Assembly (NCBI GenBank): GCA_030681895.1
Contig: JAUXRI010000107.1
Span: forward strand, 30,167 to 94,166
Length of the DNA stretch: 64,000 nucleotides
Direction: 5' to 3'
Origin: Myxococcales bacterium
GTDB lineage: Bacteria; Myxococcota; Myxococcia; Myxococcales; Myxococcaceae
Positions within the stretch are counted from its first letter, which is position 1. The number at the start of each line of letters is the position of its first letter. Under the pieces are notes generated by a model. That model did no database searches, was not told where the DNA came from, and saw only the letters and a program-made list of their open reading frames with translations. Of this stretch, positions 1-64,000 are shown in pieces. Made by a program: the position numbers and the translations under genes.

Positions 1-3000
1 CTCGTCGGCGCACATGGCGCTGCAGAGTGAGGTCGGGCCGGCGAAGACCTCGACGAGCGCGCCAGTTTCGCATCCACCTTCGATGGTGAGCGTGGTGGCC
101 GGCAGGAACGCGCCAGCCGTCGGCGCGGTCAACGTCGGGGCCGCAGGGAGGGTCGCGTCGAGCCTCACCGTGCGCTGGCTGGGAGTGCTGGTGTTCCCCG
201 CGCGGTCGACCTGCGACACCTGGAGCGTGTGCGGGCCTTCGGCGAGCGGCGCGCTGATGCACGAGAAGGCGCTCGCGATGCACGAGGCGGTGCAGGCGGT
301 GGTGGCGCCCGAGGTGACCGTCACGGTCGCGTCGCTCTCACACGCTCCAGAGATGGTGGGCGTCAGCGTCGCGAGCAGCGCGTCGGCGGCAGGCTGCGAG
401 AAGGTCGCTGGATCGATGTGCGTGTCGACGGTGAAGGCACGGTTCGACGACGACGCGCTCGCGTTGCCAGCGACGTCGGTCTGCCGCGCGAAGACGTCGT
501 GTGTGCCGTCGCTGCGCGGGGCCGCCTCGCACGAGAACTGGCTCGCGGAGCAGGGGGCTGAGCAGAGCAGCGTCGCGCCCTCGAAGACGTCGACCTGCGC
601 GCCGCTTTCACACGAGCCCAGGAGCATCGGAGTCGCCGTCGCGATGAAGCTGCCTTCGAGCGGGCTCGTCAGCGCGGGCGCGACGGGTGCGGTGAGGTCG
701 ACGGTGATGGCGAGCGACGCGAACGGGCTTTCGTTGCCGGCGGCGTCGGTCTGGCGCGTCAGGAGCGTCATCGACCCTTCGCCGAGCGCGGAACTCACGC
801 ACGAGAAGGCGCTGTCGACGCACGAGGTGCTGCACACCACGCCGGGACCGCGCATCACCTGCACGGAGGTGCCGGTCTCGCACGCGCCGCTGATGGTGGG
901 CTGCTCGTTGGCGAGCGTGGCGTTTGCGGCTGGCGCCTGAACGACAGGAGCCGCAGGGAATTGGGTGTCGATGGTGAACGCGATGGGCGCCGACGGGCTG
1001 CTGGCGTTTCCAGCGCCGTCCGTCTGCACTGCGACGACGCTCGCCGGGCCATCGAGGCGGAAGCTTGAGGTGCACTCGAAGGCGTCGTTCACGCACGTCG
1101 TCGAGCAGAGCGTGTCGAAGCCGTCGAACACCACGACCTGCGAGCCTGACTCACAGGCCCCGGCGAGCCGAGGCGTCGCGGAGGGCAGTACGGCTCCGGC
1201 GATGGGCGCCGACAGCACCACGGACTGCGGCGCGCCGGTGTCGACGGTGATGGAGACGCTGGCATCGAGGCTGATGTTGCCCGCGGCGTCGGACTGGCGC
1301 GCGAGGAGCAGGTGCGCTCCGTCGCTGAGCGTCGAGCTCGTGCAGCTGAAGACACCACTCACGCACGACGCGGAGCACGTCGGCGAAGCGCCTTCGAAGA
1401 CGCTCACGGTCGAGCCGGACTCGCAGCTGCCACTCACCTGCGGCGTGGCCGTGGCGAGCAGCGCGGAAGCGACAGGCGCGAGCACTGCGGGTGCTTGAGG
1501 TGCAGTGACGTCCAGCGTGAAGCCGAGTGACGACGATGCCGTGCTGGTGTTGCCAGCCTGGTCGACCTGCACCACCGACACCGACTGCGCGCCTTCTGGC
1601 AACGCTGCGCTCACGCAGGAATACGACGAGGCGGAGCACGTGGCCGTACACAGCACCTGCGCTCCGGCGCTCACCGTTACGGTCGCACCCGTTTCACAGG
1701 CTCCACCGAACGTCGGCGTCAGCGTCGACAACGAGACACCCGCGGCTGGCTGGCTCAACGTCGCCACCGAGACCTGCGTGTCGATGCTGAAGGCCCGAAG
1801 CGACGACGACGTGCTGGCATTGCCGGCGGCATCGGTCTGCCGCGCGAAGACCTGATGGTTGCCGTCAAGCAAACTCGATGACAGACACGAGAAGGTGCTG
1901 CCGGCGCACGAGGCGCTGCACAGCACGCTCGCGCCTTCGAGCACTTCGACCTGCGCGCCGGTTTCACACGAGCCCAGGAGCATCGGAGTCGCCGTCGCGA
2001 TGAAGCTGCCTTCGAGCGGGCTCGTCAGCACTGGCGCGACGGGTGCCGTGAGGTCGATGGTGAGGTCGAGCGACACGAACGGGCTCTGGTTGCCTGCGGC
2101 GTCGGTCTGACGCGTCAGGAGCGTCATCGAGCCTTCACCGAGCGCCGAAGCGACGCACGAGAAGGCGCTGGCGACGCACGAGGTGGTGCACATCACGCCG
2201 GGGCCGCGCATCACCTGCACCGAAGTGCCGGTCTCGCACGAGCCACTGATGGTGGGCTGCTCGTTGGCGAGCGTGGCGTTTGCGGCAGGCGCCTGAACGA
2301 CAGGAGCCGCAGGGAATTGAGTGTCGATGGTGAACGCGATGGGCGCCGACGGGCTGCTGGAATTTCCAGCGCCGTCCGTCTGCACCGCCACCACGCTGGC
2401 GGGGCCGTCGAGGCGGAAGCTCGAAGTGCACTCGAAGGCGCTATTCACACACGTCGCCGAGCAGAGCGTGTCGAAGCCTTCGAACACCACCACCTGCGAG
2501 CCCGACTCACAGGAGCCGGCGAGCAGCGGTGTCGCGGACGGCAGTACCGCTCCCGCAACGGGTGCCGACAGCACCACGGACTGCGGCGCGGCGGTGTCGA
2601 CTGTGAATGACACGCTGGCATCGGGGCTGACGTTGCCCGCGGCGTCGGTCTGGCGCGCGAGGAGCAGGTGCGCTCCGTCGGTCAGCGCCGAACTCGTGCA
2701 GCTGAACACTCCACCCACGCACGACGCGGAGCACTTCGGCGACGCACCTTCGAAGATGTTCACCGTCGAGCCGGACTCGCAGCTACCGCTGACTTGCGGG
2801 GTGGCGCTGGCGAGCAGCGCGGAAGCGACAGGCGCGAGCACTGCGGCCGCTTGAGGCGCGGTGACGTCCAGCGTGAAGCCGAGTGACGACGATGCCGTGC
2901 TGGTGTTGCCAGCCTGGTCGACCTGCACCACCGACACCGACTGCGCGCCTTCCGGCAACGCGGCGCTCACGCACGAGTACGCCGAGGCCGTGCACGTGAC

Positions 3001-6000
3001 CGTACACAGCACCTGAGCACCTGCGCTCACCGTCACCGTTGCGCCGGTCTCACAAGCTCCGCCGAACGTCGGCGTCAGCGTCGACAGCGAGACACCAGCA
3101 CCAGGCTGGCTCAACGTGGCGACTGCGACCTGCGTGTCGATGCTGAAAGCCCGAAGCGAAGACGGCGCGCTGGCGTTGCCGGCAACGTCAGTCTGCCGCG
3201 CGAAGACCTGGTGGCTCCCGTCAGCCAGGCTCGACGACAGGCACGAGAAGGTGCCGCCAGCACACGAGGCGCTGCAGAGCACGCTCGCGCCTTCGAGCAC
3301 TTCGACCTGCGCGCCCGTTTCACAGCTGCCGCTCATCGACGGCGTGGCGCTCGAGAGGAACGCTCCAGCGAGGGGCGCGGTGAGGGCCGGAGCGCTCGGC
3401 GCGGTGAGATCGATGGTGAGCGCCAGCGGCGTCGACGGGCTCACGTTACCGGCGAGGTCGGTCTGCACGACGCCCAGCGTGTGCGGGCCCTCGGGGAGCG
3501 AACTCACTTCACACGCATAGTTGCCGGCACTGCACGAGGTGCTGCACACCACCGTCGCGCCGAGCATCACCTGAAGCGTCGCTCCGGCTTCGCAGCTGCC
3601 CGTCAGCATCGGCTGCGCGTTCGAGAGCACGGCGTTCGCTGCGGGCGCAGAGACTCCGGGCGCCGTCGGCGAGACGGTGTCGGTGATGAACGCCACCGGA
3701 GCCGAGGTGCCGCTCACGTTGCCCGCGCCGTCCGTCTGGGTGGCCATCACGGCGTGCGGCCCTTCGGCCAGCGCGATGGAGGTGCACGAGAAGGCGCTGA
3801 GCGCGCACGTGGTGGTGCAGAGCACTTGAGCGCCGTCGGTCACGGAGACGATCGCGCCCGTCTCACAGGAGCCCGAGAGCGATGGGGTGGCCAGCGGCAG
3901 CGAGGCACCTGCAAGCGGCGCCGAAATCGCGGGCGCCAGCGGCGGGAGGCTGTCGATGCTGAACGAGACCGACGCATCCAGGCTGGTGTTGTCCGCAGCG
4001 TCGGCCTGCCGGGCGAGGAACGTGTGGGCGCCCTGGCTCACGGTCGAGCTGGTGCATGAGAACGCGCTCGCGATGCACGTGGCCGCGCACCGAAGCGTCG
4101 CGCCTTCGAAGACGCTGACGCTCGCGCCGGTCTCACAGGTGCCCGTGACGAGCGGCGTGACGTTGGTCGACACCGAGCCTGCGACCGGCGCCGTGAAGGC
4201 GGGCGCCGCAGGAGCCAGGGTGTCGATGGTGATGGTGACGCCCGTCGACGCCGCGCCTGCGTTCCCCGAGGCATCGGCCTGCCGTGCCGTCACGGTCAAC
4301 GCGCCCTCAGGCTGCGCCGCCGCGGTGCACGAGAACGCCGCCGCCACACACGCGCTGGAGCACAGCACGCTGGCGCCCTGACGCACCGACACCGTGGCGC
4401 CGGTGACGCACGAGCCGGTGAACGTCGGCGTCGCGTCACTCGTCACCAGGCCCGTCGCGGGGCTGCTCACCACCGGAGCCGCTGACGAGAACGTGCCAGT
4501 GATGGTCTTCGGCGCCGTGACGTTGGTGACGACGTACTGGCCGCTCACGACGCTGCCCAGCACGCTGCTGCCGTTGTCGGTGAGCGCGCTCAGGAAGTAC
4601 CCGCTCGAGGGCGTGATGGTGCACGTCATCGTCCCTCCGATGAGCACGGGCGAGTTGCAGGTGATGGTGCCGTTGGTGGTGGGCGTGACCGTGATGACCG
4701 AGCCCGCCGGCGCGGTGATGGTGAAGTTCCCGTTGCTGGTGTCGTTGGCGCTGCTGGCCGTCGAGACGAGGCGCACGCGATAGTCCGCCGCTGCGACGAG
4801 GCTGCCCGGCACCGTCCACGAGTACGAGCCGCTGCTCGGCACGCTCGAGGCGATGGTCGAGTGCAACACGCCGCCCTTGTAGAGCTCGATGTTCACCGAC
4901 GGGACGCCCGACGACGACCACGTGATGGTCTGTTGGCTGCCGGCTTCGAAGCTCTCCCCGCCGTTGGGGGCCGTCAGCGTCAGCGGAGGCGCTCCCGTCA
5001 CGGTGTACGCCGCGTACTTGATGCCCTCTTGCCCGTTGGGGTTGCGCACCACGACGTTGTGCGTGCCGGCCACCACGCCGGGCGCCGAGGCGGTGATCTG
5101 CGTCGCCGAGACCACGGTGATGGACGACGCCGCGGCGCCACCGATGATGACCTGCGCTCCGGCGACGAAGTTGCTGCCGGTGATGGTGATGTTCTGCGAG
5201 ACGCCGGCCGAGCCCGTCGCGGGCGCGATGGTCGTCACGCCAGGCGCTGCTCCGGCCACCCAGGTGAAGGACGAGGGCAGGGTGAACTCCTGCGCGTCGG
5301 GGTTGCGAACCCGGACGTTGTACGTGCCCGCGGCCATCGCAGGCACCCTGAAGATGAGGCTCGAGGCGCCGAACTGGGTGATGTTGGCGGCGGTAATCTG
5401 CGTCGCGCCGATGAAGAACTGCGCGCCCTGCAGGTAGTTGGCGCCGTCGATGACGACGAGCGCGCCGGTGGTGGCCACCGACGGCGTCACTGCCGCGATG
5501 ACGGGCGCGGGGAAGCTCGGCCCGCTCTCGACGCCGATGTTGTCGACGGTGAAGCCGCGAAACGCGTTGTACGAGGTGTCGCCCGAGTCGAACTTGAACT
5601 GCACCTTGATGGTCTGCCCTGCGTACGGCGTCAGGTTGTAGACGTAGCGACGCCACACTGGAGACTGCGCAGGCCCGCCCGAGCTGTAGGCCGCGTCACC
5701 AGGTTGCGGCGCCGCGAAGCTGGGGTTGAGCCGGCCGAGCTGCGTGTACGTCGTCCCGCCGTTCGTCGAGACGAGCACGTCCATCTTGTCGTAGCTGGCC
5801 GCGGCGACGCCTTCGATTTCCCACCAGCTGTCGAACTCGAGCTGCGCGACCTCGCCTGCCGGCAGCACGATGCTGGGCGACGACATGGTGCCGAGCTGAA
5901 CGCTCGCCGAAGAGCCGCCGTTCTTCGCGCCCTGCGCGCCAGCGTTGTAGTTGCTCCCGATGAAGGTGCCGGTGCTGGCGCTGCCGAACCACGCCACCTG

Positions 6001-6321
6001 ATTTCCTCCGCCGATGGCTGGCAGGTGCGCGCCCGTGTCGGCCAGCGTCACCAGGGCCGGGTTGAGCGCGCTCGAGACCGAGACGGTGCTGGGGTTGATG
6101 CCGAGCCAGGCGCTGCCCGTGCTGGCCGTCAACGTCCACGAGCCGAGGCCGCTCTCGAAGTTCTCGGTGAAACGAGAGGTGAGGCCTTGCGTCGTCTTCT
6201 GCACCGCGGGGGCTGGAGCCGGAACTCTGGCGGCGGCGCGTTGAGGCTCGGTACACGACACGAGCGTCACGGCGGCGAAGGCAGCGACGAGCGGAAGGGT
6301 CAGTCGGCGAGTGGTGGTCAT
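1..6321 (-). CDS. Giant Ig-like repeat surface lipoprotein (3' end outside window)
   Basis: The reading frame is open from an ATG at 6321 to the left edge: 2107 codons are seen and the C-terminus is missing. The N-terminus is a lipoprotein signal with lipobox LVSC near residue 23. Then come a jelly-roll or MAM-like domain (about residues 45-265), two IPT/TIG domains (about 270-440), a Kre9/Knh1-like domain starting near residue 445 with NGGESFEAGS, and an InlB-B-type repeat (about 540-610). From about residue 612 to the edge there are some 16 Ig-like domains of about 90 residues. Each has a GSCETG start, an LCSxxC motif and an ending like QTDxAGN. The cysteine pattern suggests disulfides, so the protein probably acts outside the inner membrane as an adhesin or cell-surface filament. 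It lies 23 bp downstream of the OmpA gene and is probably co-transcribed with it. Function is inferred from domain types only. Confidence 0.85.
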   Translation of the reverse strand, partial: MTTTRRLTLPLVAAFAAVTLVSCTEPQRAAARVPAPAPAVQKTTQGLTSRFTENFESGLGSWTLTASTGSAWLGINPSTVSVSSALNPALVTLADTGAHLPAIGGGNQVAWFGSASTGTFIGSNYNAGAQGAKNGGSSASVQLGTMSSPSIVLPAGEVAQLEFDSWWEIEGVAAASYDKMDVLVSTNGGTTYTQLGRLNPSFAAPQPGDAAYSSGGPAQSPVWRRYVYNLTPYAGQTIKVQFKFDSGDTSYNAFRGFTVDNIGVESGPSFPAPVIAAVTPSVATTGALVVIDGANYLQGAQFFIGATQITAANITQFGASSLIFRVPAMAAGTYNVRVRNPDAQEFTLPSSFTWVAGAAPGVTTIAPATGSAGVSQNITITGSNFVAGAQVIIGGAAASSITVVSATQITASAPGVVAGTHNVVVRNPNGQEGIKYAAYTVTGAPPLTLTAPNGGESFEAGSQQTITWSSSGVPSVNIELYKGGVLHSTIASSVPSSGSYSWTVPGSLVAAADYRVRLVSTASSANDTSNGNFTITAPAGSVITVTPTTNGTITCNSPVLIGGTMTCTITPSSGYFLSALTDNGSSVLGSVVSGQYVVTNVTAPKTITGTFSSAAPVVSSPATGLVTSDATPTFTGSCVTGATVSVRQGASVLCSSACVAAAFSCTAAAQPEGALTVTARQADASGNAGAASTGVTITIDTLAPAAPAFTAPVAGSVSTNVTPLVTGTCETGASVSVFEGATLRCAATCIASAFSCTSSTVSQGAHTFLARQADAADNTSLDASVSFSIDSLPPLAPAISAPLAGASLPLATPSLSGSCETGAIVSVTDGAQVLCTTTCALSAFSCTSIALAEGPHAVMATQTDGAGNVSGTSAPVAFITDTVSPTAPGVSAPAANAVLSNAQPMLTGSCEAGATLQVMLGATVVCSTSCSAGNYACEVSSLPEGPHTLGVVQTDLAGNVSPSTPLALTIDLTAPSAPALTAPLAGAFLSSATPSMSGSCETGAQVEVLEGASVLCSASCAGGTFSCLSSSLADGSHQVFARQTDVAGNASAPSSLRAFSIDTQVAVATLSQPGAGVSLSTLTPTFGGACETGATVTVSAGAQVLCTVTCTASAYSCVSAALPEGAQSVSVVQVDQAGNTSTASSSLGFTLDVTAPQAAAVLAPVASALLASATPQVSGSCESGSTVNIFEGASPKCSASCVGGVFSCTSSALTDGAHLLLARQTDAAGNVSPDASVSFTVDTAAPQSVVLSAPVAGAVLPSATPLLAGSCESGSQVVVFEGFDTLCSATCVNSAFECTSSFRLDGPASVVAVQTDGAGNSSSPSAPIAFTIDTQFPAAPVVQAPAANATLANEQPTISGSCETGTSVQVMRGPGVMCTTSCVASAFSCVASALGEGSMTLLTRQTDAAGNQSPFVSLDLTIDLTAPVAPVLTSPLEGSFIATATPMLLGSCETGAQVEVLEGASVLCSASCAGSTFSCLSSSLLDGNHQVFARQTDAAGNASTSSSLRAFSIDTQVSVATLSQPAAGVSLSTLTPTFGGACETGATVTVSAGAQVLCTATCSASSYSCVSAALPEGAQSVSVVQVDQAGNTSTASSSLGFTLDVTAPQAPAVLAPVASALLATATPQVSGSCESGSTVSVFEGASPTCSASCVSGVFSCTSSTLSDGAHLLLARQSDAAGNISLDASVSITVDTGAPQSVVLSAPIAGAVLPSATPRLAGACESGSQVVVFDGFDTLCSTTCVNDAFECTSSFRLDGPASVVAVQTDGAGNASSPSAPIAFTIDTQFPAAPVVQAPAANATLANEQPTISGACETGTSVQVMRGPGVVCSTSCVDSAFSCVSSALGEGSMTLLTRQTDAAGNESPFASLAITVDLTAPVAPALTSPLEGSFIATATPMLLGSCESGAQVDVFEGATLLCSAPCSASQFSCEAAPRSDGTHDVFARQTDVAGNASASSSNRAFTVDTHIDPATFSQPAADALLATLTPTISGACESDATVTVTSGATTACTASCIASAFSCISAPLAEGPHTLQVSQVDRAGNTSTPSQRTVRLDATLPAAPTLTAPTAGAFLPATTLTIEGGCETGALVEVFAGPTSLCSAMCADE
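412..3330 (-). repeat. Higher-order tandem repeat, 1356-bp unit
   Basis: Within the giant adhesin gene a block of five Ig-like units (5 x about 271 bp = 1356 bp) is repeated nearly identically. Matching landmarks lie at 412, 1768 and 3124, at 936 and 2292, and at 1518 and 2874, always 1356 bp apart. Two full copies (about 412-1767 and 1768-3123) are followed by a partial third that loses similarity after about 3330. Flanking Ig units are clearly more divergent, so this block arose by recent unequal exchange on top of an older 271-bp domain repeat. Confidence 0.85.
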
Positions 6322-6344
6322 GGTGGTTGGCTTTCGAAAAGTCG

Positions 6345-8066
6345 TCACAGCGCGGTGGTGAACTCGACGCGGCGGTTGCGTTCGCGCGCGGCGGCATCGG
6401 TGTTGGGAGTCAGGGGACGGTCAGGGCCGAAGCCCTTCGCGTCGAGGCGGGCGGCGTCGATGCCGCGCTCGATGAGGGAGCGGCGAACGGACTCGGCGCG
6501 CCGCTGCGAGAGGGAGCGGTTGAACGCGGCCGGCCCGAGGTCGTCGGTATGGCCTTCGATGACGAGGCGCGAGAGCTCAGGGTGCGCCTTCAGCGTCGCG
6601 GCCACCGAGTCGAGCAGCGCGAACGACGATGCCGCGATGACGTCTCGGTTCAGCTCGAACTGCACCTTCTCGGTGAGCGAGAGCCCGCCTTTCGCCACGA
6701 CGACGACGGCACACCCATCGGCGCTCCCGGGCGCAGCGTCGGCGGGGCAGGCGTCGCTCGCGTCGGCGATGCCATCACCGTCGGCGTCGGGGCAGCCGCC
6801 CAGCGGGCCGGCCTGGGAGGGACAGGCGTCGGCGGCATCAGCGACGCCGTCGGCATCGGCATCGGCGCAGCCAGACGCGCTCTTCACGCCTGCCTGGTTC
6901 GGGCAGCGGTCGGCGGCATCAGGCACGCCGTCGGCGTCGGCATCGGGCGGCAGGCAGCCACGCAACGACGCGAGGCCAGCCACTTTCGGACACGCATCAG
7001 CGAGGTTGAGCAGGCCATCGGCGTCGTCGTCGCGGTCTGCGCAGCCGGCCAGCGTCGGCAGCCCGGAGCGCTCAGGGCACGCGTCAACGCCGTTGGCGAC
7101 ACCATCTCCATCGCGGTCGAGCGACGCGCAGTCAGCCAGCCGGTACGGCTCGGACTCGGAGCACACCGGCGGCGCGAGCGGCGTCCACGCGAGGCCACCC
7201 ATCACCCGCAACAGCGGAGTGCCGGGCAGCGTGCCGATGCCGGGGCCCGCGACGAGGAAGGCCTCGAGGCGTCGGTTGAGGAACGGGTAGCGCGCTCCAG
7301 CGAGCACCTCGAGGGCTCCTGCGGTGCGCGACATCGGCACCACGCCGCGAACGGTCAGCTCTCCACGCAGCGAAGGGCCAAGGGTCGAACCGGTGACACC
7401 GAGCGACAGCATCGAGCCGACCTGGTCGGTCACCTCGGGGCTGAACGGAGAGAGCAGCTGCTGGCCTCGCACCACCGCGCCCAGCTCACCGCCGACGCGA
7501 ACGAACGAGCCGAAGCTGTGCGCGACGCCGACTCGGGGCAGCAGCGCGAAGCCGAGGCCCGGGTCCTTCGTGAGGCCCGACTCCGAGCCGAAGGGCAACG
7601 AGACGCCGAGCGTGATGCCGAGGTCGACGGGGCTGCCGTTCGACTGGCGGAGCAACGTGCCGCGGGCCTGCAGCACCGGCGCGCCGAGCACCGTCGACGT
7701 CACCGGCGCGACGCCCTGCCTCGAGAGGTCGTCGCCGCCCTGCCACACCACGACGGGCAGCTGCAGGCCGAGCTCGAGCTGGTCGAGCACCGCGTACGCG
7801 ACGCCCAGGTGCGCGCTGACACGAGCACCGATGACGGCGCCGACGCGCGCATCATCGAGGCGGTACACGAGCGGCTGGTGTTGGTACTGGCCGGTGAGCG
7901 AGAGCCGCAGCGTGCCCGCGCGAAGTCCGTCGCCGGTGCCGAGCACGAGCGCGCTTCCCGGGTCGGGCGAGAGGACGCGGTCGAGGTCGAACGAAGGAAC
8001 CTGCGACTGCGCAAACGACGGCGTGGCGCCCAGCGCGAGCGCCAGGGCGAGAGTTCGAACGTGCAT
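6345..8066 (-). CDS. OmpA family outer-membrane protein with thrombospondin type 3 repeats
   Basis: This 573-residue protein starts at the ATG at 8066, preceded by GGAG at proper spacing; the longer upstream frame lacks a signal peptide. It has a Sec signal ending in ATPSFAQ. A beta-barrel-like region (about 25-310) follows. Next is a run of TSP3 calcium-binding repeats of the type DxDGDGxxDxxDxCP (about 325-450), and then a C-terminal OmpA domain that includes the peptidoglycan-binding stretch EGHTDDLG and RNRRVEF near the end. It probably anchors the outer membrane to peptidoglycan and presents a barrel at the surface. It is the first gene of an operon with the giant Ig-like lipoprotein, so it may help export or display that protein (inference). 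Confidence 0.88.
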   Translation of the reverse strand: MHVRTLALALALGATPSFAQSQVPSFDLDRVLSPDPGSALVLGTGDGLRAGTLRLSLTGQYQHQPLVYRLDDARVGAVIGARVSAHLGVAYAVLDQLELGLQLPVVVWQGGDDLSRQGVAPVTSTVLGAPVLQARGTLLRQSNGSPVDLGITLGVSLPFGSESGLTKDPGLGFALLPRVGVAHSFGSFVRVGGELGAVVRGQQLLSPFSPEVTDQVGSMLSLGVTGSTLGPSLRGELTVRGVVPMSRTAGALEVLAGARYPFLNRRLEAFLVAGPGIGTLPGTPLLRVMGGLAWTPLAPPVCSESEPYRLADCASLDRDGDGVANGVDACPERSGLPTLAGCADRDDDADGLLNLADACPKVAGLASLRGCLPPDADADGVPDAADRCPNQAGVKSASGCADADADGVADAADACPSQAGPLGGCPDADGDGIADASDACPADAAPGSADGCAVVVVAKGGLSLTEKVQFELNRDVIAASSFALLDSVAATLKAHPELSRLVIEGHTDDLGPAAFNRSLSQRRAESVRRSLIERGIDAARLDAKGFGPDRPLTPNTDAAARERNRRVEFTTAL

Positions 8067-8465
8067 AAATGCGCTCCGGGAATTGACGCCGCGCAACTGC
8101 GCTGGCGTTTCGGTGGTGTGACGAGTGTCGTGACGCGTGAATGACTGCGATTGATCAACGTGACCCAGGGCCTCGCTGAGCGACGAGCCGACCTCGCGAG
8201 CGCGCCGTCCGTGTGAATGTTCGACCTTGCCCATGGTGCTGCCTCCCGCGACGTCACGACGGGAGGCGACCTGTGCGACGGCCATGCCGTGCTCGTGGTG
8301 CGCGGGCTGTCGGGTGATCACCCGACAAGCGGTCATCGGGGTGACGCGCGCGACGAGTGCGACGCATGCCGAGCGCGTTCGTCGAGCCGTCTACTTCAGC
8401 TCAGGGTTCGATCAGTCGCGTGTGCTGCGGCGAGGAAGGCGTGAGAACGCTCAGCGATGAGGCTC
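8067..8465. other. 399-bp intergenic region
   Basis: No convincing gene is seen. The stretch lies between the start of the OmpA gene and the end of the DUF1801 gene, so it should hold the promoter of the OmpA/adhesin operon. Its only distinctive element is the perfect palindrome at 8308-8327. Short frames on both strands have no signal peptide, ribosome-binding site or recognisable motif. Confidence 0.5.
8308..8327. promoter_or_regulatory. Perfect 20-bp palindrome, operator candidate
   Basis: The half-site TGTCGGGTGA is followed directly by its exact reverse complement, with no spacer. Such symmetry is typical of a dimeric repressor site (TetR or GntR type). It lies about 240 bp upstream of the OmpA start codon and about 140 bp past the stop of the DUF1801 gene. 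There is no T-tract, which argues against a simple terminator. No cognate regulator is encoded next to it. Confidence 0.45.
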
Positions 8466-8864
8466 CTACTTGAGTCTCTCGAGCAGGCCTCTGCGTTTGA
8501 CGATGTTCTTGTAGTCCCACTGAGTGTCGCGCGCCTTCTTGAGCCAGCGGCGCAGGTCACGAAGCTTGATGTCATCGGGACGAACGAAGCGCGCTTCAGC
8601 TGCCTTGAAGCTGCCCTCGGGCGTGAGGCCCGGTTCGTCGAAGGACTGGCCGCTCCAGAACAGAAGCCGCGGGCCGCTCTTCAGCACGCTGTACCCGACG
8701 ACCGGGTTGCCATCGAGAAACCACACCGGGTGCCCGTGCCAGACTTTGTTCTCGGCTTCGGGGAGCACGCTGCAGATTTCGTCGCGCAGCACGTCGAGCA
8801 CGGCACGAACGGCACCAGCGTGAGCGCGGTGGTAGCTCGCGACGGTTGCAGGCGCTTTGGTCAT
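8466..8864 (-). CDS. DUF1801 (YdhG-like) protein
   Basis: This small soluble protein of 132 residues starts at the ATG at 8864, with AGGAGGAG about eight bases upstream. The longer frame starting at 8975 ignores this strong ribosome-binding site. The core VWHGHPVWFLDG, followed by GYSVLKSG and LLFWSG, is characteristic of the DUF1801 fold. The C-terminus has the basic helix RDLRRWLKKARD. Members are conserved cytosolic proteins of unknown biochemical role, sometimes linked to iron or frataxin-like folds. It is divergent from the allantoinase gene across a 155-bp promoter region. Confidence 0.8.
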   Translation of the reverse strand: MTKAPATVASYHRAHAGAVRAVLDVLRDEICSVLPEAENKVWHGHPVWFLDGNPVVGYSVLKSGPRLLFWSGQSFDEPGLTPEGSFKAAEARFVRPDDIKLRDLRRWLKKARDTQWDYKNIVKRRGLLERLK

Positions 8865-9019
8865 CGTGCCTTCTCCTCCTGGTGTCCGGTCGCGCAGACG
8901 TCGAGTTGCGTGGCGCGCCATCTTCTCGATTCTGGCTGATTGAGCAAGACGGCCCGAGCGAGTCGACGACTCCATTGCAGCGACTGACGAGCGCGGCCTC
9001 CTGAGCGAGGATGCGCGCC

Positions 9020-10384
9020 ATGGCTCACCCTGAGGTGTTGATTCGTGGTCGTCGCGTGCTGCTCCCCACCGGCGTCGCGCCCGCCATGCTGCACATCACC
9101 GACGGCCGCATCACCGCTGTCACGGCCTTCGACGCGCCGGCGCCGAGTGACGTGCCCCGCATCGACGCGAACGACCTGCTCGTCACGCCGGGCATCGTCG
9201 ACTCGCACGTGCACATCAACGAGCCGGGCCGCACCGAGTGGGAAGGGTTCCTCACCGCGACGCAGGCCGCAGCGGCAGGAGGCATCACCACCGTCGTCGA
9301 CATGCCGCTCAACTCGATTCCTCCCACGACGTCAGCCGACAACGCCGAGACGAAGCGCGACGCCCTGCGCGACCAACTGCACGTCAACGTCGCCTTCTGG
9401 GGTGGCGTGGTGCCGGGCAATACGAAAGACCTGCCGGGCCTGCAGCGCTTCGGCGTTCCCGGGTGCAAGTGCTTCACCTGTCACTCGGGCGTCGACGAGT
9501 TCCCGATGTCGACGCGCGCCGACCTCGAGCTGGCGATGCCGGTGCTGCGGGACCTGGGACGCGTCTTGCTCGTGCACGCCGAAGCGCCGGGTCCGCTCGA
9601 GCGCGCCGAGCTCGAGGTCGCCGGGCAGGACCCGCGCCTCTACCAGACGTACCTGCGCTCGCGCCCGAAGTCGGCAGAGGACGAAGCCGTCGCGATGGTC
9701 ATCGAGCTCTCGCGCAAGCACCGCTGCCCGGCGCACATCGTCCATCTCTCGAGCGCGTCGGCGATTCCGCTCCTGCGTGCGGCGCAGGCCGAGGGCGTGC
9801 CGGTGACGGCCGAGACGTGTCTGCACTACCTGACGTTCACTGCCGAAGAAATTCCTGACGGCGCAACGCACTACAAGTGCGCGCCACCGATTCGTGAGGC
9901 GTCCAACCGTGAGCTGTTGTGGAAGGGATTGGAGGAGGGCGTCATCGGGATGATCGTGTCTGACCATTCTCCCTGCACGCCGGCGCTCAAGAAGCCCGAG
10001 ACGGGCGACTTCCTCGGCGCGTGGGGCGGCATCGCGGGCCTGCAGCTCGGGCTCTCGGTGTTGTGGACGCAGGCGCAGGCGCGCGGCGTGTCGCTCGAGC
10101 AGATGGTGCGGTGGAACACGCTGGGCCCCGCGAAGCTGGCAGGGCTGGCAGCGCGAAAGGGACAGCTCGCCGCCGGCTTCGACGCCGACCTCGTCTTCTG
10201 GGACGACGCCGCGAGCTTCGTGGTGACGCCCGAGTCGATTCGGCACAAGCACCACGTCACGCCGTACGCGGGGCGAACGCTGAAGGGCGTGGTGCACCAG
10301 ACGTTCGTCGGTGGCCGGCTCGCGTACTCGAAGACTGGTGGACTCGCGAAGCCGGCTGGACGGTTCGAGGCCGTGGGCCGATGA
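9020..10384 (+). CDS. allB: Allantoinase
   Basis: This 454-residue cyclic amidohydrolase of the dihydroorotase/allantoinase family should hydrolyse allantoin to allantoate in purine catabolism (EC 3.5.2.5). Visible active-site elements are HVHINEPGRTEWEGF (two metal-binding His and the allantoinase-type GRTEWEGF), the lysine in PGCKCFTCHSG (carbamylated metal bridge), LVHAE, IVHLSS and the aspartate of SDHSPC. The ATG at 9020 is chosen because GAGG lies nine bases upstream; the ATG at 9011 would directly abut it. No other ureide genes are nearby, which is unusual. The stop codon overlaps the next start (ATGA), so expression is coupled to the small outer-membrane protein and the radical SAM gene. 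Confidence 0.9.
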   Translation: MAHPEVLIRGRRVLLPTGVAPAMLHITDGRITAVTAFDAPAPSDVPRIDANDLLVTPGIVDSHVHINEPGRTEWEGFLTATQAAAAGGITTVVDMPLNSIPPTTSADNAETKRDALRDQLHVNVAFWGGVVPGNTKDLPGLQRFGVPGCKCFTCHSGVDEFPMSTRADLELAMPVLRDLGRVLLVHAEAPGPLERAELEVAGQDPRLYQTYLRSRPKSAEDEAVAMVIELSRKHRCPAHIVHLSSASAIPLLRAAQAEGVPVTAETCLHYLTFTAEEIPDGATHYKCAPPIREASNRELLWKGLEEGVIGMIVSDHSPCTPALKKPETGDFLGAWGGIAGLQLGLSVLWTQAQARGVSLEQMVRWNTLGPAKLAGLAARKGQLAAGFDADLVFWDDAASFVVTPESIRHKHHVTPYAGRTLKGVVHQTFVGGRLAYSKTGGLAKPAGRFEAVGR

Positions 10385-10848
10385 GAGCGGCGCTGCTGGC
10401 GATGGCGTTGACGGTGGCTCCGGCCGCGCACGCCGCCGAGTTCGGAATCAGCGTCGGAGCCCTCGAGGTGATTCTGCTCCCGCTCGCGCATGGCGGCTTC
10501 TATCCGTACATCGGTGGCTCCATCGGAGTGCCGCTCGTCGACCGGCTGACCTTCATCGCCTCGCTCTCCATCGAGTACAGCTTCGACCAGGGCCGCGGTG
10601 GTTTCGTCGGCGTCACCACCCTCGACTACGCGCTGGGTGAGCGTGTCGGCCTCGACCTGAACGTCGCGTTCATTCACGACCAGCCGGGGCTGCAGTTCTC
10701 GCAGGCGCAGTTCTTCCTCGGCGCGGGCCCGGGCGTGACCATCTACCTCGGCAAGTTTGCGCTCTCGCCGTTCCTCAACTTCTTCGCCGGCCTCACGGTG
10801 CCTGGCGCCAGCATCGTGCCCGGCATCAACCTCTCGCGGGCGTTCTGA
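10381..10848 (+). CDS. Small predicted outer-membrane beta-barrel protein
   Basis: This 155-residue protein has a Sec signal ending in APAAHA. It then has alternating hydrophobic strands with many Gly, Tyr and Phe residues (for example GGFYPYIGGSIGVPL and FFLGAGPGVTIYLG) and a terminal aromatic residue, Phe, as in many barrels. The start ATG overlaps the allantoinase stop (ATGA), and its own stop overlaps the next start (TGATG), so it is translationally coupled on both sides. No specific family was recognised. A role as a porin-like or lipid-associated small barrel is inference. Confidence 0.75.
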   Translation: MRAALLAMALTVAPAAHAAEFGISVGALEVILLPLAHGGFYPYIGGSIGVPLVDRLTFIASLSIEYSFDQGRGGFVGVTTLDYALGERVGLDLNVAFIHDQPGLQFSQAQFFLGAGPGVTIYLGKFALSPFLNFFAGLTVPGASIVPGINLSRAF

Positions 10849-12362
10849 TGGCTGACGTCGTCCTCTGCACGCTGAACGCGAAGTTCATCCACGCGTCGCT
10901 GGGGCTTCGGTACCTGTTCGCGAACATGGGCGAGCTGAAGGCGCGCACGGTGCTGCGTGAGTTCGACATCAACCAGCCCGTGCTCGAGGTCGTCGAAGCG
11001 CTGCTGGCGGAGCGCCCACGCCTCATCGGCTTCGGGGTGTACGTGTGGAACGTCGACGAGACGCTCGCGGTGGTGCGGGTGCTCAAGACGCTGCAGCCTG
11101 ACGTCGTCATCGTGCTCGGTGGCCCCGAGGTCAGCCACGAGACGCGCGGTCAGCCCATCGTCGAAGCGGCCGACCACGTCATCTGTGGAGAAGCCGATCT
11201 CGCCTTCGCTGCGCTGTGCCGCCAACGGCTCTCGGGTGAAGTCCCCGCGAAGGTCCTCAGCGCGCCACTGCCGGACTTGAACGCAGTGACGCTCCCGTGG
11301 AGCGAGTACTCCGATGACGACCTCGCGAACCGGCTGCTCTACGTCGAGGCGTCGCGCGGCTGCCCGTACCGGTGCGAGTTCTGTCTGTCGTCGCTCGACG
11401 AGAAGGTGCGCACGCTGCCGGAAGGCGCGTTCTTCGACGCGATGGAGACCCTGCTCCGCCGGGGCGCGCGGAACTTCAAGTTCGTCGACCGCACGTTCAA
11501 CCTCGACGTGAAGCAGAGCCTGCGCATCCTCGAGTTCTTTCATTCTCGGCTGACGCCCGGGTTGTTCCTTCACTTCGAGCTGGTGCCCGACCGGCTGCCG
11601 GAGGCGCTGCGTGAGGTCATCAGTCGTTTCCCTCCCGGCGTTTTGCAGTTCGAGGTCGGAGTGCAGACGCTGAACCTGGACGTCGAGAAGCTGATCAGCC
11701 GACGACAGGACCACGCGAAGCTCGAGGACAACCTGCGCTTCCTCGCGCAGCACACCGCCGCCCACGTGCACGTCGACCTCATCGTCGGGTTGCCCGGAGA
11801 AGACGTGTCGAGCTTCGCGCGTGGCTTCGATGCGCTGGTGAAGCTGAAGCCCAACGAGATTCAGGTCGGTATGCTCAAGCGCCTCAAAGGCACGCCCATC
11901 GCCCGGCACGAGGGGCCGCATGGGCTCGTCTACAGCCCGCTGCCGCCGTTCGAGATTCTGCGGACTGGGGTGCTGACGTTCGACGAGGTGAACGCGCTCC
12001 GGCGCTTCGCGCGCACGTGGGACGCGTTCGGGAACAGCGGGCACTTCGTGCTGACGATGCGGCGCGTGCTCGATGAGGCGTCGTCGGCGTTCGAGGTGGT
12101 GCAGCGGCTCAGTGAGCATCTGCACGCGCACGACGTCGGCAGCAGCGGCGTGGCGTTGACGCGCAAGTTCCGGCTGCTGTTCGGCTTCCTCACCGAGGGG
12201 CTCGGGTGGAATCGCACCGCCGCGGCCGAGTCGTTGTTCGACGACTACCGGCGCTCCGGGAAGACGGACCGGCCGAGCTGGCTCGCGAGCCTTCCTGACG
12301 CCGAGCTGGCCGAGGCGGTGCGCGTCGACTTCAGCGCGCGACAGTCACGTCACCGGAGCTGA
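10848..12362 (+). CDS. B12-binding domain radical SAM protein (DUF4080 type)
   Basis: This 504-residue enzyme has an N-terminal cobalamin-binding-like Rossmann domain (about 1-135, with IGFGVYVWNVDETL and VLGGPEVS). A radical SAM core follows, with C172-x3-C176-x2-C179 for the [4Fe-4S] cluster (RGCPYRCEFC), plus IVGLPGE. The C-terminal region (about 370-504) resembles DUF4080. Such proteins use S-adenosylmethionine and cobalamin for methyl transfers or rearrangements, but the substrate of this subfamily is unknown. The canonical B12 ligand motif DxHxxG is not seen, as in many relatives. Its start overlaps the stop of the small barrel gene, making a three-gene coupled unit. Confidence 0.85.
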   Translation: MADVVLCTLNAKFIHASLGLRYLFANMGELKARTVLREFDINQPVLEVVEALLAERPRLIGFGVYVWNVDETLAVVRVLKTLQPDVVIVLGGPEVSHETRGQPIVEAADHVICGEADLAFAALCRQRLSGEVPAKVLSAPLPDLNAVTLPWSEYSDDDLANRLLYVEASRGCPYRCEFCLSSLDEKVRTLPEGAFFDAMETLLRRGARNFKFVDRTFNLDVKQSLRILEFFHSRLTPGLFLHFELVPDRLPEALREVISRFPPGVLQFEVGVQTLNLDVEKLISRRQDHAKLEDNLRFLAQHTAAHVHVDLIVGLPGEDVSSFARGFDALVKLKPNEIQVGMLKRLKGTPIARHEGPHGLVYSPLPPFEILRTGVLTFDEVNALRRFARTWDAFGNSGHFVLTMRRVLDEASSAFEVVQRLSEHLHAHDVGSSGVALTRKFRLLFGFLTEGLGWNRTAAAESLFDDYRRSGKTDRPSWLASLPDAELAEAVRVDFSARQSRHRS

Positions 12363-12383
12363 TCAGTCTTCACTTCGTGCGCC

Positions 12384-13559
12384 TCACTGAGGCGAACGGT
12401 CGTTCGTGACGAGTGCGCGCCACGCGTCGAGCTGACGTCGAGCCTGCGCGGCCAGGGCAACATCATCGGGGTCACCAGTTCGCCGGGCGCGTCGCGCCCA
12501 GTTCTCGCTCCGTCGCTCGAGACACTCGTCGGAATCGCAGTACGCCGTCTCGGTCAGCGCCTTCAGCTCCGTCGCCGCGAGGTCGCCCGTCGTCCATTCG
12601 ACCCAGTCACCGTCTTGCCGCAGCAGTCGCACGATCTTCGGCGCGTGCCCGTCGCTCGATGGCGCGAGGGACAGATACCGACGGTACATCGCTCGCGCGG
12701 CGCGCTCATGCTCGAGCCGGCGTAGCTCCGCGAGCCGGGAAGCAATGGCGGGTTGGTGTGGCGCAGGCTCGAGGCGAGAGAGCCTGGCGTGCGCGGCCGC
12801 CACGTGCGCCAGGCAGTCGAGCCGGAGCGGATCAGCCTTTCGACAGGCATCACCCTGCTCGATGACCGTTTCCCAATGGTCTTTCGCGACGAGGCGCTCC
12901 AGCACGAGTGCCGGGTCGAGCCAGCCGCCGATGGCCGGGCGTGGCAGTGAGGGGATGCGCCTGGGCCTGGTCGTCGTCGTTCTTCCGTCGTCTTGCCAGT
13001 AGACCAGCGGCTCGAAGTGCACCTCGCGCACTGGCTTCACGTTCACGTATCGGCCGTCTCCGAGACTCGTCACCACGGGCCAGCACGCCTCGGTCGGCGG
13101 GAAGACAGCGGGTAGAGGCTGCTCCGATTCCGTCTGGTTTGCGCGCTCCGTCACCTCACCGACGTTGGCGGAGGAGCGGCTCGCGAACCCGAGACCGGAA
13201 ACTGCCACGCCGCAGACGAGGGCGACGAGGCCCGCCACAAGTGCCCGTCGAGCCGTCGGTGGTCGGGCTGAACGCGAGACGAGCTGCGCGTCTTCGCTCT
13301 TCAGGTACAGCGCCCATGGATAGCCGAGCTCGAGCACCGCCTTCACGAACTCGCTGCGCAGCTCTGGCGTGAGCTTCGCCGTGCACGCGTCGTCGTCGAG
13401 TACGCCGATGAACTCGAGCGCCGTTTTTGATCGCTCGTCGGCAGTGCCGTCGCGGTGGCGTGACGACAGGAGGGCAAGTGCTCGGTCGATGCGGGGCCGT
13501 GCGGCTGGCTCCAACCCGGTCTCGGCGAGCAGTGATCGTTCAACGACCCGCGCAGTCAT
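12384..13559 (-). CDS. Unknown single-pass membrane protein
   Basis: This protein of 391 residues is not recognised. Residues about 1-100 are soluble and charged. A membrane segment follows at about 104-127 (ALVAGLVALVCGVAVSGLGF). Then comes an exported region of about 260 residues rich in Arg, Ala and Leu helices that could form TPR-like helical pairs (for example LERLVAKDHWETVIEQGDAC). This cytoplasmic-then-periplasmic layout resembles bitopic signalling or anti-sigma proteins, but no zinc finger is visible. It converges on the radical SAM gene with a 21-bp gap. Confidence 0.7.
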   Translation of the reverse strand: MTARVVERSLLAETGLEPAARPRIDRALALLSSRHRDGTADERSKTALEFIGVLDDDACTAKLTPELRSEFVKAVLELGYPWALYLKSEDAQLVSRSARPPTARRALVAGLVALVCGVAVSGLGFASRSSANVGEVTERANQTESEQPLPAVFPPTEACWPVVTSLGDGRYVNVKPVREVHFEPLVYWQDDGRTTTTRPRRIPSLPRPAIGGWLDPALVLERLVAKDHWETVIEQGDACRKADPLRLDCLAHVAAAHARLSRLEPAPHQPAIASRLAELRRLEHERAARAMYRRYLSLAPSSDGHAPKIVRLLRQDGDWVEWTTGDLAATELKALTETAYCDSDECLERRSENWARRARRTGDPDDVALAAQARRQLDAWRALVTNDRSPQ

Positions 13560-13666
13560 CTTCGTCCAGCGTAGGTCGCGGTCCGTTCAGGCGTCGAGGC
13601 CGCGGCGCAGCTCGGAGCGGCGACACCGGAATGACGAAGCGTCGCGGCGCTCCTTCTCAAGTAGTC

Positions 13667-13934
13667 ATGAACAATCGCTCACAGCTGCCGCTGCTGGTGG
13701 TCGTCTCAGTCGTTGTTTTCGTTGGTCGCGTTCAGGCGCAGACCTGCACGACGCCGATGGTCTGAGCGCCAGGTGCAGTACCCCAACGTGTGCGGGCGAA
13801 TGAGCCGCGTGCTGGGCGGCGGAACGTACACGGCGACCGTCGAGTACCGCATCAACGGCACCGTCATCTCGTCGCCGGCAGCGGTCAGCTTCACGCAGCG
13901 GTCGCTCGTCGTGCACGTGCTTGGGAACAACTGA
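13667..13934 (+). pseudogene. Frameshifted remnant of a small secreted protein
   Basis: An ATG at 13667 opens a clear signal peptide (MNNRSQLPLLVVVSVVVF, then GRVQAQ), but the frame stops at 13765 after CTTPMV. Another frame then carries a plausible C-terminal Ig-like strand region (GGTYTATVEYRINGTV, AVSFTQRSLVVHVLG) ending at 13934. The two halves are in different phases (start positions 2 and 0 modulo 3), which suggests an internal deletion or frameshift in a secreted beta-sandwich protein. A short independent peptide gene cannot be excluded. Confidence 0.45.
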
Positions 13935-14079
13935 GCTGTGCCGTCGATGCAGGCGCCGCCGGAGCCCGGCATCGGAGCTGTTCCCGGCCTCGACGACCCT
14001 CGCCCGTCTCGACCGAATCGTCTCGTTCGCGGTTCGGAATCGATTGACTCCGCACGCCCTCGCCTCAAGGAAGGCACTC

Positions 14080-15444
14080 ATGCGGCACGCTCCTCTTCGA
14101 CCGAAGACCCTCGCCCGCCTCGCAGGCCTCGCCGTCTTTGCCGCGATGCTCCCGTCGTTCGCGTCAGAGAGCGGCGGCCACTCGGACCCCGCAGCGCCCA
14201 TCGTGCTCGCGCTCGCCATCATCCTGGTGCTGGCGAAGGTCGGCGGAGACCTCGCCTCGCGCTTCAAACAACCGGCCGTGCTGGGTGAGCTGCTGGTGGG
14301 CGTGCTGCTGGGCAACCTGTCGCTGCTGACCGAGGCCATCACTGGCACTCCGCTTCGCTACTTCGAGACCATCTCCACCGACCTCCACCTCGACATGCTC
14401 TCGCGGCTGGGCGTCATCATCTTGCTCTTCGAGGTCGGCCTCGAGTCGACCGTCGGCCAGATGATGAAGGTCGGGCTCTCGGCGTTGCTGGTCGCGACCG
14501 TCGGCGTGGTGACGCCGTTCGCGCTCGGCTGGCTCGCCTCGATGTGGCTGCTGCCGACGCACAGCGTGTACGTGCACATCTTCATCGGCGCGACGCTGAC
14601 GGCCACCAGCGTCGGCATCACCGCGCGCGTGCTGCAGGACCTCGGCAAGAGTCAGCTCACCGAGTCGCGCATCATCCTCGGCGCTGCCGTCATCGACGAC
14701 GTGATGGGCCTCGTCATCCTCGCGGTGGTGACGGGCGTCATCGGCGCTGCGAACGCGGGCACGACGCTCGCGGTCAGTGACATCGCCATCACGCTGCTCA
14801 AAGCCGTCGGCTTCCTGGTGGGCTCGCTGGTCATCGGCCGGTGGCTCTCGCCGCGCATGTTCCACATCGCCTCGTTGCTCAAGGCGCGCATGGTGTTGCT
14901 CGCGTTCGGGCTTGGCTTCTGCTTCCTGCTGTCGTGGCTCGCCGACTTCATCGGGCTGGCGCCCATCGTTGGAGCGTTCGCGGCCGGCCTCATTCTCGAA
15001 GACGTTCACTACCAGGACATCAAGGACCGCGACCACCACACGCTCGAAGAGCTCATTCACCCCATCTCGTACTTCCTGGTGCCCATCTTCTTCGTCCTGA
15101 TGGGCATGCGGACGGACCTGAAGGCCTTCGTCGCGCCCGGCGTGTTGTCGCTGGCGGGCGTGCTGGTGGTGGTGGCCATCGGCGGCAAGCTGGTCGCTGG
15201 CCTCGGTGCGCTGGGCAAGGGCATCGACCGTCTCAGCATCGGCATCGGCATGGTGCCCCGCGGCGAGGTCGGCCTCATCTTCGCCAGCATCGGCGCCGGG
15301 CTGACCATCAAGGGCGAGAAGGTCGTCGACGCGAGCGTGTTCTCGGCCGTCGTGGTGATGGTCATCGTGACGACGATGATGACGCCGCCCTTCCTCAAGT
15401 GGAGCATGTCGCGCGGCGAGAAGAAGAAGGCCGCGGCCGTCTGA
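14080..15444 (+). CDS. CPA2-family cation/proton antiporter
   Basis: This 454-residue integral membrane protein has about 12 hydrophobic segments after a short signal-like N-terminus. The sequence GAAVIDDVMGLVIL contains the paired aspartates (IDD) of electrogenic Na+/H+ antiporters such as NapA. TSVGITARVLQDLG and GAFAAGLILED are also typical of the Na_H_Exchanger family. No C-terminal TrkA-N nucleotide domain is present, unlike KefB. The start ATG at 14080 follows AAGGAAGG with good spacing, so the longer upstream frame is rejected. It probably exchanges Na+ or K+ for protons at the inner membrane. The ion is not determinable from sequence alone. Confidence 0.88.
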   Translation: MRHAPLRPKTLARLAGLAVFAAMLPSFASESGGHSDPAAPIVLALAIILVLAKVGGDLASRFKQPAVLGELLVGVLLGNLSLLTEAITGTPLRYFETISTDLHLDMLSRLGVIILLFEVGLESTVGQMMKVGLSALLVATVGVVTPFALGWLASMWLLPTHSVYVHIFIGATLTATSVGITARVLQDLGKSQLTESRIILGAAVIDDVMGLVILAVVTGVIGAANAGTTLAVSDIAITLLKAVGFLVGSLVIGRWLSPRMFHIASLLKARMVLLAFGLGFCFLLSWLADFIGLAPIVGAFAAGLILEDVHYQDIKDRDHHTLEELIHPISYFLVPIFFVLMGMRTDLKAFVAPGVLSLAGVLVVVAIGGKLVAGLGALGKGIDRLSIGIGMVPRGEVGLIFASIGAGLTIKGEKVVDASVFSAVVVMVIVTTMMTPPFLKWSMSRGEKKKAAAV

Positions 15445-15553
15445 TCGCCGTGCCCTGACACGGGTGTCGCCTCAAATTCCCGAGGGTGCCTCGCGCGAAG
15501 TCGGCGCGAACACGGGGACGTTCGCTGGCCCGGTGCGTGCTCCAGGAGCGTGC

Positions 15554-15889
15554 ATGCGCTCTCTTCTCGTCATCGCCCTCTGCCTCGCCGCCTCTGCCTG
15601 CCGCCTCGACACCACCATCGACGCGAAGGACTACACGCAGACCTGCACTGCCAACGCCGACTGTGTGCTGGTCGCCGAGGGTGACGCGTGCAGCCCGTGC
15701 GGAGGCTGTCAGACGAGCGCCATCAACGTCAGCGCGAAGGCGTCGTTCGACCGCGACGTCACCACGCTGAAGAACTCGTGCCCGCCGCGACTGTTCCAGC
15801 CGCCCGTCGCGTGCGCCGCCGCAGCGTGCCTGCAGCCCGAGGCGTTCTGCAACGCGGGCACCTGCGACTCGCGACCCGTGACCCGGTAG
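15554..15889 (+). CDS. Small cysteine-rich lipoprotein
   Basis: This 111-residue protein starts at the ATG at 15554 (AGGAG six bases upstream). Its signal peptide ends in the lipobox AASAC. The mature part contains many cysteines (QTCTANADCVLV, SPCGGCQTS, SCPP, VACAAAACLQ and FCNAGTCDS), which suggests several disulfides. The family is unknown to me. It is probably anchored to a membrane facing the periplasm or exterior. It follows the antiporter gene by 109 bp, so co-transcription is possible but not shown. Confidence 0.75.
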   Translation: MRSLLVIALCLAASACRLDTTIDAKDYTQTCTANADCVLVAEGDACSPCGGCQTSAINVSAKASFDRDVTTLKNSCPPRLFQPPVACAAAACLQPEAFCNAGTCDSRPVTR

Positions 15890-16004
15890 GCGCATGGAGC
15901 GGTGATTTCGGGAGGTTCGCTCGTCTGCGCTCGAGGAGCGCACGGGCGAACGCGACATCTGCGGGCTGGTGACCCTCCGTGGTGAACCCTGCCCGGAGCA
16001 CCTC

Positions 16005-16652
16005 TTGAACTCCTGCCGAGCCCTGCTGTCCGTCTGCCTCGTCTCTGCGAGCTGCGCCTCGATTCCCGTGACGGGCGCCGCCGCGACGGGCGCGCCGCTC
16101 GAGGTGCTCGAGACGTCACAGACCTTCAACGTCACCCGCAAGGTGAAGGTGGCCGAGGTGACCCATCGCGACCGCGTCGGGCGGAAGACCGGCACCTCTG
16201 AGGTGACCGAGAACCGGACCCGTCGCGTCACCGAGTACGACTGGAAGTTGATGCAGGGCGACCAGGGCGTCGACGAGAGCGACTTCTATCGCATCGGTGG
16301 AGACCTCGAGCGCAGCGCGCTGGTCGACGAGAAGCGCCGAGGCGCGGCGACGCTCCACACGCTTGGCGTGCTGACCATTCCCGTGGGCATCGCGCTCGCC
16401 GTCGCAGGCGTGCTGCTCGCGTACGTGCCGCTGCAGACCGTGACTGACCCCGACACCGGCATGCCGACGATGGCGCCCCTGCTGCCCTCGCTCTTTGGCT
16501 ACGTGATGGTCGGCGCGGGCGGTCTGCTGGCGGGTGGGCTCGGCAGCATGCTGATCAACGCGGGCAACGAGCTGCTCGCGCCGGGAGTGCGGCTGCTCCC
16601 ACGCGAAGAGGCCGAGGCGGTCGCCGCGAAGTACAACGCCACGCTGAAGTGA
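16005..16652 (+). CDS. Unknown lipoprotein with two C-terminal membrane segments
   Basis: The best start is the TTG at 16005 with GGAG seven bases upstream. It gives a 215-residue protein with lipobox SASC. A charged region with repeated Thr/Val (about 45-115) follows. Two hydrophobic segments then occur (about TIPVGIALAVAGVLLAYV and LFGYVMVGAGGLLAGGL), separated by a polar loop. The C-terminal PREEAEAVAAKYNATL is helical. No family was recognised. Placement just upstream of the TatT-like lipoprotein gene (57-bp gap) suggests a shared transcript. Confidence 0.7.
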   Translation: MNSCRALLSVCLVSASCASIPVTGAAATGAPLEVLETSQTFNVTRKVKVAEVTHRDRVGRKTGTSEVTENRTRRVTEYDWKLMQGDQGVDESDFYRIGGDLERSALVDEKRRGAATLHTLGVLTIPVGIALAVAGVLLAYVPLQTVTDPDTGMPTMAPLLPSLFGYVMVGAGGLLAGGLGSMLINAGNELLAPGVRLLPREEAEAVAAKYNATLK

Positions 16653-16709
16653 GTCGAGGTCGGTCCACTCCGCGCTGGCCTTGTGACGGCTGCCCGCTAA
16701 CCTCGCGCC

Positions 16710-17597
16710 ATGCTCCGTCACCTTGCGCTCACGTTCCTGCTCGTCCTCTCTGGCTGCGCCACCACCTACAACGCGCGCTGGCTCGACCCTGCCGCGCCTG
16801 CCACGGCGGCGACGACGCAGACCGACGAGGCGAAGGCGCTGGTCGAGGCCGGGGACGCGGCGTGGGCCCAGCGAGAGGACGCCGCGAAGGTCCGTGAGGC
16901 CATCACGAAGTGGGAAGCCGCTGCGCAGCTGTGGACCAACGGAGACCACGCGGCCCGGCTCTCGCGCGCGCACTACTTCCTCGGTGACTCGTTCGTCGCC
17001 GTCAGCGGTGACGCCGAGGCCCGTGACGCCGAATACAACGCGAGCCTGGAGTGGGCGGTGAAGGCGATGAAGCTGACCGCGCCCGACACCGTGAAGGACC
17101 TCGCGGCCGGTGTGCCCATGGTGACGGCCGTGAAGAAGGCGCCGAAAGAGGCCTCGGAAGCGTTGCTCTGGTACGCGTCGAGCCTCGGCAAGTGGGCCGC
17201 GATGCGCCGCGTCGGCACACGCCTCAAGTACAAGGACGAGCTCAAGGCCGTCATCGACCACGTCGCCGCCATCGACCCGTCCCAGCATGGCGCCACGCAC
17301 CGCTGGCTCGCGACCTACGAAGCGCAGACCATCAACATCCTCGGCGGCTCGGCGGAGCGCAGCGAGGAGCACTTCAAGAAGTCGCTCGAGATTGCGCCGA
17401 ACTACGTCGGCACCAAGGTGCTGTGGGCCCAGTTCCTCTGCCCGAAGACGGGAAACCGCACGCTGGCGAAGAAGCTGCTCGAAGAGGCCATCGCCGCCGA
17501 CCCCACGCTCGACGCGGGCAACGTCGCCGAGAACAAGGCTGATCAACAGAAGGCGAAGGCGCTGCTCGCGAACTTCGACGCGCTGTTCGTGCTTTGA
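16710..17597 (+). CDS. TatT-like TPR lipoprotein (TRAP transporter T-component family)
   Basis: This 295-residue lipoprotein has lipobox VLSGC and mostly TPR-like helical repeats. These include an N-terminal KWEAAAQLW segment, SSLGKWAAMRR, and a C-terminal FKKSLEIAPNYVGTK followed by AKKLLEEAIAADP. This matches the TatT family described in spirochaetes (Treponema Tp0956) and many proteobacteria, where a periplasmic trimer partners a TRAP transporter substrate protein. No TRAP permease genes are nearby, so the partner here is unknown. It converges with the caspase operon, with an 8-bp gap. Confidence 0.8.
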   Translation: MLRHLALTFLLVLSGCATTYNARWLDPAAPATAATTQTDEAKALVEAGDAAWAQREDAAKVREAITKWEAAAQLWTNGDHAARLSRAHYFLGDSFVAVSGDAEARDAEYNASLEWAVKAMKLTAPDTVKDLAAGVPMVTAVKKAPKEASEALLWYASSLGKWAAMRRVGTRLKYKDELKAVIDHVAAIDPSQHGATHRWLATYEAQTINILGGSAERSEEHFKKSLEIAPNYVGTKVLWAQFLCPKTGNRTLAKKLLEEAIAADPTLDAGNVAENKADQQKAKALLANFDALFVL

Positions 17598-17606
17598 AAG
17601 AGCGCC

Positions 17607-17900
17607 TTAGCGACACGCCGTCGCCAGCACGCCGTAGCGACGCTCGAGCACTTCTGCACACGACTGACAGTCGGTCGCAGCCTGGAAGTCCTGGTCCCAG
17701 CAGTTGACGTTCGAGGGCAGCACCCCGAAGTCGCGAATGAGCTGCTCCCGCGCGTTGGTGCACGTCGTCACGCAGTACGACCACGGCCCGGGCGCCGTCT
17801 TCACCGAGCTTCGTTGCACGCCTGTGTCTGGCCCGGCCTCGACGAACTCCGCGCGTCCACACCCCAGCACCAGCAGCATCAGCATCGTCAGTCGTCGCAT
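17607..17900 (-). CDS. Small lipoprotein sharing a barrel-domain motif with the upstream caspase
   Basis: This 97-residue protein has a short signal and lipobox VLGC. It carries six further cysteines, including VTTCTNA, NCWDQ and CQSC, and ends in TACR. Residues 41-62 read SY-x-V-x6-R-x-QL-x2-DFGVLP, the same motif with the same spacing as residues 383-404 of the caspase-like protein encoded 32 bp upstream. It is the probable fourth gene of the sigma/anti-sigma/caspase operon. The motif match suggests that it binds the same partner or derives from the barrel domain. No known family was recognised. Confidence 0.72.
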   Translation of the reverse strand: MRRLTMLMLLVLGCGRAEFVEAGPDTGVQRSSVKTAPGPWSYCVTTCTNAREQLIRDFGVLPSNVNCWDQDFQAATDCQSCAEVLERRYGVLATACR

Positions 17901-17932
17901 GCCTGATGGACGAACGAGCCGACGGAAACCGG

Positions 17933-19480
17933 TCAGCGCGCGTCGCCAGCGAGCACGACGAGGCCAAGGTTGGCCGTCACGAAGTGCAACAGGCCGAACG
18001 AGCCGACCGCGAGCTGGTCTCCGACGTCGAGCTTGAGGCCGAGCGCCCCGAAGCTCCCCAGGCGGGCGAACGCCAGGAGCAGACCTGCGTCGACGGTGAC
18101 CGCGGGAGCGAGCTCACGCCTGGCTCCAGCGCTGCCCGCACCCGAGAGGATGCCGATTGCCCCGCCGCCCACCGACACCGTGGCGCGAAGCTCCGACGAG
18201 CCCGAGATGAGCGTCGGCTCCCAGCTCACGGCGGTCGAGGCGGTGAACTCGGGGAAGACGAACGTGGTGGGCAGCACGCCGAAGTCCTGCTCGAGCTGCT
18301 GCCTCGTGCCGCGCGGAATCGACACGACGTACGAGGCCCGCAGCACCCGCCAGCCGAACGCGCTCGAGAAGAAGTGCGTGAAGTCGACCTGCGGCGCGAC
18401 GCCGACCGTGAAGGTGTCGAGCGGCGCCACGCTCACCATCACGCCCACCGCCTCGCGTCCGCGCAGCTGCGAAGGCCCCTTCGTCGGCAGCATGAGCGTG
18501 CCCACCAGCGTGAGGTCGGCCTCGGCGAGCGTCGTCGCGGTGTCTGGCTTCACCTGCACTTCCCGCGAGAACACCTGGCCGTCTTTGACCCGCCGCACGA
18601 GATACGGCCCCGGCACGAGCGCGAGGCGGAGCACTTGTTCTCCCGGCGCTGCCTCGACGACCGTGATGCCCGTCGACAGCTGCACCACCTCGAGCGGCCC
18701 CTGCGTCTGCGCGACGACGAGCTGCGTGCCTGCCTTCGGCACCGTGGTGAGCACCACGTCCTGCCGGCCGCGAAGGCGAAGGTCGAAGCTCGGGTGCTGT
18801 GCCTCGCGGCTGCGCGTCGCGGTGTCTCGAATGGTGAGCCGGTTCGCGTAGGCGAAGGCCTCCGACAGCGTCACCTGCCCGTCGCCTGACGAGTCCGCCG
18901 CGCCGCGCAGGCCGCCGACGAGGTGATGGGTGAAGAAGCTCCCTTGCAGCACCTCGGCCTCGTGCGCGTCTTCGAGGCCCGAGCTCGCGGCGAGGAGCGC
19001 GGTGCCTTCACTCGAGAGCGCCGGCACGCCGACCTCGAACGGCTTCGTCGGCGTCAGTCCCTTCGCCTGCGTCCACCCACCGCCACGACACGCGTCGATG
19101 ATGCCGATGCGCACGCCGGAGTTCGAATCGCCGAGCCGTTCCTTGAGCGTCGCGAGCGGGAGCGGCTTTCCACCCGGGTAGAGCGCGGCTTCGTCGGCGT
19201 GGCCTGAGTAATAGAAGACGAGGAGCCCATCGGCAGCGGCCTCGGTGCGGGCCTGCGCGAGGGCAGCGAGGACATCGTCGGGGCTCGCGTCGAGCAGCAC
19301 GCGCACGTCGGACGCCGAGAAGCCGCCGCTCGTGCGAAGGACGTCGGCCAGGTTCTGCGCGTCGCGGTGCGCGAAGTGGAGCGGGGTGCGGCCTTCGATG
19401 GCTGCGTTCGAGCCGACCAGCACGGCGCGGCGGGCGGGCGTGGCGGCGGTGACGAGGCTGAGCACGAGGGCGCTCAGCAT
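17933..19480 (-). CDS. Secreted caspase-like (C14) protease fused to an outer-membrane barrel-like domain
   Basis: This 515-residue protein starts at the ATG at 19480, overlapping the stop of the anti-sigma gene (TGATG), with GGGGGAAG upstream. A signal peptide (LSALVLSLVTAA) precedes a caspase-fold domain (about 14-245). The catalytic dyad is H94 in YYSGHAD and C131 in DACRGGG. An EF-hand-like loop, DSSGDGQVTL, follows near 192-205. The middle part (about 250-335) looks beta-sandwich-like. The C-terminal region from about 345 (VGVAPQVDFTHFFSSAFGW, then SYVVS and DFGVLP) resembles the outer-membrane beta-barrel domain common in myxobacteria and continues with Gly-rich strands. Orthocaspases are usually cytosolic, so export and fusion to a barrel are unusual. 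Substrate unknown. Confidence 0.8.
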   Translation of the reverse strand: MLSALVLSLVTAATPARRAVLVGSNAAIEGRTPLHFAHRDAQNLADVLRTSGGFSASDVRVLLDASPDDVLAALAQARTEAAADGLLVFYYSGHADEAALYPGGKPLPLATLKERLGDSNSGVRIGIIDACRGGGWTQAKGLTPTKPFEVGVPALSSEGTALLAASSGLEDAHEAEVLQGSFFTHHLVGGLRGAADSSGDGQVTLSEAFAYANRLTIRDTATRSREAQHPSFDLRLRGRQDVVLTTVPKAGTQLVVAQTQGPLEVVQLSTGITVVEAAPGEQVLRLALVPGPYLVRRVKDGQVFSREVQVKPDTATTLAEADLTLVGTLMLPTKGPSQLRGREAVGVMVSVAPLDTFTVGVAPQVDFTHFFSSAFGWRVLRASYVVSIPRGTRQQLEQDFGVLPTTFVFPEFTASTAVSWEPTLISGSSELRATVSVGGGAIGILSGAGSAGARRELAPAVTVDAGLLLAFARLGSFGALGLKLDVGDQLAVGSFGLLHFVTANLGLVVLAGDAR

Positions 19481-20127
19481 CACTTCCCCCCGGAGCGCAG
19501 CTCGAAGCGTCGGCACCAGACCGAGCCGCCGTCACAGGTGTCGACGATGGCGGGCGTCACGGCCTCGTTCGAGAGCACCACCCACACCACGTCTCCGCCG
19601 GGAGCAGCGTCGAGCGTCCACGCGGGGGTCGTCGTCTCCTTCGTCACCGCCGCTTCGTACAACACCGTCTTCGAGGTCGCGTCGATGACGGTCACGCGCG
19701 TGAAGTGCTCGAGCACCACCTGGAAGCGCACCGCGTCACCGGGCCCGAGAGGTTCCCCGCGCCAGAGTGTGACGGTGTCACCGCGTTTCACCCACGCAGC
19801 CGCGGTCGGCGCGCCTTTCACGGTGAAGGCAGTGCGGGTGTGTTGCTTCGCGACATACCGACCCACAGCCCAGTGAGTCGCGGCCGCGAAGGGAATGGCC
19901 AACACGAGGTACAGGGGCACTGCCAGCCGAAGCCACGGTGCCCGCCACCAGCGGGGAGCAGGCGCCTGACGCAACTCGAGCACGCGCGCCGGAATCGGAG
20001 CGGCCACCATCACCGCCTCGACGTGCGCCCGACAGGTGAGGCATCCGGCGACGTGCAGAATCACGTCGGCCGTCGGCTCACCGAGCGCGTGGCGGTCGAG
20101 CGCCAGGAACGAGGGATGTTCGGTCAC
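19480..20127 (-). CDS. Zinc-finger anti-sigma-like membrane protein
   Basis: This 215-residue bitopic protein has an N-terminal ZAS-type motif, H25-x3-C29-x2-C32 (HVAGCLTC). One membrane helix follows (about 66-88, PLYLVLAIPFAAATHWAV). The periplasmic domain of about 125 residues has a beta pattern (GDTVTLWRG, GDAVRFQVVLEHFTRVTVID) reminiscent of DUF4384. Its start overlaps the sigma-factor stop by four bases and its stop overlaps the caspase start. It probably sequesters the ECF sigma factor at the membrane and releases it on an envelope signal. Whether the caspase cleaves it is not known. Confidence 0.82.
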   Translation of the reverse strand: MTEHPSFLALDRHALGEPTADVILHVAGCLTCRAHVEAVMVAAPIPARVLELRQAPAPRWWRAPWLRLAVPLYLVLAIPFAAATHWAVGRYVAKQHTRTAFTVKGAPTAAAWVKRGDTVTLWRGEPLGPGDAVRFQVVLEHFTRVTVIDATSKTVLYEAAVTKETTTPAWTLDAAPGGDVVWVVLSNEAVTPAIVDTCDGGSVWCRRFELRSGGK

Positions 20128-20600
20128 GACTGCACCTCCTGGCGTTTCGCTGCGACGCGGTCATCGAAGCGGTTGAGGAGACGACGCACCGTGCGCTCCG
20201 AGATGCCCAGCACCTCGGCGGCTTCCGGTTGGGTGAGACCATCGACGCGCGAGAGCACCGCGACCTGCAATTCGTCGACGTCGGCGAGGGTGATCAACTG
20301 CTCCAGCACCTGACGATGCCCCGTCGCGGCTTCGAGATCGGCCGCCTGCGTCGCTTGAGGCACGGGCCGGTCCCGCATCGAGCGTTGTCTCAATCGGTCG
20401 ATGCACAGATGCGTCGCCGTCTTGTACAGCCACGCCGTCGCGCCCCGCACGTCCCTCGGAGCGCGGCCCTGCCAGAACCTGATGAACACGTCTTGCGCCA
20501 CGTCGTCGGCGTCATCGACGTCCTTCAAGACACGACGGCACTTCTGCCGCACCAGAGGGAAATAGCGCCGCCACGCTGTTTGAACGTCCTCAACCGCCAC
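20124..20600 (-). CDS. ECF-type RNA polymerase sigma factor
   Basis: This 158-residue protein starts at a GTG at 20600 with AAGGAGG eight bases upstream. Region 2 contains DADDVAQDVFIRFWQG and ATAWLYKTATHLCIDRLRQ. Region 4 is a helix-turn-helix, LTQPEAAEVLGISERTVRRLLNRF. It lacks regions 1 and 3, as expected for sigma-70 group 4. It is the first gene of the operon with the anti-sigma-like protein, the caspase and probably the small lipoprotein. It is divergent from the DUF937 gene, and autoregulation from the 160-bp shared upstream region is likely but unproven. Confidence 0.92.
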   Translation of the reverse strand: MAVEDVQTAWRRYFPLVRQKCRRVLKDVDDADDVAQDVFIRFWQGRAPRDVRGATAWLYKTATHLCIDRLRQRSMRDRPVPQATQAADLEAATGHRQVLEQLITLADVDELQVAVLSRVDGLTQPEAAEVLGISERTVRRLLNRFDDRVAAKRQEVQS

Positions 20601-20761
20601 CCGACGGCCTCCTTCTCACTGCAGGACGAACGAGCCTCGCATTTCCGGCCACCACCGAAACTGACTTGCGCGCGTCGACGAGAATCGGCTCCACGCGTTG
20701 TGGCGCCTGTTACGTCACCGCTTCCTGCAGTGGTGCCCCGCGGTTCCTGATGGAGAACGAC

Positions 20762-21532
20762 ATGTCTTCAATCGTTGAGACGATGATGGGTGAGCTCGGT
20801 GGTGGAACGCTGCAGCACATTGGAGCCGCGGTCGGCGCGACGCCGGACCAGACGAAGTCGATGATGGGCGCCGCGTTGCCCGCGCTCATCTCGGGCCTGG
20901 CGCAGAACACCGCGAAGCCCGAGGGCGCTGCATCGCTCGCCGGTGCGCTCGACCGGGACCATGGGCCGAACCTGATGGATCAGCTCGGACCCATCGCGGG
21001 ACAGCTCCTCGGTGGGGCCGGTGGCAGTGGTGGTGGCGGCGGCCTCGGCGCGGCGCTCGGTGGCCTGCTGGGTGGCGGTGGTGGTGGTGGCCTCGGCGGC
21101 ATGCTCGGCAACGCTGGCGGAGGCGGCGCTTCGGGTGGTGGTCTCGCCGCGCTCCTGCCCGCGGCGATGGCGATGATGAACGGCGGCGGTGACCAGGCCG
21201 CGATGCCCAAAGCGCTCAACGGGGCGGGCATTCTCAGTCACGTCTTCGGCGGCAATCAGCAGCAGGTCGTCGCGAACGCGGCCCAGGCCAGCGGCGTCGA
21301 CTCGGGCATGATGATGAAGTTCCTCGTGATGGTCGCGCCGATGGTGATGAGCGCGCTCGGTACGATGAAGCAGAAGAACCACCTCGACGCGAATGGCCTC
21401 GCCGGCATGCTGAAGCAGGAGCAGACGCAGCTCGGTGGTGCGCCGGCGGAGAGCGGCTTCGGCGCAGGCGACCTCATGAAGGTCGGCTCGGCCATCGCCA
21501 GCTCAGGCCTTCTCGGCAAGCTGTTCGGCTGA
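20762..21532 (+). CDS. DUF937 protein with glycine-rich centre
   Basis: This 256-residue protein starts at the ATG at 20762 (GGAG six bases upstream). It has the DUF937 core: a helix ending GELGGGTLQHIGAAVGA, then AALPALISGLAQNT. A low-complexity Gly-rich segment covers about residues 82-140. The C-terminal part (LMKVGSAIASSGLLGKLFG) is again DUF937-like. There is no signal peptide. DUF937 proteins are cytosolic and structurally related to YidB; their function is unknown. It is divergent from the ECF sigma operon. Confidence 0.85.
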   Translation: MSSIVETMMGELGGGTLQHIGAAVGATPDQTKSMMGAALPALISGLAQNTAKPEGAASLAGALDRDHGPNLMDQLGPIAGQLLGGAGGSGGGGGLGAALGGLLGGGGGGGLGGMLGNAGGGGASGGGLAALLPAAMAMMNGGGDQAAMPKALNGAGILSHVFGGNQQQVVANAAQASGVDSGMMMKFLVMVAPMVMSALGTMKQKNHLDANGLAGMLKQEQTQLGGAPAESGFGAGDLMKVGSAIASSGLLGKLFG

Positions 21533-21542
21533 ACGTTCGCGC

Positions 21543-22586
21543 TCACGGCGCCCGGGCACTGCACGACACCGTCACGACGAGGCTCGACGGCCGGGCCACC
21601 GCGCGAGCGCAGACGGGGCCAGTCAACGCGAGCTCTCCGTTCTCGCGGTCAGTCCATCGCCACCCGCCGACGCCGCCGTCATCGGTCGGCACCTCGGCGC
21701 CCTCGAACGTCACCCGAATACCGCCGTCGGAGTCAGGCACGGAGCTGGTGAGGAACGAGCACGCGCCGACCTGGTCGCGAATGGTGCGGAAGGCGAGCTG
21801 GAGCTCGGCGGGTGACTGGGCCGAGTAGAAGCCCTGGCTCCCGGTGCGGGGTCTCGAGCCGGCCAGCGACATCGCCTGGAGCGAAGCCCGCAAGCTCGCG
21901 TCGTCAGCGATGCCGATGACGTAGGTGGGAATGCCGTCGGTGGCGGCGCGGCGCAGCTCGGTGAGCGTGTCGGCGAGCGGGCTCGACGTGCAGGTCGGCT
22001 CGCCATCGGTGGCCAGCACCATCGCGCGCGCCGAGTTCCCCGCGCGGCGTGCCCGCAGCACCTGGCCAGCAGCGCCGAGCGCCGCTTCAGTCGGCGTCGG
22101 GCCCTCGGGCCGCAACGAGCGAAGGTTCGACACCAACAGCGCGACGTTGCCGCGCGCAGGCCAGATTCCCGCCTGCGGGGGAATGACACAGGGCTCGCCA
22201 ATGCTGATGGGGTACGCGAGCCCGCCCAGCTGCATGGTCCGGTCGACCTGCGGCAACGTCGCTTCGAGCGAGGCCACCACCGCCTCCCACCGCGTCTGGG
22301 TGCTCGAGATGAGCGCGTCCATCGAGCAGGAGCGGTCGAGCACCAGCTTCACCACGGGCTCCGCGGGGCTGAGGGAGAACGTGCCGTCGAGGCAGGGTTT
22401 GGGCACGAAGCCCGCGTCGATGAGCCCCGCGTCGAACCCCGCGTCGAGGCCTGCGTCCACCCCTGCGTCGCGGCTCCCGGCGTCACGACCGGCGTCGACG
22501 GTGACGGGCGGTGGCAGGGTGAAGGTCACGACCTCGGTGCGCCCACACGCGATGCTCATCAGACCCAGCCACACGAGACGTCGCAT
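21543..22586 (-). CDS. von Willebrand factor A domain lipoprotein
   Basis: This 347-residue lipoprotein has a lipobox near SIAC. A repetitive Asp-Ala-Gly linker (about residues 32-60) is followed by a cysteine-bearing vWA domain (about 70-290). The MIDAS motif is present as DRSCS, with a further threonine region GPTPTEAALG and the aspartate in LATDGEPTC. The C-terminal beta part contains SSVPDSDGGIRV. Such proteins bind ligands through a divalent metal ion and are very common in myxobacterial envelopes. It probably acts in adhesion or protein assembly at the surface. It is followed on the plus strand by the convergent DUF937 gene. Confidence 0.85.
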   Translation of the reverse strand: MRRLVWLGLMSIACGRTEVVTFTLPPPVTVDAGRDAGSRDAGVDAGLDAGFDAGLIDAGFVPKPCLDGTFSLSPAEPVVKLVLDRSCSMDALISSTQTRWEAVVASLEATLPQVDRTMQLGGLAYPISIGEPCVIPPQAGIWPARGNVALLVSNLRSLRPEGPTPTEAALGAAGQVLRARRAGNSARAMVLATDGEPTCTSSPLADTLTELRRAATDGIPTYVIGIADDASLRASLQAMSLAGSRPRTGSQGFYSAQSPAELQLAFRTIRDQVGACSFLTSSVPDSDGGIRVTFEGAEVPTDDGGVGGWRWTDRENGELALTGPVCARAVARPSSLVVTVSCSARAP

Positions 22587-22617
22587 GGGCCGACCCTGCC
22601 AGAGACGGACGTGCGCG

Positions 22618-23379
22618 TCAGTCCTTCGCCTGCAGGCAGAGCTTCTGTGGCGCGTTCAGGTTGCGCGGCCGGTAGCACGACCACTCGAACATCTTGTTGG
22701 GGCAGTCGCTGTCCTCGCTGCACATCTTCGTGCAGAAGCCGACCGAGCCGTTGCCGATGAAGCAGGTGTTCGACTCGCACTCGGCGTTCTTCTGGCAGGT
22801 GGCTCCGAAGCCGAAGCGTGACGGCGCGTCTTCCTTCGAGGCCTTCTTCTTCTTCGCGGGCCGCTCGTCTTCCTCGTCGTCCTCGAGGTCCTTGCCGTTG
22901 ACCTACTCGGTGCGGCTCGAGCGTGACGTCTCTCTGGAGGTCGTCTGCTGGTGGCTCTGCACGGTGCCCGCGAACAGCCCGCCGAGGCCCTGCGCGATGG
23001 CGCCCAGCACCGGTGGCGGTCCGGAGTCCTCCTTCTCTCCGAGCGCGGCATCGAGCGACCTGGAGGTGCTCTGCAGCGCGCGCGTGAGACGTTTGCCCGT
23101 CGAGCCGGTGCACGCTTCTTCCGCGATGTCGGCGGTCTGATCAGCCTTGCGCTGCGCGGCCTTGAGCGCGCTGTCCGACGGGTCCTTCTTCGCCGCGCGT
23201 ACGGCGTCCTCCAATGCCTCCAACCGGCTCGATACCTTCTTGCGGCACGCCGCCGGTGCGTCGGCGAGCTCCTCGACGGCCTCCTTCACGCCGTCGACGG
23301 CGCTCGAGACGAGGTCGACCCGAGACGCTGCGAGAACGGGAAAGGAGATGAGAACGACGACGGACAGAAGACGAGACAT
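22618..23379 (-). pseudogene. Cysteine-rich secreted protein gene split by an in-frame amber codon
   Basis: An ATG at 23379 with GGAG seven bases upstream opens a signal peptide (SRLLSVVVLISFPVLAA) and a helical Lys/Asp/Ala-rich region. The frame meets TAG at 22903-22905 (codon 159). In the same frame, without any shift, it continues for 94 more sense codons to a TGA at 22618-22620. The extension reads through an acidic/basic linker (DLEDDEEDERPAKKKK) into a typical disulfide-rich module (TCQKNAECESNTCFIGNGS, CTKMCSEDSDCP, SWCY-like end). The extension has no start codon of its own, so one gene appears interrupted by a single-base change, a sequencing error or a recoded stop. Confidence 0.75.
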
Positions 23380-23410
23380 GGGAACTCCAGGTGGTGAAGG
23401 GGAAGGTGGT

Positions 23411-24094
23411 TCAGCGGTCGCGGCAGTCGAGCGCTTCCAGCTGGTCGGACTTGAACCAGAGCCGGTTCTCCGACGCGTCGAGGCGAATGCGCGCCCAGTA
23501 CGCCGAGCGCCCGTCGGTGGTCTCGACACAGAAGTCGTAGAGCCCTGAGGCCGACTCGAGGCTGAGCTGCTCCTGGCCCGGCAGCCGGCGACGGCCACCA
23601 AACTCGGTCCACCGGCCTCGGCCGGGCAGACGCCAATAGAAACGTGTCACCGTCGCGCGCGAAGTGCGGTTGTCGAAGGTGACGGTGCTGTCGAAGCGGG
23701 CTCGACGCGGCTCCTCTTCCTCTTCGTCGGCCACGTCGTCATCGTCACGGTCGCGGTCCCGCGCGCGCTCCCGACGACGCGCCACTGCCTTCCTCGCCTG
23801 GCCCGCGGCCGACATGCAGTCCGCCTTCTGGTCCGCGTACAGAATCGAGCGGCACGCCGAGAGCTCGTCGGCCTCGTAGTGCTTGTCGAGGATGCCGCCC
23901 ATGCAGCGGACGATCTGATCGGCGTAGAGAATCGTGCCGCAGACCTGCGCGGCCTCGGGCTCCACGTCGTGACCGGCGATGGCGCGAACGCACGCCACCT
24001 TCTGGTCGGAATAGAGAATCTTGCCGCAGACCTGCGCGGCTGACTGCGCGGCAGCGGGGAGGGCGAGCAGGGTGAGGAGCAGGGCAGGGCGCAT
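23411..24094 (-). CDS. Secreted protein with three ILYADQK repeats and an acidic linker
   Basis: This 227-residue protein, read from the ATG at 24094, has a Sec signal ending PAAAQ. Three repeats of about 27-35 residues follow, each with C-x3-ILY(A/S)DQ and a second Cys (CGKILYSDQKVAC, CGTILYADQIVRC, CRSILYADQKADC). An Arg- then Asp/Glu-rich low-complexity linker (about 100-125) leads to a beta-rich C-terminal domain (about 130-227) with FDNRTSRATVTRFYWRLPG. The family is unknown. The two halves look like independent modules. It lies 31 bp upstream of the amber-split gene and is probably in the same transcript. Confidence 0.72.
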   Translation of the reverse strand: MRPALLLTLLALPAAAQSAAQVCGKILYSDQKVACVRAIAGHDVEPEAAQVCGTILYADQIVRCMGGILDKHYEADELSACRSILYADQKADCMSAAGQARKAVARRRERARDRDRDDDDVADEEEEEPRRARFDSTVTFDNRTSRATVTRFYWRLPGRGRWTEFGGRRRLPGQEQLSLESASGLYDFCVETTDGRSAYWARIRLDASENRLWFKSDQLEALDCRDR

Positions 24095-24210
24095 GGGTCG
24101 CTTTCGGTTCACAACGACCGCAGACGGCTGGGCGCGGCGCAGGTCTCACGAAAAGCGCGTCGCCTTGAAATCCGCTCGAGGCCGTCTGTCGCCGGGCTAA
24201 GACGTCACCC

Positions 24211-24891
24211 ATGCCTCGAGGGACCATCGCTTCCTGGGACACGGCTCACGCGCGTGGCCAGCTGACGCTCGAAGACGGCACGACGCTGTCGTTCGACGGG
24301 AGCGTCGCCACCTCCACCGACATCACCGTCGGCCTGAGCGCCGAGGTCGTCACCTGCATCGGCCTGGGCGGACAGCTCAAGGCGAAGCTGGTGCTCGTCG
24401 AGCGCGATGGCGTGCAGGAGCGGCCCTTCGACGATGGCGTGGCCGACCTGCAGCTGCTCGGGCTGCTCAGCGCCTGGTCAGTGCCCGAGGCGCAGGCGGC
24501 CGTTCCCGGTGCCGGCGCGCTCTCTCGCGAGCTCGCCGGAGCGCTGCTGCTCGCCTACTACGCCGACCCGTCTGCCCCCGCGCGCGCCGCATCTGACCGC
24601 GTGTTGATGCTCGACGAACACCTCGGTGACTCGCCCACGATTCCCGTCGAGGCCCTCGCGTCGCTCGCGGCCGAGTCGTTGCGCGCGAGCCTCATTGAAT
24701 CGACGAAGGGCCTGCACCCGTACAGCCTCACCTCGGTGCTCAACGCCTTCAACGCCGTGCTGCAGCAGGCGAAGGTGGGGCAGCACTACTTCCTCATCGA
24801 CGTCGACGCCGACCGCTACGTGCTCGTCGCAGCTCGCAACGAGGCGTTCGCGCGCGCCGCGCATGCGTCGGTGCTGCGCATCGTGAGCTGA
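24211..24891 (+). CDS. Protein with cold-shock-like N-terminal domain
   Basis: In this 226-residue cytosolic protein the first 65 residues follow the cold-shock/OB pattern: GTIASWDTAHARGQLTLEDG, then LSFDGSV, then a G-x-V segment and a KAKLV strand. The RNP aromatic residues are mostly absent, so nucleic-acid binding is doubtful. The remaining part (about 70-226) is helical with Ala/Leu-rich stretches (LAGALLLAYYADP, LTSVLNAFNAVLQQA) and is not recognised. It is divergent from the ILYADQK-repeat gene. It is likely a domain-fusion protein of unknown role. Confidence 0.7.
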   Translation: MPRGTIASWDTAHARGQLTLEDGTTLSFDGSVATSTDITVGLSAEVVTCIGLGGQLKAKLVLVERDGVQERPFDDGVADLQLLGLLSAWSVPEAQAAVPGAGALSRELAGALLLAYYADPSAPARAASDRVLMLDEHLGDSPTIPVEALASLAAESLRASLIESTKGLHPYSLTSVLNAFNAVLQQAKVGQHYFLIDVDADRYVLVAARNEAFARAAHASVLRIVS

Positions 24892-25012
24892 GTCGCTGAA
24901 CCCAGGCTCATTTCAGCGCCGCGCGCCTCGACCTCGCGGCTCGCCGGGCTCACGACGCGCACGCGCGCCCAGCTCGACCGTCTGTCGCGGCGCAGCCGAG
25001 TCGCTCTCCCTG

Positions 25013-25182
25013 CGGAAAGCGGACCGCGAGTTCGAGCTGCTCACGTTGACCGCCTCGGAGCGCTACGACGCCTTGCTGGCGCGCCGTTCATCGAAGAACG
25101 CGTGCAGCTGCAGCACACCGCGTCGTACCTCGGCATCACGCCGGCCTCCCTGTCACGGCTGCGCCGCCGCCGACGCCTGAAC
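25013..25182 (+). pseudogene. Degraded C-terminal fragment of a Crp/Fnr regulator
   Basis: One frame reads REFELLTLTASERYDALLA (about 25025-25080). A different frame then continues FIEERVQLQHTASYLGITP (25087 onward) and ASLSRLRRRRRLN to about 25182. Together these match the C-terminal winged helix-turn-helix of Crp/Fnr-type cyclic-nucleotide regulators, where the SAEERY helix precedes an IASYLGITPETLSRIRR recognition region. The phase change near 25081-25087 and the lack of any upstream sensor domain mark it as a decayed remnant. The rest of the 24892-25245 interval shows no other gene. Confidence 0.7.
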
Positions 25183-25245
25183 TCGCGTGTCGCCTGGGTG
25201 GCGGGAGGACGAGTTCAACACCCCAGGCTCCGCGACGACCGGGCG

Positions 25246-26481
25246 CTACGGCGCCATCGTGTACGTCGGCGTCATCGCGTCGAGCTGAGGGAACTGACCG
25301 GCCTGCACGGTGACGCGCGGAGGCGTCGTCTGGTCGGTCTTGTAGAGCCGGCCGCCCGTGCCCACCGCCTGGAAGAACACGTCGAAGGTGCCCTTCGGCA
25401 GATACGGAAACACGGTCGCCTGGCCGGTCGTCGCGTCGGTGCAGGGCACCTCGGCGCCAGCGTTCGGGTACAGCAGGGTGGGCTGGCCCGTCGTCGTGCG
25501 CAGGTTGAGGAAGACGGAGGTGACTCCAGCCTGCGCGCAGGTCAGCGTCGTTGCGCCATCGCGGAACGCCCAACGCACCGGGAGCGAGCCGACGTCCCAG
25601 TCCAGCGCCACCGTCACGGGCGTGCTGACGCCGGCGGGCACTGGCACCTGCTGTTGTTTCCTGAAGTAGACGAAGCCGTTCGTGTCGGCCGCCGAGAGGT
25701 CGAGCGTCGCGGTGCCGGTGAGGTTCTGAAACCGAGTGCCCATGCCTGAGGCTTCGCCGGTGGAGCACGTCACCTCTCGCGGCGTGCCTCCATTCACGGC
25801 GACGGTGACTTTGGTGATGGTGGCCTGGGCGCACGTGGGCGTCGCAGAGACCGAGAGTGCAGGGAACGACCAGCGCACCAGCAGCTCTCCGGGGCCGGTC
25901 GCCATCACGGGCTCGAGCCGCACCTGCGCCGAGACATCCTGGTCGACGACCTGCACGCGCGCGGTGCCGCGGAACTTGAGCGTGTTCGTCGCGTCGCGGC
26001 CCTCGAGCGTCGTGCTGTACGTGCCGGGGGGAATGCTCATCACCACCACGCCGTCGGTGCCCGAGGTGTTGCAGCGGAACGACTGGCTGCGGACGGCCGT
26101 GCCCGGCACGTTCACCACGACGTTCGACACGGCGGCCTGTGCGCAGGTCTGACCGCTGAAGCTCCACAAGAAGATGATGGAGTGGGTCGGGCCGGCGACA
26201 CCGCCTGCTGAGCCACCCGCCACGCCGCCGCCTGTCGTTCCGCCCGCGGTGCCTCCACCGGTAGCCGAGCCCAGGCAGACGCCTGCGCCGCACGAGGCCG
26301 TCGCTCCACACGCCGAGCACGCCGCGCCGCGAACGCCGCACGCGTCGTTCGTGGTTCCGTCGAGGCACATGCCCGTCGGGTCGCAGCAGCCGTTGCAGTT
26401 GTTCGGGGTGCAGTGGTTTCGAATCACGCAGCCAGAAGTCGCGAAGAGAAAGGCGGCGAAAAGGAGCTGGAAAACCCGCAT
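25246..26481 (-). CDS. Lipoprotein with Cys-rich head and repeated beta domains
   Basis: This 411-residue lipoprotein has lipobox ATSGC. A compact cysteine module (about 18-70; CTPNNCNGCCDPTGMC, then ACGVRGAACSACG) is followed by a Gly/Thr/Ala linker (GGGTAGGTTGGGVAGG). Three related beta domains of about 100 residues follow, each starting near a TCAQA motif (QTCAQAAVSNV, PTCAQATITKV, LTCAQAGVTSV). The Cys module recurs in the lipoprotein at 60931-61731. The protein is probably surface-exposed. The beta domains look like carbohydrate- or protein-binding folds, but no family was recognised. Confidence 0.8.
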   Translation of the reverse strand: MRVFQLLFAAFLFATSGCVIRNHCTPNNCNGCCDPTGMCLDGTTNDACGVRGAACSACGATASCGAGVCLGSATGGGTAGGTTGGGVAGGSAGGVAGPTHSIIFLWSFSGQTCAQAAVSNVVVNVPGTAVRSQSFRCNTSGTDGVVVMSIPPGTYSTTLEGRDATNTLKFRGTARVQVVDQDVSAQVRLEPVMATGPGELLVRWSFPALSVSATPTCAQATITKVTVAVNGGTPREVTCSTGEASGMGTRFQNLTGTATLDLSAADTNGFVYFRKQQQVPVPAGVSTPVTVALDWDVGSLPVRWAFRDGATTLTCAQAGVTSVFLNLRTTTGQPTLLYPNAGAEVPCTDATTGQATVFPYLPKGTFDVFFQAVGTGGRLYKTDQTTPPRVTVQAGQFPQLDAMTPTYTMAP

Positions 26482-26682
26482 GGGTGAGTCCTCGGAGAGT
26501 GACGGCGACGCAACGACCTCACCGACGCCTGACTAACCCACCTTATTCATTGAGGGTCGCATGGGCGCATACATGGTTGGGGCATCCTCCTCCTGACCGA
26601 TGTTCTGGATCAGGGCCTCGACCGATACTTCTTCACGAACCAACGCACCGCATGCCGCGGTGACCTGACCGGGAGCAGCACC

Positions 26683-26952
26683 ATGAAGAAGCTCAACAAG
26701 AAGCAGCTGATGAAGAAGGCCCGCGGTCAGGGCATGACTGAGTACATCATCATCGTGGCCCTCATCGCCATCGCCGCCATCGGCGTCATCACCCTCTTCG
26801 GCGACAACATCCGCAAGCTGTTCGGCGCCTCGGCTGACGCGCTGGCCGGTGAAGAGTCGGTCACCCCGGCGACGAAGACGTTCAAGGCTGCAGGCGTCGA
26901 CACGAAGAAGACCCTGTCGACGTTCGGCGAGAAGAACAACGCGAACTACTGA
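26683..26952 (+). CDS. Flp-like pilin subunit
   Basis: This 89-residue protein begins with a Lys-rich N-terminus, then GQGMTEYIIIVALIAIAAIG, the classic class IVb pilin signature: Gly, then Met/Phe, then Glu at +5 before a hydrophobic helix. A prepilin peptidase of the TadV type would cut after the Gly. The remaining about 45 residues are polar (LAGEESVTPATKTFKAAG). No tad/cpa assembly genes occur in the window, so the assembly machinery must be elsewhere. It has its own upstream region of about 200 bp, shared with the divergent lipoprotein gene, and is followed by a hairpin. Confidence 0.85.
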   Translation: MKKLNKKQLMKKARGQGMTEYIIIVALIAIAAIGVITLFGDNIRKLFGASADALAGEESVTPATKTFKAAGVDTKKTLSTFGEKNNANY

Positions 26953-26981
26953 GTCGCGTCGTCGCAGTCGAAGTCGTGGCC

Positions 26982-27014
26982 TCGGGGTCCATCGCCAAGC
27001 GCGCTGGGCCCCGA
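26982..27014 (+). terminator. Hairpin after the pilin gene
   Basis: TCGGGGTCC and GGGCCCCGA can pair over nine positions with one G-U pair around a 15-base loop, about 30 bp after the pilin stop. There is no strong U-tract, so it may act as a weak intrinsic terminator or protect the mRNA end of a highly expressed pilin. Confidence 0.4.
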
Positions 27015-27041
27015 AGTCGTTTCAGGGCCAGGCGACGGAGC

Positions 27042-28073
27042 TCACTGCAGCCGAAGGTGTTGCAACCGGCTGATCAACCGCAACACCACGCGCTCGGCGA
27101 GCTCAGCCGCCCCGCCCATGACCCGCTCGCGCCACGCGTTCGCCGGGTGGAACTGTACGCGGAAGATGTTCGAGTCCTTCGCGCGGCCGAGCAGATAGTC
27201 ATCACTGGTGTGGAGCGCGTCGACGAGCCCCAGCTCCTTCGCGCGCGTACCCAGCCAGTATTCGCCAGTCGCCACCTTGTCGATGTCGAGCCCGGCGCGG
27301 TGCTGCTTCACGAAGTTCTTGAACAGCACGTGCGTCTCTTCGAGCTGCTCCTGGAGCTTGGCTTTGCCCTTCTCGGTCACCTCACCGAACAGGGTCACGG
27401 TGCGCTTGAACTCACCGGCCGTCATCTCCTGCACCTCGACGTCGTGCCGCTTGAGCAGCTTGTGCACGTTCGGAATCTGCGCGACCACGCCGATGGAGCC
27501 GATGATGCTGAACGGCGCCGCGACCACCGAGTCCGCGACGCACGCCATCATGTAGCCACCGCTGGCTGCGACGCGGTCGATGCACACCGTCACCTTGAGC
27601 TGCTTGTCCTTGAGCCGCGCGAGCTGCGCTGCCGCGAGCCCATAGTGAGGCACCGCGCCGCCACCGCTCTCGAGGCGAACGACCACCTCATCCTCCGGCT
27701 TCGCGACGCCGACGATGGCCGTCACCTCTTCGCGCAGGCCACCCGTCGCCGTCGCCAGCACGTCGCCATCGAAGTCGACCACGTAGACGGTCGGTTTCGT
27801 CGTGGGGGTCGCCTCGTCAGCCTTCGACTGAGCCTTGCGGCGTTTTCGAAGCAGCTTGAGCGAGGCGCGGCCCTTCGTCATGCCCAGCTGGAGCCCGTCG
27901 CGAAGGTTGTCGAACCGCTCGTTCAGGTTCTTCACCTCGAGCCAGCCGCTGGGCCGGGACGAGAACCCGCGCCGGCGGATCAGCATCAACACCGCGGTGG
28001 TCGACGCGACGACGGTGACAAAGACGACGAAGCTGCGAGCGGTGAAGCTGACGAGCTCGTTCACGAGTTCCAT
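27042..28073 (-). CDS. sohB: SohB-like S49 signal-peptide peptidase
   Basis: This 343-residue protein has one N-terminal membrane helix (about 10-32) and a linker. An S49 protease domain follows (about 95-310). The nucleophile is S171 in RVAASGGYMMA, and the likely general base is K223 in GEFKRTVT. ESGGGAVPHYG and IIGSIGV are also typical of SohB/SppA. It should cut membrane-embedded peptides or misfolded proteins from the periplasmic face. The ATG at 28073 has GAGGA just upstream. It is divergent from the esterase gene. Confidence 0.88.
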   Translation of the reverse strand: MELVNELVSFTARSFVVFVTVVASTTAVLMLIRRRGFSSRPSGWLEVKNLNERFDNLRDGLQLGMTKGRASLKLLRKRRKAQSKADEATPTTKPTVYVVDFDGDVLATATGGLREEVTAIVGVAKPEDEVVVRLESGGGAVPHYGLAAAQLARLKDKQLKVTVCIDRVAASGGYMMACVADSVVAAPFSIIGSIGVVAQIPNVHKLLKRHDVEVQEMTAGEFKRTVTLFGEVTEKGKAKLQEQLEETHVLFKNFVKQHRAGLDIDKVATGEYWLGTRAKELGLVDALHTSDDYLLGRAKDSNIFRVQFHPANAWRERVMGGAAELAERVVLRLISRLQHLRLQ

Positions 28074-28166
28074 TCCTCAAGGGCTATCGCGCCCGAGGGC
28101 GTGGCGCCACGTTCGCCCGGCGTTTCAGGCGGGTGCCGGGCGCCGGCGTCGGCTATTGATCGAGTG

Positions 28167-28844
28167 ATGGGTGACGACCGCATCGGCGCGTGGTTGCCAG
28201 ACGTGCTCCAGGGCATGCCCGCGCGCGTGCTGTTGCCCGAGCCCTACGAGCCGCAGCGCACGCAGTACCCGCTCGTCGTGTCCCTCCACGGCAGCGGAGA
28301 GCGCGGCACCGACAACGCGTCGCAGCTGAAGAACGGCATTCGGGTATTCGAGTCGCCCGACCTTCGCCAACGGCACCCGTGCATCGTGGTGGCGCCGCAG
28401 TGCGACCGCGACGACACCTTTGGAGGCAGTTGGTACGGCGGCTCCTCACGCACCCAGCGCGCCGTCGTGGCCATGGTGCGCGAGCTGTGTGGCCGTCGGT
28501 CGGTCGACGCGCGGCGCGTGTACCTCATCGGCTTCTCGATGGGCGCCATCGGCCTGTGGGACCTCATCGCCCACCATCGCGACCTCTTCGCCGCCGCCGT
28601 GCCCATTTCAGGAGACCTGAACGTCGAGCTCGCGCAGGACCTCTTGTCCTTTCCCATCTGGGCGTTTCACGGAGAGCGCGATGAGCTCGTCTCGAACGCC
28701 AACACCCGCGCGATGTTCGCGATGATGCAGCGCCTCGGCGGCATCACGAAGTACACCGAGTTCCCGGGGGTCGGTCACGATGCGTGGCACCAGACCTTCG
28801 CGAGGCCCGACCTCTTCGACTGGCTCTTCGCGCAGCGCCGCTGA
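28167..28844 (+). CDS. Alpha/beta hydrolase (esterase/dienelactone hydrolase-like)
   Basis: This 225-residue alpha/beta hydrolase has the oxyanion segment SLHGSGERG. The nucleophile elbow is GFSMG (S124), with acid D172 in HGERDELV and H204 in GVGHDAWH. The YPLVVSLHGSGERGxD pattern matches the PHB-depolymerase/feruloyl-esterase-like group, often annotated as phospholipase/carboxylesterase. It lacks a signal peptide when read from the ATG at 28167, so it should be cytosolic. The natural ester is unknown. Confidence 0.85.
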   Translation: MGDDRIGAWLPDVLQGMPARVLLPEPYEPQRTQYPLVVSLHGSGERGTDNASQLKNGIRVFESPDLRQRHPCIVVAPQCDRDDTFGGSWYGGSSRTQRAVVAMVRELCGRRSVDARRVYLIGFSMGAIGLWDLIAHHRDLFAAAVPISGDLNVELAQDLLSFPIWAFHGERDELVSNANTRAMFAMMQRLGGITKYTEFPGVGHDAWHQTFARPDLFDWLFAQRR

Positions 28845-28880
28845 GGCATCGGCGTCGACGCCTCGGCTATCGTCGAGGAC

Positions 28881-29381
28881 ATGCTCCGCCTGCTCGTGAT
28901 GGTCTCGTTGGTCGCTGTCCCTGCGTTCGCCGAAGACGACTGCACGCTCTCGGAGGACGCCATTCGGCCTCAGCTCGACGCGAAGAAGCTGCCGAAGGGA
29001 GCCAGGCTGACCGAGCAGAGGAGGCACGACCGCGTGCATCGCGAGACGTTGGTCTTCGCCGACGGCCTCGAGGCGACGTTGCAGGTCGGAGGCTGCGCGC
29101 ACATCGGCTTGTCGGTGGCGCTGAGCTCGAAGAAGTCCGTGACGGCGAAGCTCACCCCGAGTCAGGCCGTCGCGCTGATGAAGAAGGTCCTCCCGATGCT
29201 CCCGCTTGCTGAGACCGCGACCCTTCAACCGAAGATCTTCCTCGATGCGCTCGACGCGGCGAAGACGGTGCCCGCCACGTTTCCTGTTCCGTTGCCGTGT
29301 GGCGATGCGACGTGTGAGCTCTCGCTCGAACTCGCCGGCACGAAGAAGACGCTGATCATCGCCTACGACTTCGCCCTCTGA
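28881..29381 (+). CDS. Unknown small secreted protein
   Basis: This 166-residue protein has a signal peptide ending VPAFA. A region with one Cys pair (DDCTLSEDA and GGCAHIG) precedes a C-terminal pair (PLPCGDATCELSL). It is predicted to be mixed alpha/beta, with a C-terminal strand IIAYDFAL. No family was recognised. The short 36-bp gap from the hydrolase gene suggests co-transcription. Confidence 0.65.
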   Translation: MLRLLVMVSLVAVPAFAEDDCTLSEDAIRPQLDAKKLPKGARLTEQRRHDRVHRETLVFADGLEATLQVGGCAHIGLSVALSSKKSVTAKLTPSQAVALMKKVLPMLPLAETATLQPKIFLDALDAAKTVPATFPVPLPCGDATCELSLELAGTKKTLIIAYDFAL

Positions 29382-29466
29382 GTGGAACAGTCGCCTGTGC
29401 CCGGAGCCCTCGCGGCGCGACCGTCGTCTGCCGCGTCTTCGAGCGCGTTCATCCGCGGTGAGCAGG

Positions 29467-29482
29467 CGTCAGACGTCTGACG
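29467..29482. promoter_or_regulatory. Perfect 16-bp palindrome upstream of the STAS gene
   Basis: CGTCAGAC is followed directly by its exact reverse complement. It lies about 72 bp upstream of the STAS-domain start codon in a 172-bp intergenic region, a suitable place for a dimeric regulator. No T-tract follows. Confidence 0.4.
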
Positions 29483-29553
29483 TCACGAGCCAGGCGCGTG
29501 CCCCGGAGATCAACACCCTGCACCGAGGCGAGTGAGTTGCACAGCGCCGGCGC

Positions 29554-30009
29554 ATGCACCGCACCTTCGCCGACGTCAGTGGGTCCCTCACCGTCACCGA
29601 GCACGCTCCTGGGCTGCTCGAGGTGTGCGTCGCGGGAAGGCTCTCGACCGAGGTCGGCGCGGCGTTTCCCCGAATCGCGCGTGAAGCCGCGGCGCGTGGC
29701 GGGCGGTGCTCCGTGTTCCTCGACGTGAGGGCGCTGGAGTCGTTTCACGGCCCCGTCCGAGACGCCTGGGTCGCGGCCGTCCTGGAGCATCGGCGGAGCC
29801 TCGATGAGGTGGTCGTGCTCTCGCGCGGCCTGCTCGTCACCCTGTCCGCGCGCGCCGCCGCCGTGGCCCTCGCCGCCGTTGGCGTCCGCTTCGAGGTCGA
29901 GACCGATGAGCGCCGCTACCTCGCTCGACGCCTCGAGGCGCTGACCGCGAATCAGGGGGTTGCCGTCTCGACCCATCAAACTGAAGCTCGGGCGGCGGAA
30001 ACGAATTGA
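29554..30009 (+). CDS. STAS/SpoIIAA-like domain protein
   Basis: This 151-residue soluble protein has a STAS/SpoIIAA-like arrangement: strands at LLEVCVAGRLS, then CSVFLDVRALESFHGPVRDAW (the SEC14/STAS switch region), then LDEVVVLSRGLLVTLSARAAAVAL. Such proteins act as partner-switching anti-anti-sigma factors or lipid-binding modules. The conserved phosphorylatable Ser of SpoIIAA is not obvious, which favours a non-phosphorylated relative. Its stop codon overlaps an inverted repeat at 30007-30024, and it lies just upstream of the biosynthetic operon. Confidence 0.65.
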   Translation: MHRTFADVSGSLTVTEHAPGLLEVCVAGRLSTEVGAAFPRIAREAAARGGRCSVFLDVRALESFHGPVRDAWVAAVLEHRRSLDEVVVLSRGLLVTLSARAAAVALAAVGVRFEVETDERRYLARRLEALTANQGVAVSTHQTEARAAETN

Positions 30010-30043
30010 GCAACTGATTGCTCACACACAACCGGCTCAGTTG
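30007..30043. promoter_or_regulatory. Overlapping inverted repeats between the STAS gene and biosynthetic operon
   Basis: Two perfect 7-bp inverted repeats share sequence. TGAGCAA (30007-30013) pairs with TTGCTCA (30018-30024) over a 4-base loop. CAACTGA (30011-30017) pairs with TCAGTTG (30037-30043) over 19 bases. They are mutually exclusive structures, reminiscent of an attenuator or overlapping operators. The region is less G+C-rich than its surroundings. Confidence 0.4.
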
Positions 30044-30083
30044 CGCATCGGTCTGCTCACGGTCGTGTGACAAGTAGCATAAG

Positions 30084-30107
30084 CCAATGAAGTCACTGCG
30101 TCATTGG
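30084..30107. promoter_or_regulatory. Inverted repeat upstream of the biosynthetic operon
   Basis: CCAATGA (30084-30090) and TCATTGG (30101-30107) form a perfect 7-bp inverted repeat with a 10-base spacer, 130 bp upstream of the FAAL start. The spacing fits a dimeric operator one to two helical turns wide. Confidence 0.4.
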
Positions 30108-30174
30108 TGCGTCATGGGACGCGGGGAAGGTCAACCGACCACCTCCAGACCCGGCGTCGAGAGGGTCCGTTGCC

Positions 30175-30201
30175 TTGACCCTCCGGAGTGTCCTCTCTAG
30201 A
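30175..30201 (+). promoter_or_regulatory. Possible sigma-70 type promoter for the biosynthetic operon
   Basis: TTGACC (30175-30180) and TCTAGA (30196-30201) are separated by 15 bases, with the FAAL ATG 36 bases further on. The match is approximate and the spacing slightly short, so this is a candidate only. Confidence 0.3.
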
Positions 30202-30236
30202 GACGCGTCTGCCGGACGCACTCGCGGGAGGACCCC

Positions 30237-32132
30237 ATGTCGCAGTGGAACGCACCCAACCTGATCGCCGCCATCGATGAGTCGAAGGGCATGACCGAGA
30301 AGGGCTACACCTTCCTCGACCGCGACCAGAAGGAGCTCTTCCTCTCGTGGGACGGCCTTCGCGCCGAAGCGATGAAGCGCGCCGCGCACTTCCGCAAATA
30401 CGGCCTGAAGAAGGGCGACCGCGTGGCGATGGTGCTGCCCGACGGTGAAGACTTCGTGCCCACGTTCCTGGGCGCCGTGTGGGCCGGCCTCGTGCCGGTG
30501 CCGCTGTACCCGCCGCTCTCGCTCGGCAAGCTCGACAGCTACCGCGACACCATGGTGGCCGTGCTGAGCAAGGCCGAGCCGACGTACCTGGTCACCTTGA
30601 GCAAGATGCAGCAGGTGCTCTGGGCCGGCCTCACGCACGTGAAGTCACTCAAGGGCGTCATCACTGCCGAGGAGCTCAAGGGCCCCGCGCCTGAAGGCGT
30701 CTCGCAAGACCCCGCGCAGGTGACCGACGACGACCTCGCGTTCCTGCAGTTCACCTCGGGCTCGACCTCGACGCCCAAGGGTGTGGCCGTCACGCACGGC
30801 AACCTTCGCGCGAACGCTCACGCCATCATGGTCGACGGGTTGAAGTCGGACTCCGCGACGGACCACGGCGTCTCGTGGCTTCCGCTGTACCACGACATGG
30901 GTCTCATCGGCTTCGTCATCGCCCCCATGTTCCACAAGGTGGCGGTGACGTTCATCCCCACCATGGCGTTCGTGCGCAGCGCGACGTTGTGGTTCGAGAC
31001 CATTCACCGCGTGCGCGGCACCATCACCATCGCGCCGAACTTCGCGTACGCGCTCGCCACCAAGCGCACCAAGCCCGAGCAGCTCGCCCGCTGGGACCTC
31101 TCGTGCGTGAAGGCCTTCGGCTGCGGCGCCGAGCCCATCAACTCGGGCACGATGCGCACGTTCGTCGACACGCTCTCGAAGGCGAAGCTCAACCCGAACG
31201 CGCTGCTGCCCTGCTACGGCATGGCCGAAGCGACGCTCGCCATCAGCTTCATCGGCATGGACGAGACGCTCTCGACCGACGTCATCGACACCGAGGCCTA
31301 CCAGAAGCACCGCACCGCCGAGCCCGTGCACCTCTCGAAGCTGGGCGAAGGCAAAGCGCAAGAGGTCGTCAACTGCGGCAAGACCTTCCCCGGCCACGAG
31401 GTCGGCATCTTCGACGACGAAGGCAAGCGGCTGAACGACCGGCGCATTGGTGAGATTCAGGTGCGGGGCCCCAGCATCGCGAAGGGCTACTTCCGCGACA
31501 CCGAAGCCACCGAGCGCACGTTCGGCAGCGGCTGGCTGAAGACCGGCGACCTCGGCTACCTGGCGAACGGAAATCTGTACATCGTGGGTCGCAAGAAGGA
31601 CATCATCATCATCAACGGGCGCAACTACGACCCGCAGCGCCTCGAGTGGCTGGTCGATGAGATGGCCGGCGTGCGCAAGGGCTCCTCGGTTGCCTTCTCG
31701 AAGCCCGGCACCGCGAGCGAAGAGCTGATCATCGTCCTCGAGGCGCGCACCAGCAGCGTCACCGAGCTCGAGGCGCTCAAAGAAGCCGTCAAGCAGCGCA
31801 TCGTCGAGCAGATGCAGCTGACGCCGACCGACGTCGTGGTGTGCCCCGTCGGCTCGTTGCCCAAGACCTCGAGCGGCAAGCTGCAACGTTCGAAGACGCG
31901 ACAGCAGTACCTCGACGGCACCGTCGGCAAAGAAGGCAACCGCACCATCGGCTCCAGCGGCGAGAAGGTCGTGCTCGCCCGGCACGTCGCGATGTCGCTG
32001 CTCGGACGGTCCCGCCACCGCGCACGCCGTGTCGTCGAGCACGCCCTCGAGGTGCGCTCGGTCGATGACGCCGTCGGCAAGCTCAAGCTCGCTGGCGACT
32101 ACTTCAGCAACCGCCTCACTCGCCTCTTCTGA
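30237..32132 (+). CDS. Fatty acyl-AMP ligase (FAAL)
   Basis: This 631-residue adenylate-forming enzyme starts at the ATG at 30237 with GGGAGGA upstream. The ATP-binding P-loop is LQFTSGSTSTPKGV (from about residue 171), with VSWLPLYHDMGLIGF and the hinge GRKKDIIIINGRNYDP. HDMGLIG and the IIIINGRNYDPQRLE stretch are typical of FAALs (FadD32-like) rather than acyl-CoA ligases. It should activate a fatty acid as acyl-AMP and transfer it to an ACP, probably the free ACP encoded next. It is the first gene of the four-gene operon. The C-terminal tail after about residue 575 is an extra Arg-rich extension. Confidence 0.92.
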   Translation: MSQWNAPNLIAAIDESKGMTEKGYTFLDRDQKELFLSWDGLRAEAMKRAAHFRKYGLKKGDRVAMVLPDGEDFVPTFLGAVWAGLVPVPLYPPLSLGKLDSYRDTMVAVLSKAEPTYLVTLSKMQQVLWAGLTHVKSLKGVITAEELKGPAPEGVSQDPAQVTDDDLAFLQFTSGSTSTPKGVAVTHGNLRANAHAIMVDGLKSDSATDHGVSWLPLYHDMGLIGFVIAPMFHKVAVTFIPTMAFVRSATLWFETIHRVRGTITIAPNFAYALATKRTKPEQLARWDLSCVKAFGCGAEPINSGTMRTFVDTLSKAKLNPNALLPCYGMAEATLAISFIGMDETLSTDVIDTEAYQKHRTAEPVHLSKLGEGKAQEVVNCGKTFPGHEVGIFDDEGKRLNDRRIGEIQVRGPSIAKGYFRDTEATERTFGSGWLKTGDLGYLANGNLYIVGRKKDIIIINGRNYDPQRLEWLVDEMAGVRKGSSVAFSKPGTASEELIIVLEARTSSVTELEALKEAVKQRIVEQMQLTPTDVVVCPVGSLPKTSSGKLQRSKTRQQYLDGTVGKEGNRTIGSSGEKVVLARHVAMSLLGRSRHRARRVVEHALEVRSVDDAVGKLKLAGDYFSNRLTRLF

Positions 32133-32205
32133 TCAGTCTTTCACGTTTCCGGCAACACGCAGTCCAACCGCTCCTCGCGAGCCCATCAGCAAAAAGCCCA
32201 ACACC

Positions 32206-32466
32206 ATGGCAACCGTCCACATCCCCACGCTGTTCCAGCAGGCCGCTCTCGAAGTCAGCGGCAAGAAGCTCGACAACCTCACCGGCGCCACCGTCATCTC
32301 GAAGCTCGGCCTCGACTCCGTCGCCGTCATGGAGCTCGTCGCGCACTTCGAAGAGAAGCTGAACATCCGCATGCCGGATGAAGACCTCGCGAAGGTGCAG
32401 ACGGTGGCCGACCTCGGCGGGCTCGTGAAGCGCCTGATGCCGGCCGGCTCCGAAGTCACCTGGTGA
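32206..32466 (+). CDS. Free acyl carrier protein
   Basis: This 86-residue ACP has the phosphopantetheine attachment site LGLDSVAV (Ser38) followed by MELVAHFEEKLNIRMPDED, the usual helix II-III pattern. It starts at the ATG at 32206; a longer upstream frame is not supported. Located between the FAAL and PKS genes (73- and 56-bp gaps), it is the probable acceptor of the FAAL-activated acyl group and donor of the starter unit to the PKS ketosynthase. A phosphopantetheinyl transferase is not seen in the window. Confidence 0.92.
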   Translation: MATVHIPTLFQQAALEVSGKKLDNLTGATVISKLGLDSVAVMELVAHFEEKLNIRMPDEDLAKVQTVADLGGLVKRLMPAGSEVTW

Positions 32467-32522
32467 GCTGCTCGTCGCGTCGCTGAACCGTCGTTTTTCG
32501 ACTCTCTCTCCAAGAGGTCCTC

Positions 32523-35500
32523 GTGAGCCAGCCTTCCTCGCCTCAGCGGAACGCAGACATCGCCGTCATCGGCATGGCTTGCCGCTTCCCGCACGCGAAG
32601 GACCTGCCCGAGCTCTGGAAGGTCGTCTCGACGGGAGAGGTGACGTTCGAGAACATCGACGACTCGCGGTGGAAGCACTCGCACTTCGTCGACACGAAGG
32701 ACCCGCGCGCGCCCGACAAGTCGTACGTGCTCAAGGGCGCGTTCATCGATGGCGTCGACGAGTTCGCGGCGCTGCACTACGGCCTGGCTCCGCGGCGCGT
32801 GCAGGTGATGGACCCGCAGCAGCGCATCGCCATCGAAGCCACCCGCCAGGCCCTGCAGGACGCGGGCTACGACACGAGGCCCTTCGACAAGCTGCACACC
32901 GGCGTCTTCCTCGGTGCGTCGGTGAGCGAGTACCGCGACCTGATGACGGCCCGGCACCGCGCGATGCAGATGGTGAGCGGCGAGTTCGGTGACGCGCTCT
33001 CGCCCTCTGAGCAGGAGGCCATTCGCGCCTCGGTCGCCGACGTCGTGCCCGCGCGAGCGTTCTCCATCGCCGGCGGGTTGCTGAACATGATCGCCTGCTC
33101 CGTCTCGCAGACGTTCGACCTGAGCGGGCCCGCGATGCAGATCGACGCGGCGTGCTCCTCGGCGCTGGTCGCGATTCACGAGGCGGTCGTCAACCTGCGC
33201 GCTGGCGTCTGCAACATGGCGGTGGCCGGCGGCGTGTACCTGAACCTCGGCCCCGACAACCTCGTCGGCTTCTCGCGCATCGGCGCCATCTCGCCGTCCG
33301 GAGCCTGCCGTCCGTTCGACGCCAAGGCCGATGGCTTCGTGATGGGTGAAGGCGTCGGCGTCGTCATCCTGAAGCGGCTCGACGAAGCGCTGCGCGATGG
33401 CGACCGCGTGTACGCCGTCATCAAGGGTACCGGCTGCAACAACGACGGGCGCGGTGAAGGCCCGATGACGCCGCGGCCCGAAGGCCAGAAGGACGCGATG
33501 CGCCGCGCGCACGCCCAGCTCGACTTCGGCGTCGACACCATCACCTACGTCGAGACGCACGGCACCGCGACGTCCGTTGGCGACGTGGTGGAAGTCGGAG
33601 CGCTGCGCCAGTTCTTCTCGGAGCGCCTCGGCAAGCCAGTCGACGAGCAGTACTGCTGGCTGGGCAGCATCAAGGCCAACGTCGGCCACACCATGTCGGC
33701 GGCCGGTGTCGCGGGCTTCATCAAGACGTGCCTCATGATGCACCACGGCGTCATTCCTCCGCAGCCGGCCATCGAGGAGCTCAACCCCAAGCTCGACTTG
33801 CCGAGCTCGCCCTTCAAGCTGTCGAGCATCGCGACCCCGTGGACGACGAAGCCCGGCGTTCCCCGTCGCGCCGCCGTCTCGAGCTTCGGCTTCGGTGGCA
33901 CCAACGCGCACGTCGTCATCCAGGAGCCCGCGAAGCGCGTCGTCACCGTCGAGAAGCAGGAGCCCCAGTTGGTGCTCCTCTCGGCGCCGACGCCCGCGCT
34001 GCTCGCGACCACCGCGCAGGTGCTCGCTGCACACGTCACCACCCACTCGCTCGACGTCGCTGCGGTTGCAGCCGCCCTCGCGAGCCGCCAGGCCTTCGAC
34101 GCGCGCGCTGCCTTCCTCGCCACCTCGCGTGAGCAGTTGGTCGAGACGCTCACCGGCCTCCACGCCGCGTTGACGGCCCACGCGCCGATGCCGGCTGGCG
34201 TCACCTACGCCGAAGCACCGCTGCCGCCCGAGTCGCGCAAGCTCGCTTTCCTGTTCCCCGGCCAGGGAGCGCAGAAGGTCGGCCTGCTCGAAGACGTGGT
34301 GAAGCGCTTCCCGTTCCTCTCGGAGCGTCTGGCCGAGCTCGACGCCGCAGCGAAGGACGCAGCCGGCTGCTCCATCGTCGACGCGCTGTACCCGAAGGAC
34401 CGCACGAACCTCGCCGCCGCGCAGACGCACCTCACGCGCACCGAGGTCTGTCAGCCCGCGATGGCGGCGCTCGGCCTCGCGCTCTCGGAGTTCCTCGGCA
34501 CGCTCGGCGTCTCGCCTGACGTTGCGCTCGGCCACTCGCTCGGTGAGTTTGCGGCGGCGGCATCTGGCGGAATGCTGAGCGCAGAGGATTCGGTTCGCCT
34601 CGTCGCGCGGCGCGGGCAGTTGATGAACGCGCTCAAGCTCGAAGACCCGGGCGCGATGCTCGCCGTCATGGCCGAGGCCAGCGTCGTCGAGCCGTTGCTC
34701 GCGAAGCTCAACGCCACGCTCAACGACACGGGAAGCTCCGCAGCGGCGAAGACCGGCCTTCATCTCGCTCCCGCGGCACCCCAGCAGCACGTCGCGCTCG
34801 CGAACCACAACCACCCGACGCAGGTCGTCCTCTCGGGCACCACGGCTGGCATCGACGCGGCGCAGAAGCTGCTCGGTGACGCGGGCCTCAAGTGCACGCG
34901 CCTCGACGTGTCGCACGCCTTCCACTCGCCGCTGATGGCCGGCATCGACGTCGGCATGCAGAAGCTCATCGCCGAGCTCGCCGTGCACCCCGCGCAGCGT
35001 CCCGTCGTCTCCTGCATCTCGGGCCGCACGTACGACTCGGTCGCCGACGCGAAGGCCATCTGGGTGAAGCACGCCTCGGCGCCGGTGCGCTTCGTCGACG
35101 CGCTCGAGGCCTGTGTCCAGCACGGCGCTTCGCTCTTCATGCAGGTCGGCGCCGGCAACGCGCTCACCGCGTTCGCGCGTGGCGTGGTGAAGGCGGGCCC
35201 GGTGGAGACGGGGAACCGCTTCTTCTCGCTCGGTCTCAACGACAGCGGTGACTCGGTCAGCGCACTCTTCCAGACCCTCGCGGCGTTGTGGGTGAAGGGC
35301 GCTCCGGTGAACGCGTCGCCGCTGTTCGCGCGCGCCACCATGGCGATGCTGCCGCCGTCGTTGCTCGAGACGCAGAAGTACTGGGCCGTGGAGCGCGTGC
35401 AGCGTGCGCCCCGCCAGCCGCTCGTGCCCGCGACGTCGATTCCTTCAGGCGCGTCTCTTGGCGCTCCGCTTCAGACTTCTTTCCCCGTCACGGCTTCACG

Positions 35501-38500
35501 TGGAGTCCCCATGGACAACCTCATCGCCCTCTTCCAGCAGCAGATGCAGCTGCTCCAGAGCCAGGCCGAGATTCTGAAAGCCCAGTCGAACGCCATCGCC
35601 GCACTCGCGCAGGGCCAGGCGCCCGGGCTCGCGCAGGCCATGGGCCAGATGTCGTCGATGCAGATGACGATGCAGCCCTCGGGAGCCGTCGGCGCCAGCG
35701 TCGTCCAGCAGCCCGTGATGATGCCCGGCGTGATGCCGACGCCGGTCGGCGCGCCGCACGTCAATGGCACCAACGGTCACGGCAACGGCCATACCCACGG
35801 CGTGCCGCAGGCAGCGAAGCCGGTCAGCTTCTCGAACCTGGTCGCCTCGAAGGAGCCCGAGAAGAAGGACGCCGCGCCCGTCGTCGTCGATGCCCGCCCG
35901 CAGGCCCAGGCGAAGGTGCTCGAGGCCGTCGCGCGCATCTCGGCGTTCCCCATGGGCAGCCTCAAGAACGAGCAGACGCTGGTCGGTGAGCTGGGCTTCG
36001 ACTCCCTCATGCTGGTGGAGCTCGACCAGTCCATCGGCAAGGCGTTCCCCACGCTCGGTGGCCTGCCGCGTGAGCTGTTTGGCCGCTCCACCACCGTCCT
36101 CAACATCGTCGACTACGTCGCGAACACGCTGATCAAGGGCGTCTCGAAGGTCGCAGACGACGCGAGCGCCAACCTGCCCGTCGAGCGCCGGTTGCCGACC
36201 GTCACGCCCGCGCCGCTCACCTCGCTCACCGAGAGCGTCGTTCGGTTCGACAAGCCGGTGCTCGTCACGCGTGATGGCAAGGGGCTCGCGGAGGCTGTCG
36301 CGAAGAAGCTGGGCGAGCACGGCGTCGCGGCGACCGTCGGCGACCTGAACGCGCCCGGAGAGTTCGGCGGCGTCATTCATCTCGGCGAGCTGTCGGCGTC
36401 GGGTGACTACAAGGCCTCCACGCGTACGCTCCTGCAGCTCGCGCAGCGCCTCACCGCGGACAAGGCGGAGCTCTTCATCACCGTCACCGGCCTCGGCGGC
36501 GGCTTTGGACTCAACGGCACCAGCAAGGAGCAGCTCGGCCAGGCCGGCGCCATCGGCTTCACCCAGGCGCTCTCGCAGGAGTGGACCGACGCGCTGGTGA
36601 AGGCCATCGACGTCGACGCGACGCTGCCCGCGACGGAGCTCGCCTCGCACCTCGTCGACGAGCTCTTCTCTGGCGACCGCACCACCGAGGTTGGCTTCAC
36701 GAAGCAGGGTCGCGTCGCGGTGTCGTTGCTCCCGATGGCGGCGCCGGCGAAGGCTGCCAACCTCACCGCCGCCTCCGTCCTCGTCATCACCGGTGGCGCG
36801 AAGGGCCTCGGACTCAAGCTGGCGAAGGCGCTCGCGAAGCAGACCGGCGCGACGATTGCGCTGACGGGCCGCTCGGCGCCCAACGAAGAAGTCGCCAAGG
36901 CGTGCGCGCAGGTGAAGGGCGCAGGCGCGAAGGCGTGCACCTACCACCCGATGGACGTGCGTGACGCGGCCAACGTGAAGACGGCCATCGACGCGATTCG
37001 CACGGCGCACGGCCGCATCGACGGCGTCGTGCACGCGGCTGGTGTGCTGGCTGACGCGCTGGTCGAGAAGAAGACGCTCGCCGGTGTCGACGGCGTGCTC
37101 GAGACGAAGGTCGGCGGAGCGCTCTCGCTGCTCGAGGCGACGAAGACCGACGCGCTGGTGCTCTTCGCAGGCGTCGGCTCGTGGGCCGGCCGCTTCGGCA
37201 ACGCGGCGCAGACCGATTACTCGGCGGCGAACCGCATGCTCGCGCGCGTGGCCCGGCCGGGCGTGCGCTGCGTCACCATCGACTCTCCGCCGTGGGAAGA
37301 CTCGGACATGGCCCGCAAGATTCCGGGCTTCAAGAAGGCCGAGCTCAAGGCGAGCGGCGTGACGTTCCTCGGTGACGAAGAGGGCGTGGCGGCGTTCATG
37401 ACCGAGCTGCTCGGCGGCTCTGGCGAAGTGCTCATCGGCCGCAACCTGCCGGAGCGCACGCTCACTCACGCGACGACGTTCCCCGTCTCGCGCCTCAACC
37501 ACGTCTACCTGAACGACCACACCATGGCCGGTCAGCGCGTGGTGCCGCTCGCAGCCGCGATGGACCACGTCACCGCCGCGGCGCTCGACGTCGCGAAGAA
37601 GGACCTCGGCTTCACGCCCTTCACCGTCTCGGACTTCTCGCTCGAGCGCGCCATTCTCGTGCCTGACACGACGTGGCTCGACGTCGCGGTGACGGAGCAG
37701 GTGCGCGGCGGTGCTGCCGGGCCGGTTCAGGTCACGCTCTCACAGAACAGTGCGCGCTCGTACGCGGGCACGGTGACGCTCGGCGCTCACGGCGACGCAC
37801 CGGCCATCAAGACGCTCGCCTCGGCGGGTCCGCTGCCGATGACGCTCGAGGACTTCTACAAGGGCTTCACGTTCCACGGTCCCCGCCTGCAGGGCATCAC
37901 GCGCATCGACACGCTCGCTGAAGACGGCGTCGTCGGGTGGGTGAAGGGCAGCACGCCGGCCGACTGGGTGAAGGAGCCGCTGCGCCACACGTGGGCCGTC
38001 GACCCGCTCATCATCGACGCGTCGTTCCAGCTCGCGGGCTACTGGGCGTGGACGAAGCTGCAGCGCGCCGGCTTCCCCATCGGCGTCGGCCGCTTCGTGC
38101 AGCTCGCGCCGTTCGGTCTCGGCCCCATCAAGTGCACCGTGACGTTCGAGGCGTCGAGCGACGACCTCTTCGCCGGCACGCTCGTGTGGCAAGACGCCGC
38201 CGGCAAGGTGCTCGCGTACATGACGGGCGCGAAGGCCGAGTTCAAGAAGCGCGACCCGCAGTTCCAGGTGCCCCGCGCGTCGGCGCCGCGTACCGCTCCG
38301 GTGGCTGCCGTGACGTACCAGGCCGAGCCGCCTGCGCCTGTCGCACTCGCTGAGGCGCCCGCGGAGGTCGAGACGGCTGACGAGGTGAACGCTCCGGCGC
38401 TCGCGCTCGATGAGTCGTCGTGGAATCCGGCGAAGTTCCCCGAGTACGAGGCGCTCCAGGAGCGGCTGCAGATGGCCGAGGCGTTCGGCCTGCGCAACCC

Positions 38501-39644
38501 GTACTTCTCGGTGCACGAGGCGCTCTGCGGCGACACCACCGTCGTCAACGGCAAGGAGATGATCAACTTCTCCTCGTACAACTACGTCGGCAACTCGGGC
38601 GACCCGGTCGTGACCAAGGCCGCGCAGGACGCCATCGCGAAGTACGGCACCTCGGTGTCGGCGAGCCGCGTCGCGTCGGGTGAGAAGCCGCTGACCCTCG
38701 AGCTCGAGAAGGCCCTCGCCGGCTTCTTCGGCACCGAAGACTGCATCGTGCTCGTGTCGGGCCACGCCACGAACGTCACCGTCATCGGGCACGTGGTGGG
38801 CTCGGGAGACCTCATCCTCCACGACGCGCTCGCGCACGACTCCATCATCCAGGGCGCGAAGCTGTCGGGTGCGAAGCGCCGCCCGTTCCCGCACAACGAC
38901 TTCGCCGCGCTCGACCGCATGCTCACCAGCCTGCGCCCGCACTACCGTCGCGTCGTCATCTGCATCGAGGGCACCTACTCGATGGACGGTGACATTCCCG
39001 ACCTGCCCGCGTTCATCGAAGTGAAGAAGAAGCACAAGGCCATGCTGCTCGTCGACGAGGCGCACTCCGCCGGTGTCGTGGGCAAGACGGGCAAGGGCGT
39101 CGGCGAGTACTTCGACGTCAATCGCGCCGACGTCGACATGTGGATGGGCACGTTGTCGAAGTCGTTTGCTTCATGCGGCGGCTACATCGCGGGCTCCCAC
39201 GCCCTCGTCGAGTACCTCAAGTACACGACGCCCGGCTTCGTCTACTCGGTCGGCATCGCGCCGCCCAACGCCGCCGCCGCGCTCGCCTCGACGCACCAGA
39301 TGCTCGCCCACCCGGAGCGCGTGCAGCAGCTGCAGAAGAACGCGAAGTACTTCCTCGAGCTGCTCAAGGCGCGCGGCATCAACACCGGCATGTCGAAGGA
39401 CTCGGCCGTCGTGCCGGCCATCATCGGCAACTCGATTCTGTGTCTGCAGTTGTCCGACGCGCTCAAGACGCGCGGCATCAACGTGCAGCCGATTCTCTAC
39501 CCGGCCGTCGAAGAAGACATGGCGCGCCTGCGCTTCTTCATCTCGTCCCTGCACAAGCCCGAGCAGCTGCTGAAGTCGGCCGACATCATCAAGGAAGAGC
39601 TCGACCGCCTCACGCGCGAGCTCAACGGCGAAGCAGTCGCGTAA
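32523..39644 (+). CDS. Type I PKS with KS-AT-ACP-KR-DH and a C-terminal alpha-oxoamine synthase
   Basis: This protein has 2373 residues. The KS (about 10-470) has an intact C211 (DAACSS), H346 (HGTATS), H389 (NVGHT) triad. The AT (about 570-905) has S672 in GHSLGE and HAFHS at 801, the malonyl-CoA type. A Gln/Met-rich linker with a His/Asn/Gly tract follows. The ACP has S1161 in LGFDSLML. The KR has GGAKGLG near 1425 and catalytic Y1566 in TDYSAAN. The DH-like hot-dog domain has H1666 in DHTMAGQRVVP and D1832 in DASFQ. The AOS domain (about 1965-2373) has the PLP lysine K2213 in TLSKSF. There is no ER or thioesterase. The order resembles PfaA-type PUFA and enediyne synthases. The AOS would release the chain by decarboxylative condensation with an amino acid, giving an alpha-amino ketone, as in SxtA or PigH. 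Product unknown. Confidence 0.93.
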   Translation: MSQPSSPQRNADIAVIGMACRFPHAKDLPELWKVVSTGEVTFENIDDSRWKHSHFVDTKDPRAPDKSYVLKGAFIDGVDEFAALHYGLAPRRVQVMDPQQRIAIEATRQALQDAGYDTRPFDKLHTGVFLGASVSEYRDLMTARHRAMQMVSGEFGDALSPSEQEAIRASVADVVPARAFSIAGGLLNMIACSVSQTFDLSGPAMQIDAACSSALVAIHEAVVNLRAGVCNMAVAGGVYLNLGPDNLVGFSRIGAISPSGACRPFDAKADGFVMGEGVGVVILKRLDEALRDGDRVYAVIKGTGCNNDGRGEGPMTPRPEGQKDAMRRAHAQLDFGVDTITYVETHGTATSVGDVVEVGALRQFFSERLGKPVDEQYCWLGSIKANVGHTMSAAGVAGFIKTCLMMHHGVIPPQPAIEELNPKLDLPSSPFKLSSIATPWTTKPGVPRRAAVSSFGFGGTNAHVVIQEPAKRVVTVEKQEPQLVLLSAPTPALLATTAQVLAAHVTTHSLDVAAVAAALASRQAFDARAAFLATSREQLVETLTGLHAALTAHAPMPAGVTYAEAPLPPESRKLAFLFPGQGAQKVGLLEDVVKRFPFLSERLAELDAAAKDAAGCSIVDALYPKDRTNLAAAQTHLTRTEVCQPAMAALGLALSEFLGTLGVSPDVALGHSLGEFAAAASGGMLSAEDSVRLVARRGQLMNALKLEDPGAMLAVMAEASVVEPLLAKLNATLNDTGSSAAAKTGLHLAPAAPQQHVALANHNHPTQVVLSGTTAGIDAAQKLLGDAGLKCTRLDVSHAFHSPLMAGIDVGMQKLIAELAVHPAQRPVVSCISGRTYDSVADAKAIWVKHASAPVRFVDALEACVQHGASLFMQVGAGNALTAFARGVVKAGPVETGNRFFSLGLNDSGDSVSALFQTLAALWVKGAPVNASPLFARATMAMLPPSLLETQKYWAVERVQRAPRQPLVPATSIPSGASLGAPLQTSFPVTASRGVPMDNLIALFQQQMQLLQSQAEILKAQSNAIAALAQGQAPGLAQAMGQMSSMQMTMQPSGAVGASVVQQPVMMPGVMPTPVGAPHVNGTNGHGNGHTHGVPQAAKPVSFSNLVASKEPEKKDAAPVVVDARPQAQAKVLEAVARISAFPMGSLKNEQTLVGELGFDSLMLVELDQSIGKAFPTLGGLPRELFGRSTTVLNIVDYVANTLIKGVSKVADDASANLPVERRLPTVTPAPLTSLTESVVRFDKPVLVTRDGKGLAEAVAKKLGEHGVAATVGDLNAPGEFGGVIHLGELSASGDYKASTRTLLQLAQRLTADKAELFITVTGLGGGFGLNGTSKEQLGQAGAIGFTQALSQEWTDALVKAIDVDATLPATELASHLVDELFSGDRTTEVGFTKQGRVAVSLLPMAAPAKAANLTAASVLVITGGAKGLGLKLAKALAKQTGATIALTGRSAPNEEVAKACAQVKGAGAKACTYHPMDVRDAANVKTAIDAIRTAHGRIDGVVHAAGVLADALVEKKTLAGVDGVLETKVGGALSLLEATKTDALVLFAGVGSWAGRFGNAAQTDYSAANRMLARVARPGVRCVTIDSPPWEDSDMARKIPGFKKAELKASGVTFLGDEEGVAAFMTELLGGSGEVLIGRNLPERTLTHATTFPVSRLNHVYLNDHTMAGQRVVPLAAAMDHVTAAALDVAKKDLGFTPFTVSDFSLERAILVPDTTWLDVAVTEQVRGGAAGPVQVTLSQNSARSYAGTVTLGAHGDAPAIKTLASAGPLPMTLEDFYKGFTFHGPRLQGITRIDTLAEDGVVGWVKGSTPADWVKEPLRHTWAVDPLIIDASFQLAGYWAWTKLQRAGFPIGVGRFVQLAPFGLGPIKCTVTFEASSDDLFAGTLVWQDAAGKVLAYMTGAKAEFKKRDPQFQVPRASAPRTAPVAAVTYQAEPPAPVALAEAPAEVETADEVNAPALALDESSWNPAKFPEYEALQERLQMAEAFGLRNPYFSVHEALCGDTTVVNGKEMINFSSYNYVGNSGDPVVTKAAQDAIAKYGTSVSASRVASGEKPLTLELEKALAGFFGTEDCIVLVSGHATNVTVIGHVVGSGDLILHDALAHDSIIQGAKLSGAKRRPFPHNDFAALDRMLTSLRPHYRRVVICIEGTYSMDGDIPDLPAFIEVKKKHKAMLLVDEAHSAGVVGKTGKGVGEYFDVNRADVDMWMGTLSKSFASCGGYIAGSHALVEYLKYTTPGFVYSVGIAPPNAAAALASTHQMLAHPERVQQLQKNAKYFLELLKARGINTGMSKDSAVVPAIIGNSILCLQLSDALKTRGINVQPILYPAVEEDMARLRFFISSLHKPEQLLKSADIIKEELDRLTRELNGEAVA

Positions 39645-39692
39645 CTTTTCACTCTCCCGAAGTTCTCACACGAAGGCGAAGGACCCTCCGAC

Positions 39693-40571
39693 ATGACCTC
39701 CACGAAGGCTGAAGTCGAAATCGGCTACGACATCTCGAACGAGTTCTTCCGGCTCTGGCTGGATGAGCGCATGCACTACACCTCGGCCGTCTACGACGCC
39801 GAGCACACCACGCTGGAGCAGGCGCAGCGCAACAAGAGCAAGTGGCTCGCCGACTTCGCCGAGGTGGGTCCCGACTCGCTCGTGCTCGACATCGGCTGCG
39901 GCTGGGGCGCCAACCTCGAGTACCTGGCGCTCGAGCGAAAGGTGAAGAACGCGCACGGCATCACGTTGTCGAGCGCGCAGTTCGAAGAGATCAACGCGCG
40001 CAAGCTGCCCGGCGTGCAGGTGTGGTGCGTCGACTACCGCGACTACAAGCCGGCGGCGCTGTACGACGGGCTCGTCAGCATCGAGATGATCGATCACCTC
40101 GTCTCACCGGCCCAGCAGAAGGAAGGCCAGGCGATTCAGATCTACCGCGAGTACTTCAACAAGGCCGCGCAGTGGGTGAAGCCCGGCGCGTGCTTCGGCT
40201 TCCAGGCGATTCTGCGCGACCGCGTGCCGCGCACTCGCAAGGACCTCGAGGATCTCAAGTTCACCGCCGACGTCATCTTCCCCGGCGGCCTCAACCCGCG
40301 CATGGAAGAGCTCGTCGAGGCGTGCGGCCAGTCGTGGGAGATCGTACAGCTCAACACCCGCCGCCAGGACTACGGCAAGACGACCGCCGAGTGGCTGCGC
40401 CGCTTCCGCGCCAACAAGGAGAAGATCATGGCGTCGGGCTGGGGCACCAAGGTGATGTCGAACGGTGAGACGGTGTGGACGAACTACGACCGCTACCTGT
40501 CGACGTGCGTGAAGGCGTTCGCGAACCACTGGTCGAGCGACGTGCAGATGAAACTGCGCAAGAAGGACTGA
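39693..40571 (+). CDS. CFA synthase-type SAM-dependent methyltransferase
   Basis: This 292-residue protein starts at the ATG at 39693 with AAGGA upstream, 48 bp after the PKS. The SAM-binding motif VLDIGCGWGANLEYLA and the segment GITLSSAQFEEIN match cyclopropane-fatty-acid synthases and mycolic-acid cyclopropanases, with the family's SIEMIDHL region. It lacks the long N-terminal domain of E. coli Cfa, like mycobacterial CmaA/MmaA. It probably methylates or cyclopropanates a double bond in the product or its fatty-acid precursor (inference). It is the last gene of the operon and is followed by a strong hairpin. Confidence 0.9.
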   Translation: MTSTKAEVEIGYDISNEFFRLWLDERMHYTSAVYDAEHTTLEQAQRNKSKWLADFAEVGPDSLVLDIGCGWGANLEYLALERKVKNAHGITLSSAQFEEINARKLPGVQVWCVDYRDYKPAALYDGLVSIEMIDHLVSPAQQKEGQAIQIYREYFNKAAQWVKPGACFGFQAILRDRVPRTRKDLEDLKFTADVIFPGGLNPRMEELVEACGQSWEIVQLNTRRQDYGKTTAEWLRRFRANKEKIMASGWGTKVMSNGETVWTNYDRYLSTCVKAFANHWSSDVQMKLRKKD

Positions 40572-40599
40572 TCAGTCGAACAGGCTGGTGCTGGTGCGC

Positions 40600-40635
40600 G
40601 AGGTGCGGAACTTCCATCGAGGAGCCGCACCTCGT
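40600..40635 (+). terminator. Hairpin downstream of the biosynthetic operon
   Basis: CGAGGTGCGG (40600-40609) pairs perfectly over ten bases with CCGCACCTCG (40626-40635) around a 16-base loop, about 30 bp after the methyltransferase stop. Only a short TTT follows, so it is a likely but not textbook intrinsic terminator. Confidence 0.55.
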
Positions 40636-40699
40636 GGCGTTTGGGCTCTCCGGCGGGGCCCTTCCGTTCGATGTCAGACCTGCGTGATACTTGCGGGGC

Positions 40700-40984
40700 A
40701 TGACCGACAGCGACCTCACCATCAAGATTCTCCAAGGCATTCGAGACGATCTGCAGCGTTCGAATCAGGACAACGCGCAGCGCTTCGAGGTGATGAACGA
40801 ACGCTTCGACGCGGTGAACCAGCGCTTCGAAGTCGTCGAGACCGTGCTCCGCGACATCAGTGAGCAGATGGTCATGCAATCGCGGGGCATCAAGGCTGCC
40901 ATCGAGGCGCGCGCGAGCTTCGAGAAGCGCGTCGACGACCACGAAAAGCGCATCACCGAGCTCGAGAACCGCGGGCCTCACTGA
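40700..40984 (+). CDS. Small coiled-coil protein
   Basis: This 94-residue protein starts at the ATG at 40700. It is almost entirely heptad-repeat helix (DLQRSNQDNAQRFEVMNERF, then DAVNQRFEVVETVLRDI) and ends RITELENRGPH. There is no signal or catalytic motif. It resembles short oligomerising bacterial proteins of unknown role. Its last 17 codons recur almost identically at 44342-44397 after the next two genes, so a second copy once existed. Confidence 0.7.
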   Translation: MTDSDLTIKILQGIRDDLQRSNQDNAQRFEVMNERFDAVNQRFEVVETVLRDISEQMVMQSRGIKAAIEARASFEKRVDDHEKRITELENRGPH

Positions 40985-40988
40985 AGTC
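40933..40988 (+). repeat. 56-bp direct repeat, copy A (gene tail)
   Basis: This is the 3' end of the coiled-coil gene, beginning CGACGACCACGA and including its stop codon. It matches 44342-44397 with only three mismatches. Confidence 0.85.
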
Positions 40989-41122
40989 CGGAGTTCCCTT
41001 CGTCCAGGCGCCGCGCACTTCAAAGTGCATTTTCGGAACGTGGCTCCAACGCCGAGGTGAATTGCCAATCGGTCGGTCGAGGGTCCACTCGTAGTCTAGC
41101 GCTCTCCCGGGGGGGAATACGG

Positions 41123-42835
41123 ATGACGACGATTCGGCTTCTGGCGGTCGCGGCGATGGGCCTGGCGGTGCAGGCCTGCAACTGTGGGTCGGGCATGCAG
41201 CAGATGACGGGCGGCGGGAGCGCTGGTGGGCAGTCGAACTCCAACGGAGGCGGACGCGCGGGTGGGTCCGCGGCTGGAGGTGGCTCGACTGCGGGCGGCT
41301 CGACTGCGGGCGGCTCGACGGCTGGCGGTGCCGCGGGTGGCTCCATGGCTGGCGGTGCCGCGGGTGGCTCGACGGCTGGTGGAGCTGCGGGTGGCTCGAC
41401 GGCTGGTGGCGCTGCGGGCGGGTCGACGGCTGGTGGTGCTGCGGGTGGCTCGACGGCTGGCGGCTCCGCGGGCGGTCTGACCGACGGAGGCGTCGACATC
41501 GGCTGTGCGGTCGTTCTCCCGATTCGGCACGACGCCGGCACGATGGATGGCTTCTGCTCAACCCCGCTCCTTGTCGGCACGCTGCCAGCGCTCGTCTACG
41601 GAGACACCCGCACGGGCTTCGACACCCAGACCACTTGCGGGCTCGGCATCGCAGGCTCAGGCGAACGGAACTACCGCATCACCGTTCCGACGGCTGGTGA
41701 GCTCACCATCGACTTGACCAACCTGAGCTTCGACGCCGGCTTCAAACCAGTCATCGGTGTGTATACGAATTGCCAATTCAACTCGGGCTACCCGCGCGGC
41801 TGTCTGCCTTCCCATCCTTCGCTCCAGGTCACCCACCTCGTCATGCCTGCCCTCGATGCAGGGAGCTACATCGTCGCGGTCGACGGCTTCGATGGCACCA
41901 GCGGAGACTTCTCGCTCTCGATGTGTCTGCGGCAGACCCGGGTCAGCGCCGCAGGAGACACCTGCGCCAACCCCGTTCCCCTGGCATTCACCGGCCAGAG
42001 CGCCTTCCTCGAGGGAAACACCCTGGGAATGAACGACGACGTCGCCTTCGTTCGCGATGACGGAGTCCCCTGCCTCGGAGAGATCGACCGCACCTTCTCA
42101 TTGGACCTGCCAGACGCGGGGCCGGGCACCGTCTGGGACGTGCACGCGCGCGCGTGGCCGCTGACCGACGAGTCCTTCGACCCGTTCCTGGTGTTCATCG
42201 ACTCGTGCACTGACGCGGGGATCGTCGACGCCGGCGTCATCGCCTGTGGCACGGGAATGGGGGGCTCCCCGTCGGGGCATCCGTTCACCGCGAGCCTCAA
42301 CCACCACCTCGGCGCAGGCCGACACTTCCTCTCGTTGCAGGCCGCCGCTGCCATTCAGGGTCGCCCCGAGGCCAGCTTCGCGCTCGAGGTCGAGTACGCG
42401 CGGGTCGGCTCGGTGTCGAATGACCTCTGCAGCGCGTCGTCGCCTGCCCTGCAGCCGAACACGAGCTACGCCGGCACGCTCCTCGGCGCGACGAATCAGC
42501 TCGATCAGCCGGTCTGCGCTGACCTGAGTGGACAGAACGGCGCGGGCGCCGAGGTCTTCTATCGCTACATCGCGACTGCCACTGGCATGGCCACCTTCGA
42601 GCTCCAGCCCGAGCTCGGCACGAGCTTCTATCTCGGCGTGTTCTCGGCCTGTGCGGCGAGCAGCTGCCTCACCATGCAGAACGCCAACGGCGTGCAGGGA
42701 GAGACGCGCACCACGCTTCCCGTCGTCCAGGGCACCACGTACTTCCTGATGGTCGAGGAGTACGACGTCGGCTCAACGCCTGCGACCATCGCGCTCGGCA
42801 ATCGCGGCGCGTTTGGCATACGCGTCACCCAGTGA
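41123..42835 (+). CDS. Lipoprotein with GGSTAGGAA linker and PPC-like domains
   Basis: This 570-residue lipoprotein has lipobox VQAC. A long low-complexity linker of GGSTAGGAA-type 9-residue repeats covers about residues 32-120. Three related beta-sandwich units of about 140 residues follow, each with a pattern like YRITVPTAGELTIDL then GVYTNC or equivalent. These recall bacterial pre-peptidase C-terminal (PPC) domains that bind substrates or help export. It is probably exposed at the surface or in the periplasm. The following gene starts 26 bp downstream, so the two lie in one operon. Confidence 0.75.
   Translation: MTTIRLLAVAAMGLAVQACNCGSGMQQMTGGGSAGGQSNSNGGGRAGGSAAGGGSTAGGSTAGGSTAGGAAGGSMAGGAAGGSTAGGAAGGSTAGGAAGGSTAGGAAGGSTAGGSAGGLTDGGVDIGCAVVLPIRHDAGTMDGFCSTPLLVGTLPALVYGDTRTGFDTQTTCGLGIAGSGERNYRITVPTAGELTIDLTNLSFDAGFKPVIGVYTNCQFNSGYPRGCLPSHPSLQVTHLVMPALDAGSYIVAVDGFDGTSGDFSLSMCLRQTRVSAAGDTCANPVPLAFTGQSAFLEGNTLGMNDDVAFVRDDGVPCLGEIDRTFSLDLPDAGPGTVWDVHARAWPLTDESFDPFLVFIDSCTDAGIVDAGVIACGTGMGGSPSGHPFTASLNHHLGAGRHFLSLQAAAAIQGRPEASFALEVEYARVGSVSNDLCSASSPALQPNTSYAGTLLGATNQLDQPVCADLSGQNGAGAEVFYRYIATATGMATFELQPELGTSFYLGVFSACAASSCLTMQNANGVQGETRTTLPVVQGTTYFLMVEEYDVGSTPATIALGNRGAFGIRVTQ
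41278..41478 (+). repeat. 27-bp tandem repeat encoding GGSTAGGAA
   Basis: About seven imperfect copies of a 27-bp unit code for Gly-Gly-Ser-Thr-Ala-Gly-Gly-Ala-Ala. The copies vary mainly at third positions, and one reads GGSMAGGAA. It is the flexible linker of the lipoprotein. Confidence 0.85.
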
Positions 42836-42861
42836 CCGCACGCACGCCAGGAGTCCCTCTC

Positions 42862-44316
42862 ATGCGCCTTCTCCATCTCGCTCTCGTCGTCGTGGCTCTC
42901 GCACTCGTGGCCTGCAGCGACAGTGAGGGTCAAGGGCCTCAAGGCCCACAAGGGCCGGAGGGACCACAGGGTCCTGCCGGTCCTCAAGGGCTGACCGGGC
43001 TCGCGGGCGCCGTTGGTCCTGCTGGCCCCGAAGGCGTCGCGGGTTCGGCCGGGGCGGTCGGTCCCGTCGGCCCTGCAGGGCCCGTTGGTCCTCAGGGGCC
43101 CGAGGGCCGCGTGTTGGTGCTCGACGGAGGCATCGTCACCGGGCCCGCTGGCCCCGCAGGCGCCTCAGTCGCCGTGACGAGGGTCGACGCCGGTGACCCA
43201 CGCTGTCCCGCTGGTGGCGCGGCGCTCGCCTCGACCGAAGACGGCGGACTGGTCGTGGTGTGCAACGGCTTGCCTGGTCTCCCCGGCGTCGCAGGGCCTG
43301 TTGGTTCCGCCGGGCCGGCCGGGTCGGTCGGCCCTGCCGGGCCTCAAGGCCTCGTCGGCCCGAGCGGGCAGGCTGGTGCGCAGGGCAATGCGGGGCCGCC
43401 GGGACCTGCAGGACCGATCGGTCCGCCCGGGCTGCAGGGCATCGCCGGGTCCGTCGGCCCAGTGGGACCCATCGGACCCATTGGCTTGACCGGCCCGCAG
43501 GGATCCGCTGGCGCCGTGGGAGCGCCCGGCCCTCAAGGTCCGCCCGGCGGTTCGGTGACCGGAGCCTCGGAAGCGCCCGGTCTCAACTGCACGCATGGCG
43601 GTGCCCGCTACACGACCGGTGCTGGCGTCACGACCTACGTGTGCAACGGCGCGCCTGGCCCCGCGACCATCGCCGGCTCACGCCCTTTCGGGCCGTGCGT
43701 GTGGACAGGCTCGTCGCTCAACTGCCCTGGCTCGTGCGTGTGGAGCACCACCACAGGCGAGGTCACCTGCGACACGGCCGCCGTCACGGGCTGCGGTGTG
43801 TTTGCATTCGGCCAGGGGAACTTCTGCGGGGGCAGTCTCGGCACCTACGCCTGCTACCTCTCGTGCATCGACTCGAGCAAAGCAGGTTGGGCCTTCGGCG
43901 ACGCGGTCGGCTCGAAGCTCATCAGCATTCCGTCTGCCAGCAGACCCGGCAACAGCGGCCGACTGAGCGTCGCGCTGCGGCACTCCAACGCGCTGGTCTG
44001 CACCTACCTGGCCTCGGCGACCTTCACGCTTCCCCTCACGCTCTACCTCTACAAAGGAGGCGCCGGGGAGGCGTCGCTGGTGTTGTGGAAGGGCGCCGTG
44101 CGGACCAACGGCGGGCTGAGCGGGTCGCGCGACTTCATCGACCTGCCGGCCATCGGGGGGACCGCGACGGTCACTCCTGGCACGTCCTATTCGCTCTGGC
44201 TCTCGGCCGGCCCCATCTCGGGGAGCACCACCGCGAACTGTTACCTGGCCCGGAGCTCAGCCGAGACGGTCGACGGCTTCATGATCAGCTACACCGAGGT
44301 CTCAGGCAGCCTCTGA
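42862..44316 (+). CDS. Collagen-like lipoprotein
   Basis: This 484-residue protein starts at the ATG at 42862 (AGGAG nine bases upstream). Its lipobox is LVAC. Two Gly-X-Y triplet regions of bacterial collagen type follow: about residues 22-90 (GPQGPQGPEGPQGPAGPQG) and about 150-245 (GPAGPIGPPGLQG). They are separated by a short non-collagen segment. A globular C-terminal domain (about 290-484) contains six or more cysteines (for example GCGVFAFGQGNFCGG). Bacterial collagens form triple helices used as stalks. The globular end probably binds a surface ligand (inference). Confidence 0.85.
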   Translation: MRLLHLALVVVALALVACSDSEGQGPQGPQGPEGPQGPAGPQGLTGLAGAVGPAGPEGVAGSAGAVGPVGPAGPVGPQGPEGRVLVLDGGIVTGPAGPAGASVAVTRVDAGDPRCPAGGAALASTEDGGLVVVCNGLPGLPGVAGPVGSAGPAGSVGPAGPQGLVGPSGQAGAQGNAGPPGPAGPIGPPGLQGIAGSVGPVGPIGPIGLTGPQGSAGAVGAPGPQGPPGGSVTGASEAPGLNCTHGGARYTTGAGVTTYVCNGAPGPATIAGSRPFGPCVWTGSSLNCPGSCVWSTTTGEVTCDTAAVTGCGVFAFGQGNFCGGSLGTYACYLSCIDSSKAGWAFGDAVGSKLISIPSASRPGNSGRLSVALRHSNALVCTYLASATFTLPLTLYLYKGGAGEASLVLWKGAVRTNGGLSGSRDFIDLPAIGGTATVTPGTSYSLWLSAGPISGSTTANCYLARSSAETVDGFMISYTEVSGSL

Positions 44317-44341
44317 CGTCCGCTTCCAGCAGGAGGGCCTG

Positions 44342-44397
44342 CGACGACCACGAGCAGCGCATCACCGAGCTCGAGAACCGCGCGCCTCACTGAAGTC
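44342..44397 (+). repeat. 56-bp direct repeat, copy B (orphan gene tail)
   Basis: This near-copy of 40933-40988 starts 25 bp after the collagen-like gene stop. It would encode DDHEQRITELENRAPH plus a stop, but has no upstream body. It is the remnant of a second coiled-coil gene copy or of a duplication junction. Confidence 0.8.
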
Positions 44398-44435
44398 TGT
44401 GCCTCACCTCGGCGTTCGCGCTAATCGGCTGTCGC

Positions 44436-45131
44436 ATGGGCGCTCAATGGAAGCACAAGGGCCGTGAGGCCAACTCGAAGGCGAAGGCGAAGCTGATCAG
44501 CAAGGCCGCGAAGGAAGTGCTCATCGCGGCGAAAGGTGGCGCCGACCCTTCGACGAACGCGCGCCTTCGCATCGCGGTCGAGTACGCGAAGAGCGTCAAC
44601 ATGACGAAGGACACGCTCGAGCGCGTCATCAAGAAGGGCGCCGGGCTGCTCGACGAGACGGTCAACTACGAGAGCGTGACGTACGAGGGCTTCGGCCCGC
44701 ACCGCGTGCCCGTCATCGTCGAGTGCCTCACTGACAACCGCACCCGCACCGCGGCCAACGTCAGAGGCGCCTTCAGGCTCGGGCAGATTGCCGCCACCGG
44801 CGCCGTCACGTGGGACTTCGACCACCTCGGCTCCATCGACGCGACCGGACCTGCCGGCGCCGACGCCGAGACCGCCGCCATCGAAGCCGGCGCCCAGGAT
44901 CTCGAGCCCGGAGACGAAGGAGTCACCCATTTCTACACGGCGCCGTCCGACCTCGACACGGTCCGCAAGGCGCTCGAGGCGGCCAACTGGAAGGTGAAGT
45001 CGGCCGCGCTGGTGTGGCGGGCGAAGAACCCGGTGACGGTGGCGCCAGAGCACCGCGCCGAGGTCGACGCGTTTCTCGAGGAGCTGGATGAAGACGATGA
45101 CGTGCAGACGTTGTTCGTCGGCATGAAGTGA
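44436..45131 (+). CDS. YebC/PmpR family (TACO1-like) protein
   Basis: This 231-residue protein begins with MGAQWKHKGREANSKAKAK, related to the MGRxWxNI start of E. coli YeeN and YebC. It has the family core YEGFGPHRVPVIVECLTDNR with TAANVRG, and ends with DEDDDVQTLF. YebC proteins were long annotated as transcriptional regulators. More recent work links the family to mitochondrial and bacterial translation of proline-rich stretches (TACO1). The large number of Gly/Pro-rich proteins in this window makes that link attractive but unproven. Confidence 0.9.
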   Translation: MGAQWKHKGREANSKAKAKLISKAAKEVLIAAKGGADPSTNARLRIAVEYAKSVNMTKDTLERVIKKGAGLLDETVNYESVTYEGFGPHRVPVIVECLTDNRTRTAANVRGAFRLGQIAATGAVTWDFDHLGSIDATGPAGADAETAAIEAGAQDLEPGDEGVTHFYTAPSDLDTVRKALEAANWKVKSAALVWRAKNPVTVAPEHRAEVDAFLEELDEDDDVQTLFVGMK

Positions 45132-45221
45132 CCGCCTCGACGCCGCGCAACGACGAGGTTGCGCGCGTTGGCGACCCCGGAGCTGGCGTGCGTGCGAGGG
45201 CCACCACGGCCAGCGCGAAGC

Positions 45222-46115
45222 TCAGGGAGCGATGGACGTCTGGAAGAGCTTCGACTCGCTCGCGGTCACCTTCACGGGGAACGGACCCGCCTGAATCGTG
45301 GTGGCGTTCACCGTGTTGAAGAAGAGCGACGCCGTGCCCGCAGGCAACGACGCGAAGACCGCCGGAGGAATCGTCGCGGTGCCCGCTGCGGCCGGGTACT
45401 CACAGGTGACCTGCTCCGAGCCGGCGAGCAGCTCGATGGCCACCGTGCCCGCGCCGCCGCTCCAGGTCATCGTGAGGCCCGCCGCCTTCGAGATCGCCGG
45501 GCAGGTGCTCTGCGCGCAGATCGGCGCCGTGAGCGTGGCTCCCGACGGTGCGGTCACCTGCGCCGTGAACGCTGGCACCGTCGCGCCGGTGGTCGACACG
45601 CCGATGGTCCCTCCCGGAATGAAGACCGCGCCCGAGATCGACGCCTGGTAGCCCAGCTCCATGGGCATGAGCGTCACGCCTCCGTCTGCCAGCCCGCTCA
45701 GGGTCACCACGCCCGCGCCGACGCGCCCACCATCGGGAGGCATGCCTGCATCGGCCGCCCGCGCGCAGTTCGAGATGGTGCACGAGCCGACCGTCGTTCG
45801 GGTGCAATCAGGGATGCCCGCAGGGATCTCGAAGAAGTTCGCGAGCACGAAGCCGGAGCGGAACGACTGCCCGGCCACCTCGAGCGTCGACTGGCTGATG
45901 GCGACCGAGCCAATCCGGAGCGGGGCTGATGACGAGCCACCAGCTGCGCCTCCCGCTGACGACGAACCACCAGCGGCTCCGCCCGCTGACGACGAACCAC
46001 CAGCGGCTCCGCCCGCCGACGCCGAACCACCAGCCGACGACGAGCCGCCATCGGCGCCCATCGTCATGGGACTGCACCCTGCTGCGACCAGCGCGACCAC
46101 GATCAGCTTCTTCAT
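45222..46115 (-). CDS. Lipoprotein with GGSSSAGGAA linker
   Basis: This 297-residue lipoprotein starts at the ATG at 46115 with GGAGGACAC upstream. Its lipobox is AAGC and its linker repeats GGSSSAGGAA (about residues 24-63). One beta-rich domain of about 230 residues follows, with six or more cysteines (PDCTRTTVGSCTISNC, PICAQSTCP). The domain resembles others in this window that are read as surface beta-sandwiches, but no family was recognised. The 284 bp upstream (46116-46399) hold no clear gene. Confidence 0.72.
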   Translation of the reverse strand: MKKLIVVALVAAGCSPMTMGADGGSSSAGGSASAGGAAGGSSSAGGAAGGSSSAGGAAGGSSSAPLRIGSVAISQSTLEVAGQSFRSGFVLANFFEIPAGIPDCTRTTVGSCTISNCARAADAGMPPDGGRVGAGVVTLSGLADGGVTLMPMELGYQASISGAVFIPGGTIGVSTTGATVPAFTAQVTAPSGATLTAPICAQSTCPAISKAAGLTMTWSGGAGTVAIELLAGSEQVTCEYPAAAGTATIPPAVFASLPAGTASLFFNTVNATTIQAGPFPVKVTASESKLFQTSIAP

Positions 46116-46399
46116 TCGATGTGTCCTCCCCGAGAACGGCGTCTGCGGCGCGCCGAGTGCCAATTGCGCGCCAGCGGCTCACGTCGTGCTTTCGGGGGAG
46201 TTCGGAGGACGTCGGGGCGTGCGTCGAGTTCACCTGACACCGACGCCATGACATCGGCGCCCGTCGCGTCACGCAGCCGCGTCCGCATCGCCGATGGCGA
46301 CTCCGGGCGTTCGGCGATCTGCCACCACGTCGTGAAGAAGACGCAGTCAGAGCCGGGTGCAGGGCTGACATCACGCGCGGCCGGGGCCGGGGGCGGGCT

Positions 46400-46936
46400 T
46401 CACGCAACGATGCGTCGTGCGTCTTCACCTTCGAGCCGTCGCGCCAGCAGCGCCAGCGCCGGCATCGCCACCGCCCAGCACACGCCGATGGTGACCAGAC
46501 TCCGCCAGCCGTCGAGCTCGAGCGCGCCAAGCCGGCCGCCTCCCGCGTAGCTCAGCGGGCCCACCACCGCCCCGATGACGGCCGCGAGCGGCAACCGCGT
46601 CTGCAACCACTCCAACGAGTGCCCACGCATCATCGCGCAGGCGAAGACGGGCCAGAGCGAGAGCAACCACGCAGGAGGCAGCACCGTCGCCTGCATCGCG
46701 CGCAGGCCTCCGACGTGTTGATTCACCAGCTCGAGGCCCAGCCCCAGGGCCAGCGCGACAGCGCCACGCACCAGCTCCCGGCGAACCGCGTCGGACGCCG
46801 CGACGTGAATGGCGAAGACGAGCGCGTTGGCGGCCGCCCCGACGAGGTGCCACGGCGTGCTCGCCAGCAGCGCTGCAGCGAACCACGCGCCCTGCATGCC
46901 GGCGACGTGGAGCCACTTGCGTGCAGCCGGGCTCAC
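46400..46936 (-). CDS. DUF2878-like membrane protein
   Basis: This 178-residue protein has about five or six hydrophobic helices (AWFAAALLASTPWHLVGAAA, AVALALGLGLELVNQHVGGL, PPAWLLSLWPVFACAMM and others). The motif PPAWLLSLWPVFA, with ELVNQHVGG before it, fits the DUF2878 family of uncharacterised inner-membrane proteins. It starts at a GTG overlapping the stop of the upstream gene (GTGA), so it is translationally coupled. Confidence 0.75.
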   Translation of the reverse strand: MSPAARKWLHVAGMQGAWFAAALLASTPWHLVGAAANALVFAIHVAASDAVRRELVRGAVALALGLGLELVNQHVGGLRAMQATVLPPAWLLSLWPVFACAMMRGHSLEWLQTRLPLAAVIGAVVGPLSYAGGGRLGALELDGWRSLVTIGVCWAVAMPALALLARRLEGEDARRIVA

Positions 46937-47178
46937 TCCTTCTTCTTCAGCTTCGGCTCGTTCTCTTTGATGAAGGCGCGAATGTCGTCAGCCATGTCGA
47001 GCAGCTTGATCCACTGCTCCTGGTAGAACGTGATGGGGAAGCGGCCCATGCCGTACACGCTGACGCCGCCCTTCTCGGAGACCTTCATCGAGACGCCCTT
47101 CGCGCCGCGGGTCTTGAGCGCTTCGTTCTCGGCCTTCAGCTTCTCCAGCTCTGCGCGCAGTTCGTCTTCAGTGCTCAT
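46933..47178 (-). CDS. Small protein with coiled-coil N-terminus
   Basis: This 81-residue protein has a short heptad region (LRAELEKLKAENEALKTRG). A conserved-looking beta segment, KGGVSVYGMGRFPITFY, follows, and then a C-terminal helix ending in Lys-rich KLKKKE. Similar small proteins of unknown function are widespread. Its stop overlaps the start of the DUF2878-like gene, suggesting one operon with the phosphoesterase upstream. Confidence 0.75.
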   Translation of the reverse strand: MSTEDELRAELEKLKAENEALKTRGAKGVSMKVSEKGGVSVYGMGRFPITFYQEQWIKLLDMADDIRAFIKENEPKLKKKE

Positions 47179-47211
47179 GCGCCGAACCGTGCCACGTGCT
47201 TCTGCAGCGCG

Positions 47212-47835
47212 CTACGCCGTCTCGACGTCGATGACGGTGCACGGCAGCTCGCAGTCCGACGTGGTGACGTTGATGACGCGTGTCGCTCCGTGCAGCCACT
47301 CGCCCTTGTCTTCGTGAATGTGCCCGAACAGGTGCACCTTCGGCTTCACACGCGCGAGGTGGCGCAGCAGGTCGTCACAGCCCACGCGTCGGCCGTCCCA
47401 GCACTTGTCGCCCATGCCCGCGGGAGGCCCATGCGTCACCAGCACGTCGACGCCCTCGGGAATCAACTTCCACTTCGCGTCGATGTCGGGCCCGCGTCGC
47501 AGGTTGAAGGCCCAGTCGTGAAACCACGGCTGCCACGGGCTGCCCCAGACGCGCACGCCGTCGATGACGACCGCTTCGTCTTCCAGGTACGTCAGGCCCT
47601 CGAACAGTGCGCGCGCCTCGGCCGGCTTCTCCTGCACGAAGAAGTCGTGATTGCCCGCGATGACGACCTTGTGCCGGTGCGGCAACGAGCGGAGCCACCT
47701 CGTCATCTCTTCCAGCTGAGGGCGGGTGCCGCGCGGCGTGAGGTCTCCGGCGTGAATCAACACGTCGCCGTCGGGCACCTCGAGCCGGTGGTGCGCGCCG
47801 TGGGTGTCGGCCATCGCGACGAGGCGCAGCGTCAC
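47212..47835 (-). CDS. Calcineurin-like metallophosphoesterase
   Basis: This 207-residue enzyme starts at a GTG at 47835 that overlaps the stop of the gene upstream (GTGA), with GGAG six bases before. Metal-binding motifs are complete: DTHG, HAGDLTPRG, GNHD, THGPPAG and FGHIHE. It resembles the small MPPED-type or YfcE-type phosphoesterases, which hydrolyse phosphomonoesters or phosphodiesters. Its physiological substrate is unknown. The upstream in-frame extension to 47931 is not supported. Confidence 0.88.
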   Translation of the reverse strand: MTLRLVAMADTHGAHHRLEVPDGDVLIHAGDLTPRGTRPQLEEMTRWLRSLPHRHKVVIAGNHDFFVQEKPAEARALFEGLTYLEDEAVVIDGVRVWGSPWQPWFHDWAFNLRRGPDIDAKWKLIPEGVDVLVTHGPPAGMGDKCWDGRRVGCDDLLRHLARVKPKVHLFGHIHEDKGEWLHGATRVINVTTSDCELPCTVIDVETA

Positions 47836-48476
47836 GGAGCGCTCCAGCTCAGCGTCAGTGACAGGGTCGACGGCCCGCTGACGAGCAAGCGGGAGACGCG
47901 CACGTCCTTCGCCTTCGACGCCTCGAGCCACGCGATGAACGAACCGGCGAGCTCGGAGAAGACGACCTCCGACACCAGCGGCCAGTCGCGCAGCTCCCCC
48001 TCCACCGAGGTCGCCGTCTTGTTCACGATGACGAGGTCTCCCACGTCGAAGAAGGTGCGCCAGAAGCGGCTGGCGAGTGAGACGACGGTGGGCGGCGTCG
48101 CGAAGCTCATCGCCGCGCGAAAGAACGCTCCGATGCCCCGCGTCGCCATGACGTGGCCGATGTCCGCGGCCGCGCGGAGGTCACCGTGGTGCTGCGTCTT
48201 CACCAGGTGCTCGATGGCCGAGAAGTACAGCTCCATGGGCAGCCACCCGATAGAGGTGAGGCCCTTCACGTTCGCGAAGCCCTGCAGCGGCGTGGGGAGC
48301 CCCTCGGCCCAGCTCCGCATCGCGTCCGCGCCGTACGTTGCCTCGGCGTGCTCGAGCAGGTGCAGCAGGCCGAAGCCCTTCATGCGCGCGCCGCACGGTC
48401 GAGACGGGTCGACGGGCAGCAGCACCACGCGCTGTGGGTTCAACAGGACTGGGACCCGGCCGGTCAGCCCGCTCAT
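47832..48476 (-). CDS. DUF2378-like protein (myxobacterial paralogue family TIGR02265)
   Basis: This 214-residue soluble protein is read from the ATG at 48476. Its pattern WLPMELYFSAIEHL, then DLRAAADIGH, a P-x2-VVSLASRFWRTFFDVGDL region and a terminal LSW strand fits the DUF2378/TIGR02265 family. That family is expanded in Myxococcus relatives and may share a haem-NO-binding-like fold. No biochemical role is known. The stop overlaps the phosphoesterase start. Confidence 0.6.
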   Translation of the reverse strand: MSGLTGRVPVLLNPQRVVLLPVDPSRPCGARMKGFGLLHLLEHAEATYGADAMRSWAEGLPTPLQGFANVKGLTSIGWLPMELYFSAIEHLVKTQHHGDLRAAADIGHVMATRGIGAFFRAAMSFATPPTVVSLASRFWRTFFDVGDLVIVNKTATSVEGELRDWPLVSEVVFSELAGSFIAWLEASKAKDVRVSRLLVSGPSTLSLTLSWSAP

Positions 48477-48539
48477 GCCGGCATCCTCTCCAGCCGCGTC
48501 ACCCGCTTCAAGGTGGCCCACCAAGCGACCTGCATCGGC

Positions 48540-49919
48540 TCACTTCAGCCCGAGCGCTTCGAGCTTGTAATAGAGCGTGCGCCGGCTGACGCCCAGGAGC
48601 CTCGCGGCGAGCGCGCGGTTGCCCTTCGACTGGTCGAGCGCGTCCTGCACGGCCCCGCGCTCGGCGTCTTTCCGGCGGTCGTCGAGCGACGACGTCCCCG
48701 ATGACGGTGTGCCAGCAGCAGCGGCAGGCGCCTGCGCCGTGGGTGCCCCTGCGCGGCCGAGCTCGCGCTGCACCTCGGTCACGCCCAACGCGTCGCCAGT
48801 CGACAACACCACCAGCCGCTCGAGGAAGTTCTGCAGCTGGCGCACGTTGCCGGGCCACGGCTGCCCACGCAGCAACGCCAACGCGTCGGGTGAGAGCTTC
48901 GCGTTCGGCCGCCCGTGCGTCTTGCCGAGGCTCGCGACGAAGAACATCGCCAGCGCGTCGACGTCTTCCGACCGGTCTCGCAGCGGCGGCAACACGATGG
49001 GGATGACGTTGAGCCGGTAGAAGAGGTCTTCGCGAAAGGTGCCGTCCTTCACCATCTGCTCGAGCCCGCGGTGCGTCGCGGCGACGATACGCACGTCGGC
49101 CTTCAGCGTCTCGGTGCCGCCCACGCGCTCGAACTCGCGCTCCTGCAGCAGGCGCAGCAGCTTCACCTGAATCGGCATCGACAGCTCGCCGACCTCGTCG
49201 AGGAACAGCGTGCCGCCCTTCGCGAGCTCGACGCGGCCGGGCTTGCGGTTGACGGCCCCGGTGAAGGCGCCCTTCTCGTAGCCGAACAGCTCCGACTCGA
49301 AGAGCGTGTCGGGAATCGCGCCGCCGGTGAGCCGCACGAAGGGCTCCTTCGCGCGGGAGGAGCGGGTGTGAATCGCGCGCGCGGCGAGCTCCTTGCCGGT
49401 GCCCGTCTCGCCGAGGATGAGGACGGTGGCGCTGCTCTGCGCGGCGCGGCCGATGAGCTCCTTCGCGGCGTCGAGGGCCTTCGAGGCGCCCACCATGCCG
49501 TCGGAGCCGCTGAACTCCTGCACGGGCGGAGCTTCACGCGGCGCCTTCGAGAGGCCGAGCGCCTTGCGCGCGCAGTACAGCACTTCGTCTTTCGCGAACG
49601 GCTTGAGCACGAAGTCGACGGCGCCGGCCTTCATCGCGTCGACGGCCATCGAGACGGTGCCGTGCGCCGTCAGCAGCACCACCGGCACCTCGGGCATCAG
49701 CCGCTTCAAGGTCGCCAGGAGCTGAAACCCATCCATCCCCGGCATGCGCACGTCGGACATGACGAGGTCGAACGGGCGCTTCTCGAGCGTGGCGAGCGCG
49801 ACCTGGGCGTTGGGCACGAAGGTGGCCTCGAAGCCGTCCTGCTTGAGGAGCGCCGCGAGGACACTGCCGACCGCGACATCGTCGTCCACCACCAGCACGC
49901 TGGCCTGTGACTCTGACAT
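48540..49919 (-). CDS. NtrC-type sigma-54-dependent response regulator
   Basis: This 459-residue protein has a receiver domain with phospho-acceptor D56 in [11 protein letters not shown] and acidic pocket VVDDD. The AAA+ domain has Walker A GETGTGKE, the sigma-54 contact loop [15 protein letters not shown] and an arginine-finger [11 protein letters not shown]. The Fis-type helix-turn-helix is at the C-terminus ([27 protein letters not shown] is the last part). It activates RpoN promoters. The histidine kinase at 53275-54762 is the nearest candidate partner, separated by two genes. Confidence 0.93.
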
Positions 49920-49973
49920 GCGTGCATCAGAGTGCAGCGGACGGCCGCTGTCGACGCGGAAGGCGGGAGTTCG

Positions 49974-50981
49974 TCACGCCGTGCGCGTGGCCGCGGCCTG
50001 CTCGAGCTGCACCTTCGCCACCGCCGCGAAGAGCCGTTCACGCTGGGCCGGCGTCACGGTGGTGAACTCGACGCGCAGCTGCACGGCGTTTCCATACGGC
50101 AAAGACGACAACACGACGCCACCGAGCGCGCTGAACGTCTCGCCGCCGGCAGTGAAGCTCAGCGACAGGTGCACGCCGGCGGGGAAAGAGACGGCCGAGG
50201 CGACCAGCGCTCCGCCGCCGCTCAGGTCGCGCAGCGTCGCCTTCGCCTCTCGGGTCTCGAGGGCGTGGCCGGGCCAGGAGAGCGCCTTGAGCGTCACCGG
50301 CGCGTAGAGGTCGACCCGCACGTACTCACGCAGCTGGACCCGTTTCGGCATCTCGTCGTGCGCGAAGTCGATGCTCGTGTTGTGCCCGCGGAGCACCCGG
50401 CAGCGAAGCTCGTACGTCGCCTCACGGGCATGGCGGAGCGTGAGCGTCAGCGTCTCTCCCGACACTGGCGCGAGCGGAGGCCTGAAGCCGACGGTGAACG
50501 AGCGCTCGCTCACCTCGACCACCTGGCCGTGGCCTTCGCCACAATCGAGCGCCATGCCCACCGACAGCTCGCGCGTCGTCAGCAGCGGGGCGTGGGACGG
50601 CAGCCGGTCGAAGTGCAGCGCGTGGCGAATTCTCCTCACCGTCGTCGCCAGCGCGTCGCCAGACACGGTCGTCTCGACCGTGCCGTTCAGCGGGCCCACC
50701 GTGGCGCGCTCGAAGACGTCGGGGTGGGTCAGGAAGTCCATCGGCGGCACTGACGCGACGCGAGAGAGCTCGAATACCAGCTCCAGCTCGTCGTTCGTGA
50801 TGCCGCGCTGCTGCGCCAGGGTCTCGACCTCGAGGTGCACGCTGCGCCGGCGCTGGAAGATGCTGATCACCTGCAGCGCCACGACGGAGAGCGCGAGCAG
50901 GAGGAACACCCACTCGAAGGCGGTGCTCGACTCGCGGTTGCGCGCGAAGGCATCACTCACCGAGTGGAAGAAGTCCTCCAT
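49974..50981 (-). CDS. PilZ-like domain membrane protein
   Basis: This 335-residue protein, read from the ATG at 50981, has one N-terminal membrane helix (about 22-42, EWVFLLLALSVVALQVISIF). A cytoplasmic region follows with two PilZ-like barrels. A YcgR-N-like part contains LSVGMALDCGEG. A PilZ part has RVQLREYVRVDLYAP, then DLSGGGALVAS. The RxxxR and D/NxSxxG c-di-GMP binding motifs are recognisable as QLREYVR and DLSGGG. It is a probable c-di-GMP effector at the inner membrane, perhaps for motility. Confidence 0.8.
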   Translation of the reverse strand: MEDFFHSVSDAFARNRESSTAFEWVFLLLALSVVALQVISIFQRRRSVHLEVETLAQQRGITNDELELVFELSRVASVPPMDFLTHPDVFERATVGPLNGTVETTVSGDALATTVRRIRHALHFDRLPSHAPLLTTRELSVGMALDCGEGHGQVVEVSERSFTVGFRPPLAPVSGETLTLTLRHAREATYELRCRVLRGHNTSIDFAHDEMPKRVQLREYVRVDLYAPVTLKALSWPGHALETREAKATLRDLSGGGALVASAVSFPAGVHLSLSFTAGGETFSALGGVVLSSLPYGNAVQLRVEFTTVTPAQRERLFAAVAKVQLEQAAATRTA

Positions 50982-51077
50982 CACCTTCGTAACGTAACGA
51001 CCTGGTTCGGCCGCCGCATTTCCGTCACGTGGCTTCAGCGCCCCCGAGGTGCTGCACACGCCGGGTCGGCCACGTGC

Positions 51078-53189
51078 TCACTTCAACTGCAGTGTCCCCA
51101 CCTGCGTGGTCTGACCCGACTGAACGGTGACGAGCACTTCAGCGCGGGCTGTCGTCCCCCTCGCATTGATGATCAGCACGTAGGTGCCTGGCGCAGCGGT
51201 GACGGTGGCCACTCCCTGGGGAGCCGCAGGCAGCTCCGTCTGGCGGTTGAGGTAGAGCACGGGCGTTTCAAGCGGCGCGCCCTTCTCGTCGAGGATGGTG
51301 ACGGTGAAGGCCCCGGGAGGGCCGACGGGAATGGTGACCTCCTGCTCATCGTGCACCACGGTGCATCCCCGGCGCTCGTTCTGCTCGTCGTTCACGCACA
51401 GCAGGGTACGGACCGGGCTCTTGTCGGTCAGGACGAACTCACGGGCCGTCAGAGGCACCTCGGCGCGCTCGAACACAGAGTTGATCTCGAGGTGGTGCCG
51501 CACCCCCGGACGAAGCGCCCCGCTGATGCTGCCGCGGATGACGCGGGCCGGCCTGACGATCAGCTCGAGCTCGCGCTCCTGACCGAACGCAGCAGCCATG
51601 CCGCTCGCCAGGGCCTTCTTCGCGGTCACCCGCACCGGCCGGCTGAGGAAGGGCGACAGCTGGCAAGGGAAGGAGCCGTCCTCGCGGGTGAGCCCCTGGG
51701 TCCCTCCGCAGTCGACCATGGCGCCGCCCACGCCCACCCCGCCGGAGTCCTTCACCCGCACGGTCAGCACCTGCGGCGGCGGCTCTGCTTCGACCGCGGC
51801 CTCTGGTTCGTGGTGCACCATCAGCCTCAGCGCAGGCATGCCGGGTCGAGGGTCGACCTCGACGACCGAGTCCCCCGACGAGCCATCCTCCGCTGTCACC
51901 TCGATCCGGAACCGGCCCTGCCGCAGCGGCAGCACGCCGCGCACCCTGTCGTAGGCGCTCGTCCACTCCTGAGGAGGGATCGGCGTCGCGAGGCCGTCGA
52001 AGCAGGGCGTCTCGTGGCCGAGCTCGTCCACCAGCACGAGGGGCACGTCGATCAGCTCAGGTTGGAGCACCACCACCGCGCGCGTGCTGGCGCCTTCCAG
52101 CAGCTCGACCTCCTTCTCGCCGGACCGTGAGCCGAGCATCGCGGTGAGCGTGCTGGTCCCTGGCGGCAGCGCATCGAAGGTGAATCGTCCTTCCGGGCCC
52201 GAGAGCACGACCTGCGTGGAGCCGGAACACGTGACCGTCGCACCGTCGACCGTGGCTCCCTCTGGGGTCCGCAGCACGCCAGACAGCGTGGCCGGGTGCC
52301 ACAGCCTGATCACCCGAGGAAAGGGGACTTCCCAGGGGTGATGGCTCGGCCTCTTCCGGCTGTAGGGGAGGTAGCTGGTCTTCGAGACGTTCAGGTCGAC
52401 CTCCACCTGCCAGGCCGGCACCTTCCACTTTCCGTGGGCATCCGTGACCTGCCGTTCGACGATCGCCCCTGCGGACAAGGTGATGACCGCTCCCTCGATC
52501 GGTCGCTGAGCACCGTCGACCACCAGCCCCTCTACCGCGGGGCTCGAGGAGAGCAGAATGAAGACTCGATCATCGTCACCCTCGCTCTCCCGGAATGAGC
52601 TTGTTCCGAGCATGTCACCGCTGCGCGCTGCGATCGGGCCGTACGCGGCGACCCGCAGCTCGAACTGGCCTGCTGTATCGGTGGTGGTCTGGGCGAAGGG
52701 CTCGGTCATCGACGTCACCACCGCGCCAGCGACCGGCGTTGAGCGGCCCGTGAGCACCAGCCCGTGCACCAAAGGTAACCGCGAGAGCTCGACGGTTTCC
52801 GCGGCGCCGAAAGTGCCTGACCGGGTCTTCATGAAGGGGGCAGAAATCTCCACCTCTGCCAGCGCCTGGACCTCGTCGAGCATGACGGCGCCCCGCGCAT
52901 CGGACGTCAGTTCCAACCAGGGTCGGGTTTGTCTCACCCTGGCACCGGCAATCGGTTCACCGGTGTCGGCTGCGATCAGCCACAGCCCGACGGTCTGGCC
53001 TCTGGAGGACTGAGCTGGAGCTGATGGAGCTGATGGAGCCGCCCGCCGCAAGACATCAACTGCCTGCGGCGGGCGCCGAGAATCGTCAGCCGTCGGAGTC
53101 GACACCACGGCTGCTGGGGCCCAGAGCAGCAACGCGCCGATCGCCACGAAGACGACCACGACCAGTGCCAGCAATCCCTTCTTCCGCAC
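51078..53189 (-). CDS. Carboxypeptidase-regulatory-like domain protein
   Basis: This 703-residue protein starts with a GTG at 53189. An N-terminal signal anchor (about 5-25) and a Pro/Ala-rich linker precede six or more tandem beta-sandwich units. These are of the carboxypeptidase D regulatory type (patterns such as IAGARVRQ, TTDTAGQFELRV, IEGAVITLSAG, TVDGATVTCSG-x4-LSGPEGRFTFDALPPG). There are few cysteines. It resembles large exported proteins common in myxobacteria and probably functions in envelope structure or adhesion. No enzymatic domain is seen. Confidence 0.8.
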   Translation of the reverse strand: MRKKGLLALVVVVFVAIGALLLWAPAAVVSTPTADDSRRPPQAVDVLRRAAPSAPSAPAQSSRGQTVGLWLIAADTGEPIAGARVRQTRPWLELTSDARGAVMLDEVQALAEVEISAPFMKTRSGTFGAAETVELSRLPLVHGLVLTGRSTPVAGAVVTSMTEPFAQTTTDTAGQFELRVAAYGPIAARSGDMLGTSSFRESEGDDDRVFILLSSSPAVEGLVVDGAQRPIEGAVITLSAGAIVERQVTDAHGKWKVPAWQVEVDLNVSKTSYLPYSRKRPSHHPWEVPFPRVIRLWHPATLSGVLRTPEGATVDGATVTCSGSTQVVLSGPEGRFTFDALPPGTSTLTAMLGSRSGEKEVELLEGASTRAVVVLQPELIDVPLVLVDELGHETPCFDGLATPIPPQEWTSAYDRVRGVLPLRQGRFRIEVTAEDGSSGDSVVEVDPRPGMPALRLMVHHEPEAAVEAEPPPQVLTVRVKDSGGVGVGGAMVDCGGTQGLTREDGSFPCQLSPFLSRPVRVTAKKALASGMAAAFGQERELELIVRPARVIRGSISGALRPGVRHHLEINSVFERAEVPLTAREFVLTDKSPVRTLLCVNDEQNERRGCTVVHDEQEVTIPVGPPGAFTVTILDEKGAPLETPVLYLNRQTELPAAPQGVATVTAAPGTYVLIINARGTTARAEVLVTVQSGQTTQVGTLQLK

Positions 53190-53274
53190 CTCGCCAGTGT
53201 GCTCCTCTTTTCGCTCCGAGTGCGCGGCGTGTCTGCGTTGGGCGACTACGAAGGCGCACCGGGGCGCTGGCGGC

Positions 53275-54762
53275 TCAGCGGGCCGTCAGCGGGAACAGCA
53301 GCTCGACGCGGGTGCCGTGGCCTTCTCTCGACTCGAGCCGCACCTCGCCGCCGTGCGCGCGCGCAATCTGCTTCACGAACGCCAGCCCCAGGCCGCTGCC
53401 CTGGGCCTTGGTGGTGAAGAAGAGCGAGAAGGCCTGCTCCTTGGTGCGCGGGTCCATGCCTTCACCGGTGTCGGTGACGGCGAGCGAGAGGTGGTCTCCG
53501 GCGCGCGCGGTGGCCACGGTGACGGTGCCGCCGTTCGGCATCGCCTCGAACGCGTTCTTCACCAGGTTCTCGACGATGGACGACACCAGCTCGGCGTCGA
53601 GCGGCACCTTTGGCAGGTCCTCGGCGAGGGTGGACGAGACGGTCATGTGGCTGGCGCTCGCGAAGCCCTGCAATGACAGCACGCGCGAGATGAGCTCGTT
53701 GACGTCGACGTCCTGCCGCTCCAGTTCCATGCGAGAGAGCCGCTGGTAGCGGTCGATGATGGAGGTGAGCCGGTCGAGCTGTTGCACGAGCAGCGCCGAG
53801 AAGTGGCTCAAGTCCTCCTTCTGCAGCGTCTTGAGCTCACCTTCGAGCAGCTCCGCCGCGCCGCGCGCCGCCGCGAGCGGGTTCTTCAAATCGTGCGCCA
53901 TCTGCGCCGAGAACCGCCCCAGCGTGGCGAAGCGCTCGAGGCCTTCCCGCTGTCGGATGAGCACCTGCCACGCGATGCGGCCACCAGCGCCGAGGGAAAG
54001 CGTGAGCGCCGCGACCGCCAGCACCAACACGCCCTGATGGTCGCGCAGCGCATCGAAGAGGGTGAGGAACGCGACGACGACGAAGAGCGCGAGCAGCAGC
54101 GCCTGACCCAGCTGCTGCTTTCTCGAGGCCCGCGAGACGCCCAACGCGATGCCGATGAGCAGCCCGTTCATCACCGTGCTGCCAGCCGTGGCGAGCGGAG
54201 GCACCGGCAGCCCCATGTCGTTGAAGAGGTCGGTCAGCATCAGCGGCACGCCGAGGAGCAACGCCAGCACGAGGAGCCAGGTGCGCAGCCGCTCCGACTC
54301 ACTCACCACGTCGCGAAGGTGCGCGCGGATGAGCCACGCGCCGAAGATGGCGATGGGCGCGCTGGTCGAAGCCGCGATGATGGCGTGCGTGCCGAGGCCG
54401 CCCGCGAGGTCGACGAGCGACGTCTTCCAATCGACCAGCACCAACACCGCTTCGGCCGCGTACAGCGCGTAGGCGACGATGAGCGCGACGCGGAAGGTGC
54501 GCAGGCGGCCGGTGAAGGCGAGCGCGTAGTGGAGGATGAGCGCGGTGAAGACGGGCGTCACCACCGCACCGACCCACTTGTACGTCGGGTCGCTCGTCAG
54601 CTCGCCCGCGACCGAGGCGCCGTTCCAGATGAACTGGTCGACGGCGAGCGCGACGAGGGGCACGCGGAACGACACGTTGGAGTGCTTCGACAACGCGAGC
54701 GCCACCACGACGACAGACGAGGTCGCCGCCAGCACGTGCATCCAGGTCCACACGCTCAACAT
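53275..54762 (-). CDS. Multi-pass membrane sensor histidine kinase
   Basis: Read from the ATG at 54762, this protein has 495 residues and about seven to eight N-terminal membrane helices (7TM histidine-kinase-like sensor). HisKA follows with the phospho-accepting His in MAHDLKNPLA. The HATPase domain has NLVKNAFEAMPNGG (N box), DTGEGMD (G1) and GSGLGLAFVKQIARAHGG (G2). A GTG at 54801 could add 13 residues. It may phosphorylate the NtrC-type regulator at 48540-49919. The signal it senses is not evident. Confidence 0.9.
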   Translation of the reverse strand: MLSVWTWMHVLAATSSVVVVALALSKHSNVSFRVPLVALAVDQFIWNGASVAGELTSDPTYKWVGAVVTPVFTALILHYALAFTGRLRTFRVALIVAYALYAAEAVLVLVDWKTSLVDLAGGLGTHAIIAASTSAPIAIFGAWLIRAHLRDVVSESERLRTWLLVLALLLGVPLMLTDLFNDMGLPVPPLATAGSTVMNGLLIGIALGVSRASRKQQLGQALLLALFVVVAFLTLFDALRDHQGVLVLAVAALTLSLGAGGRIAWQVLIRQREGLERFATLGRFSAQMAHDLKNPLAAARGAAELLEGELKTLQKEDLSHFSALLVQQLDRLTSIIDRYQRLSRMELERQDVDVNELISRVLSLQGFASASHMTVSSTLAEDLPKVPLDAELVSSIVENLVKNAFEAMPNGGTVTVATARAGDHLSLAVTDTGEGMDPRTKEQAFSLFFTTKAQGSGLGLAFVKQIARAHGGEVRLESREGHGTRVELLFPLTAR

Positions 54763-54840
54763 CGTGCGTGCAGCCTCCACCGTCGCGCGGCGGTGCGCCA
54801 CTTCCCTCGTGCTCGCCTGAATCCGCTGTATGACGCGCTG

Positions 54841-55629
54841 GTGCCTGCTCCAGCGTCGGTCGAAGTGCTCGTCTCGGAAGTGCAGGAACTGCGCGCGCGG
54901 GTGGCGCTGCTGGAGCGTCGCCGCCGCTGGTTGTCGGTGGGCGTGCTCGGCGCGCTCGTGCTCGTGGGGCTCAGCTCACGCGTCTCGTTCGCCAGCGGCT
55001 CGTCGTGCAGTGAGACGTTGCCGGGGTTGTTGACGCCGTTCTGCCCCGACGAGCCGGCGCAGGCGGCGGTGGTGAACCAGAACTACCGCGAGCTGATCCG
55101 CCTGGTCGAGACGAAGGTCGGCGCGCTCGGCGTCCCGTCGGGCACCACGCCGGGGGCGGCCGGGAGCGGCACCATCTCGACGGCGTCGCTGACCACCACC
55201 GGCGCGCTGAGCTCCGGCAGCCTCACGACGGGCTCCGTCTCGGCGACGTCGGTGAACTCGACGACCGCGACCATCAACACGCTCAACGTCACGTCACAGC
55301 CCGGGTTCCAGCTGTCGTGTGGCGAGGCGTCGTACCTCGGCGCCACTCAGGGCAACCCCTTCTGCTGTCGCATCAACGTCAGCACCGGAGACACGACGTG
55401 CAACCTGTCGACCGGCGCGAATGGGACGACCTGGTCGGCCTCGGTCATCAACTACCCGGGCCTGAGCGCGACGACGACGGGTCGGTACTCGCTCTCGTGT
55501 GTCGCCGGCGCGCCGGGCGCCAACTACCCCTTCTGCTGCCGCATCAACGTCAACAACGGCGCTGTGACGTGCGGTCAAGGCAACAACTACTCGTTGGGCT
55601 CGGCGGGGCAGGTGAACGTTCCGTTCTGA
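54841..55629 (+). CDS. Membrane-anchored protein with paired FCCRINV repeats
   Basis: This 262-residue protein, if started at the GTG at 54841 (start uncertain), has a short coiled coil (VSEVQELRARVALLERRRRW) and one membrane helix. A Ser/Thr-rich region follows (about 110-170). Two C-terminal repeats each contain an FCCRINV motif: NPFCCRINVSTGDTTCN and YPFCCRINVNNGAVTCG. The pattern recalls phage-tail-like or deltaproteobacterial exported repeat proteins. Function unknown. It is divergent from the histidine kinase gene. Confidence 0.65.
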   Translation: MPAPASVEVLVSEVQELRARVALLERRRRWLSVGVLGALVLVGLSSRVSFASGSSCSETLPGLLTPFCPDEPAQAAVVNQNYRELIRLVETKVGALGVPSGTTPGAAGSGTISTASLTTTGALSSGSLTTGSVSATSVNSTTATINTLNVTSQPGFQLSCGEASYLGATQGNPFCCRINVSTGDTTCNLSTGANGTTWSASVINYPGLSATTTGRYSLSCVAGAPGANYPFCCRINVNNGAVTCGQGNNYSLGSAGQVNVPF

Positions 55630-55740
55630 GTTCGTTCGGGCCCGTGACGGAAGCGAGGCCGAGCCCCCAATCGTGTGCATGCAGCCCTGCGACGCGATTC
55701 ACACTCAGGCCCGCGGCCGCGATGGGAGGACTGATTGACG

Positions 55741-56238
55741 ATGTCCTCGCCACGCCTGTACAGGCGCCGCATGCGCGCCGTCGCCCTCGTCGTGTCTGTG
55801 TTCCTGTCGGCCGCTGCCTCCGCGCAACAGGCGCCGCCGTGCACGAAGGAGCTCGTCGGCATCCTCTTCGACTTCGGCACACCGCAGGCGCCGCGACTCT
55901 TCAAGTGTGATGGGCGCACGTGGGCGATGTGGACGCCGCCCGCTTCGCTGTGCACGACGCCTCCTGCCGCGCAGACGCCTTCGCCTCCACCGGGGCCGCC
56001 GCTCGTTCCGCTCGCCGCAGACGAGGCGCTCGTGCCGCCTCCTCCTCCAGCTTCGCTGCCGCCGCTGCCCACGGGACCGAAGGCCGGCACCGACGTCGTC
56101 GCGAACGCCGACTGTCGCAAGGCGTGCACTGTCGCCTTCACGCAGTGTGTCCGCTCACGCTGCGGCACCTCACTCGCGGCGAGCTGCAAACAGAGCTGCG
56201 ACAAACAACAGACCCGCTGTGCCACGGCGTGCCCATGA
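55741..56238 (+). CDS. Secreted Pro-rich, Cys-rich protein
   Basis: This 165-residue protein starts at the ATG at 55741; a TTG at 55735 with GGAGG five bases upstream is also possible. It has a signal ending SAAASA, a beta segment with two Cys (PPCTKELVG and FKCDGRTWAMW), a long Pro-rich linker and a C-terminal cysteine cluster (CRKACTVAFTQCVRSRCG, then CKQSCDKQQTRC). Its stop overlaps the next start (ATGA), so the two genes are coupled. Confidence 0.7.
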   Translation: MSSPRLYRRRMRAVALVVSVFLSAAASAQQAPPCTKELVGILFDFGTPQAPRLFKCDGRTWAMWTPPASLCTTPPAAQTPSPPPGPPLVPLAADEALVPPPPPASLPPLPTGPKAGTDVVANADCRKACTVAFTQCVRSRCGTSLAASCKQSCDKQQTRCATACP

Positions 56239-57014
56239 CGCGTCTCCTGCTCCTCTCGGTCTTCGTCCTCGTCGCGTGTCAGCCTTCCGCGCGGCGCGTC
56301 GTGCGCTCGTCGAGTCCACCGCCGGCGCCGAGCTGTACCGTGGCGCTCACTGCGCTGCGCATCACCGACGTCACTTGTCAGGGCGCGTTTTCGAGAGACG
56401 AGTTGTGGCGCGCGGCGCTCCTCAAGGCCGCCGAGACGGGGCCGGAGCAGGGCAGCCTCACCTTCGACGTCATCGACACCAACGAGAACCCCGGCTGGCG
56501 GGCGCTGCGCGCGAAGTTCGCGGGCCCGGGTGAGCCAGCGGCGACCAACGCCATCGAGGTGATGTTGTCGCCTCAGCAGCTCGAAGCCGCCCGCACCCGC
56601 GCCATGACGAAGCAGTGCCAGCGCACCGTCATCGTCGAGAGCGACCCGGCGACGAAGGCCTCGTGCATGCAGTACCTCGCGGCGCAGCAGCAGCTCGCGC
56701 AGACCGAGCGTCACCACGCGGAGCAGCTGGGCGTGCAGCGGGAGTCGGTCGCAGCGCAGCGTCAGGCCGCAGCCGCGCAGCAGGAGACGGCCGCGGCGTT
56801 GAGGCTTCAGGCGATGCAGCGCTCGCAGACGAACGTCGTCATCGTCGGAGGCAGCACCTGTCGCTCGAGCCTCGACTGCGGCAGCGGTCAGTTCTGCAAA
56901 GACTGGAGCGGCGGGCGCGTGTGCATGGGCAACGGCGGCGCGGGAGCCCCGTGCAGCAGCGGCATCGACTGCTCCGGCAGCTTGTTCTGTCGGTCAGGCC
57001 TCTGCGGCCAGTAG
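56235..57014 (+). CDS. Lipoprotein with coiled coil and Dickkopf-like Cys module
   Basis: This 259-residue lipoprotein has lipobox VLVAC. It has an N-terminal alpha/beta domain (about 20-120) and then a Gln/Ala-rich coiled coil (about 140-195, LAQTERHHAEQLGVQRESVA). The C-terminal disulfide-rich module is CRSSLDCGSGQFCKDW plus CSSGIDCSGSLFCRSG-LC. That module resembles the Cys-rich surface repeats seen in many myxobacterial exported proteins. It is translationally coupled to the preceding gene. Confidence 0.72.
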   Translation: MTRLLLLSVFVLVACQPSARRVVRSSSPPPAPSCTVALTALRITDVTCQGAFSRDELWRAALLKAAETGPEQGSLTFDVIDTNENPGWRALRAKFAGPGEPAATNAIEVMLSPQQLEAARTRAMTKQCQRTVIVESDPATKASCMQYLAAQQQLAQTERHHAEQLGVQRESVAAQRQAAAAQQETAAALRLQAMQRSQTNVVIVGGSTCRSSLDCGSGQFCKDWSGGRVCMGNGGAGAPCSSGIDCSGSLFCRSGLCGQ

Positions 57015-57096
57015 GAGCGCGCTCAGCGACGGGCCTCCAAAGCCTCGAGGCACGAAGGCAGGTCGAATTGGCAATGCGCGTGGATGATTCGCGACC

Positions 57097-57228
57097 TCGC
57101 GACGTCCGAAAGTCGCGATGCCGAGGCACGACGGACCGGTGAGCCGATCGACGGTCCGACGCTTCCGGCCCCGAAGCACGAGCGCTCGGTCCGCGGCGTG
57201 CGTACAGATCAGAGGACTGTCTCTCTGA
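57097..57228 (+). promoter_or_regulatory. Three-hairpin leader upstream of the CaCA antiporter gene
   Basis: Three consecutive stem-loops are predicted in the 226-bp upstream region. TCGCGAC pairs with GTCGCGA (57097-57118, 8-base loop). CGGACCG pairs with CGGTCCG (57132-57158, 13-base loop). TCAGAG pairs with CTCTGA (57209-57228, 8-base loop). The last ends 12 bases before the start codon. No known riboswitch consensus was recognised by eye; it could be a structured 5' UTR. Confidence 0.4.
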
Positions 57229-57240
57229 CACGGCGGGCGC

Positions 57241-58314
57241 ATGCTGCTGAACCTCGGTCAACTGGCCATCGGCCTCGTCGTCGTCACGTTCGGCGCGAGC
57301 TGGTTGGTGAAGGGGGCCTCGCGGGTCGCGCTCCGCTTTGGCATTCCGCCGCTCATCATCGGCCTGACGGTGGTCGCGTTCGGCACCAGCGCGCCCGAGC
57401 TGGCCGTCAGCATCACCTCGGCCCTGGCAGGGCAGTCCGACCTCGCGGTGGCCAACGTGGTGGGCAGCAACATCTTCAACGTGCTCTTCATCCTCGGGCT
57501 CTCGGCCCTCATCACGCCGCTGGTGGTGCACCAGCAGCTCGTGCGCATGGACCTGCCCGTGATGATCGGCATGAGCATGTTGCTGTACGTGCTGACGCTC
57601 GATGGAGGCCTCGACCTCGTCGACTCGGTGCTGCTGGTGGGCCTCATCGTCGGGTACACCATCTTCCTGTTGCGAGAGGCTCGACGGCAGGGCGCCGGAG
57701 CCGAGTCGAAGGACGCGACGCTCGTGCCGGGGAAGTTGCCCCTCAACATCGCGCTGCTGGTGGTGGGCCTCGTTGCCCTCGTCTTCGGCTCGAACGTGAT
57801 GGTGACAGGCGCGGTGGGCCTGGCGCGGCTCCTGGGCGTCTCCGAAGCGGTGATTGGCCTCACCATCGTCGCGGCCGGAACCTCGTTGCCCGAGGTGGCG
57901 ACGTCGGTGACCGCGGCCATCAAAGGCGAGCGCGACATCGCCATCGGCAACGTCGTCGGCAGCAACATCTTCAACATCGGCTCGGTGCTGGGCTTCAGCG
58001 GCCTGGCCTCGCTTGGCACGCTCACCATCTCGCCCGCGATGATGGCCCTCGACGTGCCGGTGATGCTGGCCGTCTCGATGTTGTGTCTTCCGTTCTTCCG
58101 CACCGGTTACCAGCTCACCCGGCTCAACGGCGCGGCGCTGATGGCGGGGCAGGTGGGCTACGTGGCGTGGCTGGTGCTGACGGAGCAACGCTCGCCGGCG
58201 CTGCCGGTGCTGCAGTTCATCGTGGTGCGCGGCTTCCTGCCGGCGCTCATCATCGGCACGGTGGTGGTGATGGTGAAGGGCCTGCGAGATGAGAAGGCAG
58301 CGTTGAAGGCGTGA
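57241..58314 (+). CDS. CaCA-family calcium/sodium antiporter (YrbG-like)
   Basis: This 357-residue membrane protein has two inverted alpha repeats. The first contains GTSAPELAVS and GSNIFNVL, and the second GTSLPEVATS and GSNIFNIG, the exact signature of K+-independent Ca2+/Na+ antiporters. About ten membrane helices are visible with a cytoplasmic loop between the repeats. It should export Ca2+ using a sodium or proton gradient. The adhesin operon carries Ca-binding TSP3 repeats, so external calcium may matter to this cell, but no direct link is shown. Confidence 0.9.
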   Translation: MLLNLGQLAIGLVVVTFGASWLVKGASRVALRFGIPPLIIGLTVVAFGTSAPELAVSITSALAGQSDLAVANVVGSNIFNVLFILGLSALITPLVVHQQLVRMDLPVMIGMSMLLYVLTLDGGLDLVDSVLLVGLIVGYTIFLLREARRQGAGAESKDATLVPGKLPLNIALLVVGLVALVFGSNVMVTGAVGLARLLGVSEAVIGLTIVAAGTSLPEVATSVTAAIKGERDIAIGNVVGSNIFNIGSVLGFSGLASLGTLTISPAMMALDVPVMLAVSMLCLPFFRTGYQLTRLNGAALMAGQVGYVAWLVLTEQRSPALPVLQFIVVRGFLPALIIGTVVVMVKGLRDEKAALKA

Positions 58315-58326
58315 CCGGCCCGAGCG

Positions 58327-58713
58327 TCAGGTCGGCTTCGACACCCGAAGCGTCAGCTGATTCCCACACCCTTCACAGAACACGTTCGTCTCGTCCGACA
58401 CGCCGCCGCCCATCGACATGGTGCGCGCCTCGCCTTTGCAACGCGGACACACGCCCACGACCTCTTTGAAGGACGTGCGGGTGAAGAACTTCCACACGAA
58501 GACGACGGGCCCGGCGATGAGCAGCAGCGGCGGGGCCACGAAGTGCACGAGCGGAATCGGGAGCAACAGGCCCGCGACGCACCAACACAGCGCGGCCGGC
58601 ATCACTGCGCGGCGAAGGCGCTCGAGCATCGTCCACTCGGCGATGGTGACCACGGCCGTCGTGGCCGCTTCGGAGCCGAGGCTCAATCGGACGGGGAGGG
58701 TGCGGAGCAACAC
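58327..58713 (-). CDS. Membrane protein with zinc-ribbon tail
   Basis: In this 128-residue protein two hydrophobic segments (MPAALCWCVAGLLLPIPLV and APPLLLIAGPVVFVW) are followed by a C-terminal Cys4 zinc ribbon (CPRCKGEA and CEGCGNQ). The layout is that of small inner-membrane proteins with a cytoplasmic zinc domain. No family was recognised. It lies 9 bp downstream of the LysR-type gene, with the same orientation. Confidence 0.7.
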   Translation of the reverse strand: MLLRTLPVRLSLGSEAATTAVVTIAEWTMLERLRRAVMPAALCWCVAGLLLPIPLVHFVAPPLLLIAGPVVFVWKFFTRTSFKEVVGVCPRCKGEARTMSMGGGVSDETNVFCEGCGNQLTLRVSKPT

Positions 58714-58722
58714 GCGCTCTCT

Positions 58723-59646
58723 CTATCGCCGTGGCGCGCGGAGTCGAGCCGCGTCGACCACCACCTGTCTGAAGGCCCTGGCCGCCTCGTCGCGATGCGT
58801 TCGTTCGTGCCAGTGCAGGAACATCGGGAAGACGAGCGGTGGTGCAGGCCCGCGGAGCACCTGAAGCGGAAACGAGGGCGCGAGCTGAGCGGCAACCCGT
58901 CGCGGCATGCCGGTGATGAGCTCCGATGAGGCGACGATGGCGGCGGCGGCTCCGAACGTCGGCACCGTCATCGCGACCTCGCGGTGCAGCCCGGCCTTCT
59001 CGAGCACGCCCTGCACCAGGCGGTTGCCTGCGCCGGGCCGCCCCAGCAACAGGTGAATGTCGACGTGCCGCTCGGCGTTGAACTGCGCCGCCGTGATGCG
59101 CCCGTCGAGCCGCGGGTGACCCCGCTTCGCGACGTAGACGCCTTCTTCTTCGAACAGCATCGTCCGATGCAGCCCTTCACCGGGAAAGGGCGGGCTGATG
59201 GCGCAGTCGACCTGCTCGCTGGCGAGCCCACCACCCGACACCAGCGTGTCGAGGCTGACGATGGAGAGCTTCGCGCGCGGGAGCTTCGCCACGAAGGACC
59301 GCACGATGGCCGGCAGCGTCGCCAACTGGTCGCCGTCGGAGAGCGCCAGCGTGAAGGTGCGCTGACAGGTGGCCGGCTCGAAGCGCTGGGTGTCGAGCGA
59401 CGCCTCGAGGGTGTCGAAGGCCTGCTTCAACGCAGGGCGGAGCTCGAGCGCGCGCGGCGTGGGCGCGAGGCCCCGGCCCCGGCGTACGAAGAGCGGGTCG
59501 CCAACGACGGCGCGCAGTCGAGAGAGGGCGTTGCTCACGGCGGGCGACGTCACCCCCAGTCGCGCGGCGGCGCGCACGACGCTCTGCTCCTCGAGCACCA
59601 CCGCCAACACCCACAGCAGGTTCAGGTCGATGGTCGAGAGGTTCAT
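58723..59646 (-). CDS. LysR-type transcriptional regulator
   Basis: This protein has 307 residues from the ATG at 59646. The N-terminal winged HTH is STIDLNLLWVLAVVLEEQS, with RAAARLGVTSPAVSNALSRL and LFVRRGRGL. The effector domain begins near residue 90. It is divergent from the FAD-monooxygenase gene with 66 bp between, the usual layout for a LysR regulator controlling its neighbour. The start is not preceded by a strong ribosome-binding site. Confidence 0.9.
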   Translation of the reverse strand: MNLSTIDLNLLWVLAVVLEEQSVVRAAARLGVTSPAVSNALSRLRAVVGDPLFVRRGRGLAPTPRALELRPALKQAFDTLEASLDTQRFEPATCQRTFTLALSDGDQLATLPAIVRSFVAKLPRAKLSIVSLDTLVSGGGLASEQVDCAISPPFPGEGLHRTMLFEEEGVYVAKRGHPRLDGRITAAQFNAERHVDIHLLLGRPGAGNRLVQGVLEKAGLHREVAMTVPTFGAAAAIVASSELITGMPRRVAAQLAPSFPLQVLRGPAPPLVFPMFLHWHERTHRDEAARAFRQVVVDAARLRAPRR

Positions 59647-59657
59647 GGGGTTGAGTA

Positions 59658-59674
59658 ATGCGTACACGATGCAT
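59658..59674. promoter_or_regulatory. Possible LysR operator
   Basis: ATGC-N9-GCAT lies midway between the divergent LysR and FAD-monooxygenase genes. Its partial symmetry and position fit a LysR box, although the exact T-N11-A spacing is not met. Confidence 0.3.
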
Positions 59675-59712
59675 CACTGGTCGTGAAGGGCGTTGGCGCG
59701 CACGGTGGCGCC

Positions 59713-60885
59713 ATGAACGAACGAACGGCAGTCATCGTCGGCGCGGGCGTGGGCGGGCCAGTCCTCGCGTTGTGGCTTCGCCGGTTGGGCCTCTCCGTGC
59801 GGGTGCTCGAGGGCCGCAGTGGGCCGGCGCTGGCAGAGGGAGCGTTCCTTGGCGTGGCGCCCAATGGCCTGCACGCGCTCGCCGGGCTCGGCCTGGCGAC
59901 GGAGGTGAGGGCGAAGGGGCACGTGTGCCGGGCCTTCGAGTTCCTCAACCATGGCGGCCGTTCGCTCGGGGGCTTCGACCGGCGCGACGACGAGCGTCAG
60001 TTCGGCTGGCCGCTCACCATGGTCCGGCGCAGCGAACTCCACGCGCTCTTGAGTGAGGCGGCTTCAAAGGAGGGCGTCGCCATCGAGTACGGGCGGCGCG
60101 TGACGAAGCTCACCGACGTGGGCGAACAGGTTCGGCTCGAGTGCGACGATGGCACCTCGTTCGACGCCGACTTCGTCATCGGCTGCGATGGCCTGCGCTC
60201 TGCGACGAGAACGACGGCGCTGCCAGCGTCACCAGAGCCCAGCTTCAGCGGCCTGCTCGACGTCGGTGGCTTCGCCCGCGTGAAGACGTTGCCGTTCGAG
60301 CCGGGGGTGAACGTGATGGTGTTCGGCGTGCGAGGCTTCTTCGGTGCCTTCACGACCGCGGCCAACGAGACCTGGTGGTTTCACAACGGGCCAGGAGAGG
60401 TCGGCTCGGTGACGAACGAGGGCCTCAGGGCACGCCTGTACGAGCTGCATCACGACGACCCGGCGTGGATTCGAGAGCTCATCGACGCCACTCCGACGCT
60501 GTTGGGGCCCTGGGGCTTGTACGAACTCGACGCGATGCCGGCGTGGTCGCGCGGGCGCGTGTGTCTGATGGGCGACGCGGCCCACGCGATGTCGCCGAGC
60601 GCCGGGCAGGGCGCGTCGATGGCGTTCGAAGACGCGCTCGTGCTCGCGCAGTGCCTGCGAGACGTGCCCGACGTGCCGCGCGCGTTTCAACGCTTCGAGC
60701 AGCTCCGTCGCCCCAGAGTCGACGCCATCATGAAGGCCGCGCGGCAGACCTCGAACGGCAAGGCACCCGGCGCGGTGGGGCGTTGGGTGCGCGACCGCAT
60801 GTTGCCCCTCGTGCTCCCGTACGCGGGCAAGGCGCAGGCGCGGGCCTATTCACACCAGCTCGACTTCGAGCAGCGGCTGACGTGA
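59713..60885 (+). CDS. FAD-dependent monooxygenase (PHBH/UbiH-like)
   Basis: This 390-residue flavoprotein has an N-terminal FAD-binding GAGVGGPVLALWLRRLGLSV (GxGxxG). The DG motif is VIGCDGLRSATR, and the ribityl-binding GD motif is GRVCLMGDAAHAMSPSAGQG. This is the class A aromatic hydroxylase pattern, which adds oxygen to an aromatic or polyketide ring using NAD(P)H. The substrate is unknown. It is probably controlled by the divergent LysR gene. Confidence 0.9.
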   Translation: MNERTAVIVGAGVGGPVLALWLRRLGLSVRVLEGRSGPALAEGAFLGVAPNGLHALAGLGLATEVRAKGHVCRAFEFLNHGGRSLGGFDRRDDERQFGWPLTMVRRSELHALLSEAASKEGVAIEYGRRVTKLTDVGEQVRLECDDGTSFDADFVIGCDGLRSATRTTALPASPEPSFSGLLDVGGFARVKTLPFEPGVNVMVFGVRGFFGAFTTAANETWWFHNGPGEVGSVTNEGLRARLYELHHDDPAWIRELIDATPTLLGPWGLYELDAMPAWSRGRVCLMGDAAHAMSPSAGQGASMAFEDALVLAQCLRDVPDVPRAFQRFEQLRRPRVDAIMKAARQTSNGKAPGAVGRWVRDRMLPLVLPYAGKAQARAYSHQLDFEQRLT

Positions 60886-60930
60886 CGATGCGCGCCGGTG
60901 TTGGACGGGCTTCGCACGCGTAGTAGCGGC

Positions 60931-61731
60931 GTGGTCGTGCGTCGCGCTCCTCTGGTTCTCGTGGTGGTTGTCGGCCTCTCGGCGGTCTCGTGCGGCTCGG
61001 CGAAGAAGTGTGACGAGCGTTCGTGCGCGTCGGGCTGCTGCGACCTGACGGACGTGTGTCGGAGCGGAACGACGACGGCGGCGTGCGGCAGCCGCGGGTC
61101 GGCCTGTGCCGGGTGCAGCGCGCAGCTGACGTGCCTGGCTTTGCCCGACGGCATCGGTGGCGCGTGTTCTCCACCGATGGCTGGCGGCGCCGGCACGGGA
61201 GGCGGAACCGCGTCGGCCGGAGGCAGCGCAGGCGGCGCGGCTGGTGGAACGGCGGGCGCGGGAGGCGGGAATGGGTCGGCTGGAGGGAGCGCAGGCGGTG
61301 GCGCAGGTTGCACCGGGCCGTGCGCGACGACCGACCTGGTCGCGCGGTTTGGAGCACGTCTGGCGTCGTTCGAGCGCGCGCAGCATGGCGTCGAGCTCGA
61401 CGGCCGGTTGCATGTGGAAGCGCACGCGGGTGGAGACCCGGCGTGTCCGACGATGACGTCTCCGACGCCGCTGCGGACGTTGGTCATCTCGGGCCTTCGG
61501 CCGCTGACCGATGGTGGGGTCATCTCGTTCGCAGACGGCTTGCGGGTGTCGCTGCTCGACTTCAGCGGAGCCGTGACGAGCGCTCCGCTCGAGCGGGCCA
61601 TCGACGCGCGCGCGACCGCTCGATGGGTCGAGCCCGGAACCCTGGTGTCATTTCAGCTCACCGCGACGTTCGACGGCGGCACCCTGAGCGGTGGGTTCTC
61701 GGCGCCGCACTGCCCGTCGCTCGACCCCTGA
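60931..61731 (+). CDS. Lipoprotein with Cys-rich head and Gly-rich linker
   Basis: This protein has about 266 residues; GTG starts at 60931 or 60937 give lipobox AVSC. The cysteine module (KCDERSCASGCCDLTDVC, then ACGSRGSACAGCSAQ) repeats the pattern of the lipoprotein at 25246-26481. A Gly/Ala/Ser linker follows, then one beta-rich C-terminal domain (about 135-266) with two further Cys. Function unknown. Both proteins seem to belong to one paralogous surface family. Confidence 0.75.
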   Translation: MVVRRAPLVLVVVVGLSAVSCGSAKKCDERSCASGCCDLTDVCRSGTTTAACGSRGSACAGCSAQLTCLALPDGIGGACSPPMAGGAGTGGGTASAGGSAGGAAGGTAGAGGGNGSAGGSAGGGAGCTGPCATTDLVARFGARLASFERAQHGVELDGRLHVEAHAGGDPACPTMTSPTPLRTLVISGLRPLTDGGVISFADGLRVSLLDFSGAVTSAPLERAIDARATARWVEPGTLVSFQLTATFDGGTLSGGFSAPHCPSLDP

Positions 61732-61740
61732 TCAGCTGCT

Positions 61741-61840
61741 GCGTGGAGGCGAGGGTCGTCGACTTGCCCGCTCCCGTGCTGCCCGTCACCCGGACCAGGC
61801 CATCGTCGCCTGCAGGAGTTCGACGGTCTTCGGCGACGCG
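61741..61840 (-). pseudogene. Remnant of a PilT/PilB-like secretion ATPase (Walker A region)
   Basis: One minus-strand frame reads GLVRVTGSTGAGKSTTLA over about 61750-61801. This is the Walker A of PilT/GspE-type ATPases (GLVLVTGxTGSGKSTTLA). Upstream, another phase reads VELLQA, where the parent would continue to the Walker motif, so a frameshift is likely. No start, no downstream ATPase body and no flanking pilus genes are present. The evidence is a short but highly specific motif. Confidence 0.55.
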
Positions 61841-61926
61841 AAGTGCTGCCGCCTTCCCTGAGCGCGCGTCAGCGCTACGTGACGCGGTATGAAGGTCGAG
61901 ATGAAGCGCCAGGCTGAGGGTCGCGC

Positions 61927-62481
61927 ATGAGCGTCGAAGCAGTCTCGCCTGGCTCGGCTGAGGTGCACGCCTGGGCGCGGCGCCACGCTCCGCGGTCCCT
62001 CGACGACGCGCCGAAGGCCGTGCGCGGGTACGTGAAGGGACTGCACGTGGTGTCGTGGGTCTTCGCCGGCATCTGGCTGGTGATTGTCGGTATCGTCACG
62101 ATGTCGGGTCCGACGCTCGTCGACAAGCTGATGTACTTCGCCGACGTTGGCCTCGTCGTCGGCGTGCCGTTGGCGCTCGTGGCCCGCAGCATCTTCCGCC
62201 GCTCGCGGCGCCTGCTGACGGATGCGCCCGCCGAGGGCTACCGCGTCACGCGAGTCAGGCAGGTCGTCGTTCGCACCAACCGCGGCGCGTCGACGGTCAC
62301 CGAAGTGCAACTCTCCGAGCGCGAAGGGTCCCGCACGCTCTTCGTGTACTGGCCACGAGGGCAGCCAGCCGTCGGCGTCGGTGCCGAGGCGGTCGCGCTG
62401 CGCGACGGCACACGCGCGCTCGTGCTCGGGCTCGGTGACACGGTGCTCGACGCGATGGCGTCGTCACTCGTGAAGAGCTGA
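61927..62481 (+). CDS. Unknown two-helix membrane protein
   Basis: This 184-residue protein has two membrane helices (about 42-60, VVSWVFAGIWLVIVGIV; about 70-88, YFADVGLVVGVPLALVA). An Arg-rich step (RSIFRRSRRLL) and a soluble beta-rich C-terminal part of about 90 residues follow. There is no signal peptide or catalytic motif. GAGGG lies upstream of the ATG. Family unknown. Confidence 0.7.
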   Translation: MSVEAVSPGSAEVHAWARRHAPRSLDDAPKAVRGYVKGLHVVSWVFAGIWLVIVGIVTMSGPTLVDKLMYFADVGLVVGVPLALVARSIFRRSRRLLTDAPAEGYRVTRVRQVVVRTNRGASTVTEVQLSEREGSRTLFVYWPRGQPAVGVGAEAVALRDGTRALVLGLGDTVLDAMASSLVKS

Positions 62482-62575
62482 CTGGATCGTTGTGTTCGAT
62501 GCCCGCGCGACTTGCTGATCCCGGTGGGCGGTCGAATCGAGCGAGGCTGCGCTGACGCCGTCGCTGCGGAACCTG

Positions 62576-62866
62576 CTACCGGTAGTAGCCCAGAGAGAAA
62601 CGGGCATTCAGCTTCCCGTACTCCTTCTGCGCTGCCGCGGTCGCGTCGGTCCCCGCGCCGCTGTAGACGTTCTCCCAGTTGCGCCGGAGGGCCACCTTGT
62701 CGTCACCCGAAGTCCCGCCCCTGGCGGCGATTCGTGCGGCGTCTCTGAGCTCAGCTGCGCTCACCTTGGTGCCCGCTTCCGAGGATGGCTTCCTCGCCTC
62801 GTCGAACCGGGCGTTGATCTGGGCCTTGTTGGAACGGGGAAGGTTGGGGCGGGCAATCTTGGGCAC
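62576..62866 (-). CDS. Unknown small soluble protein
   Basis: This 96-residue protein starts with a GTG at 62866 with GAGGAG upstream. It is rich in Ala, Arg and Asn and mostly helical (KVSAAELRDAARIAARGG). It ends ARFSLGYYR. No family was recognised; it could be a small DNA- or RNA-associated protein because of its basic charge. The good ribosome-binding site supports a real gene. Confidence 0.6.
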   Translation of the reverse strand: MPKIARPNLPRSNKAQINARFDEARKPSSEAGTKVSAAELRDAARIAARGGTSGDDKVALRRNWENVYSGAGTDATAAAQKEYGKLNARFSLGYYR

Positions 62867-63125
62867 GGGCAGCTCCTCGAGGTGATGTGAAGTTGTCGAC
62901 CTCGATGTGAGGAAGTTGCCATGCGAGGTTCGTTTCGAGGACCTGTCGCCTGTGAGGCGACACCTCGCCCCGATGCTGGTGGGTCGAGCTGCCGAACTCG
63001 TCCAAAGCTCGCGAGGGCTCCACTTCGTGACGCGTCCCGCGCATGCAGACTTGTGGGCGACGGCGGCTGAAGCACGCCTCGCTCCACGAACGCCGAGCTG
63101 GGTCGCGCCCGGCCGCTCGACGTCG

Positions 63126-63596
63126 TCAGGACACGCGAAGAATCGTCAACAGTCGCGCCTTGCCCGCGACGCGGAGCTCGACCTCGTCGCCTTCCCGTTT
63201 CCCGATGAGCGCGGCGCCGACCGGAGAGAGCGGCGTCACCACCAGCACGCCACCCTGGAGCTTCGTGCCGCCGCCTTCGGGAGCGACGAAGTAGAACGAC
63301 GCTTCGCCATCATCGTCTTCGGCCTCGACCAGCGCGCCGTGCTTCACGGTGTCGGTCGGCGTCAGCGCCATCGGCGTCAGGCTCGCCAGCCCGGCCTTCA
63401 AGGTCTCGATGCGCATCGCCTGCCCACGCGCGAGGTAGCTCTGCTCGAGGGCGCGGGTGTCTTTGTCGTTCTCGGGCTTCGCCTCTTCGTGCGTGGCGCC
63501 TGCGCGGGCGTCGGCGTGCGCGCGCTCGAGCCCTGCGAGGGTGGCCTCGAGGATGGCGACGAGCTCGGCCTTCAGCTGGGCTTTGGTGCGCTTCAC
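63126..63596 (-). CDS. GreA/GreB-family protein
   Basis: This 156-residue protein starts with a GTG at 63596. The N-terminal coiled coil (KRTKAQLKAELVAILEATLAG) is followed by a linker and ALEQSYLARGQAMRIETLK. The C-terminal domain (about 95-156, ending VVTPLSPVGAALIGKREGDEVE) matches the GreA/GreB fold that inserts into the RNA polymerase channel. The catalytic acidic tip residues of true GreA (DYxEN) are not obvious in the short coiled coil, so it may be a regulator such as Rnk-like or DksA-like rather than a cleavage factor. Confidence 0.82.
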   Translation of the reverse strand: MKRTKAQLKAELVAILEATLAGLERAHADARAGATHEEAKPENDKDTRALEQSYLARGQAMRIETLKAGLASLTPMALTPTDTVKHGALVEAEDDDGEASFYFVAPEGGGTKLQGGVLVVTPLSPVGAALIGKREGDEVELRVAGKARLLTILRVS

Positions 63597-63637
63597 GGCT
63601 GGCGCTGTGTAGCACTCCGTCGGAGCTCCGAAGGCGC

Positions 63638-64000
63638 TCAGCGCAGCACCGACACCGAGGGCGGCAACGGCGCGACGAGCTTCCCGGTCGTCACCAGACT
63701 CGTCACGTACCCCGCCGCCGCGTCGGCGACGTCGCAGTGCCCGACATCGTTTCCGCGACGGCCGTTGAATCGCTCACCAGGCGCGGCCGAGAAGTCGAAG
63801 TCGAAGCACCGTTGCCCGGCGGCACACCGCAGCCTCAGGCCCAGGTACGGACCGAGCGGCGCGAAGGACGAGCAGTCGCCCGATGGCGCGACGGAGTGTC
63901 GAAACGAGAACGCCTCGTCGACGGCGCGCGCGGCCTTCACGTCGGCGAGCGAGGGCTGGAAGGCGTCGAGGGCGATCAACCGGAGCGTCAGAGACGAGTG
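63638..64000 (-). CDS. Unknown protein, C-terminal part
   Basis: The frame is open to the right edge and ends at 63638; about 120 codons are seen. The visible part has two or three Cys pairs (GDCSSFAPLGP, RCAAGQRCFDFDF, GHCDVADAAAGY) and no membrane helix. It could be the end of a secreted protein. A TTG inside (at 63979) is not a supported start. Family unknown. Confidence 0.55.
   Translation of the reverse strand, partial: HSSLTLRLIALDAFQPSLADVKAARAVDEAFSFRHSVAPSGDCSSFAPLGPYLGLRLRCAAGQRCFDFDFSAAPGERFNGRRGNDVGHCDVADAAAGYVTSLVTTGKLVAPLPPSVSVLR

Follow-up and report, generated by a model that had tools for sequence, protein, structure and literature searches.

A FAAL-ACP-PKS/AOS-methyltransferase operon as a probable source of sphingoid bases in a Myxococcales bacterium

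The DNA analysed (the window, 64,000 nucleotides) contains a four-gene operon that is the likely maker of the sphingoid base from which the cell builds its sphingolipids, replacing the canonical serine palmitoyltransferase (SPT); we put the probability of this reading at roughly two in three. Its central gene fuses a type I polyketide synthase (PKS) to an alpha-oxoamine synthase (AOS). The PKS-AOS system is widespread in Myxococcota, not a lone oddity, and stands where SPT otherwise stands. We propose, more tentatively, that in many Myxococcota the sole entry to sphingolipids is an iterative PKS covalently joined to an SPT-like domain, which would build the Delta4 bond during extension, with a linked methyltransferase tailoring the chain. 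The prediction of the initial annotation, a sphingoid-like amino ketone primed by a fatty acyl-AMP ligase (FAAL) and released with an amino acid, is partly supported, by ceramide genes (cerS, cerR) near related operons, by near-exclusion with SPT and by forms in which FAAL and AOS share one protein.

Organization of the operon

The genes and coordinates first annotated were borne out. All four lie on the forward strand: a FAAL gene (30237..32132, 631 aa), counterpart of AasR; a free ACP gene (32206..32466, 86 aa, starting at the ATG at 32206, with an LGLDS site), counterpart of AcpR; the PKS-AOS fusion gene (32523..39644, 2373 aa), assigned from its Pfam order and active sites; and a CMAS-type SAM methyltransferase gene (39693..40571, 292 aa; PF02353, 4.9e-50). 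The same four genes stand in the same order in 14 of 14 loci (named MAGs) that encode the whole PKS-AOS protein, so the arrangement is not due to chance; a fifteenth locus, L035, encodes a different FAAL-ACP-AOS protein and is outside this count. At locus L037 no FAAL was found within 19.5 kb. A scan for promoter-like sites returned none, and terminator-like sites were near chance level (7 found, 5.3 expected).

The FAAL (PF00501, 2.7e-60) scored highest against the NCBIfam fatty acyl-AMP ligase model PRK09192 (511 bits, cut-off 600) and is 35% identical over 555 aa to the fatty acyl-AMP ligase of the E. coli BL21 spt operon; the BL21 AasR query in turn found the window FAAL as its best match in the window's own genome (1.1e-102). 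The free ACP reached at most 37 bits with NCBIfam ACP models, below their cut-offs, and aligns with E. coli AcpR at 34% identity over just 44 aa (1e-5). By homology and position, a FAAL-type acyl-ACP ligase adjoins a dedicated ACP, as in the AasR-AcpR-Spt pathway.

Domains and active sites of the PKS-AOS protein

The fusion protein comprises, all on the forward strand, a KS domain (32556..33767, residues 12-415; C211, H346 and H389; PF00109, PF02801), an AT domain (34248..35171, residues 576-883; S672 and HAFH, which we take to be a malonyl-type motif; PF00698), an internal ACP (35913..36119, residues 1131-1199; S1161; PF00550 at 20.0 bits, just under the cut-off of 20.8), a KR domain (36780..37295, residues 1420-1591; Y1566; PF08659), a DH domain (37431..38231, residues 1637-1903; HxxxGxxxxP and D1832; PF21089, PF14765) and the AOS domain (38400..39641, residues 1960-2373; PLP lysine K2213; PF00155, 2.6e-49). 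Pfam thus confirms the order KS-AT-ACP-KR-DH followed by a PLP enzyme (aminotransferase class I/II, here the terminal AOS), and its search of the 2373-residue protein reported no ER, TE or PPTase domain. The active sites described as intact (the residues above together with H1666) hold up: each is the expected residue in its expected motif. Of 120 relatives listed, 104 exceed 2000 aa; in an alignment of these with the window protein, 12 of 14 checked positions were invariant over the 105 rows; the AT serine and the AT histidine have one exception each, and S1161 is kept in all 105.

This domain order is that of PfaA-type PUFA and enediyne synthases, and the label 'PUFA/enediyne-like' of the initial annotation names the order and not family membership, since the protein scores 659.9 bits with the PfaA model TIGR02813 (cut-off 1010.1) and 782 bits with a general PKS+SDR model (cut-off 1740). 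Membership of the PUFA/enediyne synthases was rejected on the score under the PfaA cut-off.

Distribution in Myxococcota and ceramide genes

The fused or FAAL-AOS system was found in 43 of 195 Myxococcota genomes and a discrete SPT in 86, with no overlap (Fisher 1.7e-13) at a strict SPT cut-off that was chosen after a gap in the E-values was visible; among 90 genera the counts are 26 and 24, again without overlap (1.1e-4), and genome relatedness makes both p-values too small. With a lax SPT cut-off 2 of the 43 overlap (G008, G161). Six of 49 genomes with an AOS (G012, G020, G105, G109, G110, G121) were excluded because the AOS lies in other proteins; all six have a discrete SPT, so that counting them would give an overlap of 6/49. 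The window's own genome (assembly 88% complete) has no discrete SPT ortholog at E <= 1e-75, whereas many myxobacteria of the family of Myxococcus xanthus do have a discrete spt. A very long open frame in one genome was discarded as an artefact of masked bases.

CerS-like genes are present in all 86 discrete-SPT genomes, in 33 of the 43 with the system and in 13 of 66 with neither; the 10 of 43 in which no CerS-like match was found include all four FAAL-AOS genomes. The window's genus carries the system in 6 of 7 genomes; in G004 of that genus (85% complete), fused AOS, discrete SPT and CerS were all not found. Three assemblies of 2.1-2.7 Mb retain the fused system. Four others, 1.1-1.8 Mb in size and 73-96% complete, encode FAAL and AOS in one protein, without a PKS, which suggests that a chain loaded by FAAL may reach the AOS without passing through the PKS.

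Homologues of cerS and/or cerR lie close to 18 of 38 non-redundant loci, the window counted. Within the fetched stretches a CerS-like gene is found at 10 of the 38, all ten matched by E. coli YghO itself, and a CerR-like gene at 10, of which 7 are matched by E. coli CerR over at least 300 aa, while the other three (L089, L091, L093) have a full match just through the SDR of L091, itself a query; locus L031 has both genes. These tallies exclude duplicates (L041-L044, L079, L100-L102), fetched stretches truncated within the gene (L077, L099) and loci with a different AOS protein (L039, L040, L096-L098). For the window and the five relatives closest to it (L021-L024, L026), the fetched flanks contain neither a CerS nor a CerR gene; in the window's own genome, CerS-like genes are on two other contigs (C38, C220) and a CerR-like gene, 37% identical to the CerR-like protein of L126, is on contig C101. 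An acyl-ACP desaturase was rejected as a constant partner, its gene being present at just 3 of the 38 loci, with no match in the window's own genome in a search that had no positive control there.

The distribution bears on the strongest rival, that the product is a secondary metabolite, an amino-polyketide of vitroprocine or fumonisin type, and the AOS merely a chain-release enzyme. For vitroprocines, labelling led to the proposal that the polyketide is released with an amino acid by PLP-dependent chemistry, and the same source cites fumonisin as a case (PMC4523872, available text); other myxobacterial AOS proteins occur in different PKS settings (L039, L098). We nevertheless consider this reading unlikely: a core lipid fits better with a system kept across most of the genus and in assemblies of 1.1-2.7 Mb, with ceramide genes near relatives and with near-exclusion with discrete SPT.

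Methyltransferase

The PDB matches of the methyltransferase are UmaA, MmaA1 and CFA synthases. The best score with curated cyclopropane fatty acid synthase models is 116.9 bits against 400, and the histidine of the LLHTI region, presumably the catalytic histidine of cyclopropane synthases, is replaced by glutamine in every one of the 28 rows, a count that includes duplicates. That substitution, together with weak relatedness to plant N-methyltransferases (1.5e-9) such as coclaurine N-methyltransferase, would suit an enzyme that methylates the nitrogen of the released amine and not the chain, which seems to us improbable: mycolic-acid and cyclopropane enzymes are much nearer (2.9e-25), the desaturases encoded at three loci would provide an olefin, and in fungi an enzyme that methylates ceramide at C9 carried a CFA-synthase-like annotation (PMC9325734, available text).

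Affinity of the AOS domain and its predicted substrate

In the PDB the AOS domain matches serine palmitoyltransferases best (1.3e-64), and BioF/Kbl-type enzymes follow closely (3.6e-60). It scores below the cut-offs of the NCBIfam SPT models (NF047600, 282.6/640 bits; NF047599, 257.4/500; NF047603, 220.8/670), and among the curated SPT, BioF and KBL models, every one below cut-off, that of BioF, an alanine-using enzyme, scores highest. In the AOS tree the domain falls outside the SPT clade and in one clade with SgaB-type AOS, and the possibility of an ordinary SPT orthologue was accordingly rejected. It is 53-56% identical to the AOS of SgaAB-like clusters, whose genes neighbour PKS genes on plasmids of Pseudomonas, Paraburkholderia and Caballeronia, against 34-39% to SPTs (34% to the E. 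coli BL21 spt product); the comparison covered these plasmid clusters, and the likeness to SgaAB runs through them. The histidine that we take to stack on PLP is followed by Asp or Asn in the AOS domain and by Ala in the three SPTs aligned. Given its place outside the SPT clade and its scores below every curated cut-off, serine stays a prediction. An AOS using alanine, glycine or another amino acid would yield 1-deoxy-sphingoid or other amino-ketone lipids, on which ceramide-type enzymes would still act. Such a choice of substrate would agree with that place, with the Asp or Asn and with the BioF score, itself under cut-off, but is doubtful in view of the SPTs among the best PDB matches and of the identity to SgaAB-like AOS, SgaB being reported as nearly exclusive for L-serine (PMC12134224, available text).

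Proposed pathway and its significance

In the favoured route to a sphingoid base, the FAAL would activate a free fatty acid and transfer it to the free ACP, in the way that AcpR is loaded by AasR; the KS would accept the chain and extend it with malonyl units, and KR and DH would reduce and dehydrate it as it grows. As ER is absent, the acyl chain reaching the AOS would bear a 2,3 double bond. The internal ACP would bring the chain to the AOS domain without release; there it would be condensed with an amino acid, L-serine being the likeliest, to form a 3-keto base that may already be Delta4-unsaturated. The lack of ER would thus let the synthase itself form the sphingosine-type Delta4 bond during extension; in animals that bond is introduced later, by a desaturase. 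The chain may receive a methyl or cyclopropane carbon from the methyltransferase, and N-acylation and reduction of the base would fall to the CerS- and CerR-like proteins, whose genes lie elsewhere in the genome.

If this is true, the committed first step of a core membrane lipid has been swapped for polyketide chemistry. The presence of SPT has been used as a sign of bacterial sphingolipid production (PMC12134224, available text); if the fused enzyme does the job of SPT, a canonical-SPT search misses 43 of the 195 sampled Myxococcota genomes, about a fifth. The fusion also offers a single-protein system for studying chain hand-over from a PKS to a PLP enzyme, and the operon a directly testable way of making unsaturated or methylated sphingoid bases that needs no desaturase.

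Comparison with known systems

The closest precedent is SgaAB of Pseudomonas fluorescens MYb115, described in 2025, in which the PKS PfSgaA and the AOS PfSgaB are reported to yield C24, C26 and C28 sphinganines (PMC12134224, available text). The window operon belongs to the same kind, a type I PKS (iterative in SgaAB) being paired with an SPT-like AOS that would take over its chain, and with that publication the kind of system is already known. In SgaAB, however, PKS and AOS are separate genes, here a single frame of 2373 residues; a related plasmid PKS (L134), the homologue from which the ER character of the SgaAB type was taken in place of PfSgaA, is KS-AT-DH-ER-KR-ACP, with ADH_zinc_N and ADH_N, whereas the window protein has no ER match; and FAAL, free ACP and methyltransferase are additional here. 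The initial annotation recognised no described pathway with this exact architecture, which holds for the layout and not for the kind: a search of the open-access literature yielded SgaAB, pathways from fungi and broad surveys, such as one of PLP domains in PKS/NRPS (PMC3870968, available text), and not the fused, FAAL-primed, ER-less layout.

PKS-AOS fusions of Planktothrix (L139, KS-AT-DH-ER-KR-ACP-AOS) and Streptomyces (L136, KS-AT-ACP-AOS) likewise have the AOS at the PKS C-terminus and differ from the window's KS-AT-ACP-KR-DH-AOS in what precedes it; no FAAL is annotated near them in the stretches read. PfaA and enediyne synthases share the window protein's domain order up to the DH, and the window protein differs from them in its one ACP, the lack of a PPTase domain and its AOS terminus.

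With the AasR-AcpR-Spt-CerR-CerS ceramide pathway of Caulobacter and E. coli BL21 (PMC9386255, PMC11324152, PMC11087976), the operon shares a putative dedicated acyl-ACP ligase that would load a dedicated ACP feeding an AOS, and CerS- and CerR-like genes near its relatives. It differs in the insertion of a whole PKS module, to which an AOS from a different clade, no SPT orthologue, is fused, and in the absence of a discrete SPT. The layout of the window is thus that of aasR-acpR-spt of Caulobacter and E. coli with a polyketide synthase inserted.

Architecture and conservation of the operon

Four adjacent genes on the forward strand of the window, separated by gaps of 73, 56 and 48 bases, encode a fatty acyl-AMP ligase (FAAL; 30237-32132), a free ACP (32206-32466), a 2373-residue PKS ending in an alpha-oxoamine synthase domain (PKS/AOS; 32523-39644) and a CMAS-type methyltransferase (39693-40571). 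We read this operon as a FAAL-primed route into sphingolipid synthesis, with a fused PKS, that would replace serine palmitoyltransferase (SPT). The Pfam domain order of the PKS/AOS is KS-AT-ACP-KR-DH-AOS, with the internal ACP scoring slightly below the curated cut-off, and no ER, TE or PPTase domain was found in this protein by Pfam scan. All active-site residues named in the initial annotation are correct, and nearly all are invariant in an alignment with 104 relatives of more than 2000 residues (out of 120 listed), the exceptions being two single ones, both in the AT. Other genes of the window encode a protein with long collagen-like Gly-x-y repeats (42832-44316; PF01391, 3e-20) and lipoprotein-like proteins (41057-42835 and 45222-46163 (-)) with runs of GGSTAGG/GGSSSAGG-type repeats close to their N-termini.

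Among named relatives, MAGs of Myxococcaceae and Archangiaceae are the closest; 14 of the 15 loci found in them encode the whole PKS/AOS, and all 14 keep the order FAAL-ACP-PKS/AOS-methyltransferase. When 14 further window genes were tested at those loci, four were common to L022 and one to L024, and L031 and L034 gave only a weak regulator-domain match. The AOS part matched 1679 long proteins of a protein collection at E <= 1e-20 (among 7985 scored; 120 of the 1679 were listed) and 49 of 195 sampled Myxococcota genomes at E <= 1e-90. The surroundings of many AOS matches were fetched and then read by profile; the 38 non-redundant loci comprise 33 with PKS/AOS, window included, and five with FAAL-AOS proteins. 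The domain order of the window protein was returned by 31 of the 33, the two deviants having an additional KR match (L082) or no AT match (L089). FAAL was not found in five fetched stretches, of which L080, L081 and L082 stop near the gene and L095 enters masked bases; L037, neither short nor masked there, is a genuine exception.

Of the 38 loci, 19 have the methyltransferase gene, which lies 3' of the AOS or, in L038, L086 and L090, between those for FAAL and ACP. The enzyme is nearest to mycolic-acid and cyclopropane enzymes. The His of its LLHTI region, which we take to be bicarbonate-binding, is replaced by Gln in all 28 methyltransferase rows (duplicates included); two further residues of this pocket, Cys and Glu, deviate in only part of this set. 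According to PMC9325734, a ceramide C9-methyltransferase of Neurospora also carried the annotation CFA-synthase-like. The predicted action that we favour is C-methylation or cyclopropanation of the chain.

A minimal form without PKS

FAAL and AOS are joined in one protein, without PKS, in four assemblies of family f22 (1.1-1.8 Mb, 73-96% complete) and one Phycisphaerales MAG. Three of these proteins were scanned with Pfam: an ACP lies between FAAL and AOS in L091 and L035, and none was found at threshold in L092. In both L091 and L093, the last bases of the FAAL-AOS gene are shared with the first bases of an SDR gene. Pfam classes the SDR of L091 as extended; it is 29% identical to CerR of E. 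coli, over just 177 aa. Given such proteins, the constant core seems to be fatty-acid loading and condensation with an amino acid, the PKS being a putative added stage. In L035 (7451-10422), from a Planctomycetota MAG, FAAL, ACP and AOS form one protein, which runs past the contig end.

Link to ceramide synthesis

For Caulobacter and E. coli BL21, passages of PMC9386255, PMC11324152 and PMC11087976 describe a dedicated acyl-ACP ligase, AasR, that loads a dedicated ACP, AcpR, which feeds SPT, and a requirement for CerR and CerS in ceramide synthesis; PMC9386255 also mentions myxobacterial aasR-acpR pairs in other gene settings. Among the BL21 genes fetched, AasR bears the RefSeq name fatty acyl-AMP ligase. 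Identity to the BL21 proteins is 35% over 555 aa for the window FAAL (with AasR, 1e-111), 34% over 370 aa for the AOS (with Spt) and 34% over 44 aa for the free ACP (with AcpR).

A CerS (YghO)-like gene was found in 10 of the 38 loci, all matched by YghO itself. CerR-like genes were also found in 10: E. coli CerR matches over at least 300 aa in seven (L031, L036, L037, L038, L081, L083, L090), and L089, L091 and L093 are fully matched only by the L091 SDR, L091 being its own query. One or both genes occur in 18 loci, or 16 without counting L091 and L093. Locus L031 unites CerS, CerR, FAAL, ACP, PKS/AOS, methyltransferase and a PPTase-like gene. PPTase-like genes are present in seven loci, three of which were query sources, and acyl-ACP desaturase genes in three, one a query source. 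In the flanks of the window operon, as in those of its five nearest relatives, none of these four kinds of gene was found; elsewhere, the genome carries CerS-like genes on two further contigs as well as a CerR-like gene. Two tandem CerS-like genes lie upstream of FAAL in L027 (4969-7366) and L131 (6812-9219), and the second copy may have a different acyl or base preference.

Near-exclusion with discrete SPT

Six stretches, chosen because they had CerS-like and discrete AOS matches near each other or came from a related genome with such matches (L124-L128, L132), contain an SPT-like gene next to CerS, and three of them CerR as well; one more stretch, L133, carries a discrete AOS without CerS. 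A search with the L126 discrete SPT as query matched 101 of the 195 genomes at E <= 1e-75 and 86 at a strict cut of E <= 1e-110, which falls in a gap between 1.3e-116 and 8.4e-102. Six of the 49 AOS genomes were left out as having the AOS in other proteins (G012, G020, G105, G109, G110 and G121; five were read in loci and G105 was judged by frame length), and all six have discrete SPT. The remaining 43 include none with discrete SPT at the strict cut and two at the lax cut (G008, G161). Contig ends cut G059, G063, G160 and G161, whose assignment is by AOS identity. Fisher's test of fused (PKS/AOS or FAAL-AOS) against discrete systems gave p = 1.7e-13 when genomes were counted and 1.1e-4 when genera were (26 fused and 24 discrete of 90, none common), both values being too small through kinship. 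In the window's family, the strict cut places the fused form in nine genera, discrete SPT in 14 and both in none. CerS-like genes occur in 86 of 86 genomes with discrete SPT, 33 of 43 with the fused form and 13 of 66 with neither; G004, of the window's genus, had no match to fused AOS, discrete SPT or CerS in genome searches.

The AOS proteins of the five left-out genomes that were read in loci, L039 (G012; 8170-18737), L098 (G109; 5210-10546), L040 (G020), L096 (G121) and L097 (G110), some with a FAAL or CMAS-type gene nearby, possibly belong to separate amino-ketone pathways.

Comparison with known systems

PKS-AOS fusions with other domain orders were noted on plasmid p3 of the cyanobacterium Planktothrix agardhii (L139, 2569-10167) and on a plasmid of the actinomycete Streptomyces anthocyanicus (L136, 6344-11182). 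No published description of the operon's layout was found in searches of open-access literature. In trees, the window AOS is separate from the SPTs and groups with FAAL-AOS proteins and with the AOS of SgaAB-like clusters on Pseudomonas, Paraburkholderia and Caballeronia plasmids; its identity is 53-56% to these plasmid proteins, through which (rather than the SgaA and SgaB sequences of PMC12134224) likeness to SgaAB was judged, and 34-39% to SPTs. The PKS beside the Pseudomonas plasmid AOS has the order KS-AT-DH-ER-KR-ACP, whereas the window PKS differs in order and lacks ER. As reported in PMC12134224, SgaB of Pseudomonas fluorescens MYb115 is nearly exclusive for L-serine, and the SgaAB products are C24, C26 and C28 sphinganines. 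The layout of the operon merges two known schemes, AasR-AcpR-Spt and SgaAB.
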